NCBI RefSeq assembly: GCF_034355335.1
Contig: NZ_CP136422.1
Span: 2,514,501 to 2,578,500, forward strand
From: Blautia coccoides
GTDB taxonomy: Bacteria > Bacillota > Clostridia > Lachnospirales > Lachnospiraceae
Direction of reading: 5' to 3'
DNA length: 64,000 nt
Shown: piece after piece, positions 1 to 64,000 of the stretch
Numbering within the stretch: the first letter of the stretch is position 1
Layout of the letters: each line of letters opens with the position of its first letter
Translations under genes and position numbers: made by a program
The notes under the pieces: model-generated
The model's input: the letters and a program-made list of their open reading frames with translations, nothing else
What the model was told of the DNA's origin: nothing
Databases searched by the model: none

Positions 1-2
1 AT

Positions 3-470
3 ACCGGTATGGAATGTGGTTTTACTGTAATACTGGGAATCGAAATACGCCTGGAACCTTATGCAGAAGATTTTCTTATCTATGGGATAGACCGGGATTT
101 TCTGTTTGCACATCCCAATCTGTGTTTTCTGTCCCAAAAGGAGCTGTATGCATTATGCCATGAAAATGGGGCGGTCCTGTATCAGGCACATCCGTTCCGA
201 CCGCCATGCAGACCGCAAAATCCTGAATATCTGGATGGAGTGGAGTTTAACCAGCGGCATAATGGTGAGAACCGGAATGAACTTCTGGAAAAGTGGATCT
301 GTGACTATCCTGATTTGAGACGGATATCCGGCAGCGATTTCCACACTATGGATAACTTGGGCTTCGGCGGTATTATATTGGAGCAAAAGGTTAAAGATTC
401 TGTGGAATTGGCAGAATTTCTGAAATATCATACGCCGCGTTTGCTCATAGAAGGGAAAGAAAAGGCATAG
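3..470 (+). CDS. PHP-domain phosphoesterase, C-terminal part
   Basis: This is the C-terminal half of a PHP (polymerase and histidinol phosphatase) metal-dependent hydrolase. The frame is open to the left window edge, so the N-terminus lies outside. The segment QAHPFR followed about 55 residues later by SGSDFH matches the late metal-binding His and Asp-x-His motifs of small PHP proteins. Substrate is unknown; PHP stand-alone proteins are usually phosphatases or nucleases. The last codons and the TAG stop fall in a stretch that is duplicated from the acetyltransferase gene further downstream, so the C-terminus may have been altered by recombination. Confidence 0.7.
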   Translation, partial: TGMECGFTVILGIEIRLEPYAEDFLIYGIDRDFLFAHPNLCFLSQKELYALCHENGAVLYQAHPFRPPCRPQNPEYLDGVEFNQRHNGENRNELLEKWICDYPDLRRISGSDFHTMDNLGFGGIILEQKVKDSVELAEFLKYHTPRLLIEGKEKA

Positions 471-565
471 GCCGACAGCTCTATACAGCAGTTGTCTGTT
501 ATGTATAAAAAGTATCGTGAAAATGCAGACACTGCTGTCGGTTATTCTGTGAATCCGGATGCAGG
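461..565 (+). pseudogene. Decayed acetyltransferase (GNAT) fragment
   Basis: Bases 461-490 match bases 1435-1464 at 29 of 30 positions. In the intact downstream gene this stretch encodes the acetyl-CoA-binding loop GIGRQLYTA. About 32 bases further on, a different frame reads NADTAVGYSVNPDAG, which lines up with NANACITYPNPESIG of the intact gene. The spacing is two bases shorter than in the intact gene, implying a frameshift. I read this as a remnant of a tandem copy of the gene at 1138-1698. The second, weaker match is by eye only. Confidence 0.45.
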
Positions 566-578
566 GAGGTTGAAGAAT

Positions 579-1145
579 ATGATGTCCCATGGTTTTAAGA
601 AAGGAATTGCGTTGAGAAAAGCGGAGGCTTCGGATATAGAAACAGCGGCGTATATCCATGCAACAGCCTGGCAGCAGTCCTATAGAGGGATTTTTGATGA
701 GGTATACCTGTTGTCTCAATCTGTTGAGGTCAGAAAAAAAGAATTTTTAGGAAGAATGCATGAGGATGATTCTTTTGATTATCTGGTTTTCAAAGGGGAG
801 ACGCCAATCGGGATTCTGCTCCTATCGACAATCAGTGAAAGCTGTATTGAGATAGAAAGTCTTTATATGATAGAATCTTTTAGAAATTCAGGGGCAGGTA
901 CTGCGGCTGTGGATTTTGCAGTGAACAAGGCAAGGGAATTGGAAAAGCGTGAAATATCTCTATGGACTTTAGCCTGCAATAAAAAGGCAAGACAGTTTTA
1001 TATGCGGAATGCTTTTAACGAAACAGATGAAAAAAGGACCATATACCGAGGGGGTTCCTTTAGTCAGATAAAATACAGCAGGACAATATATCCTCAAGCC
1101 GACGAAGAAAAAAATGGGAAAGGGAAATGGAAAGTCTATGAATAA
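579..1145 (+). CDS. GNAT-family N-acetyltransferase
   Basis: Predicted acetyl-CoA-dependent N-acetyltransferase of the GNAT fold, about 188 residues. It begins with the usual strand (IALRKAEASDIETAAYIH), has a central IESLYMIESFRNSGAG segment that corresponds to the acetyl-CoA pyrophosphate loop, and a C-terminal WTLACNKKARQFYMRNAF helix-strand typical of the fold. I chose the ATG at 579 because GGGAGG lies 9 bases upstream; an upstream TTG at 492 would add residues from the decayed fragment. The stop overlaps the start of the next acetyltransferase, so the two are translationally coupled. Acceptor substrate unknown. Confidence 0.7.
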   Translation: MMSHGFKKGIALRKAEASDIETAAYIHATAWQQSYRGIFDEVYLLSQSVEVRKKEFLGRMHEDDSFDYLVFKGETPIGILLLSTISESCIEIESLYMIESFRNSGAGTAAVDFAVNKARELEKREISLWTLACNKKARQFYMRNAFNETDEKRTIYRGGSFSQIKYSRTIYPQADEEKNGKGKWKVYE

Positions 1146-1698
1146 AAATGCAAATGATCTGCGCATCAGAATGGCAGAACCGGATGATGCTTTTACACTT
1201 CTTGGAATCTATGAACCGTATGTGGAAAATACCTGTATCACTTTTGAATACCAGGTGCCTTCTCTGGAGGAATTTACAAAAAGGATCAGGGAGACTTTGA
1301 AGAAATACCCATACCTGGCCGCAGAGCAGAACGGCGAAATCGTTGGCTATGCATACGCATCCCCTTTTAAAGGGAGGCCGGCTTATGACTGGGCTGTGGA
1401 GACAACGGTTTATCTGAAAGAAAATGCCAAGGGAAAAGGCATAGGCCGTCAGCTCTATACAGCATTGGAGGATATTTTGAGAAAACAGAATATAACGAAT
1501 GCCAATGCATGTATCACATATCCCAATCCGGAGAGTATCGGATTTCATGAAAAAATGGGATACCGGATCGTGGGACATTTTTCAAAATGTGGCTATAAAG
1601 ACGGGCAATGGCGTGATGTGGTATGGATGGAAAAATTTTTGCAGGAACATTTGGAGAAACCGGAGGCAGTGATTCCGGTGGGCAGGCTACAGTTATAG
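1138..1698 (+). CDS. GNAT acetyltransferase, phosphinothricin-acetyltransferase-like
   Basis: GNAT protein of about 186 residues resembling the PAT/MddA group that acetylates phosphinothricin, methionine sulfoximine or similar amino acids. Features seen are IRMAEPDDAFTLLGIYEPYVENT at the N-terminus (shown in part), the YAYASPFKGRPAYDWAVE strand, the acetyl-CoA loop GKGIGRQLYTALE and NPESIGFHEKMGYRIVGHF. The ATG at 1138 overlaps the previous stop; an ATG at 1114 is possible but has no better ribosome site. A partial decayed copy of the CoA-loop region sits upstream at 461-565. True substrate cannot be told from sequence. Confidence 0.75.
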   Translation: MNKNANDLRIRMAEPDDAFTLLGIYEPYVENTCITFEYQVPSLEEFTKRIRETLKKYPYLAAEQNGEIVGYAYASPFKGRPAYDWAVETTVYLKENAKGKGIGRQLYTALEDILRKQNITNANACITYPNPESIGFHEKMGYRIVGHFSKCGYKDGQWRDVVWMEKFLQEHLEKPEAVIPVGRLQL

Positions 1699-1778
1699 TG
1701 AAAGAAAAGTTTGCGGCAGTTATGAACATCTCAGTTGAAGGCTGCCGATAGCGTACAGAGCAAAGGGGGAAATACATT

Positions 1779-2495
1779 ATGACAAGCAATGAAATCCTGT
1801 CAGGATTAAAAGCGCTCAGCTCAGAAAAATACAAAGTCAATGTGGTGAAACTAGGCATTCCAGAGGCGTGCAGTATCGGCGTGTCTACAGGGGATGTGAG
1901 AAAACTTGCCAAGACAGTGGGCAAAGATAATGCCCTGGCTCATGATTTGTGGAATACAGGATATCACGAGGCCAGGCTGCTTGCCGTTTTAATCGTTGAT
2001 AAAAAACAGTTTTCACTGCAGGAGGCAGAAGCATTTATGCACGATGTCATCTCCTGGGATCTGTGCGACCATCTCTGTAAGAATCTTCTTATCCAGCTGA
2101 AAGGATATGAGGATCTTATAGAAAAATGGTGTGACGCGGAGGCAACGTATATGAAACGAGCTGCGTTCACGCTTATGGCTTCTGCGGCTATTCACGAAAA
2201 GAATTTGCAAATGGAAGCACTGGACCATTATCTTACACTTATCCGTACATATTCCGATGACGAGAGGGAACATGTAAAGAAATCAGTATCATGGGCATTA
2301 AGAGAGATTGGAAAAAGAGATTTTGACTATCAGGAGAAGGCTGTACTGTTGGCGCACGACCTCATGGAAAATGGAAACAAAGCTCAGAAATGGATAGGGA
2401 AGGATGCCTTGAAGGAACTGGAAAAGCTGGTCAAGGCAGAAGGGCGCAGCCGCCTCATATCTTCGGATTCCCGGATGGGAAAGGGAGAAGCCTGA
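1779..2495 (+). CDS. AlkD-like DNA alkylation repair protein
   Basis: About 238 residues of helical HEAT-like repeats, matching the AlkD family of DNA glycosylases that excise N3- and N7-alkyl purines. Typical segments are the N-terminal MTSNEILSGLKAL helix, HDLWNTGYHEARLLAV, the conserved SWDLCDHL and a later VKKSVSWALREIGKRD repeat. The SWDLCD stretch carries the Trp and Asp positions conserved in AlkD homologues. It stands alone with its own ribosome site (GGGGGAAATACATT before ATG). Activity on real lesions is inferred from the family; some Firmicute relatives have non-glycosylase roles. Confidence 0.8.
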   Translation: MTSNEILSGLKALSSEKYKVNVVKLGIPEACSIGVSTGDVRKLAKTVGKDNALAHDLWNTGYHEARLLAVLIVDKKQFSLQEAEAFMHDVISWDLCDHLCKNLLIQLKGYEDLIEKWCDAEATYMKRAAFTLMASAAIHEKNLQMEALDHYLTLIRTYSDDEREHVKKSVSWALREIGKRDFDYQEKAVLLAHDLMENGNKAQKWIGKDALKELEKLVKAEGRSRLISSDSRMGKGEA

Positions 2496-2503
2496 CATCA
2501 AAA

Positions 2504-2529
2504 CAGAAGGGGCAAAAAAGCCCCTTCTG
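2504..2529 (-). terminator. Rho-independent terminator
   Basis: Perfect 10-bp inverted repeat CAGAAGGGGC / GCCCCTTCTG with a six-base loop. The T-run (TTTTGATG) follows on the minus strand, so it mainly ends the small minus-strand gene at 2541-2675. It may also slow transcription from the AlkD-like gene. Confidence 0.7.
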
Positions 2530-2540
2530 ACGCAGCAATC

Positions 2541-2675
2541 CTATTCGTCTGCCTTTGACTGATAAGCGATAAGTACAATATCCTTGTCAGTTTCTTTATT
2601 TAATTTGTTCTGAAGCTCATTGATTTCTGAGACACAGTCTTCTGAGATAGAAGCTACCTGATAATCGTTTTCCAC
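2541..2675 (-). CDS. Small 44-residue hypothetical protein
   Basis: Minus-strand frame starting with GTG at 2675 and ending TAG at 2541. A very strong ribosome site GGAGGTGATTACA directly precedes the GTG, and a terminator hairpin follows the stop, so this is almost certainly an expressed small gene. The 44-residue product starts MENDYQVASISEDC and ends YQSKADE. It is acidic and probably forms a helix in the middle (SEINELQNKLNKETDKD). No signal or membrane segment. I do not recognise a family. Confidence 0.6.
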   Translation of the reverse strand: MENDYQVASISEDCVSEINELQNKLNKETDKDIVLIAYQSKADE

Positions 2676-2747
2676 TGTAATCACCTCCATGCATATAGTC
2701 TGCGAAGAAAGTGATAAATTATAACAAAACCGGAATAAAAATAAATA

Positions 2748-3266
2748 TTATAATATTTTCTGAAGCACATGCCTTGGCAGGCCGCCGTAAAGGCTGGTGG
2801 TTTTTACGATCTTATAGCCGTTGTTCAGCATATTGTTCAGACTGTAGCGGTTGTCAGGATGCACGGTGGCCAGAAGCCGGTTCCTCAAAACAGGGGAATC
2901 GGAAAGCACCTCCTCTGCCTTTTGGAGCATACGGGCCTGGAGCCGGTTTCCCTGGTAAGCGGGATGTACGACAGCCATGTCCATGTGAACGGTCTTCAGC
3001 AGTTCATCCTCTGAATAGTCGAGTAAGTACCCAAGGTTTTCCTCTGTAAGACCCGGGAATTTTATAAGGAAAAAACCTGCCGGGGAGGACTTTGGGAGGG
3101 CTTCTGCTATAATAGTAAAGCCGTACGCGTCAATGTGTTTTTTCATGTATTCCTCACAGTCAGAACAGAACCATTCCGGGTGTTCCATAGCTTTCTGTGC
3201 GTCTGCCATGACCTGCATAATGGCAGGAATGTCACTGAAGTCTGCTTTTCTGATGTTAAATTCCAT
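2748..3266 (-). CDS. GNAT-family N-acetyltransferase
   Basis: Predicted acetyltransferase of about 172 residues. It starts MEFNIRKADFSDIPAIMQVM and carries the central strand VHMDMAVVHPAYQGNRLQARML, which matches the GNAT acetyl-CoA loop (here QGNRLQ, with the usual Gly-x-Gly partly replaced). The C-terminal VHPDNRYSLNNMLNNGYKIV is also typical. Start chosen at the ATG preceded by GGAAAGGAAAC. It lies just downstream of citC-citXG on the same strand and could be co-transcribed. Substrate unknown. Confidence 0.7.
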   Translation of the reverse strand: MEFNIRKADFSDIPAIMQVMADAQKAMEHPEWFCSDCEEYMKKHIDAYGFTIIAEALPKSSPAGFFLIKFPGLTEENLGYLLDYSEDELLKTVHMDMAVVHPAYQGNRLQARMLQKAEEVLSDSPVLRNRLLATVHPDNRYSLNNMLNNGYKIVKTTSLYGGLPRHVLQKIL

Positions 3267-3291
3267 CGTTGTTTCCTTTCCGCACAGATCT

Positions 3292-4752
3292 CTAATCCCA
3301 TTTACAGGGCAGTGTGCTTATAAAATATAAGAAATAAGTGAGTGCCAGCATATCCGCGCTTCCGCCCGGACTTATATGATTCTGTACGAAATGGTCATCC
3401 AGTCTGGGAAGTATAGCCAGTTGTTCGCTGTAGGGAGCCTTTTCCAGAAAGTTTTTTAGTTCAGACCGGATTCGTGCTGCAGTATCATAGCCGGAGCGGA
3501 TGATGAGATTGGAGTCCTCTGTGTACGCTATATAGTGCAGGAGCACGATACATCCTGCTTCATTTAAGGAGTACCCCTGAGACAGCATGCGGATAAAAAG
3601 GGGATACCCCATGTGAAAGAGAGAGGGAAATCCAAGATGTGCCTCCCCGCGGATTCCGGTGATGCCATACTGTATATACAGACGTTCTCCGTGGCTTGCA
3701 GCTTCTCCGGCAGGAAGGGTCTGATAGTCCTCCAGAAGATAAGGCAGAATGCGCTGCACAGTACCTTTTAAATGGGGAAATGCTTCTGCCGGATTTGTGT
3801 ATTTCAGGCGGAAGGAGCCGATGCCGTCTCTGGAAACCATATCATAGCCAAGGGCGCAGCAGAGGATTCCCCCGGAAAAAATCATACCCTTATGGGTGTT
3901 GACCCCACCTGTTGCCTGTCTCATAGCGACCTCAGCAGCCATACCCAGCGGGCGCAGAGATGTAAAAAGAGCGGGCAGATCCTCCTCCTTTCTTCCTTCC
4001 AGGGCGAATTTCATACCCCGCTGGGTGGTCTCAATAAAATAAGAAGTAAGAGCATAGGCACTGTCCCGGAAGGTATACCGGTCCATATCTGTGTGGGCGC
4101 CATTATGCACAAGGTCCACAAGTCCCGGTTTCAAAGTTGTATTTACTTCATAAAAAAGTGCCTTCTGCATCAACAGTCCCACATGGACGGAAAAACGTTC
4201 CACAAAAAAATCTCTGATGAGGGCTGTTTCCCGTTCCACCAGTTCCTGGGCTGTGTGCCTGCGGGAGCGTCCGCACAGAAAAGCCGGCTTATCACAGAGA
4301 AGGCAGGTGCGTCCCATATAACCCAGGGATTCCCTGGACACCTTAGTGCCGTCAGACCGAAGCACATCAATGTCAAACAGACGGCCAACAGGATGTGTTT
4401 CCTCCAGTTCTGTGAGATGTTCTTTACAGATATCCGCAATTCCCGTTTCCTTTTTTATAGAAAAGAAAGCCTCATAACCTGTGTTCTCCCGGACTTCCCG
4501 GAAATCTGTGATATCTGCTTCCAGCCACATGAGACATTCCCGTATGGCTTCCAGGCCTGCCTCGTAGGCCAGGATCGTATAGGGAAAGACTTTGACCGGT
4601 CCCACAATATTCAGTGTAAAGCTGATAAGGGCGGCATGGTCACTGTGCAGGTCTTTTAACATTTCGTTTTGCACCGCTGCCCGCTGTTCCCTGGCATCTA
4701 ACACCTGCTGCAGGGTAATGGCAGTGCCTGTGCATAAGTCTGTATGGTTCAT
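3292..4752 (-). CDS. citXG: CitX-CitG fusion, citrate-lyase prosthetic group synthesis and transfer
   Basis: Fusion of CitX (apo-citrate lyase phosphoribosyl-dephospho-CoA transferase, roughly residues 1-185) and CitG (triphosphoribosyl-dephospho-CoA synthase, the remainder). CitX signatures include GRLFDIDVL, ESLGYMGRTCLLC and GRSRRHT; CitG signatures include GLVDLVHNGAHTDMD, ATGGVNTHKGMIFSGG and the C-terminal SPGGSADMLALTYFL. The 486-residue length fits the two domains added together. It overlaps the end of citC by 4 bases (ATGA-type coupling). No lyase subunit genes (citDEF) are in the window. In clostridia the same cofactor machinery can serve citramalate lyase in glutamate fermentation, which would fit histidine-derived glutamate (inference). 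Confidence 0.85.
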   Translation of the reverse strand: MNHTDLCTGTAITLQQVLDAREQRAAVQNEMLKDLHSDHAALISFTLNIVGPVKVFPYTILAYEAGLEAIRECLMWLEADITDFREVRENTGYEAFFSIKKETGIADICKEHLTELEETHPVGRLFDIDVLRSDGTKVSRESLGYMGRTCLLCDKPAFLCGRSRRHTAQELVERETALIRDFFVERFSVHVGLLMQKALFYEVNTTLKPGLVDLVHNGAHTDMDRYTFRDSAYALTSYFIETTQRGMKFALEGRKEEDLPALFTSLRPLGMAAEVAMRQATGGVNTHKGMIFSGGILCCALGYDMVSRDGIGSFRLKYTNPAEAFPHLKGTVQRILPYLLEDYQTLPAGEAASHGERLYIQYGITGIRGEAHLGFPSLFHMGYPLFIRMLSQGYSLNEAGCIVLLHYIAYTEDSNLIIRSGYDTAARIRSELKNFLEKAPYSEQLAILPRLDDHFVQNHISPGGSADMLALTYFLYFISTLPCKWD

Positions 4753-5795
4753 GACTGTCTCTCCAATAATTGTTTTCTAAGTGCGGTTCCCGCCTCTGAT
4801 ACCAGATAACGGTAGGTGGTATCAGGCACCAGCGGGCGCAGGGCGTCCCAGTCTCCTTTTAGGAATTTTTCGCGCACATAGGTTGCACTGATGACGGTAT
4901 CGCCTGCTGTCTTCCGGGGTATCTCCACCACTTCGATGCCACAAGCCGGAAGGGTTCGCTTCATCTGTTCATTATATGCTCTGGTGACCAGAGAAAAAGG
5001 CTCCTCGCCCACAAAACGCTTCGTAATATGAAAGGCATCCCTGAAATGATCAGCAAAAATCTTCAGGTCCAGTTCCGCAGCCCTGTCCGACGCCCCGGCT
5101 TTATCTTTCAGGAAATAGTCGGGAAAGGTGGCATGGGATATGAGATACTCGGAACTGCCGTGGACCACCACATTTTTAAGATCCCTGCAGCCCTCCTCCA
5201 CAAGGCGGAGCCTCACGTCTGCGGGAAATTCCGAGGCGTCAGCGGAGAGGACAAAGACATGCAGTACGCTGCACACCCGGGCTGCTGTTTCCGTCAGATA
5301 GCGGTGGCCGCAGGTGAAGGGGTTGGCGTTCATGACAATGGCCCCGGCGTCTTCTTTGGAGGGGAGAGGGTGCCGGGCAAGTTCCTGCTCCAGATAACGG
5401 GAGATACCGTCCTTCCTGTTTTCCAGCAAAAGTATGGAATCCGTACCCGTTATAGTGTAAAATCCCATATCTGTAAAAACAGTCCTGTATTCCGGTTTGG
5501 TAAATAAAAACAGGTGCGGGATACCGCAGGTATAAGCCTGTTTGATAAGCTGTGTGACGATCCTCTGCAGAAGCCCCTCGCCCTGGTAAGCTTCATCCAC
5601 AGCAATGCATTTTAAAATATTTTCATGTCTGGAACCGCAGCCTATAATCTCTCCGTCTTCCCGGCACAGAAGAACAGAGTAGATGATCTGTGGGTCATAG
5701 GTCAGGCCGCTTTTTTCCAGAAACTCTTCCATTTTTTTTCGTTTTCGTCCCTGAAAGGGAAAACCCTCCTCCAGGTAGCTGTTTGCCAGTTCCAT
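4749..5795 (-). CDS. citC: [Citrate (pro-3S)-lyase] ligase, CitC
   Basis: Acetylates the thiol form of the citrate lyase (or citramalate lyase) prosthetic group with acetate and ATP. The 348-residue protein has an N-terminal GNAT-like domain (about 1-135, with IKCIAVDEAYQGEGLLQRIV-like loop, shown in part) and a nucleotidyltransferase domain opening at IVMNANPFTCGHRYL, where NPFTCGHRYL is the HxGH-type ATP site. The C-terminal ISATYVREKFLKGDWD is a further adenylyltransferase signature. It is the first gene of a two-gene operon with citXG. ATG preceded by AGGAGGATTAACT. It is divergent from the molybdenum hydroxylase operon. Confidence 0.85.
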   Translation of the reverse strand: MELANSYLEEGFPFQGRKRKKMEEFLEKSGLTYDPQIIYSVLLCREDGEIIGCGSRHENILKCIAVDEAYQGEGLLQRIVTQLIKQAYTCGIPHLFLFTKPEYRTVFTDMGFYTITGTDSILLLENRKDGISRYLEQELARHPLPSKEDAGAIVMNANPFTCGHRYLTETAARVCSVLHVFVLSADASEFPADVRLRLVEEGCRDLKNVVVHGSSEYLISHATFPDYFLKDKAGASDRAAELDLKIFADHFRDAFHITKRFVGEEPFSLVTRAYNEQMKRTLPACGIEVVEIPRKTAGDTVISATYVREKFLKGDWDALRPLVPDTTYRYLVSEAGTALRKQLLERQS

Positions 5796-5883
5796 AGTTA
5801 ATCCTCCTGTCTGTTACCCATTATTTAAGAAAAAACGTCTTCCGTCAAGAGATTCTTGGAAATTAGACAAAAAACCAGAAGAA

Positions 5884-5917
5884 TTTCAACGGTTTTTCAA
5901 CGGAAATGATATACAAT
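5884..5917 (+). promoter_or_regulatory. Direct repeat and -10 element before the molybdenum hydroxylase operon
   Basis: TTTCAACGG occurs at 5884-5892 and again at 5895-5903, a period of exactly 11 bases. A -10-like TACAAT sits at 5912-5917, 8 bases after the second repeat. No good -35 is visible. Repeats of 11-bp period placed close to -10 are the known operator layout of SARP activators in Streptomyces, and two SARP-type regulators are encoded in this window. Confidence 0.45.
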
Positions 5918-6000
5918 AGTCTCATCAGACATAGAACAGACTGAAAAACGCACAAAGAGGTGTTGGAAATATAAGAAAAAAGCAGGAGAGGGTGAATAGA

Positions 6001-6465
6001 ATGCTGCTCAGATGTATGATTAACGGAAAACAGGTAGAGAAAGACACAGAGCCGACGAAACGTCTGCTCGATTTTCTGCGTGAGGACTGCGGACTGACAG
6101 GTGTGAAAGAGGGATGCAGTGAGGGAGAGTGTGGTGCCTGTACAGTGCTGCTGGATAAAAAGGCGGTGACAAGCTGTACAGTTTTCGCAGGCCAGGTCAT
6201 GGACCGGGAGATCACCACCATTGAGGGCCTGGAACAGAACGGAGAATTGGACGCGCTGCAGAAAGCATTTATCCAAATGGGAGCCGTTCAGTGCGGATTC
6301 TGCACGCCGGGCATGATTTTGTCCTGTAAGGCGCTGCTCTATGAAAATCCCCATCCCACCGTGGAGGAGATAAAGAGAGCTATCGAGGGAAACCTGTGCC
6401 GCTGTACAGGATATGAAAAAATCGTGAAGGCTGTGAACGCCGTGGGAGAGGGGGAGATCAAGTGA
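6001..6465 (+). CDS. Molybdenum hydroxylase, 2Fe-2S subunit
   Basis: Small iron-sulfur subunit of a xanthine-dehydrogenase-family enzyme, passing electrons from the molybdenum centre to FAD. The N-terminal plant-ferredoxin-like cluster site is CSEGECGACTVLL plus a later C, and the second helical domain has CGFCTPGM and NLCRCTGY. Length of about 154 residues is normal. The ATG at 6001 has AGGAGAGG 9 bases upstream; a GTG at 5992 is an alternative. First gene of an operon that continues through the lyase and BCCT genes. Confidence 0.9.
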   Translation: MLLRCMINGKQVEKDTEPTKRLLDFLREDCGLTGVKEGCSEGECGACTVLLDKKAVTSCTVFAGQVMDREITTIEGLEQNGELDALQKAFIQMGAVQCGFCTPGMILSCKALLYENPHPTVEEIKRAIEGNLCRCTGYEKIVKAVNAVGEGEIK

Positions 6466-7322
6466 GTTTCCAAATGCCGCAAAATTTGGATGAACTGGCC
6501 GCTGCTCTTAGGGAAAAAGATAAAAATACTTATCTCTGTGCAGGGGGAACAGACCTGGTCATCCACTTAAGAAAAGATAAAAATTTCCATTATTCTCTGA
6601 TCGACCTGACGCATCTGCCAGAGCTGTCCAAGATCACAGAGACAGAAGACCATGTGCTGATCGGCGCGGGCGTCACCATGACGGAGCTGGAACAAAGCCC
6701 TGTTATCAGAAAATGGATGCCGGCTCTTGCAAAAGCTGCCTCCATGGTAGGCTCCACCCAGATCCGGAACAGGGCAACACTTGGAGGAAATGTGGCCAAC
6801 GCTTCTCAAAGCTCAGATACCACACCGGTACTGCTGGCCTATGGCGCAGAAGCTGAAATCCTGGATGAAAGCGGTGCTGAGACCATACGTCTGGTAGACG
6901 ATTTTGTGGAAGGGCTTGAGAAGACCAGTCTGGGAGAACGGGAAGTTATCCTGAAGTTTTTAGTTAGGAAACAGAATGTACTGTCGGGATTTGCAAAGGT
7001 AGGTACCAGAAAAGCAGTTACCATATCTAAGATCAACGGCTGTATCTGCGCAGAGATAAAAGAAGGCTGCATGGTGCATCCTGTTGTGTACCTGGGAGCC
7101 GTAGGCGCGAAAGCCAGCAGAGCCCGTCTGATCGAGGTGTGTCTGGAGGGTTTAAGTCTTTCAGGCTGTGATGAGGAAAAGGTGCGGGATGCCGTGTATG
7201 CCCAGATTGAGGAAAACATACCCGACAGGCCGTCAAAGCATTATAAAAAATCAGCCGCTTTCGGGGTTGTCGATCAGATTCTCGATGACCTTCGCAGGGC
7301 AGAAGAGGAGGCGGGCAGATGA
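6462..7322 (+). CDS. Molybdenum hydroxylase, FAD subunit
   Basis: FAD-binding middle subunit (CoxM/XdhB type), 286 residues. It shows the family FAD motifs AGGTDLVIHLRK near residue 28 and the central TQIRNRATLGGNVANASQSSD, followed by the CO-dehydrogenase flavoprotein C-terminal domain. Starts with GTG that overlaps the stop of the small subunit (GTGA), so translation is coupled. Electrons go from the 2Fe-2S centres to FAD and on to an unknown acceptor. Its stop overlaps the start of the large subunit by 4 bases. Confidence 0.9.
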   Translation: MSFQMPQNLDELAAALREKDKNTYLCAGGTDLVIHLRKDKNFHYSLIDLTHLPELSKITETEDHVLIGAGVTMTELEQSPVIRKWMPALAKAASMVGSTQIRNRATLGGNVANASQSSDTTPVLLAYGAEAEILDESGAETIRLVDDFVEGLEKTSLGEREVILKFLVRKQNVLSGFAKVGTRKAVTISKINGCICAEIKEGCMVHPVVYLGAVGAKASRARLIEVCLEGLSLSGCDEEKVRDAVYAQIEENIPDRPSKHYKKSAAFGVVDQILDDLRRAEEEAGR

Positions 7323-9583
7323 CGGAGACAAAAAAAAGTGATTTAAAATATGTGGGCAAGAGTTATATCCGCGAGGACGCCTATGACAAAGCCAGGGGAA
7401 AGACCCAGTACACCTGCGACCGGCAGATCGCAGGCATGCTCTATGCAAAGCTTGTTCTGAGTGAGAAGGCCAATGCCGAGATCAGCATCAGTACAGAGAA
7501 GGCCAGCCGGGTACCTGGAATACATGCTGTTTTTACGCACGCCAATGTGCCGAAGATCACATACAATCCCCACAATTGGTCAGCTTGCCTGGAGTTTCCT
7601 CTGGATCAGTATATCCTCAGTGAAAGGGCCAGATATGTGGGAGATCACCTGGCACTGGTGGTTGGAGAGACGAAAGCCGCAGTGGAGGAGGCCGTGAGCC
7701 TTGTGGAGATCACTTATAAGGAGGAGGCTCCTGTCATCGGCCTTGATGCGGCGAGAAAGACGGAAGGAATGCTGGCCTTTGAAAAAGAAGTGAGCTGTGG
7801 TGATTATGGGGCTCTCACAGAGGAGAGCAAAGAGGAACTGACAGTGGTGCGCACCAATGGCAGTACACAGAAGATCCATCACAGTGCCATTGAGCCGCAT
7901 ATTGCGTTGAGCGAAATAGATGAGAACGGCAATCTGGTGCTCTGGACTCCATGCCAGACAGTTTACCAGGTGAGATACCACATCAGCCATCTTCTGGGGA
8001 TTTCCTATTCTAAAGTGCGTGTGATCAAAGCTGTGATGGGAGGTTCTTTCGGAGGAAAAGGCCAGACTGTGGTAGAACCGGCATGTGCGTTTGCCACCTG
8101 GATCTTAAAACGCCCGGTCATGCTGTATATGGACAGACAGGACGCGGTGATGGGGACAAGAAGCAGAAACGCATCCGAGACCTGTGTGGAGACGGCTGTT
8201 ACCAGAGATGGTATCATCCGAGGGAGAAGGATAGACACAGATTTTGACGGAGGTGCTTATTATACCAACGCATCTTCTGTTGCCATGGCATACTGCAAAA
8301 AATTGTTCCGTATGTATAGAGTGGAAAACCAGACATGCCATGTGCGCACATTTTATACAAATACCATATCCGGCGGTGCCTGCCGGGGATATGGCTCCCC
8401 TCAGGCTCACGCTGTCACAGAGGTGAATCTGGACCAGACGGCCAATGCCATAGGGATGGACCCCTGCGAATTCCGGCTGAAAAATGTGGTACATCCCATG
8501 GATGAGGATCCAACAGGAGGCACTAATCTGGGAAATGCCCGGATAGAGGAATGCATCCGCAAAGGAATGGAGGCATTTTCCTGGAAAGAAAAAAGAGAGC
8601 ACATCCGTGAAAAGGACACAAAGCGCTATGCCTATGGAGTGGGTATGGCATGTGGTGCCCATGGAAATGGTTATAAAGGTGCGTATCCGGAATTTACAAA
8701 TGTGAGAATGACTGTGCATTCAGATGGTTCTGTGGAGGTACAGATAGGTATTCACGAACAGGGATGTGGAACGGTTATGACCATGCAGCAGATTGCAGCA
8801 GAAGCCCTGCATGTGGATGTATACCGCATCAAAGTACATGAAGCTGATACCTTCATCACTCCCTATGATGCCGCTGGAACACAGGCCAGCCGTGTGACCT
8901 ATGTGTGCGGACGCGCTGTACAGAAGGCAGGGGAACAGCTACTGGACAAGATGAAAAATGCATGTGTACAGATGTATCACTGGGATAAAGATAAGATAAC
9001 GGCCAATGACGGCATCCTTCGCTTTGAAGAGGAGGAGAAGTCATATAAACAAGTAGCGCTTGATTATGAACTGCGGTGCTGTCGTTATATGCACACAGAG
9101 CTTGAATATGAGCCGCCGTCCAATCCGGGAACCTACTGCTGTGCTTTTGCAGAGGTACGGGTGGATAAGTACACAGGCCAGACGGAGGTGCTGGATCTGC
9201 TCTGCGTACATGATGTGGGCCAGGTCATGAACCGGACGCTCTCGGAAGGGCAGGTGGAGGGCGGTGCCCAGATGAGTCTTGGGCAGGCCCTGTTTGAAGA
9301 GATTTCCTATGATGCAAAGGGAAGGGTAAAGACCAAAAACTTCTCCAAGTATCATATCATCAACGCGCCGGATATGCCCAAGGTGCGCTCCATCTTTGTG
9401 GAGGACGGGGAACCGGACGGTCCGTACGGAGGAAAAAGCCTGGGTGAGATCGCGGCGGTAGCGCCGGCGCCGGCAGTGGCAAATGCTGTCAACTATGCGC
9501 TGGGCAGCAGTTTCGCAAGCTATCCCATCACACCGGAGAAGGTAGTGGCATATCTGGAAGAGAAACGTAAGGAGGGCAATTAA
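7319..9583 (+). CDS. Molybdenum hydroxylase, molybdopterin-binding large subunit
   Basis: Catalytic subunit of 754 residues in the xanthine dehydrogenase/aldehyde oxidase family. Visible family motifs are VGDHLALVVGET, GGSFGGKGQ at the cofactor site, GGACRGYGSPQAH, an EQGCGT loop, and near the C-terminus GKSLGEIAAVAPAPAVANA, in which the Glu matches the catalytic Glu of the GEP motif. The enzyme hydroxylates a carbon next to nitrogen in an aromatic ring. Its place beside a MIO-less HAL homologue, BCCT carrier and HutU suggests an imidazole, 2-thioimidazole or hydantoin-like substrate rather than a purine. That assignment is inference; a purine hydroxylase remains possible. Confidence 0.85.
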   Translation: MTETKKSDLKYVGKSYIREDAYDKARGKTQYTCDRQIAGMLYAKLVLSEKANAEISISTEKASRVPGIHAVFTHANVPKITYNPHNWSACLEFPLDQYILSERARYVGDHLALVVGETKAAVEEAVSLVEITYKEEAPVIGLDAARKTEGMLAFEKEVSCGDYGALTEESKEELTVVRTNGSTQKIHHSAIEPHIALSEIDENGNLVLWTPCQTVYQVRYHISHLLGISYSKVRVIKAVMGGSFGGKGQTVVEPACAFATWILKRPVMLYMDRQDAVMGTRSRNASETCVETAVTRDGIIRGRRIDTDFDGGAYYTNASSVAMAYCKKLFRMYRVENQTCHVRTFYTNTISGGACRGYGSPQAHAVTEVNLDQTANAIGMDPCEFRLKNVVHPMDEDPTGGTNLGNARIEECIRKGMEAFSWKEKREHIREKDTKRYAYGVGMACGAHGNGYKGAYPEFTNVRMTVHSDGSVEVQIGIHEQGCGTVMTMQQIAAEALHVDVYRIKVHEADTFITPYDAAGTQASRVTYVCGRAVQKAGEQLLDKMKNACVQMYHWDKDKITANDGILRFEEEEKSYKQVALDYELRCCRYMHTELEYEPPSNPGTYCCAFAEVRVDKYTGQTEVLDLLCVHDVGQVMNRTLSEGQVEGGAQMSLGQALFEEISYDAKGRVKTKNFSKYHIINAPDMPKVRSIFVEDGEPDGPYGGKSLGEIAAVAPAPAVANAVNYALGSSFASYPITPEKVVAYLEEKRKEGN

Positions 9584-9584
9584 C

Positions 9585-11078
9585 ATGCAGGAGAAGGTAA
9601 TTCGGCTGACCGGAAGTGAGCTGACGATTTCCCAGATCAAGGAAATCGCGTTTGAAAATGCAAAAGTGGAAGTGGACGCAGAAGCTATGACCAGAGTACA
9701 GAAAGCCAGGGAACTGATTTTCGAGCTGGACAAGCGCGGTGTTGCAGTCTATGGCCTGAATACAGGCGTGGGCTGGAATAAGGATAAGGTGGTATATGCA
9801 GACCGATATGACGCGTACAATAAAAATCTGCTGAGAAGCCACATGATCGGCGTAGGTCCCGAGTGCAGCATTCCGGAGACCAGGACCATTATGGCTGTCC
9901 GGCTAAATGGATTTCTCTGCGGGCATACAGGGGTGGCCCCGGAGATCGTGCAGTATTATGTGGAATTTTTAAACAGAGGTGTCCATCCGGTCATAAAGAG
10001 CCGGGGAAGTGTGGGGGAAGCTGATATAGCAACTCTTCCGGCTATCGGTCTGACAGCCATCGGGGAAGGGGAGGCCTATTACCAGAATCAGCGCATGGAA
10101 AGTGCAAAAGCTCTGGAGTTATCCGGCCTTGAACCTCTGAAGCTGGGACCAAAGGACGGCCTGGGCATTGTCTCCTCCAATGCCCAGGGAGCCGCTTTCG
10201 CAGCCATGGGAGTCATTGAGGCGGAACAGTTTATTGAACGCTACAGGAGAGTATTCTGCCTGGCCCTTGAGGGACTGAACGGTGTGCTGGATCCCATGGA
10301 CGAAAGCGTGAACCGGGAACGGGGCTATCAGGGCCAGATGGAGTCAGCAAGAAAATGCAAAGAGCTTTTAAAGGGCAGTTATCTGGAAAAGCCCTGGGAG
10401 GGCAGAGCACTTCAGGATCCCCTGAGTTTCCGGTGCCAGAGCGCGATCACAGGTTCTGTGATGGACGCGCTGGCCTATCTGAAGCAGCAGCTCGGCGTGG
10501 AGTTAAATGCCACGGATGACAATCCCTGCCTTCTCCCTGAGGAGGACAGAATGTGCGGAAGTCCCAACTTCGAGCCGCTGACCTGGGTCCTGGCTGTGGA
10601 AATGGCCAGCACAGGATTGGCTCATATGTCAAAAATGATTTCCCAGCAGATTCTCAGGATCGGTGATCCGGGATTTACGAAGCTGAACCGTTTCCTGACG
10701 CCTGCTGAGGGAGCTGTCATTGCCTACGGGACCATCCAGAAGACAGTGTCTTATCTGGATACGGAGAACCGCATGTACGCAAATCCCTGCTCTCTTGATT
10801 TCCTGAGTATGGCAGGCCACATTGAGGATACAGCCAGCAACTCTACCATGGCAGCTGCAAATATGCGGAAAATCATTGACAATCTGTATTACATGGCAGC
10901 CATTGAACTGATGCATGCAGCCCAGGCAGTGGATCTAAGAGAGATTCCGCAGCTTGGAGAGGGGACAAAGCCTCTGTTTGAAGCCTACAGAAAAAAGGTT
11001 CCTTATCTGGACAATGACAGGAATATGTCAGTAGATATACAGAAAACATACGAGTTCCTGAAATCCTATAAGGCGTAA
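9585..11078 (+). CDS. MIO-less histidine-ammonia-lyase homologue, ergothionase-like betaine lyase
   Basis: HAL/PAL-superfamily lyase of 497 residues. In true HAL the sequence GSVG is followed by ASG, which cyclises to the electrophilic MIO cofactor. Here residues 141-147 read GSVGEAD, so MIO cannot form. The active-site Tyr (VYGLNTGVG, near residue 56) and the carboxylate-binding Arg (QDPLSFRCQ) are kept; the HAL Tyr in QDPYSLRC is Leu. Loss of MIO points to a substrate with a good leaving group. Ergothionase, which releases trimethylamine from ergothioneine, is the known precedent. The next gene is a BCCT carrier, and HutU and HutD lie close by. Strong ribosome site AAGGAGG. Function as a trimethylammonium lyase is inferred; annotation as hutH would be misleading. 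Confidence 0.75.
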   Translation: MQEKVIRLTGSELTISQIKEIAFENAKVEVDAEAMTRVQKARELIFELDKRGVAVYGLNTGVGWNKDKVVYADRYDAYNKNLLRSHMIGVGPECSIPETRTIMAVRLNGFLCGHTGVAPEIVQYYVEFLNRGVHPVIKSRGSVGEADIATLPAIGLTAIGEGEAYYQNQRMESAKALELSGLEPLKLGPKDGLGIVSSNAQGAAFAAMGVIEAEQFIERYRRVFCLALEGLNGVLDPMDESVNRERGYQGQMESARKCKELLKGSYLEKPWEGRALQDPLSFRCQSAITGSVMDALAYLKQQLGVELNATDDNPCLLPEEDRMCGSPNFEPLTWVLAVEMASTGLAHMSKMISQQILRIGDPGFTKLNRFLTPAEGAVIAYGTIQKTVSYLDTENRMYANPCSLDFLSMAGHIEDTASNSTMAAANMRKIIDNLYYMAAIELMHAAQAVDLREIPQLGEGTKPLFEAYRKKVPYLDNDRNMSVDIQKTYEFLKSYKA

Positions 11079-11215
11079 AGGATATAGGAAGAAAGCAACG
11101 GGAATTTTGGGAAAAGATGCAGTAAAGCGGAAGGACCGGTCCGCATTACATAGCGGCTGCTCCGTCAGGCACACGGGGCGGCTGCGGGAAAAATAAAATT
11201 ACCAGGAGGTATTCT

Positions 11216-12814
11216 ATGAGTGGAGAAAAGAAACAACAAAAAGGTGTCCGGTGGAGTGTATTTATCCCGGCATTCGCCATCATCGGCGGCGGCGCACTTT
11301 TGGGAATCCTGAAAAATGACTGGCTGACCAAGGTTTGTTCTGCTATTTTCGGATGGTCCCTGAAGAGTTTTGGATGGTTATATCAGTTGGTAGCTATCTT
11401 CTGCCTTGTCGTGGTTATGATCCTGACATTTTCAAAACTGGGCAAGGTCAGATTTGGCGGGCGCAATGCGAAAGCAAAACACTCCTTCGGTTCATGGTTC
11501 GCCATGACACTGACAGGCGGTATCGCTACAGGATGTATCGTGTACGGTGCCAATGAGGTTATGATCTACTACGGCAGTATTTACGGGGAACTGGGAGGTT
11601 ACGGCATTGAGCCGCTGACCCAGGAGGCTGCCATGTTCGGTATGGGACGTGTGTTCTACAACTGGACCTTTATCCCCTATGCAATGTACTCCATCGTTGG
11701 ATGTGCAATGGCTTATATTTATTTCAACAAAAAGGAAGAACTGTCTGTGGCAGCTTCCCTGACACCTCTGTTTGGACAGAAAGTCAAATATGGCGTGTGG
11801 AGAAGTATCATCGATGTGGTTTCCATCGTAGCCCTTGCCCTTGGACTTTCCAGTAACCTGGGTATGGGACTTGCGCTGATCGGTTCCGGCCTGGAAGCAG
11901 CTTACGGCATTAAGCAGGGACCGGTTGTGTGGTTTACCCTGTTCGCCATCATAACGGCTACTTTTACCATTGCATCTGTGGCCGGTCTTGACAAAGGTAT
12001 TAAATGGCTGGCAAACGGAACGTCCAAGATCTTCTATGTGCTGCTGGTATTTCTGCTGATCGCAGGACCGACGGTGTACATACTGAACATGATGAACACC
12101 GGTATCGGATACTGGGGCGACCACTTTATGTCCTGGGGACTTGACCCCGGCATCGTAGGCGGGGAGGCACTGGTTACCTGGTGGACTATGTTCGACTGGG
12201 CTTGCTGGATCGCGTATGCTCCGCTGATGGCAATCTTCTTTGCAATGATCTCTTACGGAAGAACCATCCGTCAGTTCATGATCGTAAACTGGATCATGCC
12301 GTCCACCTTTGGTCTTATCTGGTTCTCTGTATGGAGCGGAACTGCACTTAACTGGCAGGATATCGGAAAGGCGGATCTGATCGGAGCCATAAAGAACGGC
12401 ATTGCGGTGTCAGGACTGTGGGAACTTCTGAAGAAGATGCCGCTCAGCTTTATCCTCATTCCTCTGATCATGATCACAATGATAGCGGCGTTTTCAACCA
12501 CGGCGGATACCATGTCCACCACGATCTCCCAGATCTGTACCCAGGGTTCCAGCTATGACGAAGAGCCTGCAAACTGGCAGAAGATCGTGTGGGGTGTATC
12601 TATCGGTATTATCTCCGTTATCATGGTTATCTTCGGCGGAGGCCAGCAGGGTGTGGAAGGTGTGAAATACCTGTCCGGTGTAGGAGGATTCTGCGTACTG
12701 CCTATATTCCTGCTGCAACTGGCATCTACCTTTAAGGTGTTCTTTGTGGATAAGATCATCGAAGACGTGGATGATGTGGTAGATGTGGAGCCTCAGGTAC
12801 TGGAGGCACAGTAA
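11216..12814 (+). CDS. BCCT-family betaine/carnitine/choline-type transporter
   Basis: Integral membrane carrier of 532 residues with about 12 transmembrane helices. Family signatures are GGIATGCIVYGANEVMIYYG (a variant of the Gly-rich unwound helix, shown as 20 residues) and the Trp-rich WWTMFDWACWIAYAPLMAIF followed by SYGRTIRQF. BCCT proteins import quaternary ammonium compounds by symport or exchange. Position straight after a lyase expected to act on a trimethylated amino acid supports uptake of a histidine betaine, possibly in exchange for trimethylamine or another product. The 137-base gap upstream is G+C-rich with short inverted repeats (for example GGACCGGTCC at 11133-11142) but no clear terminator. 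Ribosome site AGGAGG. Confidence 0.88.
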   Translation: MSGEKKQQKGVRWSVFIPAFAIIGGGALLGILKNDWLTKVCSAIFGWSLKSFGWLYQLVAIFCLVVVMILTFSKLGKVRFGGRNAKAKHSFGSWFAMTLTGGIATGCIVYGANEVMIYYGSIYGELGGYGIEPLTQEAAMFGMGRVFYNWTFIPYAMYSIVGCAMAYIYFNKKEELSVAASLTPLFGQKVKYGVWRSIIDVVSIVALALGLSSNLGMGLALIGSGLEAAYGIKQGPVVWFTLFAIITATFTIASVAGLDKGIKWLANGTSKIFYVLLVFLLIAGPTVYILNMMNTGIGYWGDHFMSWGLDPGIVGGEALVTWWTMFDWACWIAYAPLMAIFFAMISYGRTIRQFMIVNWIMPSTFGLIWFSVWSGTALNWQDIGKADLIGAIKNGIAVSGLWELLKKMPLSFILIPLIMITMIAAFSTTADTMSTTISQICTQGSSYDEEPANWQKIVWGVSIGIISVIMVIFGGGQQGVEGVKYLSGVGGFCVLPIFLLQLASTFKVFFVDKIIEDVDDVVDVEPQVLEAQ

Positions 12815-12882
12815 CACAGTAGCATTGATTTTTTACTGCTGCTTTACAGAAACAGATTTTTGAAGTATAGTTTAATATATAG

Positions 12883-12910
12883 AGATACCCGGAGATGGGT
12901 CCGGGTATCT
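12883..12910 (+). other. RNA hairpin before small membrane protein gene
   Basis: Perfect inverted repeat AGATACCCGG / CCGGGTATCT with an eight-base loop, 12 bases before the AGGAG of the next gene. No T-run follows, so it is not a normal terminator. It could set mRNA stability between the BCCT gene and hutD. Confidence 0.45.
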
Positions 12911-12936
12911 GCACAAGACTTAGGAGTAGTGAGCGT

Positions 12937-13257
12937 ATGAGAAAAGAACCGGAAAAAGTGGAGATGGATCTCCAGAAGATATTTTTGACTCCGCCGAACA
13001 CCATGAGGGAGAAGATTACTCTGGTGATCATGATGGTAGTGGTATTTGTGATGTTTTTCGGACCGGTTACATTTACAGAGATATCTCCCGTAAAAGGGAT
13101 TATTTTATCAGCATTTCCTGCCCTTTCCATTTCATGGGGCTGGATGGTGCTTTTAAGAAGCCTGTTTCGGAAGAGGGAATTCTGTAAAGACCCCGGACCG
13201 CAGGCAAAGAAAGGGGAAAAACGTCATGAGTGCCAGTATCACTGTAAGAAACGCTGA
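12937..13257 (+). CDS. Small two-helix membrane protein
   Basis: Protein of 106 residues with two hydrophobic segments, about residues 27-45 (LVIMMVVVFVMFFG) and 52-71 (KGIILSAFPALSISWGWMVL), and a basic, Cys-containing tail. I do not recognise the family. ATG at 12937 has AGGAG 10 bases upstream. It lies directly after the BCCT gene, and its 3' end overlaps the start of hutD by 32 bases, so it is expressed with them. A role as accessory subunit of the transporter is a guess from position. Confidence 0.55.
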   Translation: MRKEPEKVEMDLQKIFLTPPNTMREKITLVIMMVVVFVMFFGPVTFTEISPVKGIILSAFPALSISWGWMVLLRSLFRKREFCKDPGPQAKKGEKRHECQYHCKKR

Positions 13258-13810
13258 GCAGTATCAGACTTCTGTCTGGTCAGGAGGAACCACAACACAG
13301 CTCTTTATCTATCCGGAGGATGGAGATTACAAAGCAGGGAGCTTCCAGGTACGCATCAGCAGTGCCACAGTGGAGCTTTTAAAATCCAGCTTCACAAGTC
13401 TGCCCGGTGTCAAACGTTATCTGATGACACTGAAAGGACATCTGGATATGATCCACGGTGTCAACACCAAGGCGGAATTGGAGCCATATGAGGTTGACTG
13501 CTTCGATGGAGGAGTGCCCACAGTCAGCTACGGAAAAGTGACAGACTTTAACCTGATGCTGAAAAACGGCGCAGACGGCAGAATGGAGGCGGCCATATTA
13601 GAGGCCGGAGAGTCCTGTGTACTGGAGCCTGAGGGAGTGTTTGACCTGCTGGCAGTCTATGTGGGAGAGGGATGCATCTGCGTTTCGGAACATATGGTAA
13701 AAGAAGGCGAACTGCTCCTGTGTGAAAACTGGGAGGAAGCGCTTGATGTGCAGTGTACAGGTGATACCGCCGCAAAACTGGGTATCTGTAAAGTAAAGAC
13801 AGCAGAATAA
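13226..13810 (+). CDS. hutD: HutD-family protein
   Basis: Member of the HutD/Ves cupin family, 194 residues. The hallmark N-terminal stretch YQTSVWSGGTTTQLFIYP is present, followed by FQVRISSATVE and a LPGVKRYLMTLKGHLDM segment typical of the bicupin fold. In pseudomonads HutD limits hut operon activity, perhaps by binding a pathway intermediate such as formyl-glutamate; no enzymatic role is proven. Its presence ties this operon to histidine-like catabolism although no canonical HutH or HutI is in view. It overlaps the small membrane protein gene and is followed by a terminator. Confidence 0.82.
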   Translation: MSASITVRNAEQYQTSVWSGGTTTQLFIYPEDGDYKAGSFQVRISSATVELLKSSFTSLPGVKRYLMTLKGHLDMIHGVNTKAELEPYEVDCFDGGVPTVSYGKVTDFNLMLKNGADGRMEAAILEAGESCVLEPEGVFDLLAVYVGEGCICVSEHMVKEGELLLCENWEEALDVQCTGDTAAKLGICKVKTAE

Positions 13811-13826
13811 AAGTTTCTGGCAGTAT

Positions 13827-13861
13827 GGCCGCTGCTTTGGAGAATTTCCAAAGCAGCGGCC
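13827..13861 (+). terminator. Terminator after hutD
   Basis: Perfect 15-bp inverted repeat GGCCGCTGCTTTGGA / TCCAAAGCAGCGGCC with loop GAATT, followed by a weak T-run (TTTATGCTTTA). It ends the Mo-hydroxylase to hutD operon and separates it from the regulator. Confidence 0.75.
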
Positions 13862-13938
13862 TTTATGCTTTACTTTATGTAGGATTTTGTATAAAATGGA
13901 GTGCAGAGAAGGCAGCTTTTTCGGAAAGGAGAAAAATT

Positions 13939-16923
13939 GTGTCAACAGTTCAGATATATGTGTTACAGACACCGCAGATTTTACTGGATGGAGAACAGAT
14001 CCTTCTGCCTTATAAAAAGGCAGAGGCGCTTCTGTACTATATGGCCATTGAGAAAAAAGCCACAAGGGACCAGATCGCAGCTCTTCTGTGGGATTCCTGT
14101 GATGAGGCGACCGCCAAGAAGAATCTGCGGCACGCTCTGTACACCATCCGTAAAATATTTCATACAGATCTTGTCTCCTCACCGACAAGGCAGACGCTGG
14201 AGCTGAACCCTGAGCTTACCTTTCTTGTGGATTACGATGCGTTCATGGAAAACAGAGAACCGGAGCTTTACCGGGAGGAGCTTCTGGGAGGGTTCTATAT
14301 CAAGAACGCGTACCCCTATGAAGAGTGGCTGACAATGAAAAGAGGGCTTGCAAAAGAGGCGTTTTTGAGAGCTATCTATGAGAAAATGCAGAACAATGCA
14401 GGTCTGAGTGTTGCGGAAGGGGAGACCTTGTTTGAGCGCTATGTGCAGGAGGACCCTTTAGATGAACGGGTATATCTGCGCATGATGGAGATTTATGAAA
14501 GCGCGCATCTCTATTACAAGGGAATCCGCCTGTACCAGCAGCTTGTGAATCTGCTGAATACAGAGCTTAGGGTAGCGCCCCGCAGGGAAATACGGGAGCT
14601 TTACAGGAAGCTTCTCCATGTCTGGTCAGAGGAAGGGGAGAAGGAGGAGGAAAATTCAGGAGAAGTCTGTACAGGGCGGGAATGTGAACTTCAGCTTCTC
14701 CAGGCTTCTTACCGGCAGTTTTTGTCAGGCACTCCAACCTCAGTTCTGCTCTCCGGCAAAAGTGGTGTGGGGAAAACTTACCTGGCGGAACGGTTTCTGG
14801 AGGAGATCACAGGGGAAAATACAGTTGTTCTGCGGGCAGCCTGTCTGGAGAATGAGCAGAATATTGTACTGCAGCCATGGAACACCATAATGATGCAGGT
14901 GAACTCCCTGTTGAAAAAGCATGATTTTGCTCTGGACAAAAAATATCTGCAGGCAGCAGAGCTTTTATTCCCGCTTTTTAATACCGGAGATGTGAAGGAA
15001 CCTGTCATGGGTGACACCACCATATCGTACAGCTACCGGGCAACCAGAAATCTGCTGATAAAATTGTTTGAAGAGATTGGCGAACAGGCGCTGGTGGTAC
15101 TCTTTTTTGACAATATACAATATATGGATGAGACAAGCCTGGAGTTTCTCTCCCTGCTCATGCGTGCAAAGAATCCCAATATTATGGTATTGGTCACCAG
15201 CCCATGCATTTTTACCCAGCCTTTGCGGACGGCGCTCAAGCCTCTTTTGAAGGAAAGCTGTCTGCAGGAGATTACCTTGTTCCCATTTACCAGGGAAGCC
15301 GTGAGAAAGATCCTGGCCGGGAGACTGGGGGAGGAGCGGGTCAGCGAGGAGCTGTTGGATACCGTTTACAGTGAAACATCAGGAAATGCCCTGTATCTGA
15401 AGACGCTTTTGGACTGCTGCGGGGACGGAAGACTGGAGGCCGGGGATATTACACCTCTGAATCAGGTCTGGGAGCAGAAAATGGCCGCGCTGCAGAAAAA
15501 GACCAGGCAGGTACTGGAACTCATATCCTCCTGCCAGGCATGGGCGGATATGGATGCCTGTATGCAGATCCTGAAATGTGATGAGATGGAGATCCTGGAT
15601 GCTGTGGATGAACTGAAGGAGCAGGGATTTATCAGAGAGCAGCAGGATGATGAGACCGTGCGCTTCTTTTTCTGCCATGACAGTATCCAGAAATTTGTAC
15701 ATACTAAAATGTCACCCTCAAAGCGCCGTGTATTTCACAGAAAACTGGCGGAATACATTGAAGGGCTGCCCTTTTATGAGGCAAACAGATATGAAAGACT
15801 GATCTACCACTATACCTTGTGCGGGGACAGGGAGAAGGCCCTGGAGTACAGGATAAAGGCGCTGACAGAATACTCTTACAGGTATTATGAACTGTATCCT
15901 CTCTTCCCTGCTGCCGGGAAAAAAGAAGTGCAGATGGATTCCGTGCTGGATTACTGCAGACAGCTTGAGGAAGAGCTTTTGGAGCTGTGCCGGAGAAATC
16001 CTCAAAAGGAGTCGTATCTGAAACTGCATGTAAGTCTCATGCAGGCTACGGCCCAATACTGTATTCCTCAGGGGTACTACAGGGAAGGCGCCCAGTGTAT
16101 TGAAAAGGCTTTAAAGTCCAATGTCCTTACAGGGGATGACCCGAAAGAGAAGATCAGATGTCTGCGTTTTCTCATATACCAGCAGATCAATCTGTGGGAG
16201 ATGGAACACACAGAAGAGTATCTGGAAGAAAGCCTTCTACTGTCGGAAAAAAACGGACTGTCTGAGGACTATGCCATAACCTGCCGCCTCTATGGGCTGT
16301 ATCTGACCATGAAGGGAAGATTTGAGCAGGGCATGGAGTACCTGAAAAAATCCCTGGAATTTTTTATGAATGCGCCGCTGAAATCCAGGATCTATGCCCT
16401 GAATATTGCAGCATGTTACAATTACATGGGAGAAATATTGAGAAAACAGAAGCATTTTCAGGAGGCGAACAGGTATTACCGGGAGGCGGTCGCAACCTGT
16501 GACAGCAATCACTGTCCCTGCAATGCCACATTTTATTCCAATATGGGGCGATCCTATCTGGCTATGGGAAAGACGAGACAGAGCCAGGATGCTCTCTATC
16601 AGGCAGATCGTGTCTATGAGGAGTCCTTTACCCTGATCGGACGCTCCATAACCAAGGGGTATCTGGCGGTCTTGGAGGCGGAAAAGGGAAATAAGGCAGA
16701 GGCGGTCCGGTATCTGGAGGATGCAAAAAAAAGCGCGGATCAGTTTGCATCCCCCTATGCAAAGGGACTTCTGGCATTGACAGAGGCAGAGCTTATGGTG
16801 CGTTTTCCGGAAAATTTCAGGGAGATACTCACAGAACCGGTGGATGTCTATAAAGAAACGGCAAAGAGATGTCTGAAGGAAATACCGGGTGCCTATGAGA
16901 TCGAGTGGCTGGAAGATATTTGA
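13939..16923 (+). CDS. SARP/BTAD-type regulator with AAA/STAND ATPase and TPR repeats (SARP1)
   Basis: Large signal-sensing activator of 994 residues. Residues 1-95 form a winged-helix DNA-binding domain (YKKAEALLYYMAIEKKATRD, then KKNLRHALYTIRKIF). About 95-245 is the bacterial transcriptional activation domain (PLDERVYLRMMEIYESAHLY, QLVNLLNTELRVAPRREI). An ATPase follows with Walker A GKSGVGKT near residue 272 and a Walker-B-like LVVLFFDNIQ. The C-terminal third is helical with TPR-like repeats. Start is the GTG at 13939 with GGAAAGGAG just upstream; an ATG at 13825 in the same frame lies in the hutD terminator and is rejected. Paralogue of the regulator at 38120-40975. Probably activates hutU and the lyase operon (inference). 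Confidence 0.82.
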   Translation: MSTVQIYVLQTPQILLDGEQILLPYKKAEALLYYMAIEKKATRDQIAALLWDSCDEATAKKNLRHALYTIRKIFHTDLVSSPTRQTLELNPELTFLVDYDAFMENREPELYREELLGGFYIKNAYPYEEWLTMKRGLAKEAFLRAIYEKMQNNAGLSVAEGETLFERYVQEDPLDERVYLRMMEIYESAHLYYKGIRLYQQLVNLLNTELRVAPRREIRELYRKLLHVWSEEGEKEEENSGEVCTGRECELQLLQASYRQFLSGTPTSVLLSGKSGVGKTYLAERFLEEITGENTVVLRAACLENEQNIVLQPWNTIMMQVNSLLKKHDFALDKKYLQAAELLFPLFNTGDVKEPVMGDTTISYSYRATRNLLIKLFEEIGEQALVVLFFDNIQYMDETSLEFLSLLMRAKNPNIMVLVTSPCIFTQPLRTALKPLLKESCLQEITLFPFTREAVRKILAGRLGEERVSEELLDTVYSETSGNALYLKTLLDCCGDGRLEAGDITPLNQVWEQKMAALQKKTRQVLELISSCQAWADMDACMQILKCDEMEILDAVDELKEQGFIREQQDDETVRFFFCHDSIQKFVHTKMSPSKRRVFHRKLAEYIEGLPFYEANRYERLIYHYTLCGDREKALEYRIKALTEYSYRYYELYPLFPAAGKKEVQMDSVLDYCRQLEEELLELCRRNPQKESYLKLHVSLMQATAQYCIPQGYYREGAQCIEKALKSNVLTGDDPKEKIRCLRFLIYQQINLWEMEHTEEYLEESLLLSEKNGLSEDYAITCRLYGLYLTMKGRFEQGMEYLKKSLEFFMNAPLKSRIYALNIAACYNYMGEILRKQKHFQEANRYYREAVATCDSNHCPCNATFYSNMGRSYLAMGKTRQSQDALYQADRVYEESFTLIGRSITKGYLAVLEAEKGNKAEAVRYLEDAKKSADQFASPYAKGLLALTEAELMVRFPENFREILTEPVDVYKETAKRCLKEIPGAYEIEWLEDI

Positions 16924-17013
16924 GCTTCATAGCTGCCTGAAATTGTTGTTTACTACATGTTTTAGACGAAATAAAGATAAAAATAGTGGATAATTCACAA
17001 AATTTTAATAGTT

Positions 17014-17065
17014 TTGGCATCTTCTTCGACGCTTTCTTGACAACCTGTGTGGTAAAGTCTATGTA
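17014..17065 (+). promoter_or_regulatory. hutU promoter with 11-bp periodic repeats
   Basis: Promoter TTGACA (17037-17042), 17-base spacer, TATGTA (17060-17065). Overlapping the -35 are units TTGGCA (17014), TTCGAC (17025) and CTTGAC (17036), each 11 bases apart, as expected for an activator binding one face of the helix. Confidence 0.6.
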
Positions 17066-17105
17066 AAGATCAGATGAAATAAACAGGAAAAGGAGAAGAT
17101 AAAAG

Positions 17106-17787
17106 ATGAACAATACGGAAATCGGAAAAGCAATGGTGATAAAACTGGATCCCGTACTGCCGGAATACCCTACCTTTAAAGAGGGTGTCAGAAGAGCCCC
17201 GAAGAGAGAGCTGACCCTGAACAAAAGGGAGATCAAGCTGGCAGTGGCCAACGCCCTCAGATATGTGCCGGAAGAGCTGCACGAACAGCTCGCACCGGAA
17301 TTTTTAGACGAACTTCTGACAAGAGGACGTATCTACGGATACCGTTTTATGCCGAAGGACAGGATCTACGGAAGACCGATCGATGAATATAAAGGACACT
17401 GTGTGGAAGGAAAAGCATTCCAGGTCATGATCGACAACAACCTGGACCATGATGTGGCCCTGTACCCATATGAACTTGTTACATACGGAGAGACCGGCCA
17501 GGTCTGCCAGAACTGGATGCAGTACCAGTTGATCAAGAGATACTTAGAGGAACTCACAGATGAGCACACCCTGGTGATGATGAGCGGCCATCCCATGGGC
17601 CTGTTCAAATCCCACAAGACCAGCCCGCGTGTCATCGTGACCAACGGCCTGATGGTGGGCATGTTCGATAACCCGGAGGACTGGGCAAAGGCCACAGCTA
17701 TGGGCTGCTCCTCCTATGGACAGATGACAGCCGGAGGCTGGATGTACATCGGACCGCAGGGTATCGTGCACGGAACCTTCAACACCA
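17106..17787 (+). repeat. Long direct repeat, hutU copy 1 versus copy 2
   Basis: These 682 bases match 63319-64000 with a single visible difference (the codon ACG versus GCG at residue 4). Sequence upstream of the ATG is unrelated apart from the ribosome site. The repeat continues past the window end for copy 2, so total length is unknown. Confidence 0.95.
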
Positions 17788-19148
17788 TCCTGAACGCAGG
17801 ACGTAAGTTCCTGGGCGTGCCTCAGGACGGAGACCTGTCCGGCCATCTGTTCGTGACCAGCGGCCTTGGCGGGATGAGCGGCGCACAGCCGAAAGCCATA
17901 GAGATCGCAAGAGGCGTGGGCATCGTAGCGGAGGTGGACGCTTCCCGTATCGAGACCCGCCACAGCCAGGGCTGGGTGAGCCTGGTGATCGAGGACGCGG
18001 CAGAGGCGTTCCGTGTGGCAGAGGAATACATGGAGAAGAAAGAGACCGTATCCATTGCCTACCACGGAAATATCGTGGACCTTTTGCAGTACGCGGTGGA
18101 CAACAACATCAAGATCGAGCTGCTGTCTGACCAGACCAGCTGCCATGTGCCGTACGACGGAGGGTACTGCCCGCAGGGACTGACCTTTGAGGAGCGCACC
18201 GAGATGCTGGCCAACGACAAAGAGAAGTTCTGCGAGCTGGTGGACCAGACCCTGATCAAACACTACCACCTGATCAAGACATTGGTGGAGAGAGGCTCCT
18301 ACTTCTTTGACTACGGAAACTCCTTCATGCGCGCCGTGTTTGACGCGGGAGCAAAGGATATCGCCAAGAACGGGGAGGATACCAGTGAGGGATTCGTGTT
18401 CCCGTCCTATGTGGAGGATATCCTGGGACCGGAGCTGTTCGACTACGGATACGGCCCGTTCCGCTGGTGCTGCCTGTCCGGAAAACCGGAGGACTTAAGA
18501 GCCACAGACCATGCGGCCATGGAAGTGATCGACCCGAACAGAAGGAGCCAGGACAGGGACAACTACATCTGGATCCGTGACGCGGAGAAGAACAAACTGG
18601 TAGTGGGCACCCAGTGCCGTATCCTGTACCAGGATGCCCTTGGAAGAAGGGACATTGCCCTTAGGTTCAATGAAATGGTAAGAAATGGAGAGATCGGACC
18701 GGTGATGCTGGGCCGTGACCATCATGACACAGGCGGAACGGATTCCCCGTACAGAGAGACCTCCAACATCTATGACGGCTCCAATATCACAGCGGACATG
18801 GCAGTACAGTGTTATGCCGGGAACGCAGCCAGGGGAATGAGCCTGATCGCGCTGCACAACGGAGGCGGAGTAGGCATCAGCAAATCCATCAACGGAGGAT
18901 TCGGAATGGTGCTGGACGGAAGCGAGCGTGTGGATGAGATCTTACGGGCAGCGATCCCGTGGGATACCATGATCGGGGTATCCAGGAGGAGCTGGGGAAG
19001 ATGCGAGCACTCCATCGAGACAGTAGCCGAGTACAACAAGATAAGGGAAGGGCAGGATTACATCACCATGCCGTACCTTGCAGATGAAGATATGATCGAG
19101 AGAGTATGCAAAGACGTAGTGGTGGAAGAGCATCACGCACACCACTGA
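17106..19148 (+). CDS. hutU: Urocanate hydratase, long form (copy 1)
   Basis: NAD-dependent hydratase turning urocanate into imidazolonepropionate, or a related acid such as thiourocanate. The 680-residue form is longer than the about 560-residue proteobacterial enzyme but is seen in clostridia and fusobacteria. Family motifs are MSGHPMGLFKSH, YGQMTAGGWMYIGPQG, the dinucleotide loop TSGLGGMSGAQPKA and later LGRDHHDTGGTDSPYRET and HNGGGVGIS. Codon use is strongly biased and G+C-rich compared with neighbours, suggesting high expression. Ribosome site AAAAGGAGAAG. The first 682 bases are identical, apart from one base, to the start of a second copy at the right end of the window. No ordinary hutH is present, so its substrate probably comes from the MIO-less lyase. 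Confidence 0.92.
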   Translation: MNNTEIGKAMVIKLDPVLPEYPTFKEGVRRAPKRELTLNKREIKLAVANALRYVPEELHEQLAPEFLDELLTRGRIYGYRFMPKDRIYGRPIDEYKGHCVEGKAFQVMIDNNLDHDVALYPYELVTYGETGQVCQNWMQYQLIKRYLEELTDEHTLVMMSGHPMGLFKSHKTSPRVIVTNGLMVGMFDNPEDWAKATAMGCSSYGQMTAGGWMYIGPQGIVHGTFNTILNAGRKFLGVPQDGDLSGHLFVTSGLGGMSGAQPKAIEIARGVGIVAEVDASRIETRHSQGWVSLVIEDAAEAFRVAEEYMEKKETVSIAYHGNIVDLLQYAVDNNIKIELLSDQTSCHVPYDGGYCPQGLTFEERTEMLANDKEKFCELVDQTLIKHYHLIKTLVERGSYFFDYGNSFMRAVFDAGAKDIAKNGEDTSEGFVFPSYVEDILGPELFDYGYGPFRWCCLSGKPEDLRATDHAAMEVIDPNRRSQDRDNYIWIRDAEKNKLVVGTQCRILYQDALGRRDIALRFNEMVRNGEIGPVMLGRDHHDTGGTDSPYRETSNIYDGSNITADMAVQCYAGNAARGMSLIALHNGGGVGISKSINGGFGMVLDGSERVDEILRAAIPWDTMIGVSRRSWGRCEHSIETVAEYNKIREGQDYITMPYLADEDMIERVCKDVVVEEHHAHH

Positions 19149-19190
19149 TCTGAAATAATAAAGGCCACAAAATTCATTCCTAAAATAAAC

Positions 19191-19224
19191 AAAAGAGACT
19201 GCCGGCTTGCCGGGAGTCTCTTTT
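19191..19224. terminator. Bidirectional terminator
   Basis: Stem AAAAGAGACT-CCGGC with TT loop and matching GCCGG-AGTCTCTTTT. T-runs on both strands, so it serves hutU on the plus strand and the AraC gene on the minus strand. Confidence 0.85.
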
Positions 19225-19252
19225 GTTGTGTATGTTTTTTACAGATTCCTCA

Positions 19253-20125
19253 TCAAAGCTTATTCTGTTTCCGCCATGTACTGGGCGACATTCCCATCTG
19301 TTTTTTAAAAGCTCTCAGAAAGTTCAATTCATTTTCATATCCCACATGGTAAGCAATCTGATAGACAGGAAGATTGGTACTTGCCAGAAGATCTAGAGAT
19401 TTGTTGATCCGAAACTGGATCAGGTATTCCTGCAGGGACATATGCAGATTGGCGCGGAATAATTTGGTCAGATGGCTTCTGCTCACATTACAGTAATTGG
19501 ATATCTCATCCAGGGAGCGGATGCCGGCGTATTCTGCGCCTATGTACCGGACCGCCTCTGATATGTACAGATCAGCGATCCGTATATTGGCATGTCCGGA
19601 TTTGATGGAGCCGGCGGCATTTTTGATCAGGGTGTCAAAAAACAGATGCAGATGCCCTATAATAAAGGCCTTGGAAGCATGGGGATGCTGCAGGATCGCT
19701 GACAGATGCTCCTTTATGCTGGTGGTGGTCTGGGCTGTGTAATCCTTGGGGTGATAGACCGGGGAGCCGTGGTTAAGCCCGCAGGCCCTGAGATACTGCG
19801 GAACACATAACCCTTTGAAAAGAACCCATATATAGTGCCATGGTTCTTTCTCATCCGCATGGTAAATATGCTTGCTGTGAGGCTCAAACAGAAAGCCTTC
19901 TCCTGCATTGATCTCAATGCTGCCCGATACTTCTGCCAGGATCTTATTGTCAGAGCAGGTGGACGGTGCATAAGAGATATACCCTTTTCCGGAAAGCACG
20001 TAATGGAAAATATATTCATTCCTGATGTACGGACCAAAAGAATATAGAGGGGTACACTGCTGGTCACCGATTTCCAGTAAATTTAAGTCCTGACACTCAT
20101 TAAAGTTAAAGATATAGCTTTCCAT
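19253..20125 (-). CDS. AraC-family transcriptional regulator
   Basis: Regulator of 290 residues. The N-terminal cupin (about 1-165) has the usual FHYVLSGKGYISY and INAGEGFLFEPHSKHIYHAD segments for sugar sensing. The C-terminal domain has two helix-turn-helix units, SLDEISNYCNVSRSHLTKLF and VYQIAYHVGYENELNFLRAF, ending with the typical GMSPSTWRK. It is divergent from a sugar ABC importer operon that starts at 20519, and probably controls it. Effector unknown. Confidence 0.85.
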   Translation of the reverse strand: MESYIFNFNECQDLNLLEIGDQQCTPLYSFGPYIRNEYIFHYVLSGKGYISYAPSTCSDNKILAEVSGSIEINAGEGFLFEPHSKHIYHADEKEPWHYIWVLFKGLCVPQYLRACGLNHGSPVYHPKDYTAQTTTSIKEHLSAILQHPHASKAFIIGHLHLFFDTLIKNAAGSIKSGHANIRIADLYISEAVRYIGAEYAGIRSLDEISNYCNVSRSHLTKLFRANLHMSLQEYLIQFRINKSLDLLASTNLPVYQIAYHVGYENELNFLRAFKKQMGMSPSTWRKQNKL

Positions 20126-20368
20126 ATATATGCCTCCTGAGTAAAGATAAAATCAGCCTGTGGCCAAGCGCTCTTTGACGGGGAACGCCTGCAACAGTCC
20201 GGCTGTCTGAACTGTTATGAAATTTTTGCCAAAGTGGGTATTGCATTGTTATTTTATAGACTGAAAAGAAAACTGTAAAGTAGAAAAAAATAAGAGAGAA
20301 ATGCGAAAAATAGGTGATGTGATTTAAATATACTATCAAAATCGCGCATGTATATACAAAATACTACT

Positions 20369-20437
20369 TTGTACATTCAAATTGTACACATAATGCCATC
20401 TTATGATGTTTTGTGGAAAATGACGAAATGTTATAAT
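20369..20437 (+). promoter_or_regulatory. Likely ABC operon promoter and repeat
   Basis: In the 393-base divergent gap, TTGTACA occurs at 20369-20375 and 20382-20388 (13-base period), followed by TTTTGT (20409-20414), a 17-base spacer and TATAAT (20432-20437). The repeats are a plausible AraC-type half-site pair. The rest of the gap is A+T-rich with no other gene. Confidence 0.5.
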
Positions 20438-20518
20438 AATACACATCATATATGAGACATATTTCCTTAACAGAAAATGAAATATGTAAAAAAACAATGA
20501 CATATGGGAGGAAAAGTT

Positions 20519-21868
20519 ATGAGAAACAAAAAACGTTATTGGGCATTAGGTTTAACAGCATGTATGCTGGCGTCTGTGATGGCCGGATGCGGTTCCGGAG
20601 GAGGCTCCGATTCAAAGGGGAGTTCAGAGGGAAATACGGATAAAGGGACAGAGGCAGATGCAGGCGGAACCTCTTCCGACAAAGAAGTGAAGCTCACCAT
20701 GCTGGGCTGGGAGATCTACCAGCAGGCAGGTATGGAGGCATTGGCAAAGGCTTATCACGAACAGCACCCAAATGTGACCATAGATGTGCAGATATCTACA
20801 TGGAGTGAATACTGGACAAAGCTGGAGGCAATGGCAAACAGCAATTCCCTTCCTGATATTTTCTGGATGCACACAAATGAGTTCAGCAAATATGCGGAAG
20901 CGGGAATCCTGGCAGATCTGACGGATCTGTATGATGAGGGAAAAGAGTATTATACCAACAATTTTGCTGAGAATCTGGTTCAGAACTTCACCTATGAGGA
21001 CAAGGTTTACGGCGTTCCAAAAGATGTGGATACAGTAGCGCTGGTCTATAATAAAGACATTTTTGACGAGGCCGGTGTATCTTATCCTGATGATACCTGG
21101 ACATGGGATACGCTGGTGGAGGCATCCCAGACGGTCCATGACAAGACCGGAAAATACGGGATCATGGCAGACCACAATGAGCAGGAAGGATGGCTGAACA
21201 CCATATATCAGGCCGGCGGATTCTATGTAAATGAGGATAAGACAAAAGCAGGCTTTGAGGATCCCGGTACACAAAAGGGATTAAAAGAGTACATGGACTG
21301 GCAGCTTGCCTATGATTTCTCACCGAACCAGTCAGAGCTTTCCGACCTTGGAAAGGCAGAGCGCTTCTTTGCGGGAGAGGGTGCCATGATGTACTTCGGA
21401 AGCTGGGGCATCAACAATCTGTATATCAATTATCCTGATCTGAACTGGGATGTGGCAGTGCTGCCGAAATGCCCGGATCCGGTGAAAGGTGACGGACGTG
21501 CTAGCATTTCCAACGGTCTTGCATACTCCACAGCAGCAGATAACCCGAACCTGGATGTGGTAAAAGATGTCCTCAAATTCCTGGGAACTGAGGAGGCAGC
21601 CATCATCCACGGGGAAAACGGCGCAGCCATACCGGCATTTAACGGCACAGGAGAATCCTGGTCCAAAAACTATGAAGGCAAGAACGTACAGGCCTATGTA
21701 GACCAGTTGGAGTACAGTGTACAGTATCCCTATTCCAAGACAAAATCAACCTGGTTCCCGGAGGTAGAGGCAACTCTTCTTGAGGTATACAGCGGAAATA
21801 TGAGTTTTGAGGATGCATGCAAACAGTGTCAGCAGCAAGTGGATGAGAGCCTGGCTACAGAACACTGA
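20519..21868 (+). CDS. Sugar ABC transporter, substrate-binding lipoprotein
   Basis: Family-1 (MalE/UgpB-like) extracellular binding protein of about 449 residues. The N-terminus MRNKKRYWALGL is followed by a hydrophobic stretch and lipobox VMAGC, then a Ser/Gly/Asp-rich linker, so it is a membrane-anchored lipoprotein. Characteristic segments include DIFWMHTNEFSKYAEAGIL, VYGVPKDVDTVALVYNKDIF and AMMYFGSWGIN. The ATG at 20519 has GGGAGG upstream; an earlier ATG at 20504 is less likely. Operon with two permeases, no ATPase gene, so a shared MsmK-type ATPase elsewhere is expected. The sugar is not identifiable. Confidence 0.88.
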   Translation: MRNKKRYWALGLTACMLASVMAGCGSGGGSDSKGSSEGNTDKGTEADAGGTSSDKEVKLTMLGWEIYQQAGMEALAKAYHEQHPNVTIDVQISTWSEYWTKLEAMANSNSLPDIFWMHTNEFSKYAEAGILADLTDLYDEGKEYYTNNFAENLVQNFTYEDKVYGVPKDVDTVALVYNKDIFDEAGVSYPDDTWTWDTLVEASQTVHDKTGKYGIMADHNEQEGWLNTIYQAGGFYVNEDKTKAGFEDPGTQKGLKEYMDWQLAYDFSPNQSELSDLGKAERFFAGEGAMMYFGSWGINNLYINYPDLNWDVAVLPKCPDPVKGDGRASISNGLAYSTAADNPNLDVVKDVLKFLGTEEAAIIHGENGAAIPAFNGTGESWSKNYEGKNVQAYVDQLEYSVQYPYSKTKSTWFPEVEATLLEVYSGNMSFEDACKQCQQQVDESLATEH

Positions 21869-21886
21869 GAATGAGAGGTGGACGAG

Positions 21887-22795
21887 GTGGCAAGACAGCA
21901 GAAAACAAAGACAAAATACAGCAAGGGCGCGGCAACAGGATTTTTTATGGTGATGCCAACCGTCATCGGATTGATCATCTTGAATATTTATCCGCTGCTT
22001 CGGACTGTTTATATGAGTTTCTTCAAGTCAGGAGCCTTCGGGAAATGGACATTTGTAGGACTGGACAATTATATTAAAATGTTTCAGAGCGCCAGTTTCT
22101 GGACCATTACGAAAAATACACTGGTATTCATGGTACTCACAGTTCCGGTGACCGTTATCTTTGGTCTCATCATAGCGGTTTTGCTGGATCAGAAGATCAA
22201 GGGAAAAACAGTATTCAGGGCCATTTACTTTCTGCCCATGGTAGTTGCGCCGGCAGCGGTGGCTATGGTCTGGAAATGGTTGTTTAATTCAGAGTACGGA
22301 ATTATCAATACAGTCTTAAGCGCCTTACATCTGCCTTCGGACATCAACTGGATCGCAGACCCCAAGACAGCGCTTTTAACCTGCGCCATAGTGACCATCT
22401 GGAGCAGCGTGGGATATGACGCCATCCTGCTTTTGTCAGGGCTTCAGAGCATCTCCAGAACCTATTATGAGGCTGCAAGGATAGACGGTGCCACGGGATT
22501 CCAGCAGTTTCGGAAAATTACGGTTCCCCTGGTCTCCCCGACCCTGTTCTTTGTTCTGATGATGCGTGTCATGTCATCCCTGAAAGTGTTTGACATTGTC
22601 TATATGATGATCGAGAAGACGAACCCTGCGATCCGCAGTGCGGAGACGATCCTTTATAATTTCTACCAGGAGACGTTTGTGAAGAACAATAAGGGATATG
22701 GCTCTGCGCTGGTTGTCTGGTGTGTGATCTTGATCGCTGCAATAACGATCATTCAGTTTATCGGACAGAAAAAATGGGTTACTTACGATGTGTAA
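21887..22795 (+). CDS. Sugar ABC transporter permease (MalF-like)
   Basis: Inner-membrane permease with six predicted helices, about 302 residues. The ATPase-contact EAA loop is visible as YYEAARIDGATGFQQFRKIT. Start chosen at GTG 21887 with GAGAGG upstream; GTG at 21878 is an alternative that adds three residues. Forms the translocation channel with the next gene product. Confidence 0.87.
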   Translation: MARQQKTKTKYSKGAATGFFMVMPTVIGLIILNIYPLLRTVYMSFFKSGAFGKWTFVGLDNYIKMFQSASFWTITKNTLVFMVLTVPVTVIFGLIIAVLLDQKIKGKTVFRAIYFLPMVVAPAAVAMVWKWLFNSEYGIINTVLSALHLPSDINWIADPKTALLTCAIVTIWSSVGYDAILLLSGLQSISRTYYEAARIDGATGFQQFRKITVPLVSPTLFFVLMMRVMSSLKVFDIVYMMIEKTNPAIRSAETILYNFYQETFVKNNKGYGSALVVWCVILIAAITIIQFIGQKKWVTYDV

Positions 22796-22816
22796 TGCAG
22801 GAGGAGGTTGCAGGTG

Positions 22817-23665
22817 ATGGCTGAAACAAGCAGAAAGGGCAGAAAAATCAGCAAAGCCAATATATTTATATATCTTGTGCTGATACTCGGCAGTGTAATA
22901 ATGATTTTTCCATTTTTATGGATGATTTTGACAAGTTTTAAATCCGTACCGGAGACCACATTGGTACCGCCCACATTTTTCCCGGCATCGTTTGAAAATA
23001 CGGCTGCCTATACACAGGTGACGAACAGTCTTCCGTTTTTGAAGCTGTATTACAATACGCTGATGATGATCTTTATCCGGGTCATATGCGCGGTTGTATT
23101 TTCTTCCATGGCAGCTTACGCATTTGCAAAAGTACATTTTCCTCTGAAGAATCTGTGCTTTGCGCTGGTGGTGTCACAGCTTATGTTTCCGGCACAGGTG
23201 TTTATCCTTCCCCAGTATGAGATGATCTCCGCTATCGGAAAAACGGATTCCATCTTTGCTCTGGTATTTCCGGGACTTGTGAGTGCCTTTGGAACTTTCT
23301 TTCTCAGGCAGACATACATGGGAATACCGGATGATCTGATCGAAGCGGCAAGAATCGACGGATGCGGACAGTTCAGGACTTTTGTGAGTATTGCGTTTCC
23401 GCTCACAAAGACGGCAATCGCGGCACTGGCCGTATTCACGGCATTGTTTGCCTATGCGGATCTGATGTGGCCGCTGATCGTGAATACAAAACTGGATATG
23501 CTGACACTCTCCTCGGGATTGTCAACGCTGCGCGGGCAGTTCTCTGTGAATTACCCCAATCTGATGGCCGGGTCAGTGCTGGCTATGGTGCCTATGATCG
23601 TAATTTATCTGATCTTCCAGAAGCAGTTTATTGAGGGTATCGCATTGACAGGTACAAAGGCATAA
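22817..23665 (+). CDS. Sugar ABC transporter permease (MalG-like)
   Basis: Second permease, about 282 residues, six helices. EAA loop is LIEAARIDGCGQFRTFVSIA and the C-terminus ends FIEGIALTGTKA, typical of the MalG group. ATG at 22817 has GAGGAGG 9 bases upstream. Last gene of the operon; a terminator follows. Confidence 0.87.
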   Translation: MAETSRKGRKISKANIFIYLVLILGSVIMIFPFLWMILTSFKSVPETTLVPPTFFPASFENTAAYTQVTNSLPFLKLYYNTLMMIFIRVICAVVFSSMAAYAFAKVHFPLKNLCFALVVSQLMFPAQVFILPQYEMISAIGKTDSIFALVFPGLVSAFGTFFLRQTYMGIPDDLIEAARIDGCGQFRTFVSIAFPLTKTAIAALAVFTALFAYADLMWPLIVNTKLDMLTLSSGLSTLRGQFSVNYPNLMAGSVLAMVPMIVIYLIFQKQFIEGIALTGTKA

Positions 23666-23689
23666 AAATCTGCGGATGGCAGAACAAAA

Positions 23690-23727
23690 AAGAAGGCTGA
23701 TAAAGTATAAAAATCAGCCTTCTTTCT
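23690..23727. terminator. Terminator after ABC operon
   Basis: Stem AGAAGGCTGAT / ATCAGCCTTCT with an 11-base loop and TTCTTTCTG following on the plus strand; lies tail-to-tail with the small minus-strand gene at 23751-24014. Confidence 0.8.
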
Positions 23728-23750
23728 GTTTGGAATAAAGATGCATCCGG

Positions 23751-24014
23751 TTACTTCTCTCTTTGTAAGCTCTTTATATATTCCGTCATTCTATCATTGT
23801 ATTCCTGGATAGGGATAAATTCTTGTTCCGGGTCAGAATACGTTTCATTATACTCTGTGACAGGTACGAAATCCTCATCCTGGCCGGAGAATTTTTCGTT
23901 ATACTCTGATATAGGGATAAATTCTTCCTGCTGCCCGGGTTTGGCAGTTGAATATCCCAGTACAAGCAGGGTGAAAAATGTGGCTGTCCAAGCGATTTTT
24001 TTTGACATTTTCAT
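23751..24014 (-). CDS. Small exported protein with three tandem repeats
   Basis: Protein of 87 residues. Residues 1-24 (MKMSKKIAWTATFFTLLVLG) form a signal or anchor segment. The rest is three imperfect repeats of about 17 residues: EEFIPISEYNEKFSGQD, EDFVPVTEYNETYSDPE and QEFIPIQEYNDRMTEY. Core is (E/D)-F-(I/V)-P-(I/V)-x-E-Y-N. The product is acidic and should lie outside the cell or on its surface. ATG is preceded by GGAGGTGGATATCT, a very strong ribosome site. I do not recognise the family. Confidence 0.6.
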   Translation of the reverse strand: MKMSKKIAWTATFFTLLVLGYSTAKPGQQEEFIPISEYNEKFSGQDEDFVPVTEYNETYSDPEQEFIPIQEYNDRMTEYIKSLQREK

Positions 24015-24509
24015 AGATATCCACCTCCGTATAACTTAGGAATGAACGTAACAACTGCAAAGGCCTGTGCATTTACTGCGCTGCCGGTAAAAGCTATCTG
24101 TTAATATTTACTATATCCTTATTATATGTATATAGTTTTCTGTTAATATATGGGTATTTTACAATGTCTAAGCCGGAATGTCAATGAAACACAAAAGGGA
24201 CATAAAAAAGCCGCAGCATCGGTGCTGTAAGAAGAGGCTGTCTGCTAAGAACTTGTTGATGCATGAAGATTCCGGACATTAGGTCACTGTCCACAGTATC
24301 CCTTAGGGGAATACGCCTCCCAGGATAGTGATCTGTGAACAGTAACAACATTAGCACTAACTGTAATAAAATGAGCACTTAAAGGGTTTACAGTGCAAAA
24401 AATATACCATATACTTGTAGTAACAACGGATTTATGCGCCTGACAGAACACACACATTTTATTTTGTATCAAGGGATTCTGTGGTGCCGACAACTTAGGA
24501 GGGTAAAGT
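24015..24509 (+). other. Gap before AGCS gene, with structured leader
   Basis: No gene seen. At 24286-24343 ACTGT-C-CACAG and ATCC pair with GGAT, CTGTG-A-ACAGT, giving a long interrupted stem. A second small hairpin GCACT/AGTGC lies at about 24373-24394. No T-run follows either, so a terminator-based switch is not evident. It does not match a riboswitch I know. Confidence 0.35.
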
Positions 24510-26060
24510 ATGGAAGCTGTATTTGAAGGAATCAACAGTGTCTTTGGTTTTATCGGACCCCTGTCTGATTTTTTGTGGGATTTTCCCACGAACTTTGCAT
24601 GGTATGCAGACATCCCCATTCTTGGCAGTTTTTCATTTGCAATAATTCTGCTTTTGGGATCAGGTATCTTTTTCAGCTTTAAACTAGGATTTATGCAGGT
24701 GACACATTTTAAAAAGGCTATTAAGATCCTGACAGAGAAACGTTCTGTGGAGACAGGGATTTCACCCCTTGCGGCCTTCTTTTTGAGTTCGGCCATGCGT
24801 GTGGGACCCGGCAATATTATCGGTGTGACCGGAGCTATTGCCGTGGGCGGGCCGGGGGCCTTGTTCTGGATGTGGGTGTCCGCTTTTTTCGGAATGGCAG
24901 TTGCCTATATGGAGGGCGTTCTGGCACAGATATTCAAGGAGAAAAAAGAAGGGGAGTTCGTAGGCGGTCTGCCTTTTTATGGAAGAAAGCTGCTGGGAAA
25001 TAAGGTCTGGGTTGGAGTGTTTCTCTCTGTGCTGTATATACTTTACGCGCTGTGCTGTCTTCCGGCCCAGGGGTTTAATGTTGTATCATCAGTGGGACGT
25101 ATGGCAGAGATCGTGACAAATTCTACAATTTCCACAGATTCTGTCTTCTATTACCTGGTGGGGGCCGGTATCATTATCCTGACGGCTGTTATTGCATTCG
25201 GCGGTATCAAAAAGGTAACAAAATGGACAGACAAGATGGTGCCTGTCATGGCGGTTTTATACATTGTAGTGGTGTTGGTTTTGATCGTGATGAACTTTAA
25301 GACGATTCCCTATTTCTTCCAGGCCGTATTTGCCGGTGCTTTCAGACCGGATGCCTTTTTCGGCGGTGTATTCGGCACTGTTCTGGCTCAGGGTGTGAAG
25401 AGAGGGCTGATGTCCAACGAGGCCGGCCAGGGTACCATTACCATGTCAGCCGCAGCCGCAGATGCAAAGCATCCCTGTGAGCAGGGTATGACCGCTTCCA
25501 TCGGTGTGTTCCTGGATACTATGGTCATCTGTACATTGACCGGTTTTGTAGTGGTCATGGCTCACTGCTGGACAGGAGCGGGAGCAGATTCCTGGGCGGC
25601 TCTGGATAAGCTTCCGAAATTCACGGAATCCATTGCCATACTCACACCCGGAACAGCTATGAATGCTGTTATGACATTTCTGGTGACCCTGTGTTTCTGC
25701 CTGTTCGCTTTTACCTGTCTGCTGGGAATGATCAGTTTTTCTGAGATAGCGGCCAACAGGATCAGGAAAGATAAAATCTGCATTAATACGGTCCGGTGTA
25801 TTGCGCTTTTTGTGGCAGCCTTTGGAATTCTCTGTAATATAGCCGGGCTGGAGCTTGGGAATCTGTGGGCATTCTCAGATTTGGGGAATATTCTGATCGT
25901 GTATTTCAATGTTCCTATTGTGTATGTAGGAGCAAGATATGTATTCCGGGCCACCAGGCATTATAAAAAACATGACGGTACACCGTTTACATCAAAGGTT
26001 ATCGGAAGAGATGACTGTGAGTTCTGGGATAAGAAAGCAAAAATAAAAGAAGAGAAGTAA
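24510..26060 (+). CDS. AGCS-family sodium:alanine/glycine symporter
   Basis: Membrane carrier of 516 residues with about 10-11 helices, importing small neutral amino acids (Ala, Gly, sometimes Gln) with Na+. Family signatures are AAFFLSSAMRVGPGNIIGVTG (20 of these residues match the conserved G-x-GNI loop), FGTVLAQGVKRGLMSNEAGQG and the late SDLGNILIVYFNVP. Ribosome site AGGAGG. Single-gene unit bounded by a terminator at 26070-26108. A role in supplying nitrogen to the surrounding amino-acid catabolism is possible but not shown. Confidence 0.88.
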   Translation: MEAVFEGINSVFGFIGPLSDFLWDFPTNFAWYADIPILGSFSFAIILLLGSGIFFSFKLGFMQVTHFKKAIKILTEKRSVETGISPLAAFFLSSAMRVGPGNIIGVTGAIAVGGPGALFWMWVSAFFGMAVAYMEGVLAQIFKEKKEGEFVGGLPFYGRKLLGNKVWVGVFLSVLYILYALCCLPAQGFNVVSSVGRMAEIVTNSTISTDSVFYYLVGAGIIILTAVIAFGGIKKVTKWTDKMVPVMAVLYIVVVLVLIVMNFKTIPYFFQAVFAGAFRPDAFFGGVFGTVLAQGVKRGLMSNEAGQGTITMSAAAADAKHPCEQGMTASIGVFLDTMVICTLTGFVVVMAHCWTGAGADSWAALDKLPKFTESIAILTPGTAMNAVMTFLVTLCFCLFAFTCLLGMISFSEIAANRIRKDKICINTVRCIALFVAAFGILCNIAGLELGNLWAFSDLGNILIVYFNVPIVYVGARYVFRATRHYKKHDGTPFTSKVIGRDDCEFWDKKAKIKEEK

Positions 26061-26069
26061 TGGGATAAG

Positions 26070-26108
26070 GCCGGGGAGAGACTATAAAAGTTTTTCCCCG
26101 GCACTTTT
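26070..26108 (+). terminator. Terminator after AGCS gene
   Basis: GCCGGGG / CCCCGGC stem with a loop rich in A and T, followed by ACTTTTC. Confidence 0.75.
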
Positions 26109-26168
26109 CTGTCCTGCACCGGACTACACGGATGAAGTAAAAGATAACGTATATTTCAGCCTTTTCAC

Positions 26169-27158
26169 TTATTTGGTTTTTAGAGCAGTATCAAAAGCAA
26201 TACTTGAAGGATAAAAATTCATTTTTTTGATATACTCATAAGATTCAGTGATACCAAATTCACGTTCCATACCGGAGTCCTCCCATTCTACGGATAAAGG
26301 CCCCTGATAATTCATTGCATTTAGTTCTCTGATGATTCCATCAAAATCCACATCTCCATGACCAACGGAAACAAAATTCCATTTTCGTCTGGTATCACCG
26401 AAAGGCAGGTGAGACCCGAGAATCCCAGCTCTTGGGTCTGCGTTCATTTTTACATCTTTCATATGTACGTGGTAGATACGCGGGGCAAAGTCTTGGAGAA
26501 ATAGCAGCTCGCTCACTCCCTGCCAAAGTAGATGACTGGGATCATAATTAAAGCCAAGAGTGAGCCGGTTATCAAAAATATCCAGCAAATATTTAGCAGT
26601 ATAGTAGTCAAAGGCAATTTCCGTCGGATGTACTTCAAGGGCAAAACGGATGCCACACTCGTCATAAATATCAAAAATAGGCGACCAAAGGGAATGAATT
26701 TTCTGAAATCCATCTTCTATGATTTGAGGTGACGTGTTTGGAAATGAATACCAACAGGACCAAATGGGAGAACCCATAAATCCATTTACAACAGGTATCC
26801 CCATTTTTTGTGCGGCATATGCAGTTTGTATCATTTCCTTAACGGCCCATTCACGTATTTTGTCAGAATTACCGGCATATGCTGCAGGCGCAAATTGATT
26901 TAGTCTGGGATACCAATCATCGCCCACACACTGTCCTGCCAGATGGGCGGAGAGGGCAAAACATTTGAGATTATACCTATTTAGTGTTTCTTTGACATAA
27001 GGAATATAGGAGTTATCCGTCAGGGCTTTTTCTACTTGGAAATGAGCATGGGTAGCAAGCTCTATTCCATCATATCCGGCTTTTTGCGCCATAGAACATA
27101 ATTTTTCTAAAGATAAATCACCGAATTGCCCGGATGCAAGAGTTATAGGCCGATACAT
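26169..27158 (-). CDS. Sugar phosphate isomerase/epimerase-like TIM-barrel protein
   Basis: Xylose-isomerase-like TIM barrel of 329 residues (IolE/IolH/hydroxypyruvate isomerase superfamily). Metal and substrate residues appear at strand ends: EVHPTEI, NYDPSH, YHVHMKD and SVEWEDSG. ATG at 27158 has AAAGGAGGAG upstream; the longer frame would extend into the preceding gene. It follows the Gfo/Idh/MocA gene by 13 bases, so the pair forms an operon for oxidation and isomerisation of an unusual sugar, polyol or inositol. Substrate unknown. Confidence 0.82.
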   Translation of the reverse strand: MYRPITLASGQFGDLSLEKLCSMAQKAGYDGIELATHAHFQVEKALTDNSYIPYVKETLNRYNLKCFALSAHLAGQCVGDDWYPRLNQFAPAAYAGNSDKIREWAVKEMIQTAYAAQKMGIPVVNGFMGSPIWSCWYSFPNTSPQIIEDGFQKIHSLWSPIFDIYDECGIRFALEVHPTEIAFDYYTAKYLLDIFDNRLTLGFNYDPSHLLWQGVSELLFLQDFAPRIYHVHMKDVKMNADPRAGILGSHLPFGDTRRKWNFVSVGHGDVDFDGIIRELNAMNYQGPLSVEWEDSGMEREFGITESYEYIKKMNFYPSSIAFDTALKTK

Positions 27159-27171
27159 AATTTCTCCTCCT

Positions 27172-28203
27172 TTATAGAATATCGATGGTAGTTCCTGTTT
27201 GGGCTGAAGTGGCTGCGGCAAAAACGGCTCGCATAGAATGAAGGACTTCCTCACCGGAAATTTCAGGAGGAATATTTTTTCTAAGACAATTTAGCCAGGT
27301 ATCTATGACACCAGATTTGGTCTGTGTTTCATTTGTCTGTATTTTATCCAACGTGTATAAAATTCGTTCTCCATTTTTTCTTTCAATGATAAGAGAATAA
27401 GCAGGATTAGTGTAAAGATACATAACACCTTCTGTTCCATATAAAACAGTTGAGTTATCTTCAGGCCCATAACAGCTCCAGCTGGCAGCCATAGTTCCGG
27501 TGATACCGTTTTCTAATTTATAAATACAGAAAGCATTATCATCAACTTCTATAAAAGAGCCATCAGCTTTCTTTTTATCCAGAGTGCAGAGTTGAGCTGT
27601 GACTTGGGTGATATGCTGTCCGGTTAAATATTGAATAATATCGGTTTTATGAATACCCAAATCTGCCATTACTCCCATAGAAGCCTTTTGCTTGTCAAAA
27701 AACCATATTTGCCCTGGATCAATAGTCCATGTTTCGGGACCGCTATGCCTGAAGGATGTAGAGAACGTACAAAGATTACCAATGATTCCCTGCAGCAGCA
27801 GTTCTTTGGCTTTTTGATGTGTGCGGGTTAGGCGTTGGTTATGGCCAATCATTAAAAAACGTTTGTTATCTTTTGCGGTTTTTACCATAGCTTCACATTC
27901 ATCAAGTGTGATACCCATAGGCTTTTCACATAAAACATGTTTTTGAGCCGATAATGCGGCAATAGTGAGAGCGCTGTGGGTAGTGTTTGCAGTACAAATA
28001 CTGACTGCATCGATGGAAGAGTCTGCCAATAATTCTTCCCAAGAGGCAAAAGCTCTTGTGTCATAAACATCTGCAATCGTTTTGGCTCGTTCAGTGTTCA
28101 TATCATATATACCATCTATGACAACATCTTTATTTGCCGCATATTCTGGTAGATGGCGTGTCTGGGCAATTTTCCCGCAGCCGATAATACCTATATGAAT
28201 CAT
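27172..28203 (-). CDS. Gfo/Idh/MocA-family oxidoreductase
   Basis: NAD(P)-dependent sugar or inositol dehydrogenase of 343 residues. N-terminal Rossmann motif IGIIGCGKIAQTRHLPEY, then SICTANTTH and the family signature CEKPMG (Lys of EKP is catalytic). GVMADLGIHKTDII carries the later Asp and His. ATG preceded by AAAGGAG. First gene of the minus-strand operon, divergent from an ABC importer whose downstream genes include a second Gfo/Idh/MocA and TIM-barrel pair. Confidence 0.88.
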   Translation of the reverse strand: MIHIGIIGCGKIAQTRHLPEYAANKDVVIDGIYDMNTERAKTIADVYDTRAFASWEELLADSSIDAVSICTANTTHSALTIAALSAQKHVLCEKPMGITLDECEAMVKTAKDNKRFLMIGHNQRLTRTHQKAKELLLQGIIGNLCTFSTSFRHSGPETWTIDPGQIWFFDKQKASMGVMADLGIHKTDIIQYLTGQHITQVTAQLCTLDKKKADGSFIEVDDNAFCIYKLENGITGTMAASWSCYGPEDNSTVLYGTEGVMYLYTNPAYSLIIERKNGERILYTLDKIQTNETQTKSGVIDTWLNCLRKNIPPEISGEEVLHSMRAVFAAATSAQTGTTIDIL

Positions 28204-28770
28204 GTTTTCTCCTTTCTCGATAATGAATATATAGATTGTTTTATGGGAATGTACTCAGAAAAATAGAGCATGATTGAATTTATCGGATTTGAAAATCATA
28301 AATCTGGTGAAGATTCATCTGTGATATCAGACTAACATATCGAAAAAAAGCTGTCAAGAACTTTAAAAGACAGTGAATATATAAAATAATGCCAATTGAG
28401 ATTTAAAAATACACAAATTAGCCTGTAATTATCAGATATTAGTATTGCATTATTTTGGCATAGTCACTATATACAAAATATGGAGAGAAAATATGTTAAA
28501 AATGTAAGATTACAATGAAAAAATAAGAAGACTGGAGGGAAATAACAAAATTCAGAAGATAATGCAGTGCTAATTTAGAATAAGAAAGCGGATAGACCGA
28601 AAAAAAGAAACTTGTTACACTGATATCAGTCGAAGAAAAATACTTTTAAGAGCAAATGCATGGATAGGCCTATCAAACGTATCGGCGAGGAAGTAAAATC
28701 TGGTGAAAATCGACTTGTGTTATCACTCGGTGTTAGAAATACTTTAAGAGTAAGTAAAGGAGACTAAAGT
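28204..28770. promoter_or_regulatory. Divergent intergenic region with repeated motif
   Basis: A+T-rich, no gene seen. AAATCTGGTGAA occurs at 28300-28311 and 28696-28707, and similarity continues to 28332 and 28728 (about 25 of 33 bases match). One copy sits near each divergent operon. Two GATATCAG sequences (28323 and about 28622) add to the picture of shared operators. Confidence 0.4.
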
Positions 28771-30138
28771 ATGAAAAGAAGAATGATTTCGCTGTTTTTG
28801 ACAACCATATTGACGGCAGCATTGTTGTCCGGATGCGGCGGTGAACAGAAAGACAGTTCAGATTTAAAAGAAAGTAATACAACAGAAGAAGATAAAAAAC
28901 AGGAGACAGAACCAGAAGAAAAGTCTGAGACTGTAAATGACGATAACCAGGAAGAAAAACCGGAAAAGCTCGTAATGGTAATTTCATCCGAAGGTACGGG
29001 GCCTATGGAGCAGACCATCAAACAGTTCACAGAGGAGACGGGAATAGAGATTGAATTGATCTCAGAAGCTTATGATAATGTACATAACAAAATTATGACT
29101 ATGGTTGCAGGCGGAAGTCAATGCGATATTGTGTGTCTGGATACGGTATGGCCGGCAGAATTTGCAAAATCGAATTTGATACTTCCGATGGATGAATATC
29201 TGGAGCCGGGATTTGGAGATAAATTTACAGATATATCGTGGAAACAACTCCAGTATAATGGACACCAGTATGGAATACCGACAGGAAACGATGCAAAATG
29301 GTTGTTTTATAACAAAGAGATTTTAGAAAAAGCAGGTTATCATGAACCACCAAAAACATGGCAGGAACTGGGAGATATGTCTCTGAAAATGAAAGAGGAG
29401 GGGCTTGTAAAATACGGAATTGCCTGGGGAGCCAGTCAGGCCGAGGGATTGGTATGCGATTATACTGCACTGCTGTATGGATTTGGAGGACAATATCGTG
29501 AGGACGATGAGAACAGCAGTGGAAATTGGAAACTAAATAGTGAGGAATCTTTGGACGCGCTGACATGGTTTCGTGACTCCATGGAAAATGGAATCGCAGA
29601 CCCTGCTTCTACTACTTATACAGACCGTAATGTAATGAATACCTTTATGGCTGGAGATGTGGCGTTCGTAACAGGCTGGTCTTCTTATTGGACCGCGACA
29701 AATAGTGAATCAGAGTCAGCAATCGCAGGAAAGGTAGGTATGACAATGCTGCCTGGTTCTGAAAAGATGAAAAGCGGAAGTGTTGCTGGTGGAGGTGGCT
29801 ATGCTGTAGTTTCAACCACAAAGAGTACGAAATGGGCAGTAGAATTTTTGAAGCTTCTTACAGAGCCTGAGATACAGAAATCGTTTCTAGAAGGCGTTTC
29901 CCAGATGCCTACGCTGAAAGAACTGTATGAAGATGAAGAATTGACCAGTAAATTTGAAATTTTGGATATGGCATATCCACAATATGAATATGCACACTTT
30001 AGACCGATTCTGGTACAGTACCAAAACTGGAGTAATATGGTTCAGGAAAGTATACATAAAGTGATTGCTAATGGAGAGGACCCGCAAACAGTGTTGGATA
30101 GTTTACAACAGAATGTGACCAGTCAGATACAAAATTAA
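28771..30138 (+). CDS. Sugar ABC transporter, substrate-binding lipoprotein
   Basis: Extracellular family-1 binding protein of 455 residues. Signal peptide MKRRMISLFLTTILTAALL ends in lipobox LLSGC, followed by a long acidic linker. Core segments include DIVCLDTVWPAEFAKSNLIL, YGIPTGNDAKWLFYNKEIL and MAGDVAFVTGWSSYW. Ribosome site AAAGGAG. Heads an operon of importer and catabolic genes on the plus strand. Codon use and base composition are more A+T-rich than the importer at 20.5-23.7 kb, consistent with separate acquisition. Confidence 0.87.
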   Translation: MKRRMISLFLTTILTAALLSGCGGEQKDSSDLKESNTTEEDKKQETEPEEKSETVNDDNQEEKPEKLVMVISSEGTGPMEQTIKQFTEETGIEIELISEAYDNVHNKIMTMVAGGSQCDIVCLDTVWPAEFAKSNLILPMDEYLEPGFGDKFTDISWKQLQYNGHQYGIPTGNDAKWLFYNKEILEKAGYHEPPKTWQELGDMSLKMKEEGLVKYGIAWGASQAEGLVCDYTALLYGFGGQYREDDENSSGNWKLNSEESLDALTWFRDSMENGIADPASTTYTDRNVMNTFMAGDVAFVTGWSSYWTATNSESESAIAGKVGMTMLPGSEKMKSGSVAGGGGYAVVSTTKSTKWAVEFLKLLTEPEIQKSFLEGVSQMPTLKELYEDEELTSKFEILDMAYPQYEYAHFRPILVQYQNWSNMVQESIHKVIANGEDPQTVLDSLQQNVTSQIQN

Positions 30139-30148
30139 AAATAAAAAA

Positions 30149-30175
30149 ACCGGGCTGTCTGAAAGACAGTCCGGT
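30149..30175 (+). other. Intra-operon RNA hairpin
   Basis: ACCGGGCTGTCT / AGACAGTCCGGT, 12 pairs including one G-T, loop GAA, with no T-run after it. Located between binding-protein and permease genes, where such hairpins commonly protect the 5' mRNA segment and raise binding-protein output. Confidence 0.6.
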
Positions 30176-30209
30176 ATAGAGAAAAAGTATTCGGGGGGAG
30201 GAGATAGGA

Positions 30210-31103
30210 ATGAAGAAGGGTACACTTGCAAAAAGGGAGGCCCACCTTGGTATTGGCATGGTAACTCCGGCAATGCTCATTATTTTCGGATTAATGTTAT
30301 ATCCCCTTTTTTATACAATTTATCTGACAATGGTTCAGTATAATTTACTTTCAAATGTGAGCCAGGGTTTTTTGGGACTAAAACAATATGCGCGTGTTCT
30401 TACGGACGATAAGTTTTGGCATGCCATGTCAGTGACTTTGTATTTTACGGTTGTTTCTCTTGGTCTTCAGCTGATTTTAGGATTTATGGCAGCGTTATTT
30501 TTAAATATTCCTTTTCGGGGACAGAAGCTGTTAAGGGCATTAATTCTGGCACCTTGGGCAGTTCCTACAGTTGTGAACGCGCAGCTCTGGAACTGGATAT
30601 TGAATGCCAGTTATGGAGCACTGAATAAACTGCTTCTTCAGCTAGGAATTATCCGACAACCGATAGTATGGCTGGGAGAACCAAAACTGGCTCTGAATGT
30701 GATCATACTGGCGGATACCTGGAAAATGCTTCCTTTATTCATTATTATGCTCCTTGCCGGTCTTTCAACGATACCGGGAACTTATTATGAGGCAGCAAAA
30801 ATGGAGGGAGCAGGTTTTTGGCATACATTCAGGAAAATAACATTTCCGTTGCTGAAGCCCATGCTGTTGGTGATTTTAGTTCTCCGCACCACACAAACAA
30901 TTCGTGTGTTTGACGTTATTTATATGCTGACTCAGGGAGGACCGAATAACAGTACCATGACTATCAGCTATTATACATATTTCCAGACGTTCAGTCTGTT
31001 TGATTTTGGTTATGGAGCAACTATAGCAATGATAGTTGCAATACTGACTGTTTTTATTGCATTGACTTATAAGAAAATCCTAAAGGCAGACGATGTTTAT
31101 TGA
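30210..31103 (+). CDS. Sugar ABC transporter permease (MalF-like)
   Basis: Six-helix inner-membrane permease of 297 residues. EAA loop YYEAAKMEGAGFWHTFRKIT is intact. GGAGGAG ribosome site. Pairs with the next gene; no ATPase gene nearby. Confidence 0.87.
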   Translation: MKKGTLAKREAHLGIGMVTPAMLIIFGLMLYPLFYTIYLTMVQYNLLSNVSQGFLGLKQYARVLTDDKFWHAMSVTLYFTVVSLGLQLILGFMAALFLNIPFRGQKLLRALILAPWAVPTVVNAQLWNWILNASYGALNKLLLQLGIIRQPIVWLGEPKLALNVIILADTWKMLPLFIIMLLAGLSTIPGTYYEAAKMEGAGFWHTFRKITFPLLKPMLLVILVLRTTQTIRVFDVIYMLTQGGPNNSTMTISYYTYFQTFSLFDFGYGATIAMIVAILTVFIALTYKKILKADDVY

Positions 31104-31113
31104 GGAGGATGTT

Positions 31114-31998
31114 ATGAGGGAAAAAAGCAAAAAACATTTTATAAAATCGGGGCTGATCTTCTTGGGATGTTTGATCATTATATGTTGGACCGTCCTTCCA
31201 CTTATATGGATGTTTATATCCAGTATCAGCCCGGCGAAGCACCTGCTTGACATGGATGCGTCATGGTTTCCGCCCCATGCCAGTTATGAACGGTATAAAA
31301 GTATTTTATTATCCGAAACGATAATAAATAAAGGTACGATTGTCTCTTCGCCAGCGGCAGTGTTTAAACGTGCTATGTTTAACAGCATTCTCGTATCAGG
31401 TATTACAACGGTGATATCCTTGACAGTAGGTGGATTTGCGGCATACGCATTTGCCAGACTTTCTTTTCGGTTCAGAGATAAGCTTTTAATGCTTGTAATG
31501 TTCTTTCAGCTTTTGCCGCCGGTATCGCTGATGATTCCTTTGTATGTGATTTTTAAAAAAATAGGAATTATTGACAATATGATTTGTCTGGTACTTTTAT
31601 ATGTCTCATTTACATTGGCATATACCATATGGGTTATGAGCGGTTATTTTAAATCCATTTCGGCAGACTTGGAAAATTCAGCTATGATTGATGGCTGCTC
31701 ACGCATAGGAGCGTATTTTAGGGTAATTGTTCCCATTGCAAAACCAGGTTTTACAGCAGTTGGAATTCTGGCGTTTTTAATGGCATGGGATGAGTTTATG
31801 TATGCGCTTATTTTTATGAATTCACAGGCGCATAAAACGATTACGGTGGCCATTTCTGAATTTACAACAAAATTTGGTGTGGATTATGGAATGATGATGA
31901 CCGCAGGCTGCATTGCAACAGCCTTGCCGGTACTTATTTCTGTTGTATTCCAAAAAAATATTACGCAAGGACTTACAATGGGGGCTGTAAAAGAATGA
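31114..31998 (+). CDS. Sugar ABC transporter permease (MalG-like)
   Basis: Six-helix permease of about 294 residues. The EAA loop appears as LENSAMIDGCSRIGAYFRVI, with Asn-Ser replacing Glu-Ala, a modest deviation. C-terminus QGLTMGAVKE is typical of the group. ATG at 31114 follows GAGGAGG; an upstream ATG at 31093 overlaps the previous gene and lacks a site. Confidence 0.85.
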   Translation: MREKSKKHFIKSGLIFLGCLIIICWTVLPLIWMFISSISPAKHLLDMDASWFPPHASYERYKSILLSETIINKGTIVSSPAAVFKRAMFNSILVSGITTVISLTVGGFAAYAFARLSFRFRDKLLMLVMFFQLLPPVSLMIPLYVIFKKIGIIDNMICLVLLYVSFTLAYTIWVMSGYFKSISADLENSAMIDGCSRIGAYFRVIVPIAKPGFTAVGILAFLMAWDEFMYALIFMNSQAHKTITVAISEFTTKFGVDYGMMMTAGCIATALPVLISVVFQKNITQGLTMGAVKE

Positions 31999-32059
31999 TT
32001 AAAAGAAATATGAGGGTACTGAATAATTATCAAAAAAAACATAAAATTGAGGGATGATT

Positions 32060-33073
32060 ATGGAAAAAGTAAATATTGGAATTATAGGCTGCGGCAGAAT
32101 TGCACAGGACCAGACAGCAAGTGCTGTTCAACTTAAAAATACAAGAGTGGCAGCTGTTTGCGATAAAAATAAGGAAGCAGCGGAAGCATTTGCAAAGAAG
32201 TTTGGAATACCTAAGGTTTACACAGAATATGAAAAAATGCTGAGTGATCCTGAAATACAGGCTGTCTATAACTGTACACCAAATTTTTTGCATGCAAAAG
32301 TGGCCATTGACGCTGCGAGGGCTAAAAAACATGTGCTGACACAAAAGCCTTTTGCAAATACTCTGGAAGAGGCAAATGAAATCTGTAAAGCGGCCGAGGC
32401 AAATAAAATTATTTTGCAGGCAGCATTTTTCGAGCGGTTCAGAGGGTATTGCGCTGGAATAAAAAGGTGTATTGATGAGGGAAAGATAGGGGAAGTGTTA
32501 ATGATCAAGGCGCAGATGTCCCATGAGGGGATTGGAAAGTTTTATCATCCCCGTACAGAATGGTTTAGTGATACTAAGCTTGCGGGCGGCGGGTGTTTGG
32601 CAGATATGGGAGCACATCATCTGGATCTTATGCGGTGGTTTGCAGGATCAGAGGTGGATATAATAGATGCGCAGATTGGATTTTCCAAGGACTGGAACAC
32701 AGAAACGAATGCAATTGTGAATATGACCTTTAAGAACGGTGTTATGGCACAGGGACATTGGAGTTTCTCTACGATAGCACCGGATGGTGTCTGTTATGAT
32801 AAGTTTGAAATCTATGGTGATAAGGGAACTATATTTGTTACCTGCGATTCAAAAGAAGAGCCTTCTATCCGACTTGTTCAGAAAGGGGATAATCATTGGA
32901 ATGAGTATGCCTATGAAGAGGTAGACGGATTTTATGGAATGGAGGAACATTTTGCAAACTGTATTTTAGAAGATAAAACTCCTATTACTTCAGGAAAAGA
33001 TGGAATCTGCTCTGTAAAAACCATATTAGCCGCCTATGAAAGTGCCAGGACAGGACAGAGACAAAAATTGTAA
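32060..33073 (+). CDS. Gfo/Idh/MocA-family oxidoreductase
   Basis: Second dehydrogenase of this family in the island, about 337 residues. Rossmann motif VNIGIIGCGRIAQDQ, cofactor segment YNCTPNFLH and catalytic TQKPFA (Lys kept, usual Glu replaced by Gln), then GGGCLADMGAHHLDLMRWF with the conserved Asp-x-x-x-His. Start at ATG 32060 with GAGGG upstream; ATG 32054 is possible. Followed by a TIM-barrel isomerase, mirroring the divergent operon. Substrate unknown. Confidence 0.86.
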   Translation: MEKVNIGIIGCGRIAQDQTASAVQLKNTRVAAVCDKNKEAAEAFAKKFGIPKVYTEYEKMLSDPEIQAVYNCTPNFLHAKVAIDAARAKKHVLTQKPFANTLEEANEICKAAEANKIILQAAFFERFRGYCAGIKRCIDEGKIGEVLMIKAQMSHEGIGKFYHPRTEWFSDTKLAGGGCLADMGAHHLDLMRWFAGSEVDIIDAQIGFSKDWNTETNAIVNMTFKNGVMAQGHWSFSTIAPDGVCYDKFEIYGDKGTIFVTCDSKEEPSIRLVQKGDNHWNEYAYEEVDGFYGMEEHFANCILEDKTPITSGKDGICSVKTILAAYESARTGQRQKL

Positions 33074-33085
33074 GGAGGAATAAAA

Positions 33086-34000
33086 ATGAAACTGGGATGT
33101 GCATCATGGTGTTTCACGGCTCCTCATTATCAGGCACCTTATGAGCCGGCAATCCGCACTGTGGGAGAACTTGGATTTCAGGCAATCGAAATGATTGCCC
33201 ATAACGAAAAGGATGTAAAAGTATATTATACTGCGGAAAAAATAAAAGAACTGAGAAAATTAATAAACTCTTATCATATGGAAATTTCAGAGTTTGCTTT
33301 TTATACACAGATTACACAGGGGCTTGCAAGTCTTGATGATATAGTCAGAGAGGAGGCATTCCTGAAGTTTGAAGAAATGGTAAATATTGGATATGAATTG
33401 GGGACAGACATGATCAACATGGTTTCAAACTGGGTATATGGGCATGAATGTCTGGTTGATTATGTACCAAATTACTGGTCTCCTCATGTGGAAGGTGTTC
33501 CATATCAGGAATTGACTCAAAATATGACCTATCCGAATGAGATTGACTGGAACGAAGTTTGGAAACGTTATATGGATACGATTAAACGCTGCCTGGAAAT
33601 CTGCCGGAAATATAAGATGAGATTTAACGTGGAAGGCCATGCGAATGTTATTGTTGGTAATTCAGACGCAATGCTGCGAATGTTTGATTATATATCGGAT
33701 GAGGATTTGGGAATCAACCTGGACACAGCATGGCATATGATACAGAGGGAATATGTCCCCATGGTGGTGGAAAAATTAGGTGCCAGAATTTTCCATGTCC
33801 ATATGAGGGATGGAGATGGTATGATAAATTATAATCTTCCGCCGGGAAAAGGGATTAATAATTGGGAAGATACCTTGAAAGCGTTAAAAAGGACAGGATA
33901 TGACGGTGTTCTTTCTTTTGAAATGGCAGGATTTCTGCACGCGGATCAGGTAATAGCCGATTCAAAACGTTATATAGAAAGTATATTGGAAAAATTGTAA
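33086..34000 (+). CDS. Sugar phosphate isomerase/epimerase-like TIM-barrel protein
   Basis: Xylose-isomerase-like TIM barrel of 304 residues. Likely metal ligands lie in NVEGHANVIV, INLDTAWH, FHVHMRDGDG and LSFEMAG. Strong ribosome site AAGGAGGAATAAAA. Works with the preceding dehydrogenase. The gene after it was the AraC regulator now split by an insertion sequence. Confidence 0.83.
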   Translation: MKLGCASWCFTAPHYQAPYEPAIRTVGELGFQAIEMIAHNEKDVKVYYTAEKIKELRKLINSYHMEISEFAFYTQITQGLASLDDIVREEAFLKFEEMVNIGYELGTDMINMVSNWVYGHECLVDYVPNYWSPHVEGVPYQELTQNMTYPNEIDWNEVWKRYMDTIKRCLEICRKYKMRFNVEGHANVIVGNSDAMLRMFDYISDEDLGINLDTAWHMIQREYVPMVVEKLGARIFHVHMRDGDGMINYNLPPGKGINNWEDTLKALKRTGYDGVLSFEMAGFLHADQVIADSKRYIESILEKL

Positions 34001-34021
34001 GACATTAAGGGGGTGCAGATA

Positions 34022-34066
34022 TTGAATCGTGGCTTGGAAGAAAGACTGTATTTAAGTGATGACAAT
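34022..34066 (+). pseudogene. AraC regulator, N-terminal fragment cut by IS
   Basis: TTG start with AAGGGGG seven bases upstream, reading MNRGLEERLYLSDDN for 15 codons before the IS end. Joining after AAT (34064-34066) to the base after AAT at 35991-35993 restores one frame: ...SDDN then YTRSSFKIFIHEY. The inserted element would be 34067-35993. Confidence 0.55.
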
Positions 34067-34586
34067 ATATGCACCTCCCTATATAGTCAAGTCTTTTTTC
34101 CTTGAAAATCAAGGATTTTTTAATGTTTCATCAATAAATATCTCAGAAGAAAGAACCATTGGAATGGACATTTCTCTGTATCTGGTACGAAAGTAGTGGA
34201 TTTTGGGTGCACAAAATAAAACGTCTTCTCTTTTCGTTCTACATGGCCTTGTGTGTACCCATCCATCTACGGCAGCGAACCTCCCATGTCTACCAGGATC
34301 ATCAGACCATTGCTGAGTCCTAACTTCTCTCGTCCCGCCTGTCCATAACCAGGGTGTCAGCTCAGCTCCTTTACAGGGTCATGCCCTCTGGTGAATATTC
34401 CTGCCGACTACTGGCTCCATTCTTTGTTTTTTTATTACTGACTTTTTCCTGCAACAGCACCTCTCGGTGGACGTTTTCCTGTTACATTCCATTTACTTGT
34501 TTCTTCCAGCTATCATGGCTGGCCTCAGCCTTCCATTCTTTCCTTTCAAAGGCTCAGACCGGCCATGATTCACTGTTTCTTTCTCT
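34067..34586 (-). ncRNA. Candidate bridge RNA region of the IS
   Basis: Non-coding end of the element, 3' of the transposase. It contains a stem TCATGGCTGG / CCGGCCATGA (34513-34522 with 34559-34568) just after the transposase stop. IS110-family elements encode a structured bridge RNA that guides target choice, and in IS1111-type members it lies at this end. The exact RNA limits cannot be set by eye. Confidence 0.35.
34100..34121 (+). terminator. Terminator inside IS end
   Basis: CCTTGA / TCAAGG stem with an AAA loop followed by ATTTTTTA, on the plus strand. It would stop transcription of the sugar operon entering the element. Confidence 0.5.
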
Positions 34587-35876
34587 TTATGCTGCTGGCT
34601 GCATTTTAGGTCTTACAATGTCACTTAACATCTTCTGACCGTCATACTCTATGCCTTTTGTTAGTATTGTATAAAATATCCGGATCAGTTTACATGCCAC
34701 CGCTATCACCGACTGCATCTTCTTCAGGGGATTCTTTTCCCTCGTCCTGTAATAACAATGGATCTCTTTAAATTCTTTATTTTTCCCAATCACCGATATC
34801 GCAGCTTCATACAGCGCATATCTCAAACGCTTTCTTCCCCTGTGGCTGATACGACTTTCTCCATTATGCTTTCCGGAGCTGTCTGCGACAATAGCATATC
34901 CTGCCAGTTTCTGCACCTGCTTTGGATTATCAAAACGTCCAATGTCTCCAACCTCTGCAATAAAGCAGCTTACCGTTTTTATTCCAATCCCATTGATCTC
35001 CATCAGCTTATCTATATAGGCAATCTCAGAAAGTGTTTCCTCTATCTCTTCCATAAGTTCATCCATACGATTCTTATATATTTCGTAGTCATTCAACAGG
35101 TTTCGGATCTCTTTCCTGGCACTTCTTGGTGCTTCCGTATTTCCGATGCTGTGCTCCGCTGCGGTTACCAGGGTCGTTGCCCTCTTTATCCCAGCGCCTT
35201 TCAGCCTTGCATCTCTCCATATCTTATTAACACCATCCACGCCAAGCTCTTTGATATCGCAGGGCAATGGTGCCTGTTTGATTACCATCAGTCCGCTTAC
35301 TGCATCCGGATTCCTGTAAACGTCTTTGATCTCTGGAAAATAGATGCTGAACCAGCGGGCGATCCTGTTTTTGATTCTTGTAATCTCTTCCTGTGTCTGA
35401 ATACGAAGGTTGGACAAATTTCTAATTTCTGCATAAATCCCGGTTGGAATATATGGATATGAAAATCTTCCTTCATTTACCAGACCTGCAATTGTTTTTG
35501 GATCTTTACGGTCATTCTTACTCGGATTATTGTCATCCAGTTCTTTAGACTTCTTGACATGATGCGGATTCACATGTACCGGCTTCATTCCCTGTTCCTG
35601 CAGGTACGCTCCAAGGTTCAGCCAGTAGTGACCGGTTGGTTCCATTCCCGGAATCACAGCTTCCATCCCATGTTTCTCTGCTATATCGTCCATCCAGTCT
35701 TTGAATGAGGAAAATCCAGCTTCATCGTTGCTGAAGGCAAACGGTTTCTTTGAGTACTCATAATTGCGCCAGCCGAAAGCTCTTGCATAATGGGTTTCAC
35801 TTCCCACATCAATACCAACGATTAAAGTCTTTTCCGTAATAGATGCAATTTTTGCGTTCTGTGTGTTATAATTCAT
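34587..35876 (-). CDS. IS110-family transposase
   Basis: Transposase of 429 residues. The N-terminal RuvC-like DEDD domain starts VGIDVGSETHYARAF (first Asp), with GMEPTGHYW (Glu) and KNDRKDPKTIAGL (Asp pair). The C-terminal transposase-20 domain has INGIGIKTVSCFIAEVGDI, NPKQVQKLAGYAIVADSSG (with the conserved Ser) and GRKRLRYALYEAA. Both domains are full length and free of stops, so the element may be active. Confidence 0.92.
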   Translation of the reverse strand: MNYNTQNAKIASITEKTLIVGIDVGSETHYARAFGWRNYEYSKKPFAFSNDEAGFSSFKDWMDDIAEKHGMEAVIPGMEPTGHYWLNLGAYLQEQGMKPVHVNPHHVKKSKELDDNNPSKNDRKDPKTIAGLVNEGRFSYPYIPTGIYAEIRNLSNLRIQTQEEITRIKNRIARWFSIYFPEIKDVYRNPDAVSGLMVIKQAPLPCDIKELGVDGVNKIWRDARLKGAGIKRATTLVTAAEHSIGNTEAPRSARKEIRNLLNDYEIYKNRMDELMEEIEETLSEIAYIDKLMEINGIGIKTVSCFIAEVGDIGRFDNPKQVQKLAGYAIVADSSGKHNGESRISHRGRKRLRYALYEAAISVIGKNKEFKEIHCYYRTREKNPLKKMQSVIAVACKLIRIFYTILTKGIEYDGQKMLSDIVRPKMQPAA

Positions 35877-35993
35877 TTCAAGTACCTCACTGTTTAATAA
35901 GATTTTTTACTAACCGTCCAAAGTCAGTAATCTTATTTTACTCTGAGGTATTTTTTTCTCAACCTTCTTTCTCGGAATTCCTTATATTTGAAT

Positions 35994-36839
35994 TATACAA
36001 GAAGCTCCTTTAAGATTTTTATACATGAGTATTCATCTCCTCTACACTATCATAAATACCTGGAAATTCTCTATATTATGGAAGGACGGGTGAAAGTTCA
36101 GGTGAATTCTATAGATATGATAGCCAATCCTGGTTCTCTGTTTTTTATCAATAGCAAGGAAGATCATAAAACGGATTTTATGAATGATGAAAAACATAAA
36201 ATCTTATGTATTCAATTTGATACGGATATTCTCTATTCATTAGGCGGTATTGCCCATGAAGTAAAATATATTTCACCTATACTTAACAAACAAGTTCATT
36301 TTCCAACGTATCTTGACGCTAGGAAAGAGGAGGGTATATTGGAAATTCTCAATGAACTTCTGACAGAGGTACAACAGAAAAAAGTAGGATATGAGATGGT
36401 GCTGAAGGCGGATTTCTATAAATTGATAGCTTGGTATTTCAGAAAAGCAGAAGAGTGCCTGAAATTGGAAGAAGGCAGCCATGTATTGGAAACAGAAAAG
36501 GATGAACGCCTGCAAGTGGTGTTTGAGTATGCAAATAAAAATTACATGAAAGATATAAAGACTCAGGATGCAGCGGACGAAGTTTTTTTAAGTTATACAT
36601 ACTTTTGCAAATTATTTAAGCAGCATACAAAACTTACATTTATGGAATATCTTAATAAGGTAAGGCTGGCAGAAGCCAGAAAACTGCTGGTAGACACTAA
36701 TCTGAGTATTGGCGAGATCGCAGCGCGGACAGGATTTAAAGATCAAAACTATTTTACGAGAATTTTTAAAGATACTTTTCAGGAAACACCCAGTAAATTT
36801 AGAAAAAGTATTCTTCTTCAAAAGAAAATTGAAAAATAG
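35994..36839 (+). pseudogene. AraC regulator, main fragment after IS insertion
   Basis: Encodes the cupin (HEYSSPLHYHKYLEILYIMEG, NPGSLFFINSKEDHKTDF) and both helix-turn-helix units (DAADEVFLSYTYFCKLFKQH, IGEIAARTGFKDQNYFTRIF) of an AraC regulator, intact to its stop. Only the first 15 codons are separated by the insertion element. A TTG at 35988 could start translation but has no ribosome site, so expression is doubtful. It was the last gene of the plus-strand sugar operon and probably its regulator. Reconstructed length is about 296 residues. Confidence 0.65.
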
Positions 36840-36871
36840 GGAAATTCAAAATATAGAAAATATTAAGGGCT

Positions 36872-36932
36872 TGTTCAGGATATAAGCGTGCATGTTATTT
36901 ACATGAGCACCAATCATCCTGAACATTTTTTA
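36872..36932 (+). terminator. Terminator after AraC fragment
   Basis: Stem TGTTCAGGAT / ATCCTGAACA with a long loop and a run of six T after it. Confidence 0.75.
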
Positions 36933-37032
36933 TTTGAAAAAGCGAACTCGGATATAAAAAAATCGTTGCATTCAATTTCTGTAAGATAGACATCAATTAA
37001 AATATAAGGTAGAATAGAGTAAAAATCCCAAC

Positions 37033-37081
37033 CGACGTCAGCCGACATTTTTTCGACAATCCGGCGCTACGATTTCGATAA
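37033..37081 (+). promoter_or_regulatory. Repeated CGAC motifs before ferredoxin-like/SARP2 operon
   Basis: CGAC occurs at 37033, 37043 and 37054, and TTTCGACAA (37051-37059) recurs as TTTCGATAA (37073-37081), 22 bases apart, two helical turns. An A+T-rich stretch that could hold -10 follows. Probable operator for autoregulation by SARP2. Confidence 0.45.
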
Positions 37082-37121
37082 CTTTATTTACAGATGATCT
37101 TTTTAAAATTGGGGGATAAGC

Positions 37122-38090
37122 ATGAAGGAAATTTACAGAAAAGCAATGGAAGTCTGGGCGGTTCCGGAAGAATTTTATGAGGCCGCAGTTCCCATGTACC
37201 GTGACTATGAGGCTGAGCTTGCCGTTAAGTTCGGAAGCAATCCCGTATCTGAACAGGAAATCTGCAGCCTGCTGAAAGAAAGTGGGAAAGAGGATGTAAG
37301 GAAGCTGCTTTTTGAGAGTTATCAGAGAAATGTAATGGAAAAATGTGAGGGGGACAGCAGCGGCGAAATCTTTTACAGAATGACAGATTTCTATGCCCGT
37401 TATCCGTATTTCGCTCAGTATGAACCGGAAGTGTACGGGGAATTTCCACAGGAGACAGTGGACCGGTTAAATGAATGGGATTTGAAGGTGTATATGGACC
37501 GCACTGCGCAGGCTGCCCTTGATATAGCGGCAGGTAAAGACGTACCCATGCATCAGACACAATATTTGACCCTGCAGGAGTCTTACGACATGATGGACAC
37601 TCTGGGAGAGGAAATCCTGATTCTGCCCTGCAACTGTAAAGCCATGGGCAGATGTACGGAAAAGCCCGTGAATGTATGCATTAATAAGCTGGTAAAGGGA
37701 CCGAACACCCCTTATGACAGAAAATTGGGAACCATTCTCTCTCTGGATGAGACAAAAAAGCTGATCCGTGGGATCAACAAAAAAGGACTGATGCAGTCAG
37801 GGGAAAATAATGTGCTGTGCAACTGTGACGGTGTGTACTGCTATCCCACGAAAATGGCCAGGATACTGGGAACAAGGCTTCATTATCCCACATCCCATTA
37901 TGAGACGCTGTGGGATGAAAGTAAGTGCGTCCAATGCGGGAAATGTACGAAAATCTGTAATTTCGGTGCTTTTTATAAAGACCAAGGGGGAAATGTGAAG
38001 TTTGACCCTGAAAAATGCTGGGGCTGTACCATCTGTTCTGCAAATTGTCCCAAGAGTGCAATTACATTAAAGAAGAGAAGCGGGAAGTAA
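37122..38090 (+). CDS. Cys-rich 4Fe-4S ferredoxin-like protein
   Basis: Protein of 322 residues with a helical N-terminal half and a C-terminal double-cluster ferredoxin: CVQCGKCTKIC and CWGCTICSANCPKSAI. Two more Cys groups, LPCNCKAMGRC with a further C nearby, and LCNCDGVYCYP, could hold another metal centre. I recognise the ferredoxin fold but not the family function. It precedes SARP2 by 29 bases in the same operon, and the MttB/lyase operon follows, so it may deliver electrons in that pathway, for example in activation or reduction. Ribosome site GGGGGAT. Confidence 0.65.
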   Translation: MKEIYRKAMEVWAVPEEFYEAAVPMYRDYEAELAVKFGSNPVSEQEICSLLKESGKEDVRKLLFESYQRNVMEKCEGDSSGEIFYRMTDFYARYPYFAQYEPEVYGEFPQETVDRLNEWDLKVYMDRTAQAALDIAAGKDVPMHQTQYLTLQESYDMMDTLGEEILILPCNCKAMGRCTEKPVNVCINKLVKGPNTPYDRKLGTILSLDETKKLIRGINKKGLMQSGENNVLCNCDGVYCYPTKMARILGTRLHYPTSHYETLWDESKCVQCGKCTKICNFGAFYKDQGGNVKFDPEKCWGCTICSANCPKSAITLKKRSGK

Positions 38091-38119
38091 TCTTACGGAA
38101 AATAGGTAAAGGTGAAAAC

Positions 38120-40975
38120 ATGGATAGAAGATATTCTCATGACATAGAAGTTCAGCTTTTAGGACGGCCCGGTGTATTGCTTTTTGGAGAAAAAGTCTCT
38201 TTCCCCTATCAGAAAGTGGAAGGCCTGTTTTATTATTTGTGTGTGAATAACCAGATATCCAGAAGCCAGGCGATCAGTGTTTTGTGGGCGGGAAACAGCG
38301 AGGCAACGGCCAGGAAAAACCTGCGGGACGCGGTTTATAATATAAGAAAAGTATTGGGACAGGACATTTTGACTGTGGAGGGTAACACGCTGATCGTTCT
38401 GAACCGTCAAATGGATATTGATATCGACATGGAGCATATCACAAGGGAAAATCTGCTGGAAAGCTGGAAGGGCGAATTCCTCCAGTTTTTCTTTGTGAAG
38501 AACTGCTATGAGTTTGAGGCATGGGCCGAGGGGGAGAGGGCAGAGCGGAAAAGAGCCTATTTAAAAGCACTGCAGCTTAAGATCATGGGGCAGAAAACAG
38601 GGCAGGGACTTGATTTTCTGGAGGAGAGCAGCAGGATACTCATACAGAATGAGGTTCTGGACGAAGAATTGTACCGAAGTATCATGAAAAAACTGGCGGA
38701 GGCGGGAAGATATCTCCCTGCCATGGAGATTTATCAGTCTCTGAAAACATTTTTGGAAAAGGAAGTGGAGGAACAGCCGGAAGAGGAGACACAGGCGCTT
38801 TATGAGAAAATTTCAGAGATGAAAAACAGGCTGAAACGTCCCCCGGAAGAAAGAGGCGAATATTTTTTCGGAAGAGCGGATATTCTCTATGACATCTATT
38901 CGCGGATCAGCGCAAAAGAGGGGGATTCGGAAAGGCGCTGCCGTTCTTTCCTGATCACAGGGGAGCCTGGTGTGGGGAAAAGTATGCTCCTGGAAGAAAT
39001 CCGGCGGATGGTGGAGGACTCAGACTATCTGATATTTACCTGGACATGCTGTGAGACGGAAAAGGATCTGTATCTGATGCCGTGGCATGGGATCATGGCT
39101 AAGGTGGATGAATACTGTAAGAAAAACGGACTGGATGTAGAGTCCCCTACTGATATTCTGCTCCGGCAGAATGCCTCGGATGTGCAGTTTTTTATGACCC
39201 GTTTTGAAATTTTGACAGAATCGGTCTTCCGCTATCTGACAAAATATTTCCGGGACAGGAAAATTCTTCTGTTTATTGATGACATTCAGTGGATGGATTC
39301 CATGAGCATGAGGCTTATGAGCAATCTGCTGTTCCGCATGGGCCATGGGCAGATGCTTGTGGTGGCTGCCAGCCGGGAGGACGACGGTGATGACATCAAG
39401 AGCTTCAAGATACCTCTGATCGGACGGGGAATCCTGAAAGAAATAGAACTAAAGCCATTTACCCTGGAGGAGGCCAGGCGGGTGATAGAGGAGACAGACG
39501 CAGGTCTTCTGAACGATCCGCGGCTTGTGGAGGAGATTTATAAAAAAACCCAGGGAAATCCTCTGTTTTTTATGGAATCTCTGCGGCTGTTTGAGAAAAA
39601 AGGGGATGGCACCGCATTTACGGACCGCATGACCAATGTTATCCAGAGCAGGCTTTTAAGCCTTTCAAGGCGGGAGCGCGTTATGCTGGATATCATATCC
39701 ATTTTTTCTCTTCCTGTGACCAAAGGAGAGATCAATCAGATCCTGGGCATGGAGGAACTGCAGCTTTTGCAGATACTGGAACCTTTGCTGGATAAAAAGA
39801 TCCTTTATGAAAAACTGATGAGCGGGGAGGTGCATTACGGGTTCCGCCATCAGATCATCCGTGAATATGTATACAGCAGTCTGCCAAAAGAAAAAAAGGA
39901 TATTTACCATAACTACATTGCCAGATATTATGAACAGGAATACCAAAAGGACAGGAATCTGGGCATCTGCTCCCTGGTCATTTATCACTATGAGCGCTGC
40001 CGGGATCGGTACAAAATGTACTGGTATAAGGTGGAATATCTGGAGGCGTTCTACAGGATTTCCTATGATTTTTATCCCATGTTGGCCAGAAAAGCTGTGT
40101 TCAGCGGCAATATTGACGGCTTTTCGGCAAAGGAAGATGAGCTTGTGGAGCTGGCGGAGGAAATAAGGGCACTGCAGGAGACAGATTCTAAGATGACTCC
40201 CATTCGCATGCGGGTGGAATATCTGCTGGGGCGCTATGAGATGTTTGTCAGAGACTGCCAGAGAGGGAAAAATTGTATTGAGAAAAGTCTGGAACTGGCG
40301 AAGCAGATTCAGGACAGAGACTATATTTTTTATAATTATCTGCAGCTCATCTTATACGGGGATCTGACAGGACAAAATGGCTTTATGCGCAGTGTGATCG
40401 AAACCTGTATGGAATTTATGAAAGACTGTACATGCCGCCATCTGGAGGAAGAGTGTATGCTGATCCGGTATCTGGGTATCTGTATGATGAAGGACGGAGA
40501 GTATGAAAAGGCAGAGAAGCTTTTTATGGAGGCAGTGGACCGTCTGAGTCATGCGGACAGAGAAACTGAGCGTTACAGGATAGAATTGTCGGCCTGTCAT
40601 CATGACATGGGAATCTGTTATATACGCCAGAAGAAGTGGGATATGGCCTGCAGGTGCCTGGAAAAGGCAGTGGAGATTGGAGAAAAATACATGATTTCCG
40701 GGGAGGCAGGTGTATTCTACTCGGATATGAGCCTGGTGCTGTGCCGGATGGGAGACAGCAGCAGAGCAAAAAAATTTGCTGAAAAAGCACGTTCCTGTTT
40801 TGTTCAGGCCGGTTCTCTGTGGGGAGAGGCGAAAACAGAGCTGTGCTGTGCGCTGATCGCGGAAGTGGAAGGTGATACAGAAGAGGCAAAACACCGCCGG
40901 GAGCTAGCTGACCGGATAGCAAAGAAATTGGACAGCAGATTTTTATGGGAAGAACTGAAGAGTATGGAAAGCTGA
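38120..40975 (+). CDS. SARP/BTAD-type regulator with AAA/STAND ATPase and TPR repeats (SARP2)
   Basis: Paralogue of SARP1, 951 residues. Winged helix at about 1-100 (YQKVEGLFYYLCVNNQISRS, then ARKNLRDAVYNIRKVL), BTAD at about 100-240 (VLDEELYRSIMKKLAEAGRY). ATPase has Walker A GEPGVGKS near residue 280 and ILLFIDDIQWMD near 380, with a STAND-like arrangement. C-terminus is TPR-rich (YEKAEKLFMEAVDRL, MACRCLEKAVEIGEKYM). Start is ATG at 38120 with AAAGGTG upstream; a longer frame overlaps the ferredoxin gene. Likely activates the adjacent lyase/MttB operon in response to a ligand (inference). Confidence 0.82.
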   Translation: MDRRYSHDIEVQLLGRPGVLLFGEKVSFPYQKVEGLFYYLCVNNQISRSQAISVLWAGNSEATARKNLRDAVYNIRKVLGQDILTVEGNTLIVLNRQMDIDIDMEHITRENLLESWKGEFLQFFFVKNCYEFEAWAEGERAERKRAYLKALQLKIMGQKTGQGLDFLEESSRILIQNEVLDEELYRSIMKKLAEAGRYLPAMEIYQSLKTFLEKEVEEQPEEETQALYEKISEMKNRLKRPPEERGEYFFGRADILYDIYSRISAKEGDSERRCRSFLITGEPGVGKSMLLEEIRRMVEDSDYLIFTWTCCETEKDLYLMPWHGIMAKVDEYCKKNGLDVESPTDILLRQNASDVQFFMTRFEILTESVFRYLTKYFRDRKILLFIDDIQWMDSMSMRLMSNLLFRMGHGQMLVVAASREDDGDDIKSFKIPLIGRGILKEIELKPFTLEEARRVIEETDAGLLNDPRLVEEIYKKTQGNPLFFMESLRLFEKKGDGTAFTDRMTNVIQSRLLSLSRRERVMLDIISIFSLPVTKGEINQILGMEELQLLQILEPLLDKKILYEKLMSGEVHYGFRHQIIREYVYSSLPKEKKDIYHNYIARYYEQEYQKDRNLGICSLVIYHYERCRDRYKMYWYKVEYLEAFYRISYDFYPMLARKAVFSGNIDGFSAKEDELVELAEEIRALQETDSKMTPIRMRVEYLLGRYEMFVRDCQRGKNCIEKSLELAKQIQDRDYIFYNYLQLILYGDLTGQNGFMRSVIETCMEFMKDCTCRHLEEECMLIRYLGICMMKDGEYEKAEKLFMEAVDRLSHADRETERYRIELSACHHDMGICYIRQKKWDMACRCLEKAVEIGEKYMISGEAGVFYSDMSLVLCRMGDSSRAKKFAEKARSCFVQAGSLWGEAKTELCCALIAEVEGDTEEAKHRRELADRIAKKLDSRFLWEELKSMES

Positions 40976-40980
40976 GGATA

Positions 40981-41012
40981 GACACGGGGAAAAAACTCCG
41001 TGTCTTTTTTTT
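40981..41012 (+). terminator. Terminator after SARP2
   Basis: GACACGG / CCGTGTC stem with an A-rich loop followed by eight T. Confidence 0.85.
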
Positions 41013-41028
41013 GAATAATATTTGAGAG

Positions 41029-41046
41029 CAGACGGTTTTCCGACGA
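41029..41046 (+). promoter_or_regulatory. 11-bp repeat before cluster B operon
   Basis: CAGACGG at 41029-41035 and CCGACGA at 41040-41046, period 11. A -10-like TAGTTAT follows at 41062-41068. Same layout as at the other pathway promoters. Confidence 0.4.
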
Positions 41047-41107
41047 ATTCCTGGTACAAATTAGTTATCACTCAGATGACGAAAAACGGAAAGGAGTAAC
41101 AGCGAAA

Positions 41108-41488
41108 ATGAAGAAAGAAGTATTTACCCCAAAAGGAATGAAGGTATTCGGGGGACCCGTGGCTGAGGCAGTTATTGCAGGGGGATTTGCTTTTGTTTCA
41201 GGACAAATTGCCCTGGATCCTGAGACAGGTGATATTATTCACGGAACGATCCAGGAGGAGACAAGGGCAGCTCTCAGCAATCTGAAGCTGCTGGTGGAGG
41301 AGATGGGAGCCTCTCTGGAGGATGTGGTGAAATGCGATGTGTTCTTATCCACGATGAAAGATTTTGATGCCATGAATGAAATATATGCAGAATTTTTCGG
41401 CACCGAATGTCCGCCGGCCAGATGCGGCGTTGCCCTTGAACTGTGGGGCGGCATGAAGATTGAAGTGGGAGCCATTGTAAAACTGTAG
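41108..41488 (+). CDS. RidA/YjgF-family enamine/imine deaminase
   Basis: Trimeric RidA-type protein of 126 residues that hydrolyses reactive enamines/imines formed by amino-acid lyases and dehydratases. Signatures are FVSGQIALDPETGDI, LSNLKLLVEEMGASLEDVVKCDVFL and the C-terminal CPPARCGVALELWGGMKIEVGA (the substrate-binding Arg sits in PPARCGV). First gene of a long operon; ribosome site AAAGGAG. Presence suggests that an enamine or imine intermediate arises in this pathway. Confidence 0.87.
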   Translation: MKKEVFTPKGMKVFGGPVAEAVIAGGFAFVSGQIALDPETGDIIHGTIQEETRAALSNLKLLVEEMGASLEDVVKCDVFLSTMKDFDAMNEIYAEFFGTECPPARCGVALELWGGMKIEVGAIVKL

Positions 41489-41502
41489 ATGGAGGATGGC
41501 AT

Positions 41503-42894
41503 ATGATAATAAATGAAGTTAAACGATCAGAACTGGAAACAATCCATGAAAAAACTTTATATCTGCTGGAACATGTAGGCGTGGATTTTGAACACACGGA
41601 GCTTCTGGAGCTTTACAGAAAACAGGGAATACGCACAGAGGGAAACCGTGTATATTTTGACAGGAAAACAGTGGAGCGGGCGTTGTCCACAGTACCGCCC
41701 AGCTTTATACTGAAGACACCTTTTGAGGAACTGAAGATCGGAGAAGGAGGACAGGCCATCAGTTCTTCATCGGGAGCAAGGAAAATTCTGAGGGATAATA
41801 ACGTGTATGATCCCACTCCGCAAGACTATGTGAATATCCGTAAACTGGACGCATCCAGCAGCATGATCAATCTGTCCAGCTCACCTCTGACCTATGTTCC
41901 GGCATTCCCAAAAGAGAGGGCAGAGGTTATCAAGGGAGCGCTTACTCTGAAGTATTCCACGCATCCTGTCATCATGTCCTGTTTTGGAAAGACGGATGCA
42001 GAGGAGACCATACAACTGGCCCGTGATTTTTATGATACAGACGAGGGCTATTTTACTATCGGTGTAGGAAATGTCATCTCACCTCTGCGCTATGCAAAGG
42101 ATGATATAGAAGGACAGCTTGCCTACACAAAGAGAAATCTTCCGGTAGTGATCGCCTGCTGTGCGATCCCGGGTATGACCAGTCCGGTGACACTGGGCGG
42201 AACCATTGTCCAGAACAATGCGGAAGTGCTTGCTGGTGTTATTATGACCCAGCTTGTCAATCCGGGGGCACCGGTAGTCTATGGAAACACCACCTATGTC
42301 TCCAACATGAGAAAAGCCATGCCGGTATCCTGGGGCTGTGAGGAGGCACTGTTTATTCAATATGCAAAGGCTATGGCAGATTACTACCACGTGCCCTGCC
42401 GAACCGGAGGCTCCCTGTCCATGGGAAAAGAACTGGATTACCAGAATGGAGCGGAGACGGCCATGTCCCTTATGACCAGTCTTGATGTAAAGGCAGACTT
42501 TATTTTCCACTCCTTCGGGGAGATGGACGGCCTGAATGTCTTCAGCTTTGAGAAATATGTGCTGGACGAACAGATGATGGCTGCCAGAAAGTCTGTGGAG
42601 AGCATTGATATCTTCTCAGAGGAAGATATGGATCTGGAGACCATTCAGGAAGTGGGACCGGGCGGAAATTATCTGGCAGAGGAGGAAACCATCCTTCGTT
42701 ACCGCACGGAAATCTACTATCCGGAGCTTTACAGCCTGGAAAATTATGCGGACTGGGAGAGAAACGGAAGAGTCTCCGTGGAACAAAAGGCAAAAGAAAG
42801 AGTGGAAAAACGCCTGAAAGAATACACGGCGCCGGAGTACACCGAAAAGCAGAGAGCTGTGCTTGAAAAAGCTCTGGAGGGATTTGACCTGTAA
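41503..42894 (+). CDS. MttB-superfamily methyltransferase homologue, non-pyrrolysine (copy 1)
   Basis: TIM-barrel protein of 463 residues in the trimethylamine methyltransferase (MttB) superfamily. Segments typical of the family include ETIHEKTLYLLEHVGVDFEH, SCFGKTDAEETIQLARDFY, CCAIPGMTSPVTLGGTIVQN and GGSLSMGKELDYQNGAET. There is no in-frame TAG, so it lacks pyrrolysine, like MtgB (glycine betaine) and other quaternary-amine demethylases. Those transfer methyl groups to a corrinoid protein, but no corrinoid protein gene lies in this operon. A demethylase for a methylated amino acid is the default guess; a changed reaction is possible. Confidence 0.82.
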   Translation: MIINEVKRSELETIHEKTLYLLEHVGVDFEHTELLELYRKQGIRTEGNRVYFDRKTVERALSTVPPSFILKTPFEELKIGEGGQAISSSSGARKILRDNNVYDPTPQDYVNIRKLDASSSMINLSSSPLTYVPAFPKERAEVIKGALTLKYSTHPVIMSCFGKTDAEETIQLARDFYDTDEGYFTIGVGNVISPLRYAKDDIEGQLAYTKRNLPVVIACCAIPGMTSPVTLGGTIVQNNAEVLAGVIMTQLVNPGAPVVYGNTTYVSNMRKAMPVSWGCEEALFIQYAKAMADYYHVPCRTGGSLSMGKELDYQNGAETAMSLMTSLDVKADFIFHSFGEMDGLNVFSFEKYVLDEQMMAARKSVESIDIFSEEDMDLETIQEVGPGGNYLAEEETILRYRTEIYYPELYSLENYADWERNGRVSVEQKAKERVEKRLKEYTAPEYTEKQRAVLEKALEGFDL

Positions 42895-42962
42895 TATGAG
42901 AACGCATACGGCTGTCTGCCCTGTGCGATAAAGGAAAAGCGAAAGAAGAGGGAGGTTGTTCT

Positions 42963-44384
42963 ATGACCATTATTGATAACGTAGTAGTTGTTGTCTGTTT
43001 CATCGGTATTCTGCTGGTAGGTTATTATTTTTCAAAAACATCACAGGATATGGACAGTTTTTATAAAGCAAACAGGGCTTTGCCCTGGTCTCTGGTAGTC
43101 GGCACATTAATGGCGTCCTGGTATGGTGGTGCAGGTGTTGTGGGTACAGTTGGATATTCCACCACCATGGGTTTTGCCGGATTCTTTATCTGGTCTATCG
43201 GTGCCCATGCAGTGCGCTTTCCCCTTGCTCTGTGGGTGGCACCCAGGATTTCTGTAAAGGCAAAGGGTACAATTCCGGATCTTCTGAGGGTACATTACGG
43301 AAAATTTGCCGCTGTGTTGGGGGCTATAGTCATTGTGATCACCTGTCTTTCCATTGGAGAGATCGCGGCTGTAGGGTATGTAGGTGAAGGTGCCTGGCAT
43401 GCAGACAAGGTGATGGTAGCGGCTATTGTTGTGGCTATCTCCATTGGAGTTACCTGTCTGGGCGGCCTCATGGGCGTAGCTGTTACGGATATGATATTCT
43501 TTTTCCTGATGGTTACCTGTGTGTCCTCCGCGTTTCCAAAGCTGTTTTTTGATGTGGGAGGACTGGAAGGAATCAAGGCAGCTCTGAGCGGCCCGGCTCC
43601 GGAGATGCTCACGGTCTTTGGAGGAATCCCAATTCCGCAGGCTGCAATTTTGATCATTCTCTGTATCAATTTGTATAAGGATCCGGCGTTTTATCAGAGA
43701 TTCGCAGCCGCCAACTCTCCGAAGACAGGCAAAAGAGCCATGCTTTTGTGCTTTTCCATCTGGCTGTCCTTCGATGTAGTGACTATTATGACAGGAACGA
43801 TCATCCGTGTACGTGATACCGCTCTGGCAGTCCAGCCGGAAGTTACCTATGTGGCAACTGTGGTGGAATATCTGCCGGTTGTGGCAAAAGGCCTGTTTAT
43901 TGTAGGAATTCTGGGGGCGATCATCTCAACTTTGGACAGTTATTATCTGATCGGTGGGGAGATCATCTCCAATGATATTATCTACATGCTCCGAGGGGAC
44001 AGAAAACTGAAAGACAGAGTCAGTATCACGATCACAAGAGTGGCTGCTGTTATTTTCGGTATTATCGGCCTCTTTACAGCATTCCGTTTTGACCGTGTGT
44101 ACGATGCGTTTCTGTTTTTGAGCAGTATCAGTATGACCCTATTATTTGTGCCTATTATTGCAGCGCTGATGTTTGACGGCAAAAAGACAAACGTGGCAGG
44201 AATTGCAAGTATGATCGTGGGTGGTGTTACCTGGATCGTATTCCAGTATATATGGCCTGTGACCATATCGGGTGTAACCATTGACCCGGTTCTGATCGGT
44301 CTGCCTCTTTCCTTTGTGGCTTTCCTGATCGGAAACCGTTTCGGAAAAGATTTAAGTGCAGAACGCAGACTGAAAGGATTATAA
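42963..44384 (+). CDS. Sodium:solute symporter (SSS/SLC5 family)
   Basis: Membrane carrier of 473 residues with about 13 helices, LeuT-fold Na+ symporter. The N-terminus has VGYYFSKTSQDMDSFYKANR and ALPWSLVVGTLMASWYGGAG, and the mid-region ISTLDSYYLIGGEIISNDI is typical of SSS proteins, as is the DPAFYQRFAAANSPKTGKRA loop. Likely imports the cluster B substrate. The next small membrane protein may be its partner, as in other SSS systems with a short accessory subunit. Ribosome site GGGAGG. Confidence 0.87.
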   Translation: MTIIDNVVVVVCFIGILLVGYYFSKTSQDMDSFYKANRALPWSLVVGTLMASWYGGAGVVGTVGYSTTMGFAGFFIWSIGAHAVRFPLALWVAPRISVKAKGTIPDLLRVHYGKFAAVLGAIVIVITCLSIGEIAAVGYVGEGAWHADKVMVAAIVVAISIGVTCLGGLMGVAVTDMIFFFLMVTCVSSAFPKLFFDVGGLEGIKAALSGPAPEMLTVFGGIPIPQAAILIILCINLYKDPAFYQRFAAANSPKTGKRAMLLCFSIWLSFDVVTIMTGTIIRVRDTALAVQPEVTYVATVVEYLPVVAKGLFIVGILGAIISTLDSYYLIGGEIISNDIIYMLRGDRKLKDRVSITITRVAAVIFGIIGLFTAFRFDRVYDAFLFLSSISMTLLFVPIIAALMFDGKKTNVAGIASMIVGGVTWIVFQYIWPVTISGVTIDPVLIGLPLSFVAFLIGNRFGKDLSAERRLKGL

Positions 44385-44396
44385 GGAGGAAGCAAT

Positions 44397-44675
44397 ATGA
44401 AGGATCCCAAGGAAAATACAAGTGAACTGACAGAACAGCAAAAATCAGAACTGAAAGTGGAATGGCTGGGTGTGGACGGCGCTCTGGTGCTCCTCTACAT
44501 TGTGCTGGCATGTATCTATGGATATGGACTGCTGAACAGTGTTGATTTTATCATCGGCATTATGGCGCCGGGAATTGCAATCCTTATAACCGTAGGCGTA
44601 TTTTTGAAGTATTGTACAGAGGTTGTCTCCTTTGCCACAGGCAAAAAAGGATCAGATAAGAAAAAAGAAAAATAA
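44397..44675 (+). CDS. Small membrane protein, probable symporter partner
   Basis: Product of 92 residues with two helices, around residues 28-47 (GALVLLYIVLACIYGYGLL) and 50-71 (DFIIGIMAPGIAILITVGVF), and a Lys-rich tail. It follows the SSS gene by 12 bases with AAGGAGG ahead of ATG. Small two-helix subunits often accompany SSS carriers. Family not recognised beyond that. Confidence 0.6.
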   Translation: MKDPKENTSELTEQQKSELKVEWLGVDGALVLLYIVLACIYGYGLLNSVDFIIGIMAPGIAILITVGVFLKYCTEVVSFATGKKGSDKKKEK

Positions 44676-44707
44676 AAAAATAATAAAAGCAGGTAAAGGA
44701 AACAGGT

Positions 44708-44748
44708 ACAGGGCTATGCGGCAGATATGCTGCATAGGACCGCCCTGT
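44708..44748 (+). other. Compound RNA hairpin inside cluster B operon
   Basis: Outer stem ACAGGGC / GCCCTGT encloses inner stem TATGCGGCA / TGCTGCATA with a four-base loop. No T-run follows. It sits in the 154-base gap between transporter and enzyme genes and may set relative mRNA levels. Confidence 0.5.
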
Positions 44749-44829
44749 GCGTGACAAACGGTAAAGATCAGCAGGCGGGCTGAATAACAGACCCCGCTGA
44801 GTGAAGGATTTGTATGGAGGTATAGATTT

Positions 44830-45366
44830 ATGAAGATAGAATGTTTTCCTGTGAAAATGAAAGAAGAGGAAGCTCTCAAAATCGCCGGAGGAGGAAAAAA
44901 CCCTATTATACGGGCATTGTTCGGAAGAAAGAAAATCAACCTCCGTATTATGTATCTGGAAAGCCGTTATATTACTTATGAAATGACATATAAAGACAAT
45001 ATTATCGTCAGGACCATCAAGAAGAAAAAAGAAGAGGACAGGCAGAAGATCCGAGTGATGGTGGAGGCCACCACATGTAGTGCATCTTATGTGGAGGATG
45101 ACATTGCCACAGAAGTAAAAGAGGTGGAAGAAAATGATATCCAGCCCACTTACTATGAAGACAAAAGGCTTACAGACTGCGGTGCTATCATGGCAGGACG
45201 GATGGTCAGACGTCATGTGGGAAGGAATTTAGCGATAAAACCGGTTGAGGAGAGAAAGGTATACCGTCCGTTTTATATAGCCATATATGGAGATATGGTG
45301 GAAGGTACAAAAGCCAGATATATGCCTATAGCGGCAGACGGAAATGTAGTGTGCAGAAACTTTTAA
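44830..45366 (+). CDS. Hypothetical protein of cluster B
   Basis: Soluble-looking, basic protein of 178 residues, starting MKIECFPVKMKEEEAL and ending ADGNVVCRNF. Middle section LRIMYLESRYITYEMTYKDN looks beta-rich; ATTCSASYVEDDIATEV and RLTDCGAIMAGRMVRRHVGR follow. Four Cys are spread through it. No signal or membrane segment. ATG has TGGAGG upstream. I do not recognise the family. Operon position between the symporter and a MIO-less lyase suggests a pathway-specific role. Confidence 0.6.
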   Translation: MKIECFPVKMKEEEALKIAGGGKNPIIRALFGRKKINLRIMYLESRYITYEMTYKDNIIVRTIKKKKEEDRQKIRVMVEATTCSASYVEDDIATEVKEVEENDIQPTYYEDKRLTDCGAIMAGRMVRRHVGRNLAIKPVEERKVYRPFYIAIYGDMVEGTKARYMPIAADGNVVCRNF

Positions 45367-45389
45367 AGGGGAAAAGAGGAAAGAATAAA

Positions 45390-46922
45390 ATGAAAAAGGT
45401 GATATTGGGCAAAAAACTGACCATAGAAGAATTTATGGCGGTGGTGCGGTTTCATGCAGAAGTGGATTTTTCTAATGAATACAGACAGCGTGTGGAGAAA
45501 TCAAGAAAGATCGTAGAGACGTGTGTGGAGGAAGAACGTGTAGTATACGGCACCACTACCGGTTTTGGCGCGCTGGTCACAAAGACCATAGGGAAAGAGG
45601 ATGCGGAGAAATTACAGAGGAATATAATACTGACCCATTCCACCAGTGTCGGGGAGCCATTCAAAGAGGAAGAGGTAAGAGCCATTATCCTGATGGTGCT
45701 GCAGAGCCTTGGCATGGGAGTCAGCGGTGTGCGCATGGAGCTGTTGGAGCGGTACCGGGATTTTTTGAACAAAGATCTGATACCGTATACACCACGGGAA
45801 GGTTCCGTGGGATATCTGTGTGCGGAGGGACATATCGCGGCAGCCTTGATCGGAGAGGGAAGAGCGTATTACCGGGGAGAACTCTCGGACAGCAAAACAG
45901 CACTTCACAGGGCAGGCATGGAACCCTTCGTGCTCAGCTATAAAGAGGGGCTGGCACTTCTGAACGGAACTTCTTCCCCTACAGCCCTGGCTGCTGTTGC
46001 CGTTTATGATCTGCTGAAAGCTGTGGAATCCGCCGACTTAGTGGCTGCCATGTCTTTTGAGATGCTGGGCGGGCTTCTGCGCGCCTATGATGAGAGTGTG
46101 TTAAACTGCCGTCCCCAGAAAGAGCTTCTGGAGACTGCCGACATTATCAAACGCATGCTGCACGGTTCCCAGGTGACAACAAAAGCCGAGGGGACTCATG
46201 TGCAGGACCCCTTATCTCTCAGATGTATCCCGCAGCTTCACGGCGCGGTGAAGAAGACATTAAGGGATGCCTGGGCTGCTGTTGAGGTGGAGATCAACGG
46301 ATGCGCGGACAATCCTATTGTGTGTGGAGCAGCGGATGACCCGCAGGTGTTTTCCAATGGAAATCCAGACGCGTCCTATGTGGGGATCGAGATGGATTCT
46401 GCCTGTATTGCGGCCACAGCGGCGGCGAAAATGTCCGAGCGCAGAAATGTCCGTTTTCTGGATGAAAAACTGTCGCCGTATCCTTATTTCCTGATCAAAA
46501 AGCCAGGGTTGAATTCCGGTCTTATGATACCCCAGTATACACAGGCAGGGCTGCTCAATGATATGAAAATTTTATCCACCCCGGCCTCCGTGGACAGTGT
46601 GACCACCAGTGCCAATCAGGAGGACTATGTATCCATGGGATACAACGCATGCAAAAAAGCTCTCGGTATAGCAGAAAAGTTTGAGTATGTTCTGGCAATC
46701 GAACTGTTCTCCGCATATCAGGCACAGCAGTTTGTGGATCCTTCCCTTACAAGAGGAGAGGGGACAAAAGCGGTACTGGAAGCCATGAAAGACCTGGTTC
46801 CGGTCATGGAGGAGGATATTTACCTGTATCCTTATCTGGAGAAGATCAGGAACTGGATCCATGACGGAGGACTGTTAGAGAGCGCGGGATGCGTGCTGAA
46901 AAGTGAAAAAAACAGAAAATAA
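45390..46922 (+). CDS. MIO-less HAL-superfamily lyase (copy 2 of 3)
   Basis: Aromatic amino acid lyase homologue of 510 residues. After GSVG (138-141) it reads YLCAEGHIAAALI then GEG, three residues shorter than true HAL, and the MIO tripeptide ASG is absent. The catalytic Tyr (VYGTTTGFG), the Asn of LLNGTS, the Arg in VQDPLSLRC and the Glu of SANQEDYVSMG are kept, whereas the HAL Tyr in QDPYSLRC is Leu. So the fold and base machinery persist without the electrophile. I infer elimination from a quaternary ammonium or other activated substrate. ATG 45390 follows AGAGGAAAG. Closest relative in the window is the lyase at 52846-54369, which shares the shortened loop. Confidence 0.75.
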   Translation: MKKVILGKKLTIEEFMAVVRFHAEVDFSNEYRQRVEKSRKIVETCVEEERVVYGTTTGFGALVTKTIGKEDAEKLQRNIILTHSTSVGEPFKEEEVRAIILMVLQSLGMGVSGVRMELLERYRDFLNKDLIPYTPREGSVGYLCAEGHIAAALIGEGRAYYRGELSDSKTALHRAGMEPFVLSYKEGLALLNGTSSPTALAAVAVYDLLKAVESADLVAAMSFEMLGGLLRAYDESVLNCRPQKELLETADIIKRMLHGSQVTTKAEGTHVQDPLSLRCIPQLHGAVKKTLRDAWAAVEVEINGCADNPIVCGAADDPQVFSNGNPDASYVGIEMDSACIAATAAAKMSERRNVRFLDEKLSPYPYFLIKKPGLNSGLMIPQYTQAGLLNDMKILSTPASVDSVTTSANQEDYVSMGYNACKKALGIAEKFEYVLAIELFSAYQAQQFVDPSLTRGEGTKAVLEAMKDLVPVMEEDIYLYPYLEKIRNWIHDGGLLESAGCVLKSEKNRK

Positions 46923-46991
46923 AGTCTGGATCTACGTCATCCGAAAAAGAAGAAAGTACCGGTAAAAAAGAGAAACAGAGGAGGAATTCAA

Positions 46992-48200
46992 ATGCAGCTT
47001 ACACAGCACCAGCAGGATATGCTGGACGGAAAATATGGAAAAGGGACAGCCTATGCCATGAAGATACAGGTGGCGATCGGAGAGTCCTTCGGAGCCGAAA
47101 AAATGGTTCCTATTACGAGAGCACATGTGGCTTTGTCGAATCAGGAGGCAGACCTGTGGTTTGCAGAAAAAATGCTGGCAGGAGGCGCAAAATGCCGTGT
47201 GACCCCAACAGTAAACCCCGGTTTTTGTCTGGAATTTTTCAAGAACAGGGATATGGTGGCACCAGAATATGCGGATCTGATGCAGAGAACACATAATGCC
47301 TACAAAGCACTGGGGGCACAGCTCAGCTATAACTGCACCCCTTATATCGATACCAATGTGCCAAATTACAGGGAGGTGACGGCCTTTTCTGAATCCAGCG
47401 CAACGCCTTACATCAACGCTGTGTGGGGAGCAAGGAGTAACCGGGAGGGTGCCAACAGCGCACTGTGTGCAGCCATTACAGGTTATGTACCGGAATACGG
47501 TCTTTTGCTGGATGAGAACCGGAAAGGGGATATCCTGGTGGACATACAGGCAGACGTAAAAAATGATTTTGACTATCATATCATCGGCATGCTGGGCAAA
47601 AAAATCGGGGAGGGTATTCCTGTCTTTACAGGATTTCCCAAGGAGACCATCACAAAAGAAGCACTGAGAAACCTGGGGGCACAGTTGAATACCTCAGGTG
47701 CCTACGGCATGTATCATATTGTGGGATTCACACCGGAGGCTCCCGATCTGGAGACTGCCTTTGGAGGAAAGAAGCCGAAGAAAACGGTGGTCATCACCAA
47801 TGAGGATAAAAAAGAGATCCTAAAAGAAATATCTCTGGACGGCAGCAGGAAAATTGATTTTGCCATGTTCGGATGCCCTCATTTCACACTGGAGGAAGTA
47901 AAGTATATCGCAGAAAAACTGGAAGGAAAGAAACTGGAAAAAGAAATGTGGATCCTCACCTCCAGCCATGTAAAGGAGATGGCAGTCCGTATGGGATTTG
48001 ATGAGATCATTACCGGCGCAGGCGGGTTTATAGTGCCTGACAGTTGTCCGGACCAGCCCTGCTGGAGACATCTGACAGGGAAAGTGGGAATCACGGAATC
48101 ACCGAAATGTGCCTACTATCCGCAGAGAAGAGGAATCCATTTTGTTATCCGTGATCTGGATACATGTATCGAAGCAGCACTCACCGGGGAGGTAAAATGA
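46992..48200 (+). CDS. Aconitase X catalytic large subunit (pair 1)
   Basis: AcnX (formerly DUF521) large subunit of 402 residues. Family start LTQHQQDMLDGKYGKGTAYAM and conserved Cys motifs YNCTPY, FGCPHFTLEE and PDSCPD are present; these bind the Fe-S or metal centre and substrate. Known AcnX enzymes dehydrate cis-3-hydroxyproline or, in archaea, phosphomevalonate. GAYGMYHIVGFTPEAPDLET and SSATPYINAVWGARSNREG are also family features. The matching small subunit starts one base after the stop. The real substrate here is unknown; a hydroxylated acid downstream of the lyases is a possibility. Confidence 0.83.
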   Translation: MQLTQHQQDMLDGKYGKGTAYAMKIQVAIGESFGAEKMVPITRAHVALSNQEADLWFAEKMLAGGAKCRVTPTVNPGFCLEFFKNRDMVAPEYADLMQRTHNAYKALGAQLSYNCTPYIDTNVPNYREVTAFSESSATPYINAVWGARSNREGANSALCAAITGYVPEYGLLLDENRKGDILVDIQADVKNDFDYHIIGMLGKKIGEGIPVFTGFPKETITKEALRNLGAQLNTSGAYGMYHIVGFTPEAPDLETAFGGKKPKKTVVITNEDKKEILKEISLDGSRKIDFAMFGCPHFTLEEVKYIAEKLEGKKLEKEMWILTSSHVKEMAVRMGFDEIITGAGGFIVPDSCPDQPCWRHLTGKVGITESPKCAYYPQRRGIHFVIRDLDTCIEAALTGEVK

Positions 48201-48201
48201 C

Positions 48202-48627
48202 ATGGGAAAAAAATTTAAATGCCATAAGATTTCTGAGGGACGCGCGGAAGCACAGGCCATTATATCAAAAGATCATATTATGTTCTACCTGATAGACCCG
48301 GCTACGGGAACAGTCATAGAGAAAGCGCATGATCTGGAGGGAAGATCCGTTGCCCATAAGGTGCTCATTTTTCCGGGCGGAAAGGGAAGTTCTGTGGTAC
48401 AGGCAGATGGTCTTTATCAGTTGAACCAGAAGGAAAATTCACCGGCAGCTATGATCATTGAGCACCCGGAAACCGTTCTGGTGTCCAGCGCCATTATCAT
48501 GGAAGTGCCCATGGTGGACCGGGTAGAGCCTGCGTTTTACCAAACCGTAAAAGACGGGGACAGGATCGTAGTGGACGCGGACCGGGAGATCATCGAAATC
48601 CTGGAGGAAACGGAGGAGTGCAAGTGA
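48202..48627 (+). CDS. Aconitase X small (swivel) subunit, pair 1
   Basis: Swivelling small subunit (formerly DUF126) of 141 residues. The signature loop is FPGGKGSSVVQADGLYQL; in the second pair and in most relatives the loop begins PGSKGS, with a Ser thought to be catalytic. Here the first Ser is Gly, so this pair may have altered chemistry. The 3' end overlaps the start of the next large subunit (GTGA). Confidence 0.82.
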   Translation: MGKKFKCHKISEGRAEAQAIISKDHIMFYLIDPATGTVIEKAHDLEGRSVAHKVLIFPGGKGSSVVQADGLYQLNQKENSPAAMIIEHPETVLVSSAIIMEVPMVDRVEPAFYQTVKDGDRIVVDADREIIEILEETEECK

Positions 48628-49925
48628 TTCATTTGACAAAGGAAGAACAGGATATCCTGGACGGAAAAAAGGGAAAGCTCTGTCAGACGGCACTGGAAAA
48701 TATTGTGCGCTATGCGCAGGTGCTGGGGGCGGACAGACTCTGTAAAGTGACAAAGGCCACAGTGTTCTGCGGCAGTCACAATTACCTCAATGTCTGTAAA
48801 AGTAAGGATTTCCATGAAGTATTTTCCAGGATGAACCTGGCCCGTGATGAGAGGATCGTCTTTGACAGTGTGGACAAGGATTGTTATGTGCAGTCCTGTG
48901 TGGCTGCCAGTGACCAGTATGACTACCAGATCTTTGACCAGCCCAAAGAGGAGTTTGACAAGAACAGTTACTATCTGGAGGAATCCAGAAAGGCGGGCGT
49001 TACCATAGCCGGTTCCTGTTCCCCTTATCTGATGGGATGGCTGCCTGTGCGGGGAGAGCATTTTGTGACCACAGAATCAGGTGTTACTATTATGGGCAAT
49101 TCCATCTGGGGAGCATGCTGCAACGCAGATGGAATCGAGGCGGCTTTCTGGTCAGCCATCTGCGGCAGGACGCCATACTGGGGATACCATGTGAAGGAAA
49201 ATCGTTTCGGAACCCATCTGATACACGTGGAAGCAGAGCTTAACTCACCGATCGAATGGGAAGTTTTGGGAAAAGCCATGGGAAAACGACTGCCCCTTAC
49301 CGGATGTACACCGGTTCTTACCGGCAATTTTGAAGGCGTGGACTTTGTAAAGCTGAAAAGCTTTTTTACGGCCCTTGCCATTACCACCAACTGCCGGATG
49401 TGCCACATTGTGGGGATCACCCCGGAGGCCAATACGCAGGAGGAGGCTTTCATGGGACATGAGGTGCAGGAGGAGTTCACATTGACGCAGCAGGACATCA
49501 ATTTAGCTTATGAGGAGCTGTGCAGCAAGGAAGACGGCTCTGTGGATCTTGTCAGTTTGGGCTGTCCTCACTATGATATTCATCAGATCAAGGAAGTTGC
49601 GGATTATATTTGTGGAAAAAAGGTACATGATGGTGTAAGATTTATGGTATGGACCGTGTATCCCATCAAGGCCATGGCTGATTTAAACGGATACACGAAA
49701 ATAATCGAAGATGCAGGGGGAACCATACAGACAAGTACCTGTCCGGTCACCATAGGTGACTGTTTCCTGAAGCACTACAAAGGGCAGGCCTATGACAGCC
49801 TGAAACAGTCCGGAAGCGTGCGCTCAGACGGCTGTGCCGAGCGTGTATATTATACGGACAAATACCGCTGTATCGATGCAGCAGTTTCCGGCGTGTGGAA
49901 GGAGGAGTACAGGTGGAGAAAATAG
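48624..49925 (+). CDS. Aconitase X catalytic large subunit (pair 2)
   Basis: Second AcnX large subunit, about 433 residues. Starts MIHLTKEEQDILDGKKGKLC and has GSCSPYLMGW, LGCPHYDIHQI and TSTCPVT at the three conserved Cys positions, plus HIVGITPEANTQEEAFMG. GTG start at 48624 overlaps the preceding stop and follows GGAGGAG; the first GTG at 48618 lies within that site. Clearly diverged from pair 1, so the two pairs probably treat different substrates or successive steps. Confidence 0.83.
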   Translation: MIHLTKEEQDILDGKKGKLCQTALENIVRYAQVLGADRLCKVTKATVFCGSHNYLNVCKSKDFHEVFSRMNLARDERIVFDSVDKDCYVQSCVAASDQYDYQIFDQPKEEFDKNSYYLEESRKAGVTIAGSCSPYLMGWLPVRGEHFVTTESGVTIMGNSIWGACCNADGIEAAFWSAICGRTPYWGYHVKENRFGTHLIHVEAELNSPIEWEVLGKAMGKRLPLTGCTPVLTGNFEGVDFVKLKSFFTALAITTNCRMCHIVGITPEANTQEEAFMGHEVQEEFTLTQQDINLAYEELCSKEDGSVDLVSLGCPHYDIHQIKEVADYICGKKVHDGVRFMVWTVYPIKAMADLNGYTKIIEDAGGTIQTSTCPVTIGDCFLKHYKGQAYDSLKQSGSVRSDGCAERVYYTDKYRCIDAAVSGVWKEEYRWRK

Positions 49926-50341
49926 TTCTGCAGGGCAGAGGTGTGATACCGGGCATTGTGGAAGGTGAGGCGCTTGTGTGCGCTGACAGCATTACAGGAT
50001 GGGGAGGTATCGACCCAGAGACCGGTGTGATAAAAGACTATGAAAACGTCAACAGAGGAAAATGCATAAAGGACACGATCCTGATCATGCCGGGCAGCAA
50101 GGGCTCCAACGGATGGTCCTGTTATTTCGGAGCTGCCAGGGCAGCCGGTTCTGCGCCTAAGGGATGGGCATTTTCCAAAATAGACAGCAGTGCCGGGGTG
50201 GCAAGCGCGGTTATGCAGATACCGACAGTGGTGGATTTTTCCAAAGAGGAGGATCCCTGTGTGCGCGTGAAGACAGGAGATTTTGTGAGACTTGACGGAA
50301 CAAAGGGCACGCTGGAAATCCTTAAGGCATGTTCGCAGTAA
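49913..50341 (+). CDS. Aconitase X small (swivel) subunit, pair 2
   Basis: Small subunit of 142 residues with the standard loop MPGSKGSNGWSCYFGAARAA and ahead of it GWGGIDPETGVI, both family signatures. GTG start at 49913 follows GGAGGAG and overlaps the end of the large subunit gene. Unlike the small subunit of pair 1 it keeps the PGSKGS serine. Confidence 0.83.
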   Translation: MEKIVLQGRGVIPGIVEGEALVCADSITGWGGIDPETGVIKDYENVNRGKCIKDTILIMPGSKGSNGWSCYFGAARAAGSAPKGWAFSKIDSSAGVASAVMQIPTVVDFSKEEDPCVRVKTGDFVRLDGTKGTLEILKACSQ

Positions 50342-50409
50342 AGAAAAAGTGATAGATTGAAGGCCGGGACCATGGCAGAGCCGGCACAGGAAGAGAGGAA
50401 TAACCTGCT

Positions 50410-51795
50410 ATGCTTGTGAAGAAGATAAAAGATTCAGAAGTGCAGATGATTCATGAGAAGTCTCTGGAGATTCTGGAGAGTGTGGGCGTGAATTTTGAAC
50501 ACCGTGAGATTCTGGAGGTGTTCAAAAAAAGAGGAATCCGTGTGGATGGACAGAGGGTTTATTTTGAGCGCTCCCTGACAGAGGAGTTATTGAGGGGCCT
50601 GAAACCCAGCTTTACCATAGAGACACCTTTTGCCAGCCTGAAAATAGGGGACGGAGGAAAGGCCGTCTCCACTGCCTCAGGTGCCATGACCATATTGAAA
50701 GACGGGGAGATCTGTACTCCCACAGTAAAAGATTATATTGACGGTACCAAGATGGATGAGACCAGCCGTTTTGTAAATCTGTGTTGTGTGCCGGGCATTT
50801 ATGCCTCGGATCTTCCGGACGGCAAGGTAGAATTGTTAAAGACGGTTCTGAGTCTGAAATATTCCCAAAAGCCACTGATCGCGTCCTGTGAGACGGGAAA
50901 AAGCGCGGCGGAATCCATTGAATTTATCAGGGATTTTTACGGAGAGATGGGAGAATATTTCACTATAGGTGTGGAGAATGTCATTTCTCCCCTTCGGTAC
51001 AGCAGGGAGGATGTGGCGGCAACCCTGGCCTATGTTAAGAGAAACCAGCCGGTTGTCATCACCTGCTGCTCTGCGCCGGGGATGACAAGCCCCATCACCG
51101 TAGGAGGGACCGTTGTACAGAACAATGCCGAGGTGCTGGCAGGCATTCTTATGACCCAGGTGGTCAACCCTGGTGTGCCGGTGGTCTACGGCAATGTGAC
51201 ATACAGTGCGGATATGCGCAAGGCTGTTCCCATTTCCTGGGGACCGGAGGTTGCGGTCTTTATGCAGTACGCCAAGGCAATGGCTGATTTTTATGGTATA
51301 CCATCCAGAGTGGGAGGTTCTCTCTCAGGCGCAAAGCAGCTTGACTGGCAGGACGGCGCGGAGACAGCCGTGTCTCTGATGACCACTTTTGACTGTGATA
51401 CGGATTTCATTTTCCATGCTTTTGGTGAGATGGACTGCCTCAATGTGTTCAGCCTGGAAAAATACGTGTTGGACGAGGAACTGCTGGAGGCCAGGTTCTC
51501 CGTGGAAAACTGTGATTATATAACAGAAGAAGCCATTCATATGGACATGATCAGGAGAGTAGGCCCCGGGGGAACTTATATGCTGGAGGATGAGACTTTA
51601 GAGCTGTACCAGAAAGAGCTGTTTCATCCCAAACTGTTTAACAGTGAGATTTACCACAACTGGAAACAGCTCGGCATGCCCTCTGTCATTTTGAAGGCAC
51701 AGGAAATGGTGAGGGAACGTCTGGATGCATACCGCCTGCCGGTATATGATAAACGGCAGACCCAGATGCTGGATGAGCTTCTGGCGATCTTGTAG
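50410..51795 (+). CDS. MttB-superfamily methyltransferase homologue, non-pyrrolysine (copy 2)
   Basis: Close paralogue of the protein at 41503-42894, 461 residues and collinear with it. Shared blocks include ISPLRYSREDVAATLAYVKR, CCSAPGMTSPITVGGTVVQN and GGSLSGAKQLDWQDGAETAV. No stop is read through, so no pyrrolysine. Starts at ATG 50410 with AGAGGAA upstream. A pair of diverged paralogues in one operon suggests two methylated substrates or two N-methyl states. No corrinoid partner is present here either. Confidence 0.82.
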   Translation: MLVKKIKDSEVQMIHEKSLEILESVGVNFEHREILEVFKKRGIRVDGQRVYFERSLTEELLRGLKPSFTIETPFASLKIGDGGKAVSTASGAMTILKDGEICTPTVKDYIDGTKMDETSRFVNLCCVPGIYASDLPDGKVELLKTVLSLKYSQKPLIASCETGKSAAESIEFIRDFYGEMGEYFTIGVENVISPLRYSREDVAATLAYVKRNQPVVITCCSAPGMTSPITVGGTVVQNNAEVLAGILMTQVVNPGVPVVYGNVTYSADMRKAVPISWGPEVAVFMQYAKAMADFYGIPSRVGGSLSGAKQLDWQDGAETAVSLMTTFDCDTDFIFHAFGEMDCLNVFSLEKYVLDEELLEARFSVENCDYITEEAIHMDMIRRVGPGGTYMLEDETLELYQKELFHPKLFNSEIYHNWKQLGMPSVILKAQEMVRERLDAYRLPVYDKRQTQMLDELLAIL

Positions 51796-51809
51796 AGAGG
51801 ATAATATTT

Positions 51810-52838
51810 ATGGTTGTTACAGTAAAAATAGAAGAGATAAAAGAGCTGATGAGAAAAGCTCTGGCCCTCAGAGGGATCACGGGGGAATATGCGGAATTTA
51901 TGATCTCCGATTATCTGGAATCTGAGCTGGAGGGACACAGGACCCATGGCCTGTCAAAGTTTCTGACTGTGGACGCAGGTCTGTCCAGAAGAAGCGGAGA
52001 GATGAAGCTGTTAAAACAAAAGGGCTGCTATGCCCAGGTGGACGGCAGCGGAGAGCTTGGGCATATTGCGGCTCTGTACTCCACCAATCTGGCGATTGCC
52101 GCGGCAAAAGAACACGGCGTGGGTATCACAGCCCTGAAAAATGTGGGGCGTTATTCCAGAATCACCCCCTATGCCAGAAAAATATCACAGGAGGGTCTTG
52201 TGGGAATGATAACCAATAACGGAGGCCCCGCCTGTGTGGCTCCTTTTGGGGGAGCAAGAGCCATGTTTGGAACGAATCCCCTGTGTTTTTCTTTCCCAAG
52301 CGGCAGAGGAAAGCCCTATATCTTTGACTTTGCCACATCCCAGAAGGTTTGGGGGGAGGTGCGCCAGGCAATTGTGGAAAACCGTCCTCTTCCGGATAAC
52401 TGTTTTATTGACGGAGAGGGAAACTTTACAACAGATCCTGAGAAAGCAGAGGCCGGTGTGCCCTTCGGGGGACCAAAAGGTTATGCCCTGTGTTATGCTC
52501 TGGAAGTGATGACAGGCGCTTTTGTGGGAGCGAAAATGGGATATGACGCCAAAGACGAGTATGATCTGGGCTATCTGTTTGTGGCATTTTCTCCGGATAT
52601 GTTTACGACTTTGGAGGCCTTTACAAAAGAGGTGGATGCTCTGGCTGACGATGTCCGCAGCTGTCCGTCTGCAAAACCAGGCGGCCGGGTGTTTGTTCCC
52701 GGTGAGATATTCGGGAGCAGACCGGTAGAGCAGATGCCCCCGGAGGATGCAGAGGTGGAAGAGGATGTTTACCGCAGACTGAAGATCATGAGTGTGTCCC
52801 TGGAAGGGGGATATGAGAATAATAAAAAATTGAATTGA
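51810..52838 (+). CDS. Ldh_2-family (malate/L-sulfolactate type) NAD(P) dehydrogenase
   Basis: Member of the Ldh_2 family of 342 residues, which reduces 2-oxo acids or cyclic imines such as pyrroline-2-carboxylate. Visible are EGHRTHGLSKFL (variant of the SHG motif with the catalytic His), VAPFGGARAMFGTNPLCFSF and PFGGPKGYALCYALEVMTGA (20 residues). The usual His-containing N-x-x-H segment is replaced by NVGRYSRITPYA, with Arg where His is expected. Together with RidA and AcnX it recalls hydroxyproline-type chemistry. Substrate inferred only loosely. Confidence 0.8.
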   Translation: MVVTVKIEEIKELMRKALALRGITGEYAEFMISDYLESELEGHRTHGLSKFLTVDAGLSRRSGEMKLLKQKGCYAQVDGSGELGHIAALYSTNLAIAAAKEHGVGITALKNVGRYSRITPYARKISQEGLVGMITNNGGPACVAPFGGARAMFGTNPLCFSFPSGRGKPYIFDFATSQKVWGEVRQAIVENRPLPDNCFIDGEGNFTTDPEKAEAGVPFGGPKGYALCYALEVMTGAFVGAKMGYDAKDEYDLGYLFVAFSPDMFTTLEAFTKEVDALADDVRSCPSAKPGGRVFVPGEIFGSRPVEQMPPEDAEVEEDVYRRLKIMSVSLEGGYENNKKLN

Positions 52839-52845
52839 GGTATAT

Positions 52846-54369
52846 ATGAAAATTGTTACATTAGGAGGCAGAAATACACTGGAGCAAGTGGCAGCAGTGG
52901 CCAGGTATGGTGCTGTGGTGGAATTTTCTGCTAAATACATAGAAAGAGTCAAAATCTGCAGACAGCATGTGGAGCGTTTCAGCCGTGAGGGAAAAGCTAT
53001 TTACGGTATCACCACGGGTCTGGGTGACAACTGCAGGAAATTTATTCCTGAGGAGGAGCGTGTTAAGATCCAGAGAAACCACATTTTAGCACATACAGTC
53101 TCTGTGGGTGAGCCTCTTGATGAAGAAGGTGTCAGAGCCATGATGTTTGTCATGCTCCTGCATTTTGGCAGCGGTCTTACCGGTTTTCGCCTGGAAACTC
53201 TGGAATTAATAAAAGAACTGCTGAACAGAAAGATCACCCCAAGGGTTCCGAAGCATGGCTCTGTGGGATATATAGGTTTGGAATCACATATTGGTATGGT
53301 GCTTATCGGAGAGGGACAGGCATGGTATGAGGGAGAACTTCTTCCGGGTGCGGAGGCGCTAAAACGCGCGGGAATACAGCCGGCGGTCCTCGGCTCCAAG
53401 GAGGGACTTACCCTTGTATCAGGCACCACATCTGTTACAGCCCTTGCCTGTCTTGCCTATTATGACAGTGTGATACTTTCCGGGACAGCGGACGTGTCCG
53501 GTGCCTTTTCGCTGGAAATGCTCAAAGGTACTTTGAAAGCCATGGACGAAAGGCTGATGCGCGCCAGACCCCACCCGGGCCAGATGCAGACAGCCGAAAA
53601 CATCAGAAACCTTCTGGCAGGGAGCAAAATCGCAGAGAGGTACAGGGATTATCGTGTCCAGGACGCCTTGTCCCTGCGCTGCATTCCACAGCTTCACGGG
53701 GCAGTGAAAAAGACTTTGAAGGACGGTCTTGAGTCCATTGCCATAGAGTTAAATTCTTCGGTGGACAATCCTCTTATTTTTGAAAAAGACGGAGAAGCAG
53801 AAGCTCTCATGGGATGTAATGCGGATGGAACATACCTGGGTATGGCCTCGGATTTTCTCTGCATTGCTCTTGCGGATCTGGTAAAAATGGCGGAACGCCG
53901 TACAGACCGTCTGGTCAACCGCCATCTGAGCGAACTGCCGCCTTTTTTAAATGCCAGTGCTGATTTTAATGACGGCTTGATGATGATACAGTACACGGCA
54001 GCGGGACTTGCGGGGGAGATGCGTCTTCTCTCACATCCTGCGGTGGTAGACAATGTGCCGACCTGTGCCAACCAGGAAGACTATGTAAATATGGGATACA
54101 ATGCCGCCCGAAAAGCCTGTGATGCTGTGAAGACTGCCCAGTACGTCCTTGCCATCGAACTGATCTGTGCTGCGCAGGCAAAAGAATTCTATCCGGAAGG
54201 CGAGTCTTCCCCTGCCATAGAAGCGGTTTATGCAAAAATAAGGGAAGTCATGCCGGCCCTGAAAGAAGATGCCGCGTTGGAGCCATATATAGAAGCGGTG
54301 AGGAATCTTATTCTGAATGGTGAGATACTGGAGGCAGTCCGAAGTGCAGGTGTGAATGTAAAACTGTGA
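52846..54369 (+). CDS. MIO-less HAL-superfamily lyase (copy 3 of 3)
   Basis: Lyase homologue of 507 residues. GSVG (138-141) is followed by YIGLESHIGMVLI then GEG, lacking ASG and three residues shorter than HAL, as in copy 2. Tyr of IYGITTGLG, Arg of VQDALSLRC and Glu of CANQEDYVNMG remain; the Asn of the NGT motif is Ser (LVSGTT), a difference from copy 2. The active sites of copies 2 and 3 therefore differ and they likely act on different substrates, or form a mixed tetramer. Last gene of the operon, seven bases after the dehydrogenase, followed by a terminator. Confidence 0.75.
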   Translation: MKIVTLGGRNTLEQVAAVARYGAVVEFSAKYIERVKICRQHVERFSREGKAIYGITTGLGDNCRKFIPEEERVKIQRNHILAHTVSVGEPLDEEGVRAMMFVMLLHFGSGLTGFRLETLELIKELLNRKITPRVPKHGSVGYIGLESHIGMVLIGEGQAWYEGELLPGAEALKRAGIQPAVLGSKEGLTLVSGTTSVTALACLAYYDSVILSGTADVSGAFSLEMLKGTLKAMDERLMRARPHPGQMQTAENIRNLLAGSKIAERYRDYRVQDALSLRCIPQLHGAVKKTLKDGLESIAIELNSSVDNPLIFEKDGEAEALMGCNADGTYLGMASDFLCIALADLVKMAERRTDRLVNRHLSELPPFLNASADFNDGLMMIQYTAAGLAGEMRLLSHPAVVDNVPTCANQEDYVNMGYNAARKACDAVKTAQYVLAIELICAAQAKEFYPEGESSPAIEAVYAKIREVMPALKEDAALEPYIEAVRNLILNGEILEAVRSAGVNVKL

Positions 54370-54385
54370 TTTCCGACAATTCCGG

Positions 54386-54445
54386 AGACAGACAAAACGG
54401 TTGGAACTCCTTCATGGAGTTCTGCCTGGGTTGTCTGTCTTTTTA
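54386..54445 (+). terminator. Terminator of cluster B operon
   Basis: Outer stem AGACAGACAA / TTGTCTGTCT with an inner GGAACTCC / GGAGTTC hairpin and a T-run (TTTTTATAT). Confidence 0.8.
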
Positions 54446-54477
54446 TATTTGTGCAGGGCTGGAATTACATTTACCTA

Positions 54478-54506
54478 TTGACAAAGTCAACTGTAATTGC
54501 TATAGT
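54478..54506 (+). promoter_or_regulatory. Thioredoxin operon promoter with palindrome
   Basis: TTGACA (54478-54483), 17-base spacer, TATAGT (54501-54506). TTGACAAAGTCAA (54478-54490) is a perfect palindrome over the -35, and CTATA...TATAG flanks the -10, so a dimeric repressor probably binds here. Confidence 0.65.
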
Positions 54507-54590
54507 AACAGTATAGGAACTGTAAACAATATCAATACAGATAAAAAATTCCGGTACTTCCGGATATCAAATACGAAAGGATGATGAAAT

Positions 54591-54917
54591 ATGTCAGTAA
54601 ACGCAGTTGAAAAAACAAAATTCCAAACAGAGGTATTAGAGTCCACAAAACCGGTCGTAGTAGATTTTTGGGCACCATGGTGCGGCTACTGCCGCAGACT
54701 TGCCCCCGCGGTAGAAAGGCTGGAAGCTGAGATAGGCAGTAAAGTCACAGTGTTAAAAGCAGATATTGACGAACTTCCGGAGATTGCTCAGCAGTACGAA
54801 ATAGATACCATTCCCACTCTGATCCTCTTTAAAGACGGAAAAGAAGCAGACCGTGTGGTCAACCCGCCTTCCCAGGATGCGGTGGAAGAGTGGCTGAAGA
54901 CAAACCAGGTGCTTTGA
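54591..54917 (+). CDS. trxA: Thioredoxin with WCGYC active site
   Basis: Classic thioredoxin of 108 residues. Active site is WAPWCGYCRRLAP, with Tyr in place of the usual Pro of WCGPC, a change that normally raises the redox potential. The cis-Pro follows in DTIPTLILFKDG. A palindrome-bearing promoter drives it together with the reductase. Whether it serves the lyase pathway or general redox balance is open. Confidence 0.9.
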   Translation: MSVNAVEKTKFQTEVLESTKPVVVDFWAPWCGYCRRLAPAVERLEAEIGSKVTVLKADIDELPEIAQQYEIDTIPTLILFKDGKEADRVVNPPSQDAVEEWLKTNQVL

Positions 54918-54933
54918 CAGAGGAGGAATACAA

Positions 54934-55845
54934 ATGAGACAGGATATATACGATGTGGCAGTGATCGGCGGAGGCCCCGGCGGATACACGGCGGCTCTCT
55001 ACTGCGCCAGAAGCGGACTCTCTGTTCTGGTCCTGGAAAAAATGTCGCCGGGTGGACAGATGGCAACCACCAGTGTGGTGGACAACTATCCCGGATTTGA
55101 GGATGGCATCGACGGCTTTGAGCTTGGAGAAAAAATGCAGCGGGGAGCCGAACGGTTTGGGGCTGAGACAGCATTTGTAAATGTAACGGCAGTTGATCTG
55201 AAGCATGATATAAAAACCATTGAGACCTCCAAAGGCCAGGTAAAAGCCAGAGCAGTGGTCCTGGCAACAGGGGCATCTCCAAGAGAGATCGGGCTGCCTG
55301 AGGAGCCATCCCTGCGGGGGCGCGGCGTTGCCTACTGCGCAGCCTGTGACGGCATGATGTACCGGGATAAGACGGTAGTCGTGGTGGGCGGCGGCAACAG
55401 CGCAGCGGCAGATGCCCTGTATCTCTCAAAGATATGCAGGAAGGTTTATCTGATCCACAGAAGGGATACCCTGCGGGCGTCAAAGGTTTATCTGGAGCCT
55501 TTGAAAAAAAGCAATGTGGAGTTTGTCTGGAACAGTCAGGTAAAAGAAATCCTTCACGAGAAAAAAGTGACAGGAGTTGTGGTCCAGGATAAAGAAGGGC
55601 AGAGAAGGGAAATTCCCTGCGACGGTGTTTTTGCAGCTATCGGCAGGATCCCGGACACAGAACTTTTTAAGGGACAGACAGAACTTGACAGTCAGGGATA
55701 CATTCAGGCAGATGAGACCACCAGAACAAATCTGCCGGGAGTGTTTGCGGTAGGTGATGTGAGGAAAAAACCTCTGCGGCAGATCGTAACAGCAGCATCA
55801 GACGGCGCAGTAGCCTCTCACTTCATTGAAGAATATCTGGCATAG
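54934..55845 (+). CDS. trxB: Thioredoxin reductase
   Basis: NADPH- (or ferredoxin-) dependent flavoenzyme of 303 residues that reduces the adjacent thioredoxin. FAD motif VIGGGPGGYTAALYCARSG at the N-terminus, redox pair CAACDG near residue 135, NADPH motif VVGGGNSAAADALYLS followed by HRRDTLRAS (the two Arg favour NADPH), and C-terminal GVFAVGDVRKKPLRQIVTAA. RBS AGAGGAGG. Operon with trxA, ended by a terminator. Confidence 0.92.
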   Translation: MRQDIYDVAVIGGGPGGYTAALYCARSGLSVLVLEKMSPGGQMATTSVVDNYPGFEDGIDGFELGEKMQRGAERFGAETAFVNVTAVDLKHDIKTIETSKGQVKARAVVLATGASPREIGLPEEPSLRGRGVAYCAACDGMMYRDKTVVVVGGGNSAAADALYLSKICRKVYLIHRRDTLRASKVYLEPLKKSNVEFVWNSQVKEILHEKKVTGVVVQDKEGQRREIPCDGVFAAIGRIPDTELFKGQTELDSQGYIQADETTRTNLPGVFAVGDVRKKPLRQIVTAASDGAVASHFIEEYLA

Positions 55846-55855
55846 AATATTTAAT

Positions 55856-55893
55856 AAGCCTCTTCCTATAATTTTACGGGAAGAGGCTTTTCT
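55856..55893 (+). terminator. Terminator after trxB
   Basis: AAGCCTCTTCC / GGAAGAGGCTT stem with TTTCTTG following. Confidence 0.85.
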
Positions 55894-56103
55894 TGTTGCG
55901 AGGCCTGGAAAACAGAAGCGGGGGAACTGTTTTCCAGACAAATGAGTAAACACAATAGTAACCATTCAGCAGGTCTGCATATTTGCTGTGCTGAACTGTT
56001 ACATACAAGAATAGTATACTATAAAAGAAAGGGCAGTCCAAAACAGAATAAACGCATTATTTACCGTTTGATCTACATGTCCACGAAAATATAAGGACAG
56101 CAG

Positions 56104-57024
56104 TTAAAAAAGGCTGCAGTCAAGCTTTTTTGCCAGATATTCCAGAATCTTGATCCCACCGATACTGTTTCCCTTTTCATCAAGAGCAGGCCCGTACACA
56201 CCGATGCCCATCTGGTCCACAACAACGGCAGCAATACCGCCGCCCACGCCGCTCTTGGCAGGAAAGCCCACTTTCATGGCGAATCTTCCGGAGCCGTCGT
56301 ACATGCCGCAGGTGAGCATGAGGGCGCGGAGGGCCTTGGCGCAGGACGGCTCAATGAGCGTTTCCCCTGTAAAGGGATTGGTTCCGTGATTGGCCAGCAC
56401 AGCACTGAGATTGGCTATGTCCAGGGCAGTCACATCCACAGAGCACATCCTGAAATAAAAGTCCAGGCAGTCCTCCACATCCCCCTCTAAGATTCCAGAG
56501 GCTTTCAGATAATAGGCCAAGGCCCGGTTCCGATCTCCAGTGCTTTTTTCTGAGAGATAGACATTTTCGTTCAGACAGATGCTCTCGTTGTTGCACAGAT
56601 GCCGGATATAGGTGAGAAAACGCGCGAATCTTTCCTCGGTATCCCTGCCGTCGATGCAGCTTGCCACGGTAATGGCGCCTGCATTGATGAAGGGGTTGAA
56701 AGGGCGTGTCTTGGTTTCCAGTTTTATGATAGAGTTAAAAGGGTCTCCGGTTGGCTCCACGCCTACCTTGTCCTGAAAAAGATATTCGCCGCCCCTGTCA
56801 TGCAGGGCGAGGATCAGGGATACCAGCTTGGAGATACTCTGGATGGTAAAGGGCCTGTCATAATCTCCTTCGTTCAAAATCTCCTGATCCAGTTTTACAA
56901 TACTCACACCGAGCTGGTGTTTGTTTACCCGGGCAAGCTCCGGAATATAATCTGCGGGCTGTCCAAGTCCGGTGAAGCATTTTCCGTAGGACAAAGCATC
57001 GTGCAGGCAATCCTGTGATATCAT
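56104..57024 (-). CDS. glsA: Glutaminase
   Basis: Serine-dependent glutaminase (beta-lactamase-like fold) of 306 residues, converting glutamine to glutamate and ammonia. The catalytic Ser and Lys are in QSISK; NPFINAGAI, EKSTGDRNRALAYYL and the late KSGVGGGI motif are all present. ATG at 57024 has AAAGGAG upstream; a TTG seven codons earlier would put that site inside the gene. Monocistronic. The upstream 57040-57110 stretch has AACCGTT / AACGGTT arms that may form a hairpin. Confidence 0.92.
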   Translation of the reverse strand: MISQDCLHDALSYGKCFTGLGQPADYIPELARVNKHQLGVSIVKLDQEILNEGDYDRPFTIQSISKLVSLILALHDRGGEYLFQDKVGVEPTGDPFNSIIKLETKTRPFNPFINAGAITVASCIDGRDTEERFARFLTYIRHLCNNESICLNENVYLSEKSTGDRNRALAYYLKASGILEGDVEDCLDFYFRMCSVDVTALDIANLSAVLANHGTNPFTGETLIEPSCAKALRALMLTCGMYDGSGRFAMKVGFPAKSGVGGGIAAVVVDQMGIGVYGPALDEKGNSIGGIKILEYLAKKLDCSLF

Positions 57025-57255
57025 GTGTTCTGTCTCCTTTATCAATTTGAAAAGCTGTTTCTTTCGTAACCGTTCCTTCGGTTAAACGGTTCATTTCGTT
57101 CTTTATTTCCATTGTACATCAAAAATAAATTCTGACTACCCCGCAAATACCACGAAAAAACCACTCTAGATTTGTGATATATTTACAAAAACAAAGAAAA
57201 ATACAAAAATATATTGACTAAAATGCTAATATGATTTATTGTACAATTAACGTAC

Positions 57256-57290
57256 GTTCTTTAAATGTTCTTTTAATTAAAAAAAGAACA
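57256..57290 (+). promoter_or_regulatory. Operator-like repeats before cluster C
   Basis: GTTCTTT at 57256-57262 and 57267-57273 (11-base period), and TGTTCTTTT (57266-57274) is mirrored by AAAAGAACA (57282-57290). Just before the ribosome site of the first membrane gene. The regulator at 60028-61338 is a candidate binder. Confidence 0.45.
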
Positions 57291-57312
57291 CAAAACAACA
57301 GGAGGAAAAACA

Positions 57313-58032
57313 ATGAATTATTTTGATGTGGCAAACAGCAGACTGCTCTATATACTGGTGGGCATTGGGCTGCTGTACATTTCCGGACTTGTGCTGGTAT
57401 TTATGCGCAAAGCCTGGAGGCGGGCACTGGAACTTGGAATTACCCAAAAGACGATCTTGGAAGTTGTCAAGTCCTCTGCTGTGTTTACCGTAATCCCGTC
57501 CATATCTGTAATTATCGGACTCTTTTCCCTTTCCGCAGTGCTGGGTGTTCCCTGGTCCTGGTTCCGGCTTTCCGTGGTAGGTGCGGTGAGCTATGAACTG
57601 ACAGCAGCGGAAATGGTATCCGATGCCCTGGGGTTTCAGTCAGCAGGTGCTATGGCGGCAGCCAACAATTATGAAGTGTTCGGGGCGATCATGTTCGTAA
57701 CCAGTATATGCATTTTGGCAGGAATGATAACAAATATTTTCTGTGCAAAAAAAATCCAGGTAAGTATGACAAGATACAGGAAAAGCAAGGGAGCCTGGGG
57801 CGCTGTTTTTAATTTTTCGTTTGCCGCAGCTCTTGTTGCCGCCTTCATCCCCTATATTATTCTGGGAGGGCCTGTGGGGATCGTGGTGCTGATCGTCAGT
57901 GCCTGCGTGTCCGCGGTCATGTTCTATATTGTGGGCAAATACAAAATACAGTGGCTTGGCAGCTTTATCATGTCGGCAGCCCTGCTCATGGGCATGGCCG
58001 CTGCTGTCTGCACTGTAAATATTCTGGGATAA
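57313..58032 (+). CDS. DUF5058-like membrane protein, transporter component
   Basis: Membrane protein of 239 residues with about 6-7 helices. N-terminal SRLLYILVGIGLLYISGLVL and the segment SYELTAAEMVSDALGFQSAG match the DUF5058 family as I remember it. It forms an operon with a second membrane protein and an M20 amidohydrolase, so the pair probably imports an N-acylated or peptide-like substrate. Ribosome site GGAGG. Function not established. Confidence 0.6.
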   Translation: MNYFDVANSRLLYILVGIGLLYISGLVLVFMRKAWRRALELGITQKTILEVVKSSAVFTVIPSISVIIGLFSLSAVLGVPWSWFRLSVVGAVSYELTAAEMVSDALGFQSAGAMAAANNYEVFGAIMFVTSICILAGMITNIFCAKKIQVSMTRYRKSKGAWGAVFNFSFAAALVAAFIPYIILGGPVGIVVLIVSACVSAVMFYIVGKYKIQWLGSFIMSAALLMGMAAAVCTVNILG

Positions 58033-58045
58033 AGGAGAGGAAAGA

Positions 58046-58792
58046 ATGAACAAAAACGGATTAAGCGAATACACCAATTCTGTCCATAGAATTGGCAGGA
58101 CCGGTACCGTGATCGCTATTTTGATCATGCTGGGGATTCCTGTTACTATGTGTACATATTTTGACATGTGGCCAAAGGCGGCAGATCATCTCATGTTCTG
58201 CGGCGGTCTGCTGGCTTTGTATGTTCCCACTGGAATTGTGGAGTCAGTCACCTATACCCCCATTTTAGGCTCCTCCATTTACATGAGCCTGATCACCGGA
58301 AATGTGTCCAACATTAAACTGCCCTGCGCCCTCAATGCCCTGGACATAGCAAAAGCGGAGCAGAATACCGATGAGGGGGACGCGGTGTGTACCATTGCCA
58401 TTGCCGTGTCCTCCTTGATCACCATAGCGGTTGTCATTGTGGGTGTGCTCATGCTGGTGCCCCTGCAGCCTCTTTTAAGCTCCCCCACAGTCCAGGTGGC
58501 TACTTCTTACATGCTGCCGGCCCTCTTTGGGTGTATGTTCATCCGCCTTATGGTGACAAATCCGGCGGGAGGAAAGATCACAGGAAAGTGGAAGATGATG
58601 ATAGCCCCCATTTTAATCCTGCTGGGAATTCTGGTATTTGTGACAAAGCTCAACAGGGGGATCGGTGTGCTGATCACCATACCGGTCATGATCCTCTCCT
58701 CCTGGCTTCTCTTTAAGTCAGGGCAGGTAAAGGTCATACAGGGGAAAAATCAGCAGGAAACAGGTAACAGTGAAACAAATAATGAAAAATAA
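58046..58792 (+). CDS. Membrane protein, likely partner of the DUF5058-like protein
   Basis: Membrane protein of 248 residues with about 6 helices, starting MNKNGLSEYTNSVHRIGRTG. The loop GIVESVTYTPILGSSIYMSL (20 residues) and KLPCALNALDIAKAEQ stand out. Gap of 13 bases from the previous gene, with AAGGAGAGG ahead of ATG. I infer a two-part transporter from gene pairing and comparable size. Confidence 0.55.
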   Translation: MNKNGLSEYTNSVHRIGRTGTVIAILIMLGIPVTMCTYFDMWPKAADHLMFCGGLLALYVPTGIVESVTYTPILGSSIYMSLITGNVSNIKLPCALNALDIAKAEQNTDEGDAVCTIAIAVSSLITIAVVIVGVLMLVPLQPLLSSPTVQVATSYMLPALFGCMFIRLMVTNPAGGKITGKWKMMIAPILILLGILVFVTKLNRGIGVLITIPVMILSSWLLFKSGQVKVIQGKNQQETGNSETNNEK

Positions 58793-58803
58793 AGGAGAAA
58801 AAA

Positions 58804-59982
58804 ATGAACGATCTAGAGAGAGCAAAAGCCATTCTTCCGGAGATGATCGCCAACAGAAGATTTCTGCATCAGAATCCGGAGCTGGGTATGAACCTGAAGG
58901 TTACCACAGAGTTTGTCATGGAGAAACTCCGTGACATGGGAATAGAGCCGAAAATCTGCGGGGGCTGCGGTGTCACTGCCCTCATCGGCCAAAAGACGGA
59001 CGGTCCGGTATTCCTTTTAAGAGCGGATATGGACGCACTGCCTATGCAGGAGGAGAGCGGTCTTCCCTTTGCAGCCGCAGACGGAGCTGCCCATTGCTGC
59101 GGTCATGACATGCACACAGCTATGCTTTTAGGCGCCGCGAAGATTTTGAAGGAGCAGGAGGAGGAGCTTCCCGGAATCGTCAAACTTATGTTCCAGCCGG
59201 GGGAGGAGACACTGGAAGGAGCAAAAGCCATGATCGCAGACGGGATTTTGGAGAATCCCCGTGTGGATGCGGCTATGGGGGTACATATGATGCCCCTGGC
59301 ACCGGCGGGATTTGTGGGATACAATGCAGGCGTTGTGTGTAATTCCAGTGATCTGCTGCACATTGCCATTGAAGGAAAAGGCGGACATGGGGCCAGCCCC
59401 CATCTGTCTGTGGACCCTATCAATGTGGGCGTGCACATTCATCTGGCTCTCCAGGAGCTGATCGCCAGAGAAGTGGACCCTCAGGATCAGGCTGCTCTGA
59501 CTTTTGGAGAATTCCACAGCGGAGACGCGAAAAATATTATTCCTAAGACAGCTTATCTGGGCGGTACTTTGAGGACGGTCAGACAGGAGACCAGGGAATA
59601 TCTGCTGGCAAGGATCGAGAACTGTGTTGAGATGACAGCCAAGATGTTTGGCGCAAAAGCAAGCCTAGAGATTCCGGCCTCCGTCAGTGCCCTGACTGTG
59701 GATGAGACATGCGCTGATATTATAGGAAAAGGATTTTCCGAAACACTTGGAAAAGCGGCTGCCCGTGTGAGCCAGACCACCTCCGGCTCCGAAGATTTTG
59801 CCGAGGTGAGCCGCCTGGTTCCCTCCATGTTCTTTGTGGTAGGCGGAGGAGACCGGGAACACGGGTATGAATTCTCAGGACACCACCCAAAGGTCCGCTA
59901 TGATGAGACGAGCCTTGCAAGCGGAGCTGCGGCTTTCGCCTGCGGTGCAAAAGCATATCTTGCGGCGAATGTGAAGTCGTAG
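58804..59982 (+). CDS. M20D-family amidohydrolase/carboxypeptidase
   Basis: Zinc-dependent hydrolase of 392 residues, hippurate hydrolase/IAA-amino acid hydrolase type, cleaving N-acyl or aminoacyl amide bonds. Metal-site motifs are RADMDALPM, CCGHDMHTAMLLG, FQPGEETLEGAKAM and, near the C-terminus, SEDFAEVS and FSGHHPKVRYDE. The dimerisation insert GKGGHGASPHLSVDPINVG is present. Located behind the membrane pair and ahead of a regulator, S9 peptidase and HutU copy 2, so an amide or dipeptide of a histidine-like acid is a reasonable substrate (inference). Confidence 0.87.
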   Translation: MNDLERAKAILPEMIANRRFLHQNPELGMNLKVTTEFVMEKLRDMGIEPKICGGCGVTALIGQKTDGPVFLLRADMDALPMQEESGLPFAAADGAAHCCGHDMHTAMLLGAAKILKEQEEELPGIVKLMFQPGEETLEGAKAMIADGILENPRVDAAMGVHMMPLAPAGFVGYNAGVVCNSSDLLHIAIEGKGGHGASPHLSVDPINVGVHIHLALQELIAREVDPQDQAALTFGEFHSGDAKNIIPKTAYLGGTLRTVRQETREYLLARIENCVEMTAKMFGAKASLEIPASVSALTVDETCADIIGKGFSETLGKAAARVSQTTSGSEDFAEVSRLVPSMFFVVGGGDREHGYEFSGHHPKVRYDETSLASGAAAFACGAKAYLAANVKS

Positions 59983-60027
59983 TAAACTAAACGTAACGAT
60001 TCAATTAATCATGAAAGGTGGTAGACT

Positions 60028-61338
60028 ATGAAATACAGAACAGCAGTCATCAGCACGGAATTTATGGAGAACAGGGTGAAGGAGGCAATCCTTCCTTTTG
60101 AAGAGCGCTGTACGTTTACTGCCTTTTATTATAAACAATCATCGGAAATTCCGGAAATCTATAAAAGTATCGAAGACAAGTACGACGGATTCATTGTAAA
60201 CGGCATTATATCGAGAGCATTGCTGCGCGCGGCCTGTCCGGACACAAAAAAACCCATCGAGACCTTCCATGTGGACATGCTGGCCTACTATCAGGAACTC
60301 TTTAGGCTTATGACACTGACCCCGGATCTGAAGGCGGAACGGCTCTATGCGGATTTCATGATGGGAAAAAACATCAGGGAAGCCGTAGAGAATGATACGC
60401 TGGATGCGGAAGGCGATAACTTCTGTAATATGGTGGCGCACATGAGCCTGGAGGAATTAAAGGCACTCCGCTATAAGATGGTGGAGGATGTCAGGAAGAA
60501 GTGGGAGGCGGAACAGATAGACCAGGTCATCACCCGTCTGAGCACAGCAGCCGAGGATTTTAAGGAGATGGGGATTCCCTGTCATTTTGTATATCCTGGC
60601 ATTCCTTACATGAGAGATGTGGTCAACCGTCTACTCATGACCATAGAGATGGATAAAATGAAGGAGAGCATGCCGGCGGTCATCAATATCACCGGAGACA
60701 GAGGCGGACAGAACCGGGATGAGCTGGAAGAGCTTGCCATGCAGACTGCGATCCTGCAGTTTTCCAAGGAGAATGACTGCGATTTTATGCTTCAGAGGCA
60801 TGCCTCTGTGTATGAGGTTTACACCAGCGCCGGCGTGGTTGACAGGATCACGGAGAAATATTCTGTCTGCATGCTGAAGAAATATCTGGAGAGAAAGACA
60901 GGCGCCAGGGTATGCATCGGATATGGACTGGGAAGAGATACCACACGTGCAAGACTGGAGGCCATGAATGCCAACCAGGAATCCATGATGCACCCTCAGG
61001 GTGCCAGCTATGCCATAGATGAAAACGAAAACTTGATCGGCCCTCTGGTTACAGGGAGCTGTATGATACTGTCCACAACCCCCTCCCAGAAGTATGCCAA
61101 AATGGCAAAAGAGACGGGAATTTCGGCGCTGACCCTGCAGAAGATATGCACAGTTGCCCAAAAACAGGAGGAGGGAACCGTCACAGCCCAGCTTTTGGCG
61201 GACAGCTTGGGAGTCACAGTGCGCGCAGCCAGCAAATATCTTCAGAAGATGGTGGCTGCAGACGCGGCACAGGTGGTGGGCACCAAACAGCGGAAAACCA
61301 GAGGCAGACCAGAACAGATCATCCGGATTCCAGACTAA
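60028..61338 (+). CDS. Transcriptional regulator with PrpR_N-like sensor and C-terminal HTH
   Basis: Protein of 436 residues. The N-terminal part (KYRTAVISTEFMENRVKEAI, then IEDKYDGFIVNGIISRALL) resembles a PrpR_N-type sensor fold. The middle ACIGYGLGRDTTRARLEAMN-like section (from ARVCIGYGLG) looks like a second sensor region. The C-terminus is a winged helix: TVTAQLLADSLGVTVRAASKYLQ then KQRKTRGRPEQIIRIPD. Likely controls cluster C through the repeats at 57256-57290. Family identity is tentative. Confidence 0.6.
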   Translation: MKYRTAVISTEFMENRVKEAILPFEERCTFTAFYYKQSSEIPEIYKSIEDKYDGFIVNGIISRALLRAACPDTKKPIETFHVDMLAYYQELFRLMTLTPDLKAERLYADFMMGKNIREAVENDTLDAEGDNFCNMVAHMSLEELKALRYKMVEDVRKKWEAEQIDQVITRLSTAAEDFKEMGIPCHFVYPGIPYMRDVVNRLLMTIEMDKMKESMPAVINITGDRGGQNRDELEELAMQTAILQFSKENDCDFMLQRHASVYEVYTSAGVVDRITEKYSVCMLKKYLERKTGARVCIGYGLGRDTTRARLEAMNANQESMMHPQGASYAIDENENLIGPLVTGSCMILSTTPSQKYAKMAKETGISALTLQKICTVAQKQEEGTVTAQLLADSLGVTVRAASKYLQKMVAADAAQVVGTKQRKTRGRPEQIIRIPD

Positions 61339-61350
61339 TGGAGATGGAAT

Positions 61351-63141
61351 ATGGGAAATATAAGAGATTATCTGACAGCAGCAAAATGCAGTTACCCTGT
61401 ATGGGGAGAGGAGAACACCATTTATTACCTGGACACCAGGGATGGAGCGCCTCAGATCTGGGAAAAAGACCTGCACACGGGGAAAAGCAGGAAAAGGACA
61501 CATAATAGCGATAAGATCAGCCGGATGCGGTTCTGCCGGAGACGAGTGTATTTTGCTATGGATATGGACGGAGATGAAAACGAGCAAATATATAGTATCG
61601 GCGGTGACAGCGGCGAGGTCATGCCTGTTGTGTACCATCCAAGGAATGTGCGCAGTCATCTGGGAGATGTGAGGGGCAGCTGGGTCTATTACGCTTCTAA
61701 TAAAAGACTGCGCAGTATTTTTGATATATGCAGAAAAAATCTGGAGAACGGTAAAACAGATATATTAATAGAAGGAAAGGATGCGGTCTGCCTTCCGCTG
61801 TGCATAAGTCCGGACGAGGAGATACTGCTGTACAGCAGAAGAACTTCATTTGCAGATCTGCAGATTTATTGTAAAAATCTTCTCACCGGGGAGGAGAAAA
61901 AGGTGAGCCGGGATCTGCAGTGCGCTATGGAGGACAGCCCTGTATGGCTTGAAGACGGAAGCGGTTTTTATTTTATCAGCGACAGGGAGCGGGAATTTAA
62001 AAGGGTCATGTTCTGGGACAGGAAAACAGGCCTCACAGAGGAAATCTATGAGGTGAACTGGGATGTGACCCATATTGCCCTGTCAGGACAGGACAGGTAT
62101 CTGGCTGTGGTGGTGAATGAGGACGGGGATTCCAGGATACATATTCTGGAAGCGGAAACGAAAAGAGAGATCCATATCCCTCAGATCCCTCTGGGAACCA
62201 TAGGGGATGAGGAACCTGTCACGTGGTCAAATGCAGGCTTTAGACTTCTCTTTTCTTTTGAAAGTGGCAGCAGGATACAGAATATCTGGCTGCTGGACGC
62301 TGAAAAAGGCACTCTGGAACAGGTGACAGAAAATGAAGACACGGCAGTGACGGAGGATATGCTGACAGAGCCTGTGCTATGCCGCTGTCAGAGCTTTGAC
62401 GGCCTTGAGATCCCCTACTGGCTCTATATTCCAAAGGGAATGCCTGCAAAAAATCTGCCGGTGGCGGTTTATATCCACGGGGGACCTGAGTCTCAGATCA
62501 GACGTTTTTACGAGGAAACCATCCAGTATCTTGTCAGTGAGGGGATTGCGGTAGCGGCCCCTAATGTAAGGGGAAGCTCCGGATACGGCAAGACTTACCT
62601 GGATCTGGACAATAAAGAAAAGCGTCTTGACGCAGTGAAAGATATAGAAGCGCTGGTGGAACACCTCACAGAGACAAAAACTGCGGATCCGGGAAGAATG
62701 GCGGTTTTCGGGAGAAGCTACGGGGGATATATGACTCTTTCCTGTGCTGCCAGGATGCCCAAGCTCTGGGCCTGCGCAGTGGAAGTGGTGGGAATGTTTA
62801 ATCTGGTGAGCTTTTTGAAGCATACGGCAGGTTACCGGAGAGCGGCAAGGGAGGCTGAATATGGGAGTCTGGAACATGACATACAGTTACTGGAAGATAT
62901 CTCACCGGAAGCTGTCATTGAAGATCTGGAATGTCCCCTGCTGATCGTGCACGGAGCCAATGACACGAGAGTGCCTGTAACGGAGGCGGAGAACGCGGCA
63001 AAACGGCTGAAAGCCCTGGGAAGAGAAGTGGAATATCTCTGTTTTGAGGATGAAGGCCATATGATAATTAAGCAAAAAAACAGAATAAAATACATTTTAA
63101 CGGCAGCAGAATTCCTGAAATCGCATTTGTTGCAAAAATAG
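61351..63141 (+). CDS. S9-family prolyl-oligopeptidase-like peptidase
   Basis: Serine peptidase of 596 residues, cytoplasmic (no signal). The N-terminal half (about 1-330) is a seven-bladed beta-propeller; the C-terminal half is an alpha/beta hydrolase with VYIHGGPESQ (oxyanion loop), nucleophile motif FGRSYGGYM near residue 454, Asp in NDTRVP and His in DEGHMI. It cleaves or trims small peptides or acyl-peptides. It starts 12 bases after the regulator gene, in an operon with M20 and close to hutU copy 2; release of histidine-like residues is an inference from context. Confidence 0.88.
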   Translation: MGNIRDYLTAAKCSYPVWGEENTIYYLDTRDGAPQIWEKDLHTGKSRKRTHNSDKISRMRFCRRRVYFAMDMDGDENEQIYSIGGDSGEVMPVVYHPRNVRSHLGDVRGSWVYYASNKRLRSIFDICRKNLENGKTDILIEGKDAVCLPLCISPDEEILLYSRRTSFADLQIYCKNLLTGEEKKVSRDLQCAMEDSPVWLEDGSGFYFISDREREFKRVMFWDRKTGLTEEIYEVNWDVTHIALSGQDRYLAVVVNEDGDSRIHILEAETKREIHIPQIPLGTIGDEEPVTWSNAGFRLLFSFESGSRIQNIWLLDAEKGTLEQVTENEDTAVTEDMLTEPVLCRCQSFDGLEIPYWLYIPKGMPAKNLPVAVYIHGGPESQIRRFYEETIQYLVSEGIAVAAPNVRGSSGYGKTYLDLDNKEKRLDAVKDIEALVEHLTETKTADPGRMAVFGRSYGGYMTLSCAARMPKLWACAVEVVGMFNLVSFLKHTAGYRRAAREAEYGSLEHDIQLLEDISPEAVIEDLECPLLIVHGANDTRVPVTEAENAAKRLKALGREVEYLCFEDEGHMIIKQKNRIKYILTAAEFLKSHLLQK

Positions 63142-63256
63142 CTAAAATACTTTCTGGTATATTAGTACATTTTCCCTTTATCAGACTAAAATACAGAAGG
63201 GATTTCGGTTAAAATATCTAAAAAAAAATCAAAGCATCGTAGAACTTTATCAGAAA

Positions 63257-63289
63257 TAGACGTTTTTTAGACTGTCCCAGTGCTAAAAT
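63257..63289 (+). promoter_or_regulatory. 11-bp repeat and -10 before hutU copy 2
   Basis: TAGAC at 63257-63261 and 63268-63272 (period 11), with TAAAAT at 63284-63289. Spacing from second repeat to -10 is 8-9 bases, as at 5884-5917. Confidence 0.45.
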
Positions 63290-63318
63290 CATAAAAAAAG
63301 TAAAGGAGACGATGTGAA

Positions 63319-64000
63319 ATGAACAATGCGGAAATCGGAAAAGCAATGGTGATAAAACTGGATCCCGTACTGCCGGAATACCCTACCTTTAAAGAGGGTG
63401 TCAGAAGAGCCCCGAAGAGAGAGCTGACCCTGAACAAAAGGGAGATCAAGCTGGCAGTGGCCAACGCCCTCAGATATGTGCCGGAAGAGCTGCACGAACA
63501 GCTCGCACCGGAATTTTTAGACGAACTTCTGACAAGAGGACGTATCTACGGATACCGTTTTATGCCGAAGGACAGGATCTACGGAAGACCGATCGATGAA
63601 TATAAAGGACACTGTGTGGAAGGAAAAGCATTCCAGGTCATGATCGACAACAACCTGGACCATGATGTGGCCCTGTACCCATATGAACTTGTTACATACG
63701 GAGAGACCGGCCAGGTCTGCCAGAACTGGATGCAGTACCAGTTGATCAAGAGATACTTAGAGGAACTCACAGATGAGCACACCCTGGTGATGATGAGCGG
63801 CCATCCCATGGGCCTGTTCAAATCCCACAAGACCAGCCCGCGTGTCATCGTGACCAACGGCCTGATGGTGGGCATGTTCGATAACCCGGAGGACTGGGCA
63901 AAGGCCACAGCTATGGGCTGCTCCTCCTATGGACAGATGACAGCCGGAGGCTGGATGTACATCGGACCGCAGGGTATCGTGCACGGAACCTTCAACACCA
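63319..64000 (+). CDS. hutU: Urocanate hydratase, long form (copy 2, truncated by window)
   Basis: First 227 codons of a second HutU. Encoded residues match copy 1 exactly except residue 4 (Ala for Thr). DNA identity begins abruptly at the ATG; the upstream region and ribosome site (AAAGGAGACG) differ. The gene runs off the right window edge, so the rest is unseen. Its own promoter has the same repeat layout as copy 1, which suggests both copies are used, perhaps under different signals. Confidence 0.92.
   Translation, partial: MNNAEIGKAMVIKLDPVLPEYPTFKEGVRRAPKRELTLNKREIKLAVANALRYVPEELHEQLAPEFLDELLTRGRIYGYRFMPKDRIYGRPIDEYKGHCVEGKAFQVMIDNNLDHDVALYPYELVTYGETGQVCQNWMQYQLIKRYLEELTDEHTLVMMSGHPMGLFKSHKTSPRVIVTNGLMVGMFDNPEDWAKATAMGCSSYGQMTAGGWMYIGPQGIVHGTFNT

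Follow-up and report, generated by a model that had tools for sequence, protein, structure and literature searches.

Which compound could call for two MIO-less relatives of histidine ammonia-lyase (HAL), two MttB homologues and two aconitase X (AcnX) pairs in one operon of Blautia coccoides? In the window, the whole 64,000-nucleotide stretch of DNA that was analysed, we read this operon, with a probability of about 0.5, as a route for the catabolism of quaternary-ammonium acids (betaines). A long operon with RidA, two MttB, an SSS symporter, two lyases, two AcnX pairs and Ldh_2 was indeed found as originally predicted: the named genes all lie on the + strand within 41108-54369, in the predicted order, and adjacent genes, counted from RidA through to Lyase2, are spaced by -31 to +154 bp. 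Ahead of this set sit genes for a 4Fe-4S protein and a BTAD/AAA regulator. Modules A and B in the following list are the two gene sets described below.

37122..38090, + strand: 4Fe-4S protein, 322 aa (Pfam Fer4 only), likely module B
38015..40975, + strand: BTAD/AAA/TPR regulator (Pfam BTAD, AAA_16, TPR), module A
41108..41488, + strand: RidA (PF01042, 98.5 bits; PARCG present), module A
41503..42894, + strand: MttB1, non-pyrrolysine MttB superfamily (PF06253, 286.7 bits), module B
42963..44384, + strand: SSS symporter (PF00474), module B
44397..44675, + strand: small membrane partner of the symporter, without Pfam match
44830..45366, + strand: 178-aa accessory protein, without Pfam match
45390..46922, + strand: Lyase1, MIO-less HAL-family lyase (GSVGYLCAEGH), module B
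46992..48200, + strand: AcnX1 large subunit (PF04412, 426 bits; cluster Cys kept), module A
48202..48627, + strand: AcnX1 small subunit (PF01989, 90.8 bits)
48618..49925, + strand: AcnX2 large subunit (PF04412, 308 bits; cluster Cys kept), module B
49895..50341, + strand: AcnX2 small subunit (PF01989, 66.9 bits)
50410..51795, + strand: MttB2, non-pyrrolysine MttB superfamily (PF06253, 286.9 bits), module B
51810..52838, + strand: Ldh_2 dehydrogenase (PF02615), module A
52846..54369, + strand: Lyase2, MIO-less HAL-family lyase (PF00221, 529.7 bits; GSVGYIGLESH), module A

The open reading frame of Lyase1 spans 45351-46922, and the ATG at 45390 is the likelier start, giving 510 aa, as long as P0009 and P0010. 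RidA matched its family profile and retained the Arg of the PAR motif (PARCG), which we take to be the active-site Arg of this family. The best solved match of Ldh_2 was L-sulfolactate dehydrogenase (2x06). MttB1 and MttB2 matched their family profile with no in-frame stop, and none of the six MttB copies in the genome had an inner stop; the closest solved structure to MttB1 was glycine betaine methyltransferase 9yce, the best solved relative scoring only 228 bits. Five corrinoid-domain genes were found in the genome, none of them inside the operon. Relatives of the 4Fe-4S protein lie beside MIO-less lyases at L044, L052 (two copies) and L102, and a relative (64%) of the regulator immediately precedes RidA at L043. 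SSS symporters adjoin MIO-less lyases at L044, L045, L048 and L009. Additionally, the small partner aligns to the tail of longer SSS proteins at L009 and L048, and the 178-aa protein has 42 relatives, SSS-adjacent at L009, L045, L048 and L141.

That the enzyme types come in twos was part of the original prediction. The pairs exist, but they belong to two separable modules and are not two copies of one step. Specifically, the two gene sets lie on separate contigs in a same-genus relative (G538), where module A comprises the regulator, RidA, AcnX1, Ldh_2 and Lyase2, and module B the symporter, the Fe-S protein, MttB1, Lyase1, AcnX2 and MttB2. In G538, genes for an NADH-type flavoprotein and for an iron hydrogenase come after module A, in keeping with an oxidative role of Ldh_2. 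Lyase, AcnX2 and MttB occur together in both G538 and G501. The copies in the window are 54% (MttB1 and MttB2), 45% (Lyase1 and Lyase2) and 26% (AcnX large subunits) identical. Recent duplication as the source of the pairs was rejected on the basis of these identities (26-54%) and the separate modules in G538. Under the betaine reading, the operon would have arisen by the joining of modules A and B, which probably serve two related betaines.

Both lyases have the HAL fold and match the family profile. They are MIO-less as predicted, since the Ala-Ser-Gly triad is missing from the active-site stretch of each, and GSVGYL was present in all 120 Lyase1 relatives among the matches listed (7,999 scored). 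The equivalent of Tyr280 is Leu in Lyase1 and Lyase2. Across the family, position 280 is Tyr in 42 of 42 canonical enzymes and Leu in 242 of 246 YxxE lyases and 6 of 6 of the ergothionase type, and position 330 (after Phe329) is His (42/42), Asp (246/246) and Glu (6/6), respectively. Tyr155, Glu159, Leu288 and Asp340 of Lyase1 were invariant across 41 sequences.

The structure of ergothionase was reportedly described by Maurer in 2019. Ergothionase (Treponema denticola ergothioneine trimethylamine-lyase, PDB 6s7j/6s7q) has, like Lyase1 and Lyase2, a HAL fold without MIO, according to sections of PMC13405746. It releases trimethylamine, and in its group, as in Lyase1 and Lyase2, position 280 is Leu and position 330 is acidic. 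However, Lyase1 and Lyase2 score 178 bits to 6s7j but 318 and 332 bits to a canonical HAL, and they carry the motif GSVGY(L/I)xxE instead of GSxGExD and Asp instead of Glu at 330. Their HAL clade lies apart from the ergothionase-type group, and YxxE and ergothionase-type lyases formed separate branches in a quick tree. This tree suggests that MIO may have been lost independently in the two MIO-less groups; a common origin of both was not rejected (AU p 0.399, 38 of 72 rows). The window also holds a third MIO-less lyase (9585-11078), which the original prediction did not mention; it is of the ergothionase type, closest to 6s7j (514 bits) with the GSxGExD motif, and has its own BCCT carrier and urocanase in the window.

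The equivalents of His83 and Glu414, presumably the imidazole-binding residues in HAL, were retained in 245 of 246 YxxE lyases. This would suit a histidine-betaine route, in which hercynine or a near relative would be converted to urocanate or a urocanate-like acid and then carried to glutamate by urocanase and the neighbouring hut enzymes, with AcnX and MttB acting on other substrates of the operon. Genes for urocanase, a HutI-like protein and FTCD lie just beyond the window end, and 4 of the 20 YxxE genes, those at L047 and L051, have a urocanase gene no more than 8 kb away. However, urocanase is missing from the neighbourhood of the other 16 YxxE genes, the third lyase of the window with its own BCCT carrier and urocanase already covers such substrates, and AcnX, Ldh_2 and an AcnX-lyase fusion (see below) would be left unexplained. 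We consider this route improbable.

Of the 14 YxxE loci, 10 had a BCCT or SSS carrier within 8 kb, as did 5 of 6 ergothionase-type genes; the carrier at L050, which sits at the end of its contig, is a weak and partial match (88 bits). Among the 30 canonical HAL loci, AcnX, MttB and BCCT/SSS carriers were all absent. A carrier was called when BLAST gave at least 80 bits against the BCCT or SSS protein of the window, so that the counts cover these two types only; the nine that were checked, each next to a MIO-less lyase or AcnX2, all fitted PF02028 or PF00474. The canonical set is not a random draw (20 genes from the best matches of a phylum-sample search and 10 from other searches); 23 of the 30 have at least 5 kb on each side, and canonical loci with only 1.5 kb of flank, including the two of this genome, were left uncounted. 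Some genomes contribute several loci, so that p values serve as a guide only; L008 is the same contig as L043, and L007, a near copy of the window, was excluded from the per-locus count. AcnX lies near 9 and MttB near 7 of the 20 YxxE lyase genes. No partner gene was present at L046, nor was one seen at L011 (Oscillibacter, 68% partial match), which stood outside the count.

The co-occurrence of MIO-less lyase, AcnX and MttB, which the original prediction proposed as a check, was borne out, all three being found together in other genera. That Lyase1 and Lyase2 might instead be ordinary ammonia-lyases with neighbours gathered by chance would fit the abundance of HAL-family genes (matches in 127 of 398 genomes of the phylum sample) and the single partners that differ between loci. 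Yet the loss of the MIO triad and Tyr280, the recurrence of the gene sets in other genera and the bare canonical loci make this very improbable. The earlier proposal that the MIO-less lyases may act on quaternary amines is supported by the substitutions that they have in common with the ergothionase type and by the adjacent carriers.

Under the betaine reading, the SSS symporter, judged by family and neighbourhood, may import the betaine. In the best-supported step, Lyase1 and Lyase2 would take the beta proton and expel the already quaternary amine, as trimethylamine or, for a cyclic substrate, as a tethered dimethylamine, leaving an alpha,beta-unsaturated acid. The AcnX heterodimer with its [4Fe-4S] cluster would hydrate this acid, and Ldh_2 would oxidise the hydroxy acid (in Acidaminococcus, a 3-hydroxyacyl-type dehydrogenase may do so), while RidA may clear enamine or imine by-products. 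By family, MttB1 and MttB2 would pass quaternary-amine methyl groups to a corrinoid protein whose gene lies elsewhere in the genome, an arrangement reported in E. limosum (sections of PMC8604678). Of these steps, that of the lyases is well supported and AcnX probably adds water to the enoate; we infer the direction of AcnX, the role of MttB and the substrate. The quaternary-amine MttB systems (MtgB, MtpB, MtcB, MtyB) belong to the same superfamily and also have no pyrrolysine codon; unlike these, the Blautia MttB are encoded alongside MIO-less lyases and AcnX in a single operon. The many YxxE lyases without adjacent AcnX or MttB and the operon's lack of a corrinoid gene count against the betaine reading.

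AcnX1 and AcnX2 have the large and swivel subunits of Aconitase X (cis-3-hydroxyproline dehydratase, types I/IIa; phosphomevalonate dehydratase, type IIb). Like type IIb, both large subunits have all three cysteines of the cluster (110, 283 and 342 of TkAcnX; roles in sections of PMC8184944), and equivalents of Glu129 and Lys361 are present. In the alignment to TkAcnX, the proline-type Asp203, which binds the ring nitrogen in cis-3-hydroxyproline dehydratase (same sections), is a gap in AcnX1 and Phe in AcnX2. The phosphate-binding site of type IIb comprises the loop Gly48-Val49-Ser50, Asn53 and Asn79; the loop is shortened in AcnX1, and in AcnX2 a weak alignment shows Ser50 as retained. The two known activities both appear to be a poor fit. 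According to the same sections of PMC8184944, types IIc-f lack the landmark residues of both. An attempt to read the substrate from AcnX residues failed, the landmarks at hand covering proline and phosphomevalonate only. A three-Cys Aeropyrum AcnX favours hydration at equilibrium (87.7% towards the hydroxy acid), according to parts of PMC10040528. A link between AcnX and the lyase step comes from Acidaminococcus, where a single protein combines the AcnX small subunit with an ergothionase-type lyase. Meanwhile, AcnX1-type genes (71-79% identical) occur without a lyase at five loci, four of them beside TRAP carriers, so AcnX1 may serve an acid that does not arise from a betaine, a point against the betaine reading.

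AcnX could also work as a dehydratase, the role given to it in the original prediction and known from the breakdown of cis-3-hydroxyproline. MttB would then first demethylate a beta-hydroxylated betaine and AcnX would dehydrate the beta-hydroxy amino acid; RidA would hydrolyse or Ldh_2 reduce the enamine or imine, the 2-oxo acid would be fermented, and the lyases would act on a side substrate or another step. Proline-type AcnX, reported as an irreversible dehydratase in parts of PMC5144071, performs such chemistry, which also argues against the betaine reading, as does a set of AcnX2, MttB and BCCT without a lyase at 4.79-4.81 Mb. MttB lies within 5 kb of 6 of 7 AcnX2-type genes, one of which (G971, 5.55 Mb) was typed by score alone. 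Moreover, RidA adjoins MttB in the window, at L142 and in a second cluster, which is lyase-free and encodes a 2-oxoacid:ferredoxin oxidoreductase and an ADP-forming acyl-CoA synthetase. However, dehydration accounts for neither the Acidaminococcus fusion nor the lyase that stands without MttB in module A of G538, and both AcnX lack the Asp that contacts the proline nitrogen. We regard it as a serious but rather unlikely alternative.

In the catabolism of ergothioneine by gut anaerobes (Zhou 2025; Feng 2025, cited in PMC13405746), a MIO-less lyase likewise takes the first step of a betaine route, but, unlike for the Blautia operon, neither AcnX nor MttB is mentioned in the sections of PMC13405746 at hand. 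A literature search of open-licence papers returned none joining AcnX with MIO-less lyases or betaines. The original prediction of an undescribed route for N-methylated amino acids holds in part, as to the combination but not as to the component families, which are known; the novelty is the combination of known families. We tentatively propose that a MIO-free lyase clade apart from ergothionase, AcnX hydratases and paired MttB feeding acetogenesis could make up an undescribed anaerobic betaine pathway.

Gut trimethylamine is tracked by a short gene list. Blautia is among the genera classed as exclusively non-TMA producing in a gut survey (parts of PMC10653893), and ergothionase is described as rare in a 2026 paper whose BLAST returned ammonia-lyases only (sections of PMC13405746). 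MIO-less lyases annotated as histidine ammonia-lyase would slip past such a survey and BLAST. If the betaine reading is true, Blautia would be a source of trimethylamine, an AcnX type that appears to fit neither known activity would gain a testable function, and the four invariant residues of Lyase1 would separate such lyases from true HALs. Proline betaine and carnitine were also weighed as substrates; nothing tested points to ring opening of proline betaine, which would give a pent-2-enoate charged at C5, near in shape to the phosphomevalonate product.

Pfam confirmed the genes named in the original prediction and their order in the operon at 41108-54369, all on the forward strand, with intergenic gaps of -31 to +154 bp; neither the symporter's small partner nor the 178-aa protein had a Pfam match. 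The surrounding genome is a single contig of 6.10 Mb. Lyase1 probably starts at the ATG at 45390, and two further genes precede the operon genes:

37122-38090, 4Fe-4S protein, upstream of the operon genes
38015-40975, BTAD/AAA regulator, upstream of the operon genes

In Blautia parvula, the closest named relative compared, Lyase2 is 90% identical and the genes stand in the same order over the part compared. For the 178-aa protein (44830-45366), 42 family members were found, and comparison of its confident predicted model with the PDB gave no clear fold match.

The operon genes fall into two modules. In G538, a genome of the same genus, they are split over two contigs. One (L043) carries the regulator, RidA, AcnX1 large/small, Ldh_2, Lyase2, an NADH-type flavoprotein and an iron hydrogenase, the last two typed by Pfam on L008 of the same contig; the other (L044) carries SSS, its small partner, the 4Fe-4S protein, MttB1, Lyase1, AcnX2 large/small and MttB2. 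In other genera, a single stretch of G501 holds a lyase of the Lyase1/Lyase2 group (YxxE lyases), two 4Fe-4S proteins, AcnX2, MttB2, a DUF401 carrier, an aminotransferase, SSS and the 178-aa protein, and G331 has AcnX2, AcnX1 and Lyase1 with a regulator and a urocanase up to a contig end (L047), and RidA, MttB2 and Ldh_2 on a separate contig (L142). In Acidaminococcus, AcnX small and an ergothionase-type lyase (531 bits to 6s7j) are fused in a single 646-aa protein, which ties AcnX to a lyase; grouped with it are Lyase2, SSS, the 178-aa protein, AcnX large and a 3-hydroxyacyl-type dehydrogenase. BCCT, a YxxE lyase, MttB and the 4Fe-4S protein occur together in G155, without AcnX. These gene links are therefore not peculiar to Blautia. 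In other genera, too, the 4Fe-4S protein is encoded next to MIO-less lyases, with two copies in G501.

At the MIO site, canonical HALs read GS(L/V)GASGDLAPLAH, whereas Lyase1 (GSVGYLCAEGH) and Lyase2 (GSVGYIGLESH) are three residues shorter and lack the Ala-Ser-Gly triad; GSVGYL was found in 120/120 Lyase1 relatives among the matches listed. In its predicted model, Lyase1 adopts the HAL fold. We aligned 306 distinct sequences (42 canonical, 246 YxxE, 6 ergothionase type and 12 left aside by pattern), with positions numbered after P. putida HAL, for which PDB titles name Y280 and F329. Tyr280 and His330 were present in 42/42 canonical HALs. The YxxE lyases had Leu (242/246), Cys (2) or Tyr (2) at position 280 and Asp330 in 246/246, counts that do not represent independent events because many rows are near copies from Blautia. 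The ergothionase type had Leu280 and Glu330 in 6/6, and the 12 outside the pattern had Leu280 (10/12) or Phe280 (2/12) and Asp330 (12/12). From these residues we infer that Lyase1 and Lyase2 have lost the electrophile that activates a plain amine and, like the ergothionase group, carry Leu for Tyr280 and an acid for the canonical His. The studied member of that group expels trimethylamine. In a quick tree, the 40 YxxE rows grouped on a single branch (SH-aLRT 100) separate from that of the 6 rows of ergothionase type, but a tree test did not reject a common origin of the two groups.

Lyase2 matches, canonical HALs included, occurred in 18/397 genomes of the family, and YxxE lyases were seen in eight of these (the window's own G000, and G223, G538, G221, G331, G484, G501 and G515). 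In the phylum sample, Lyase1 matches occurred in 127/398 genomes, and 29/29 inspected loci were canonical, the window's own aside. Neighbours within 8 kb were counted for 20 YxxE, 6 ergothionase-type and 30 canonical HAL genes, the last not a random draw. BCCT/SSS carriers, called by BLAST to those of the window, were found at 14/20, 5/6 and 0/30, respectively, AcnX at 9/20, 1/6 and 0/30, MttB at 7/20, 0/6 and 0/30, and urocanase at 4/20, 1/6 and 17/30. With a single row per locus and L007, a near copy of the window, left out, carriers occurred at 10/14 YxxE loci versus 0/30 canonical (p 4e-7) and AcnX at 6/14 versus 0/30 (p 4e-4); with the 23 canonical genes having at least 5 kb on each side, p was 2.9e-6 and 1.3e-3, all p values being only a guide as loci share genomes. 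The residue pattern common with the ergothionase type and the carrier association against controls indicate that the substrate kind originally proposed, N-methylated amino acids, is probably right. Both observations are new beyond that proposal, as are the two modules, the fusion of AcnX with a lyase and a third, ergothionase-type lyase in the same window.

In both AcnX large subunits, the three cluster Cys, Glu129 and Lys361 of TkAcnX have conserved counterparts; that of Tyr365 is missing from AcnX2, and the Asp marking proline-type AcnX was absent from both in the alignment to TkAcnX. The structure authors describe types IIc-f as lacking the landmark residues of both known activities (PMC8184944). 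Proline-type AcnX is reported as an irreversible dehydratase (PMC5144071), and a dehydratase role would suit a second cluster of the genome (4.79-4.81 Mb) with AcnX2, two MttB, a corrinoid protein, BCCT, 2-oxoacid:ferredoxin oxidoreductase, ADP-forming acyl-CoA synthetase and RidA, in which a lyase is absent. We prefer hydration of the lyase product by AcnX, because the equilibrium reported for a three-Cys Aeropyrum enzyme lies 87.7% towards the hydroxy acid (PMC10040528). A lyase-bound role for AcnX1 is, however, countered by AcnX1-type genes (71-79% identity) without a lyase at five loci, with TRAP carriers (L060, L136, L138 and L139), LarA-like proteins (L060 and L137) or xanthine-dehydrogenase-like subunits (L139); in G484, a locus of this kind and a YxxE lyase are 12 kb apart and look like separate operons. 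MttB lies within 5 kb of 6/7 AcnX2-type genes, and the 19-kb contig of the seventh has no MttB. Six MttB genes, all free of inner stops, occur in the window's genome together with five corrinoid-domain genes; in E. limosum, MttB and the corrinoid protein are reported to be encoded separately (PMC8604678). Of 13 other genomes with lyases of this MIO-less kind, five have MttB, which is therefore not required everywhere these lyases occur.

The third MIO-less lyase (9585-11078; 514 bits to 6s7j) belongs to a separate cluster at 6462-19148 with molybdopterin dehydrogenase subunits, BCCT, HutD, a BTAD/AAA/TPR regulator and urocanase, likely an ergothioneine or hercynine route. A fourth, also of ergothionase type, lies with BCCT and an ornithine-cyclodeaminase-family gene in L113 (G000:C1:1427001-1447000). 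Just beyond the window, L107 (G000:C1:2578501-2590000) contains a urocanase that matches the one at 17106 with 99.8% identity over 452 aa, a HutI-like amidohydrolase, FTCD genes, a citrate-lyase-like gene and glutamate mutase parts. The regulator at 13825-16923 is related to that preceding the operon, and relatives adjoin ergothionase-type clusters (L103/L106 and L104), a canonical HAL (L115) and an AcnX1 cluster (L137), a hint that their ligands are related. The stretch separating the operon from the hut genes (57313-63141) encodes a DUF5058 protein, an M20 peptidase, a 436-aa protein and a prolyl oligopeptidase. Relatives of the IS110-type transposase at 34587-35876 (reverse strand) adjoin an MttB gene (75%; L109) and lie between AcnX2 and BCCT (26%; L061) elsewhere in the same genome.
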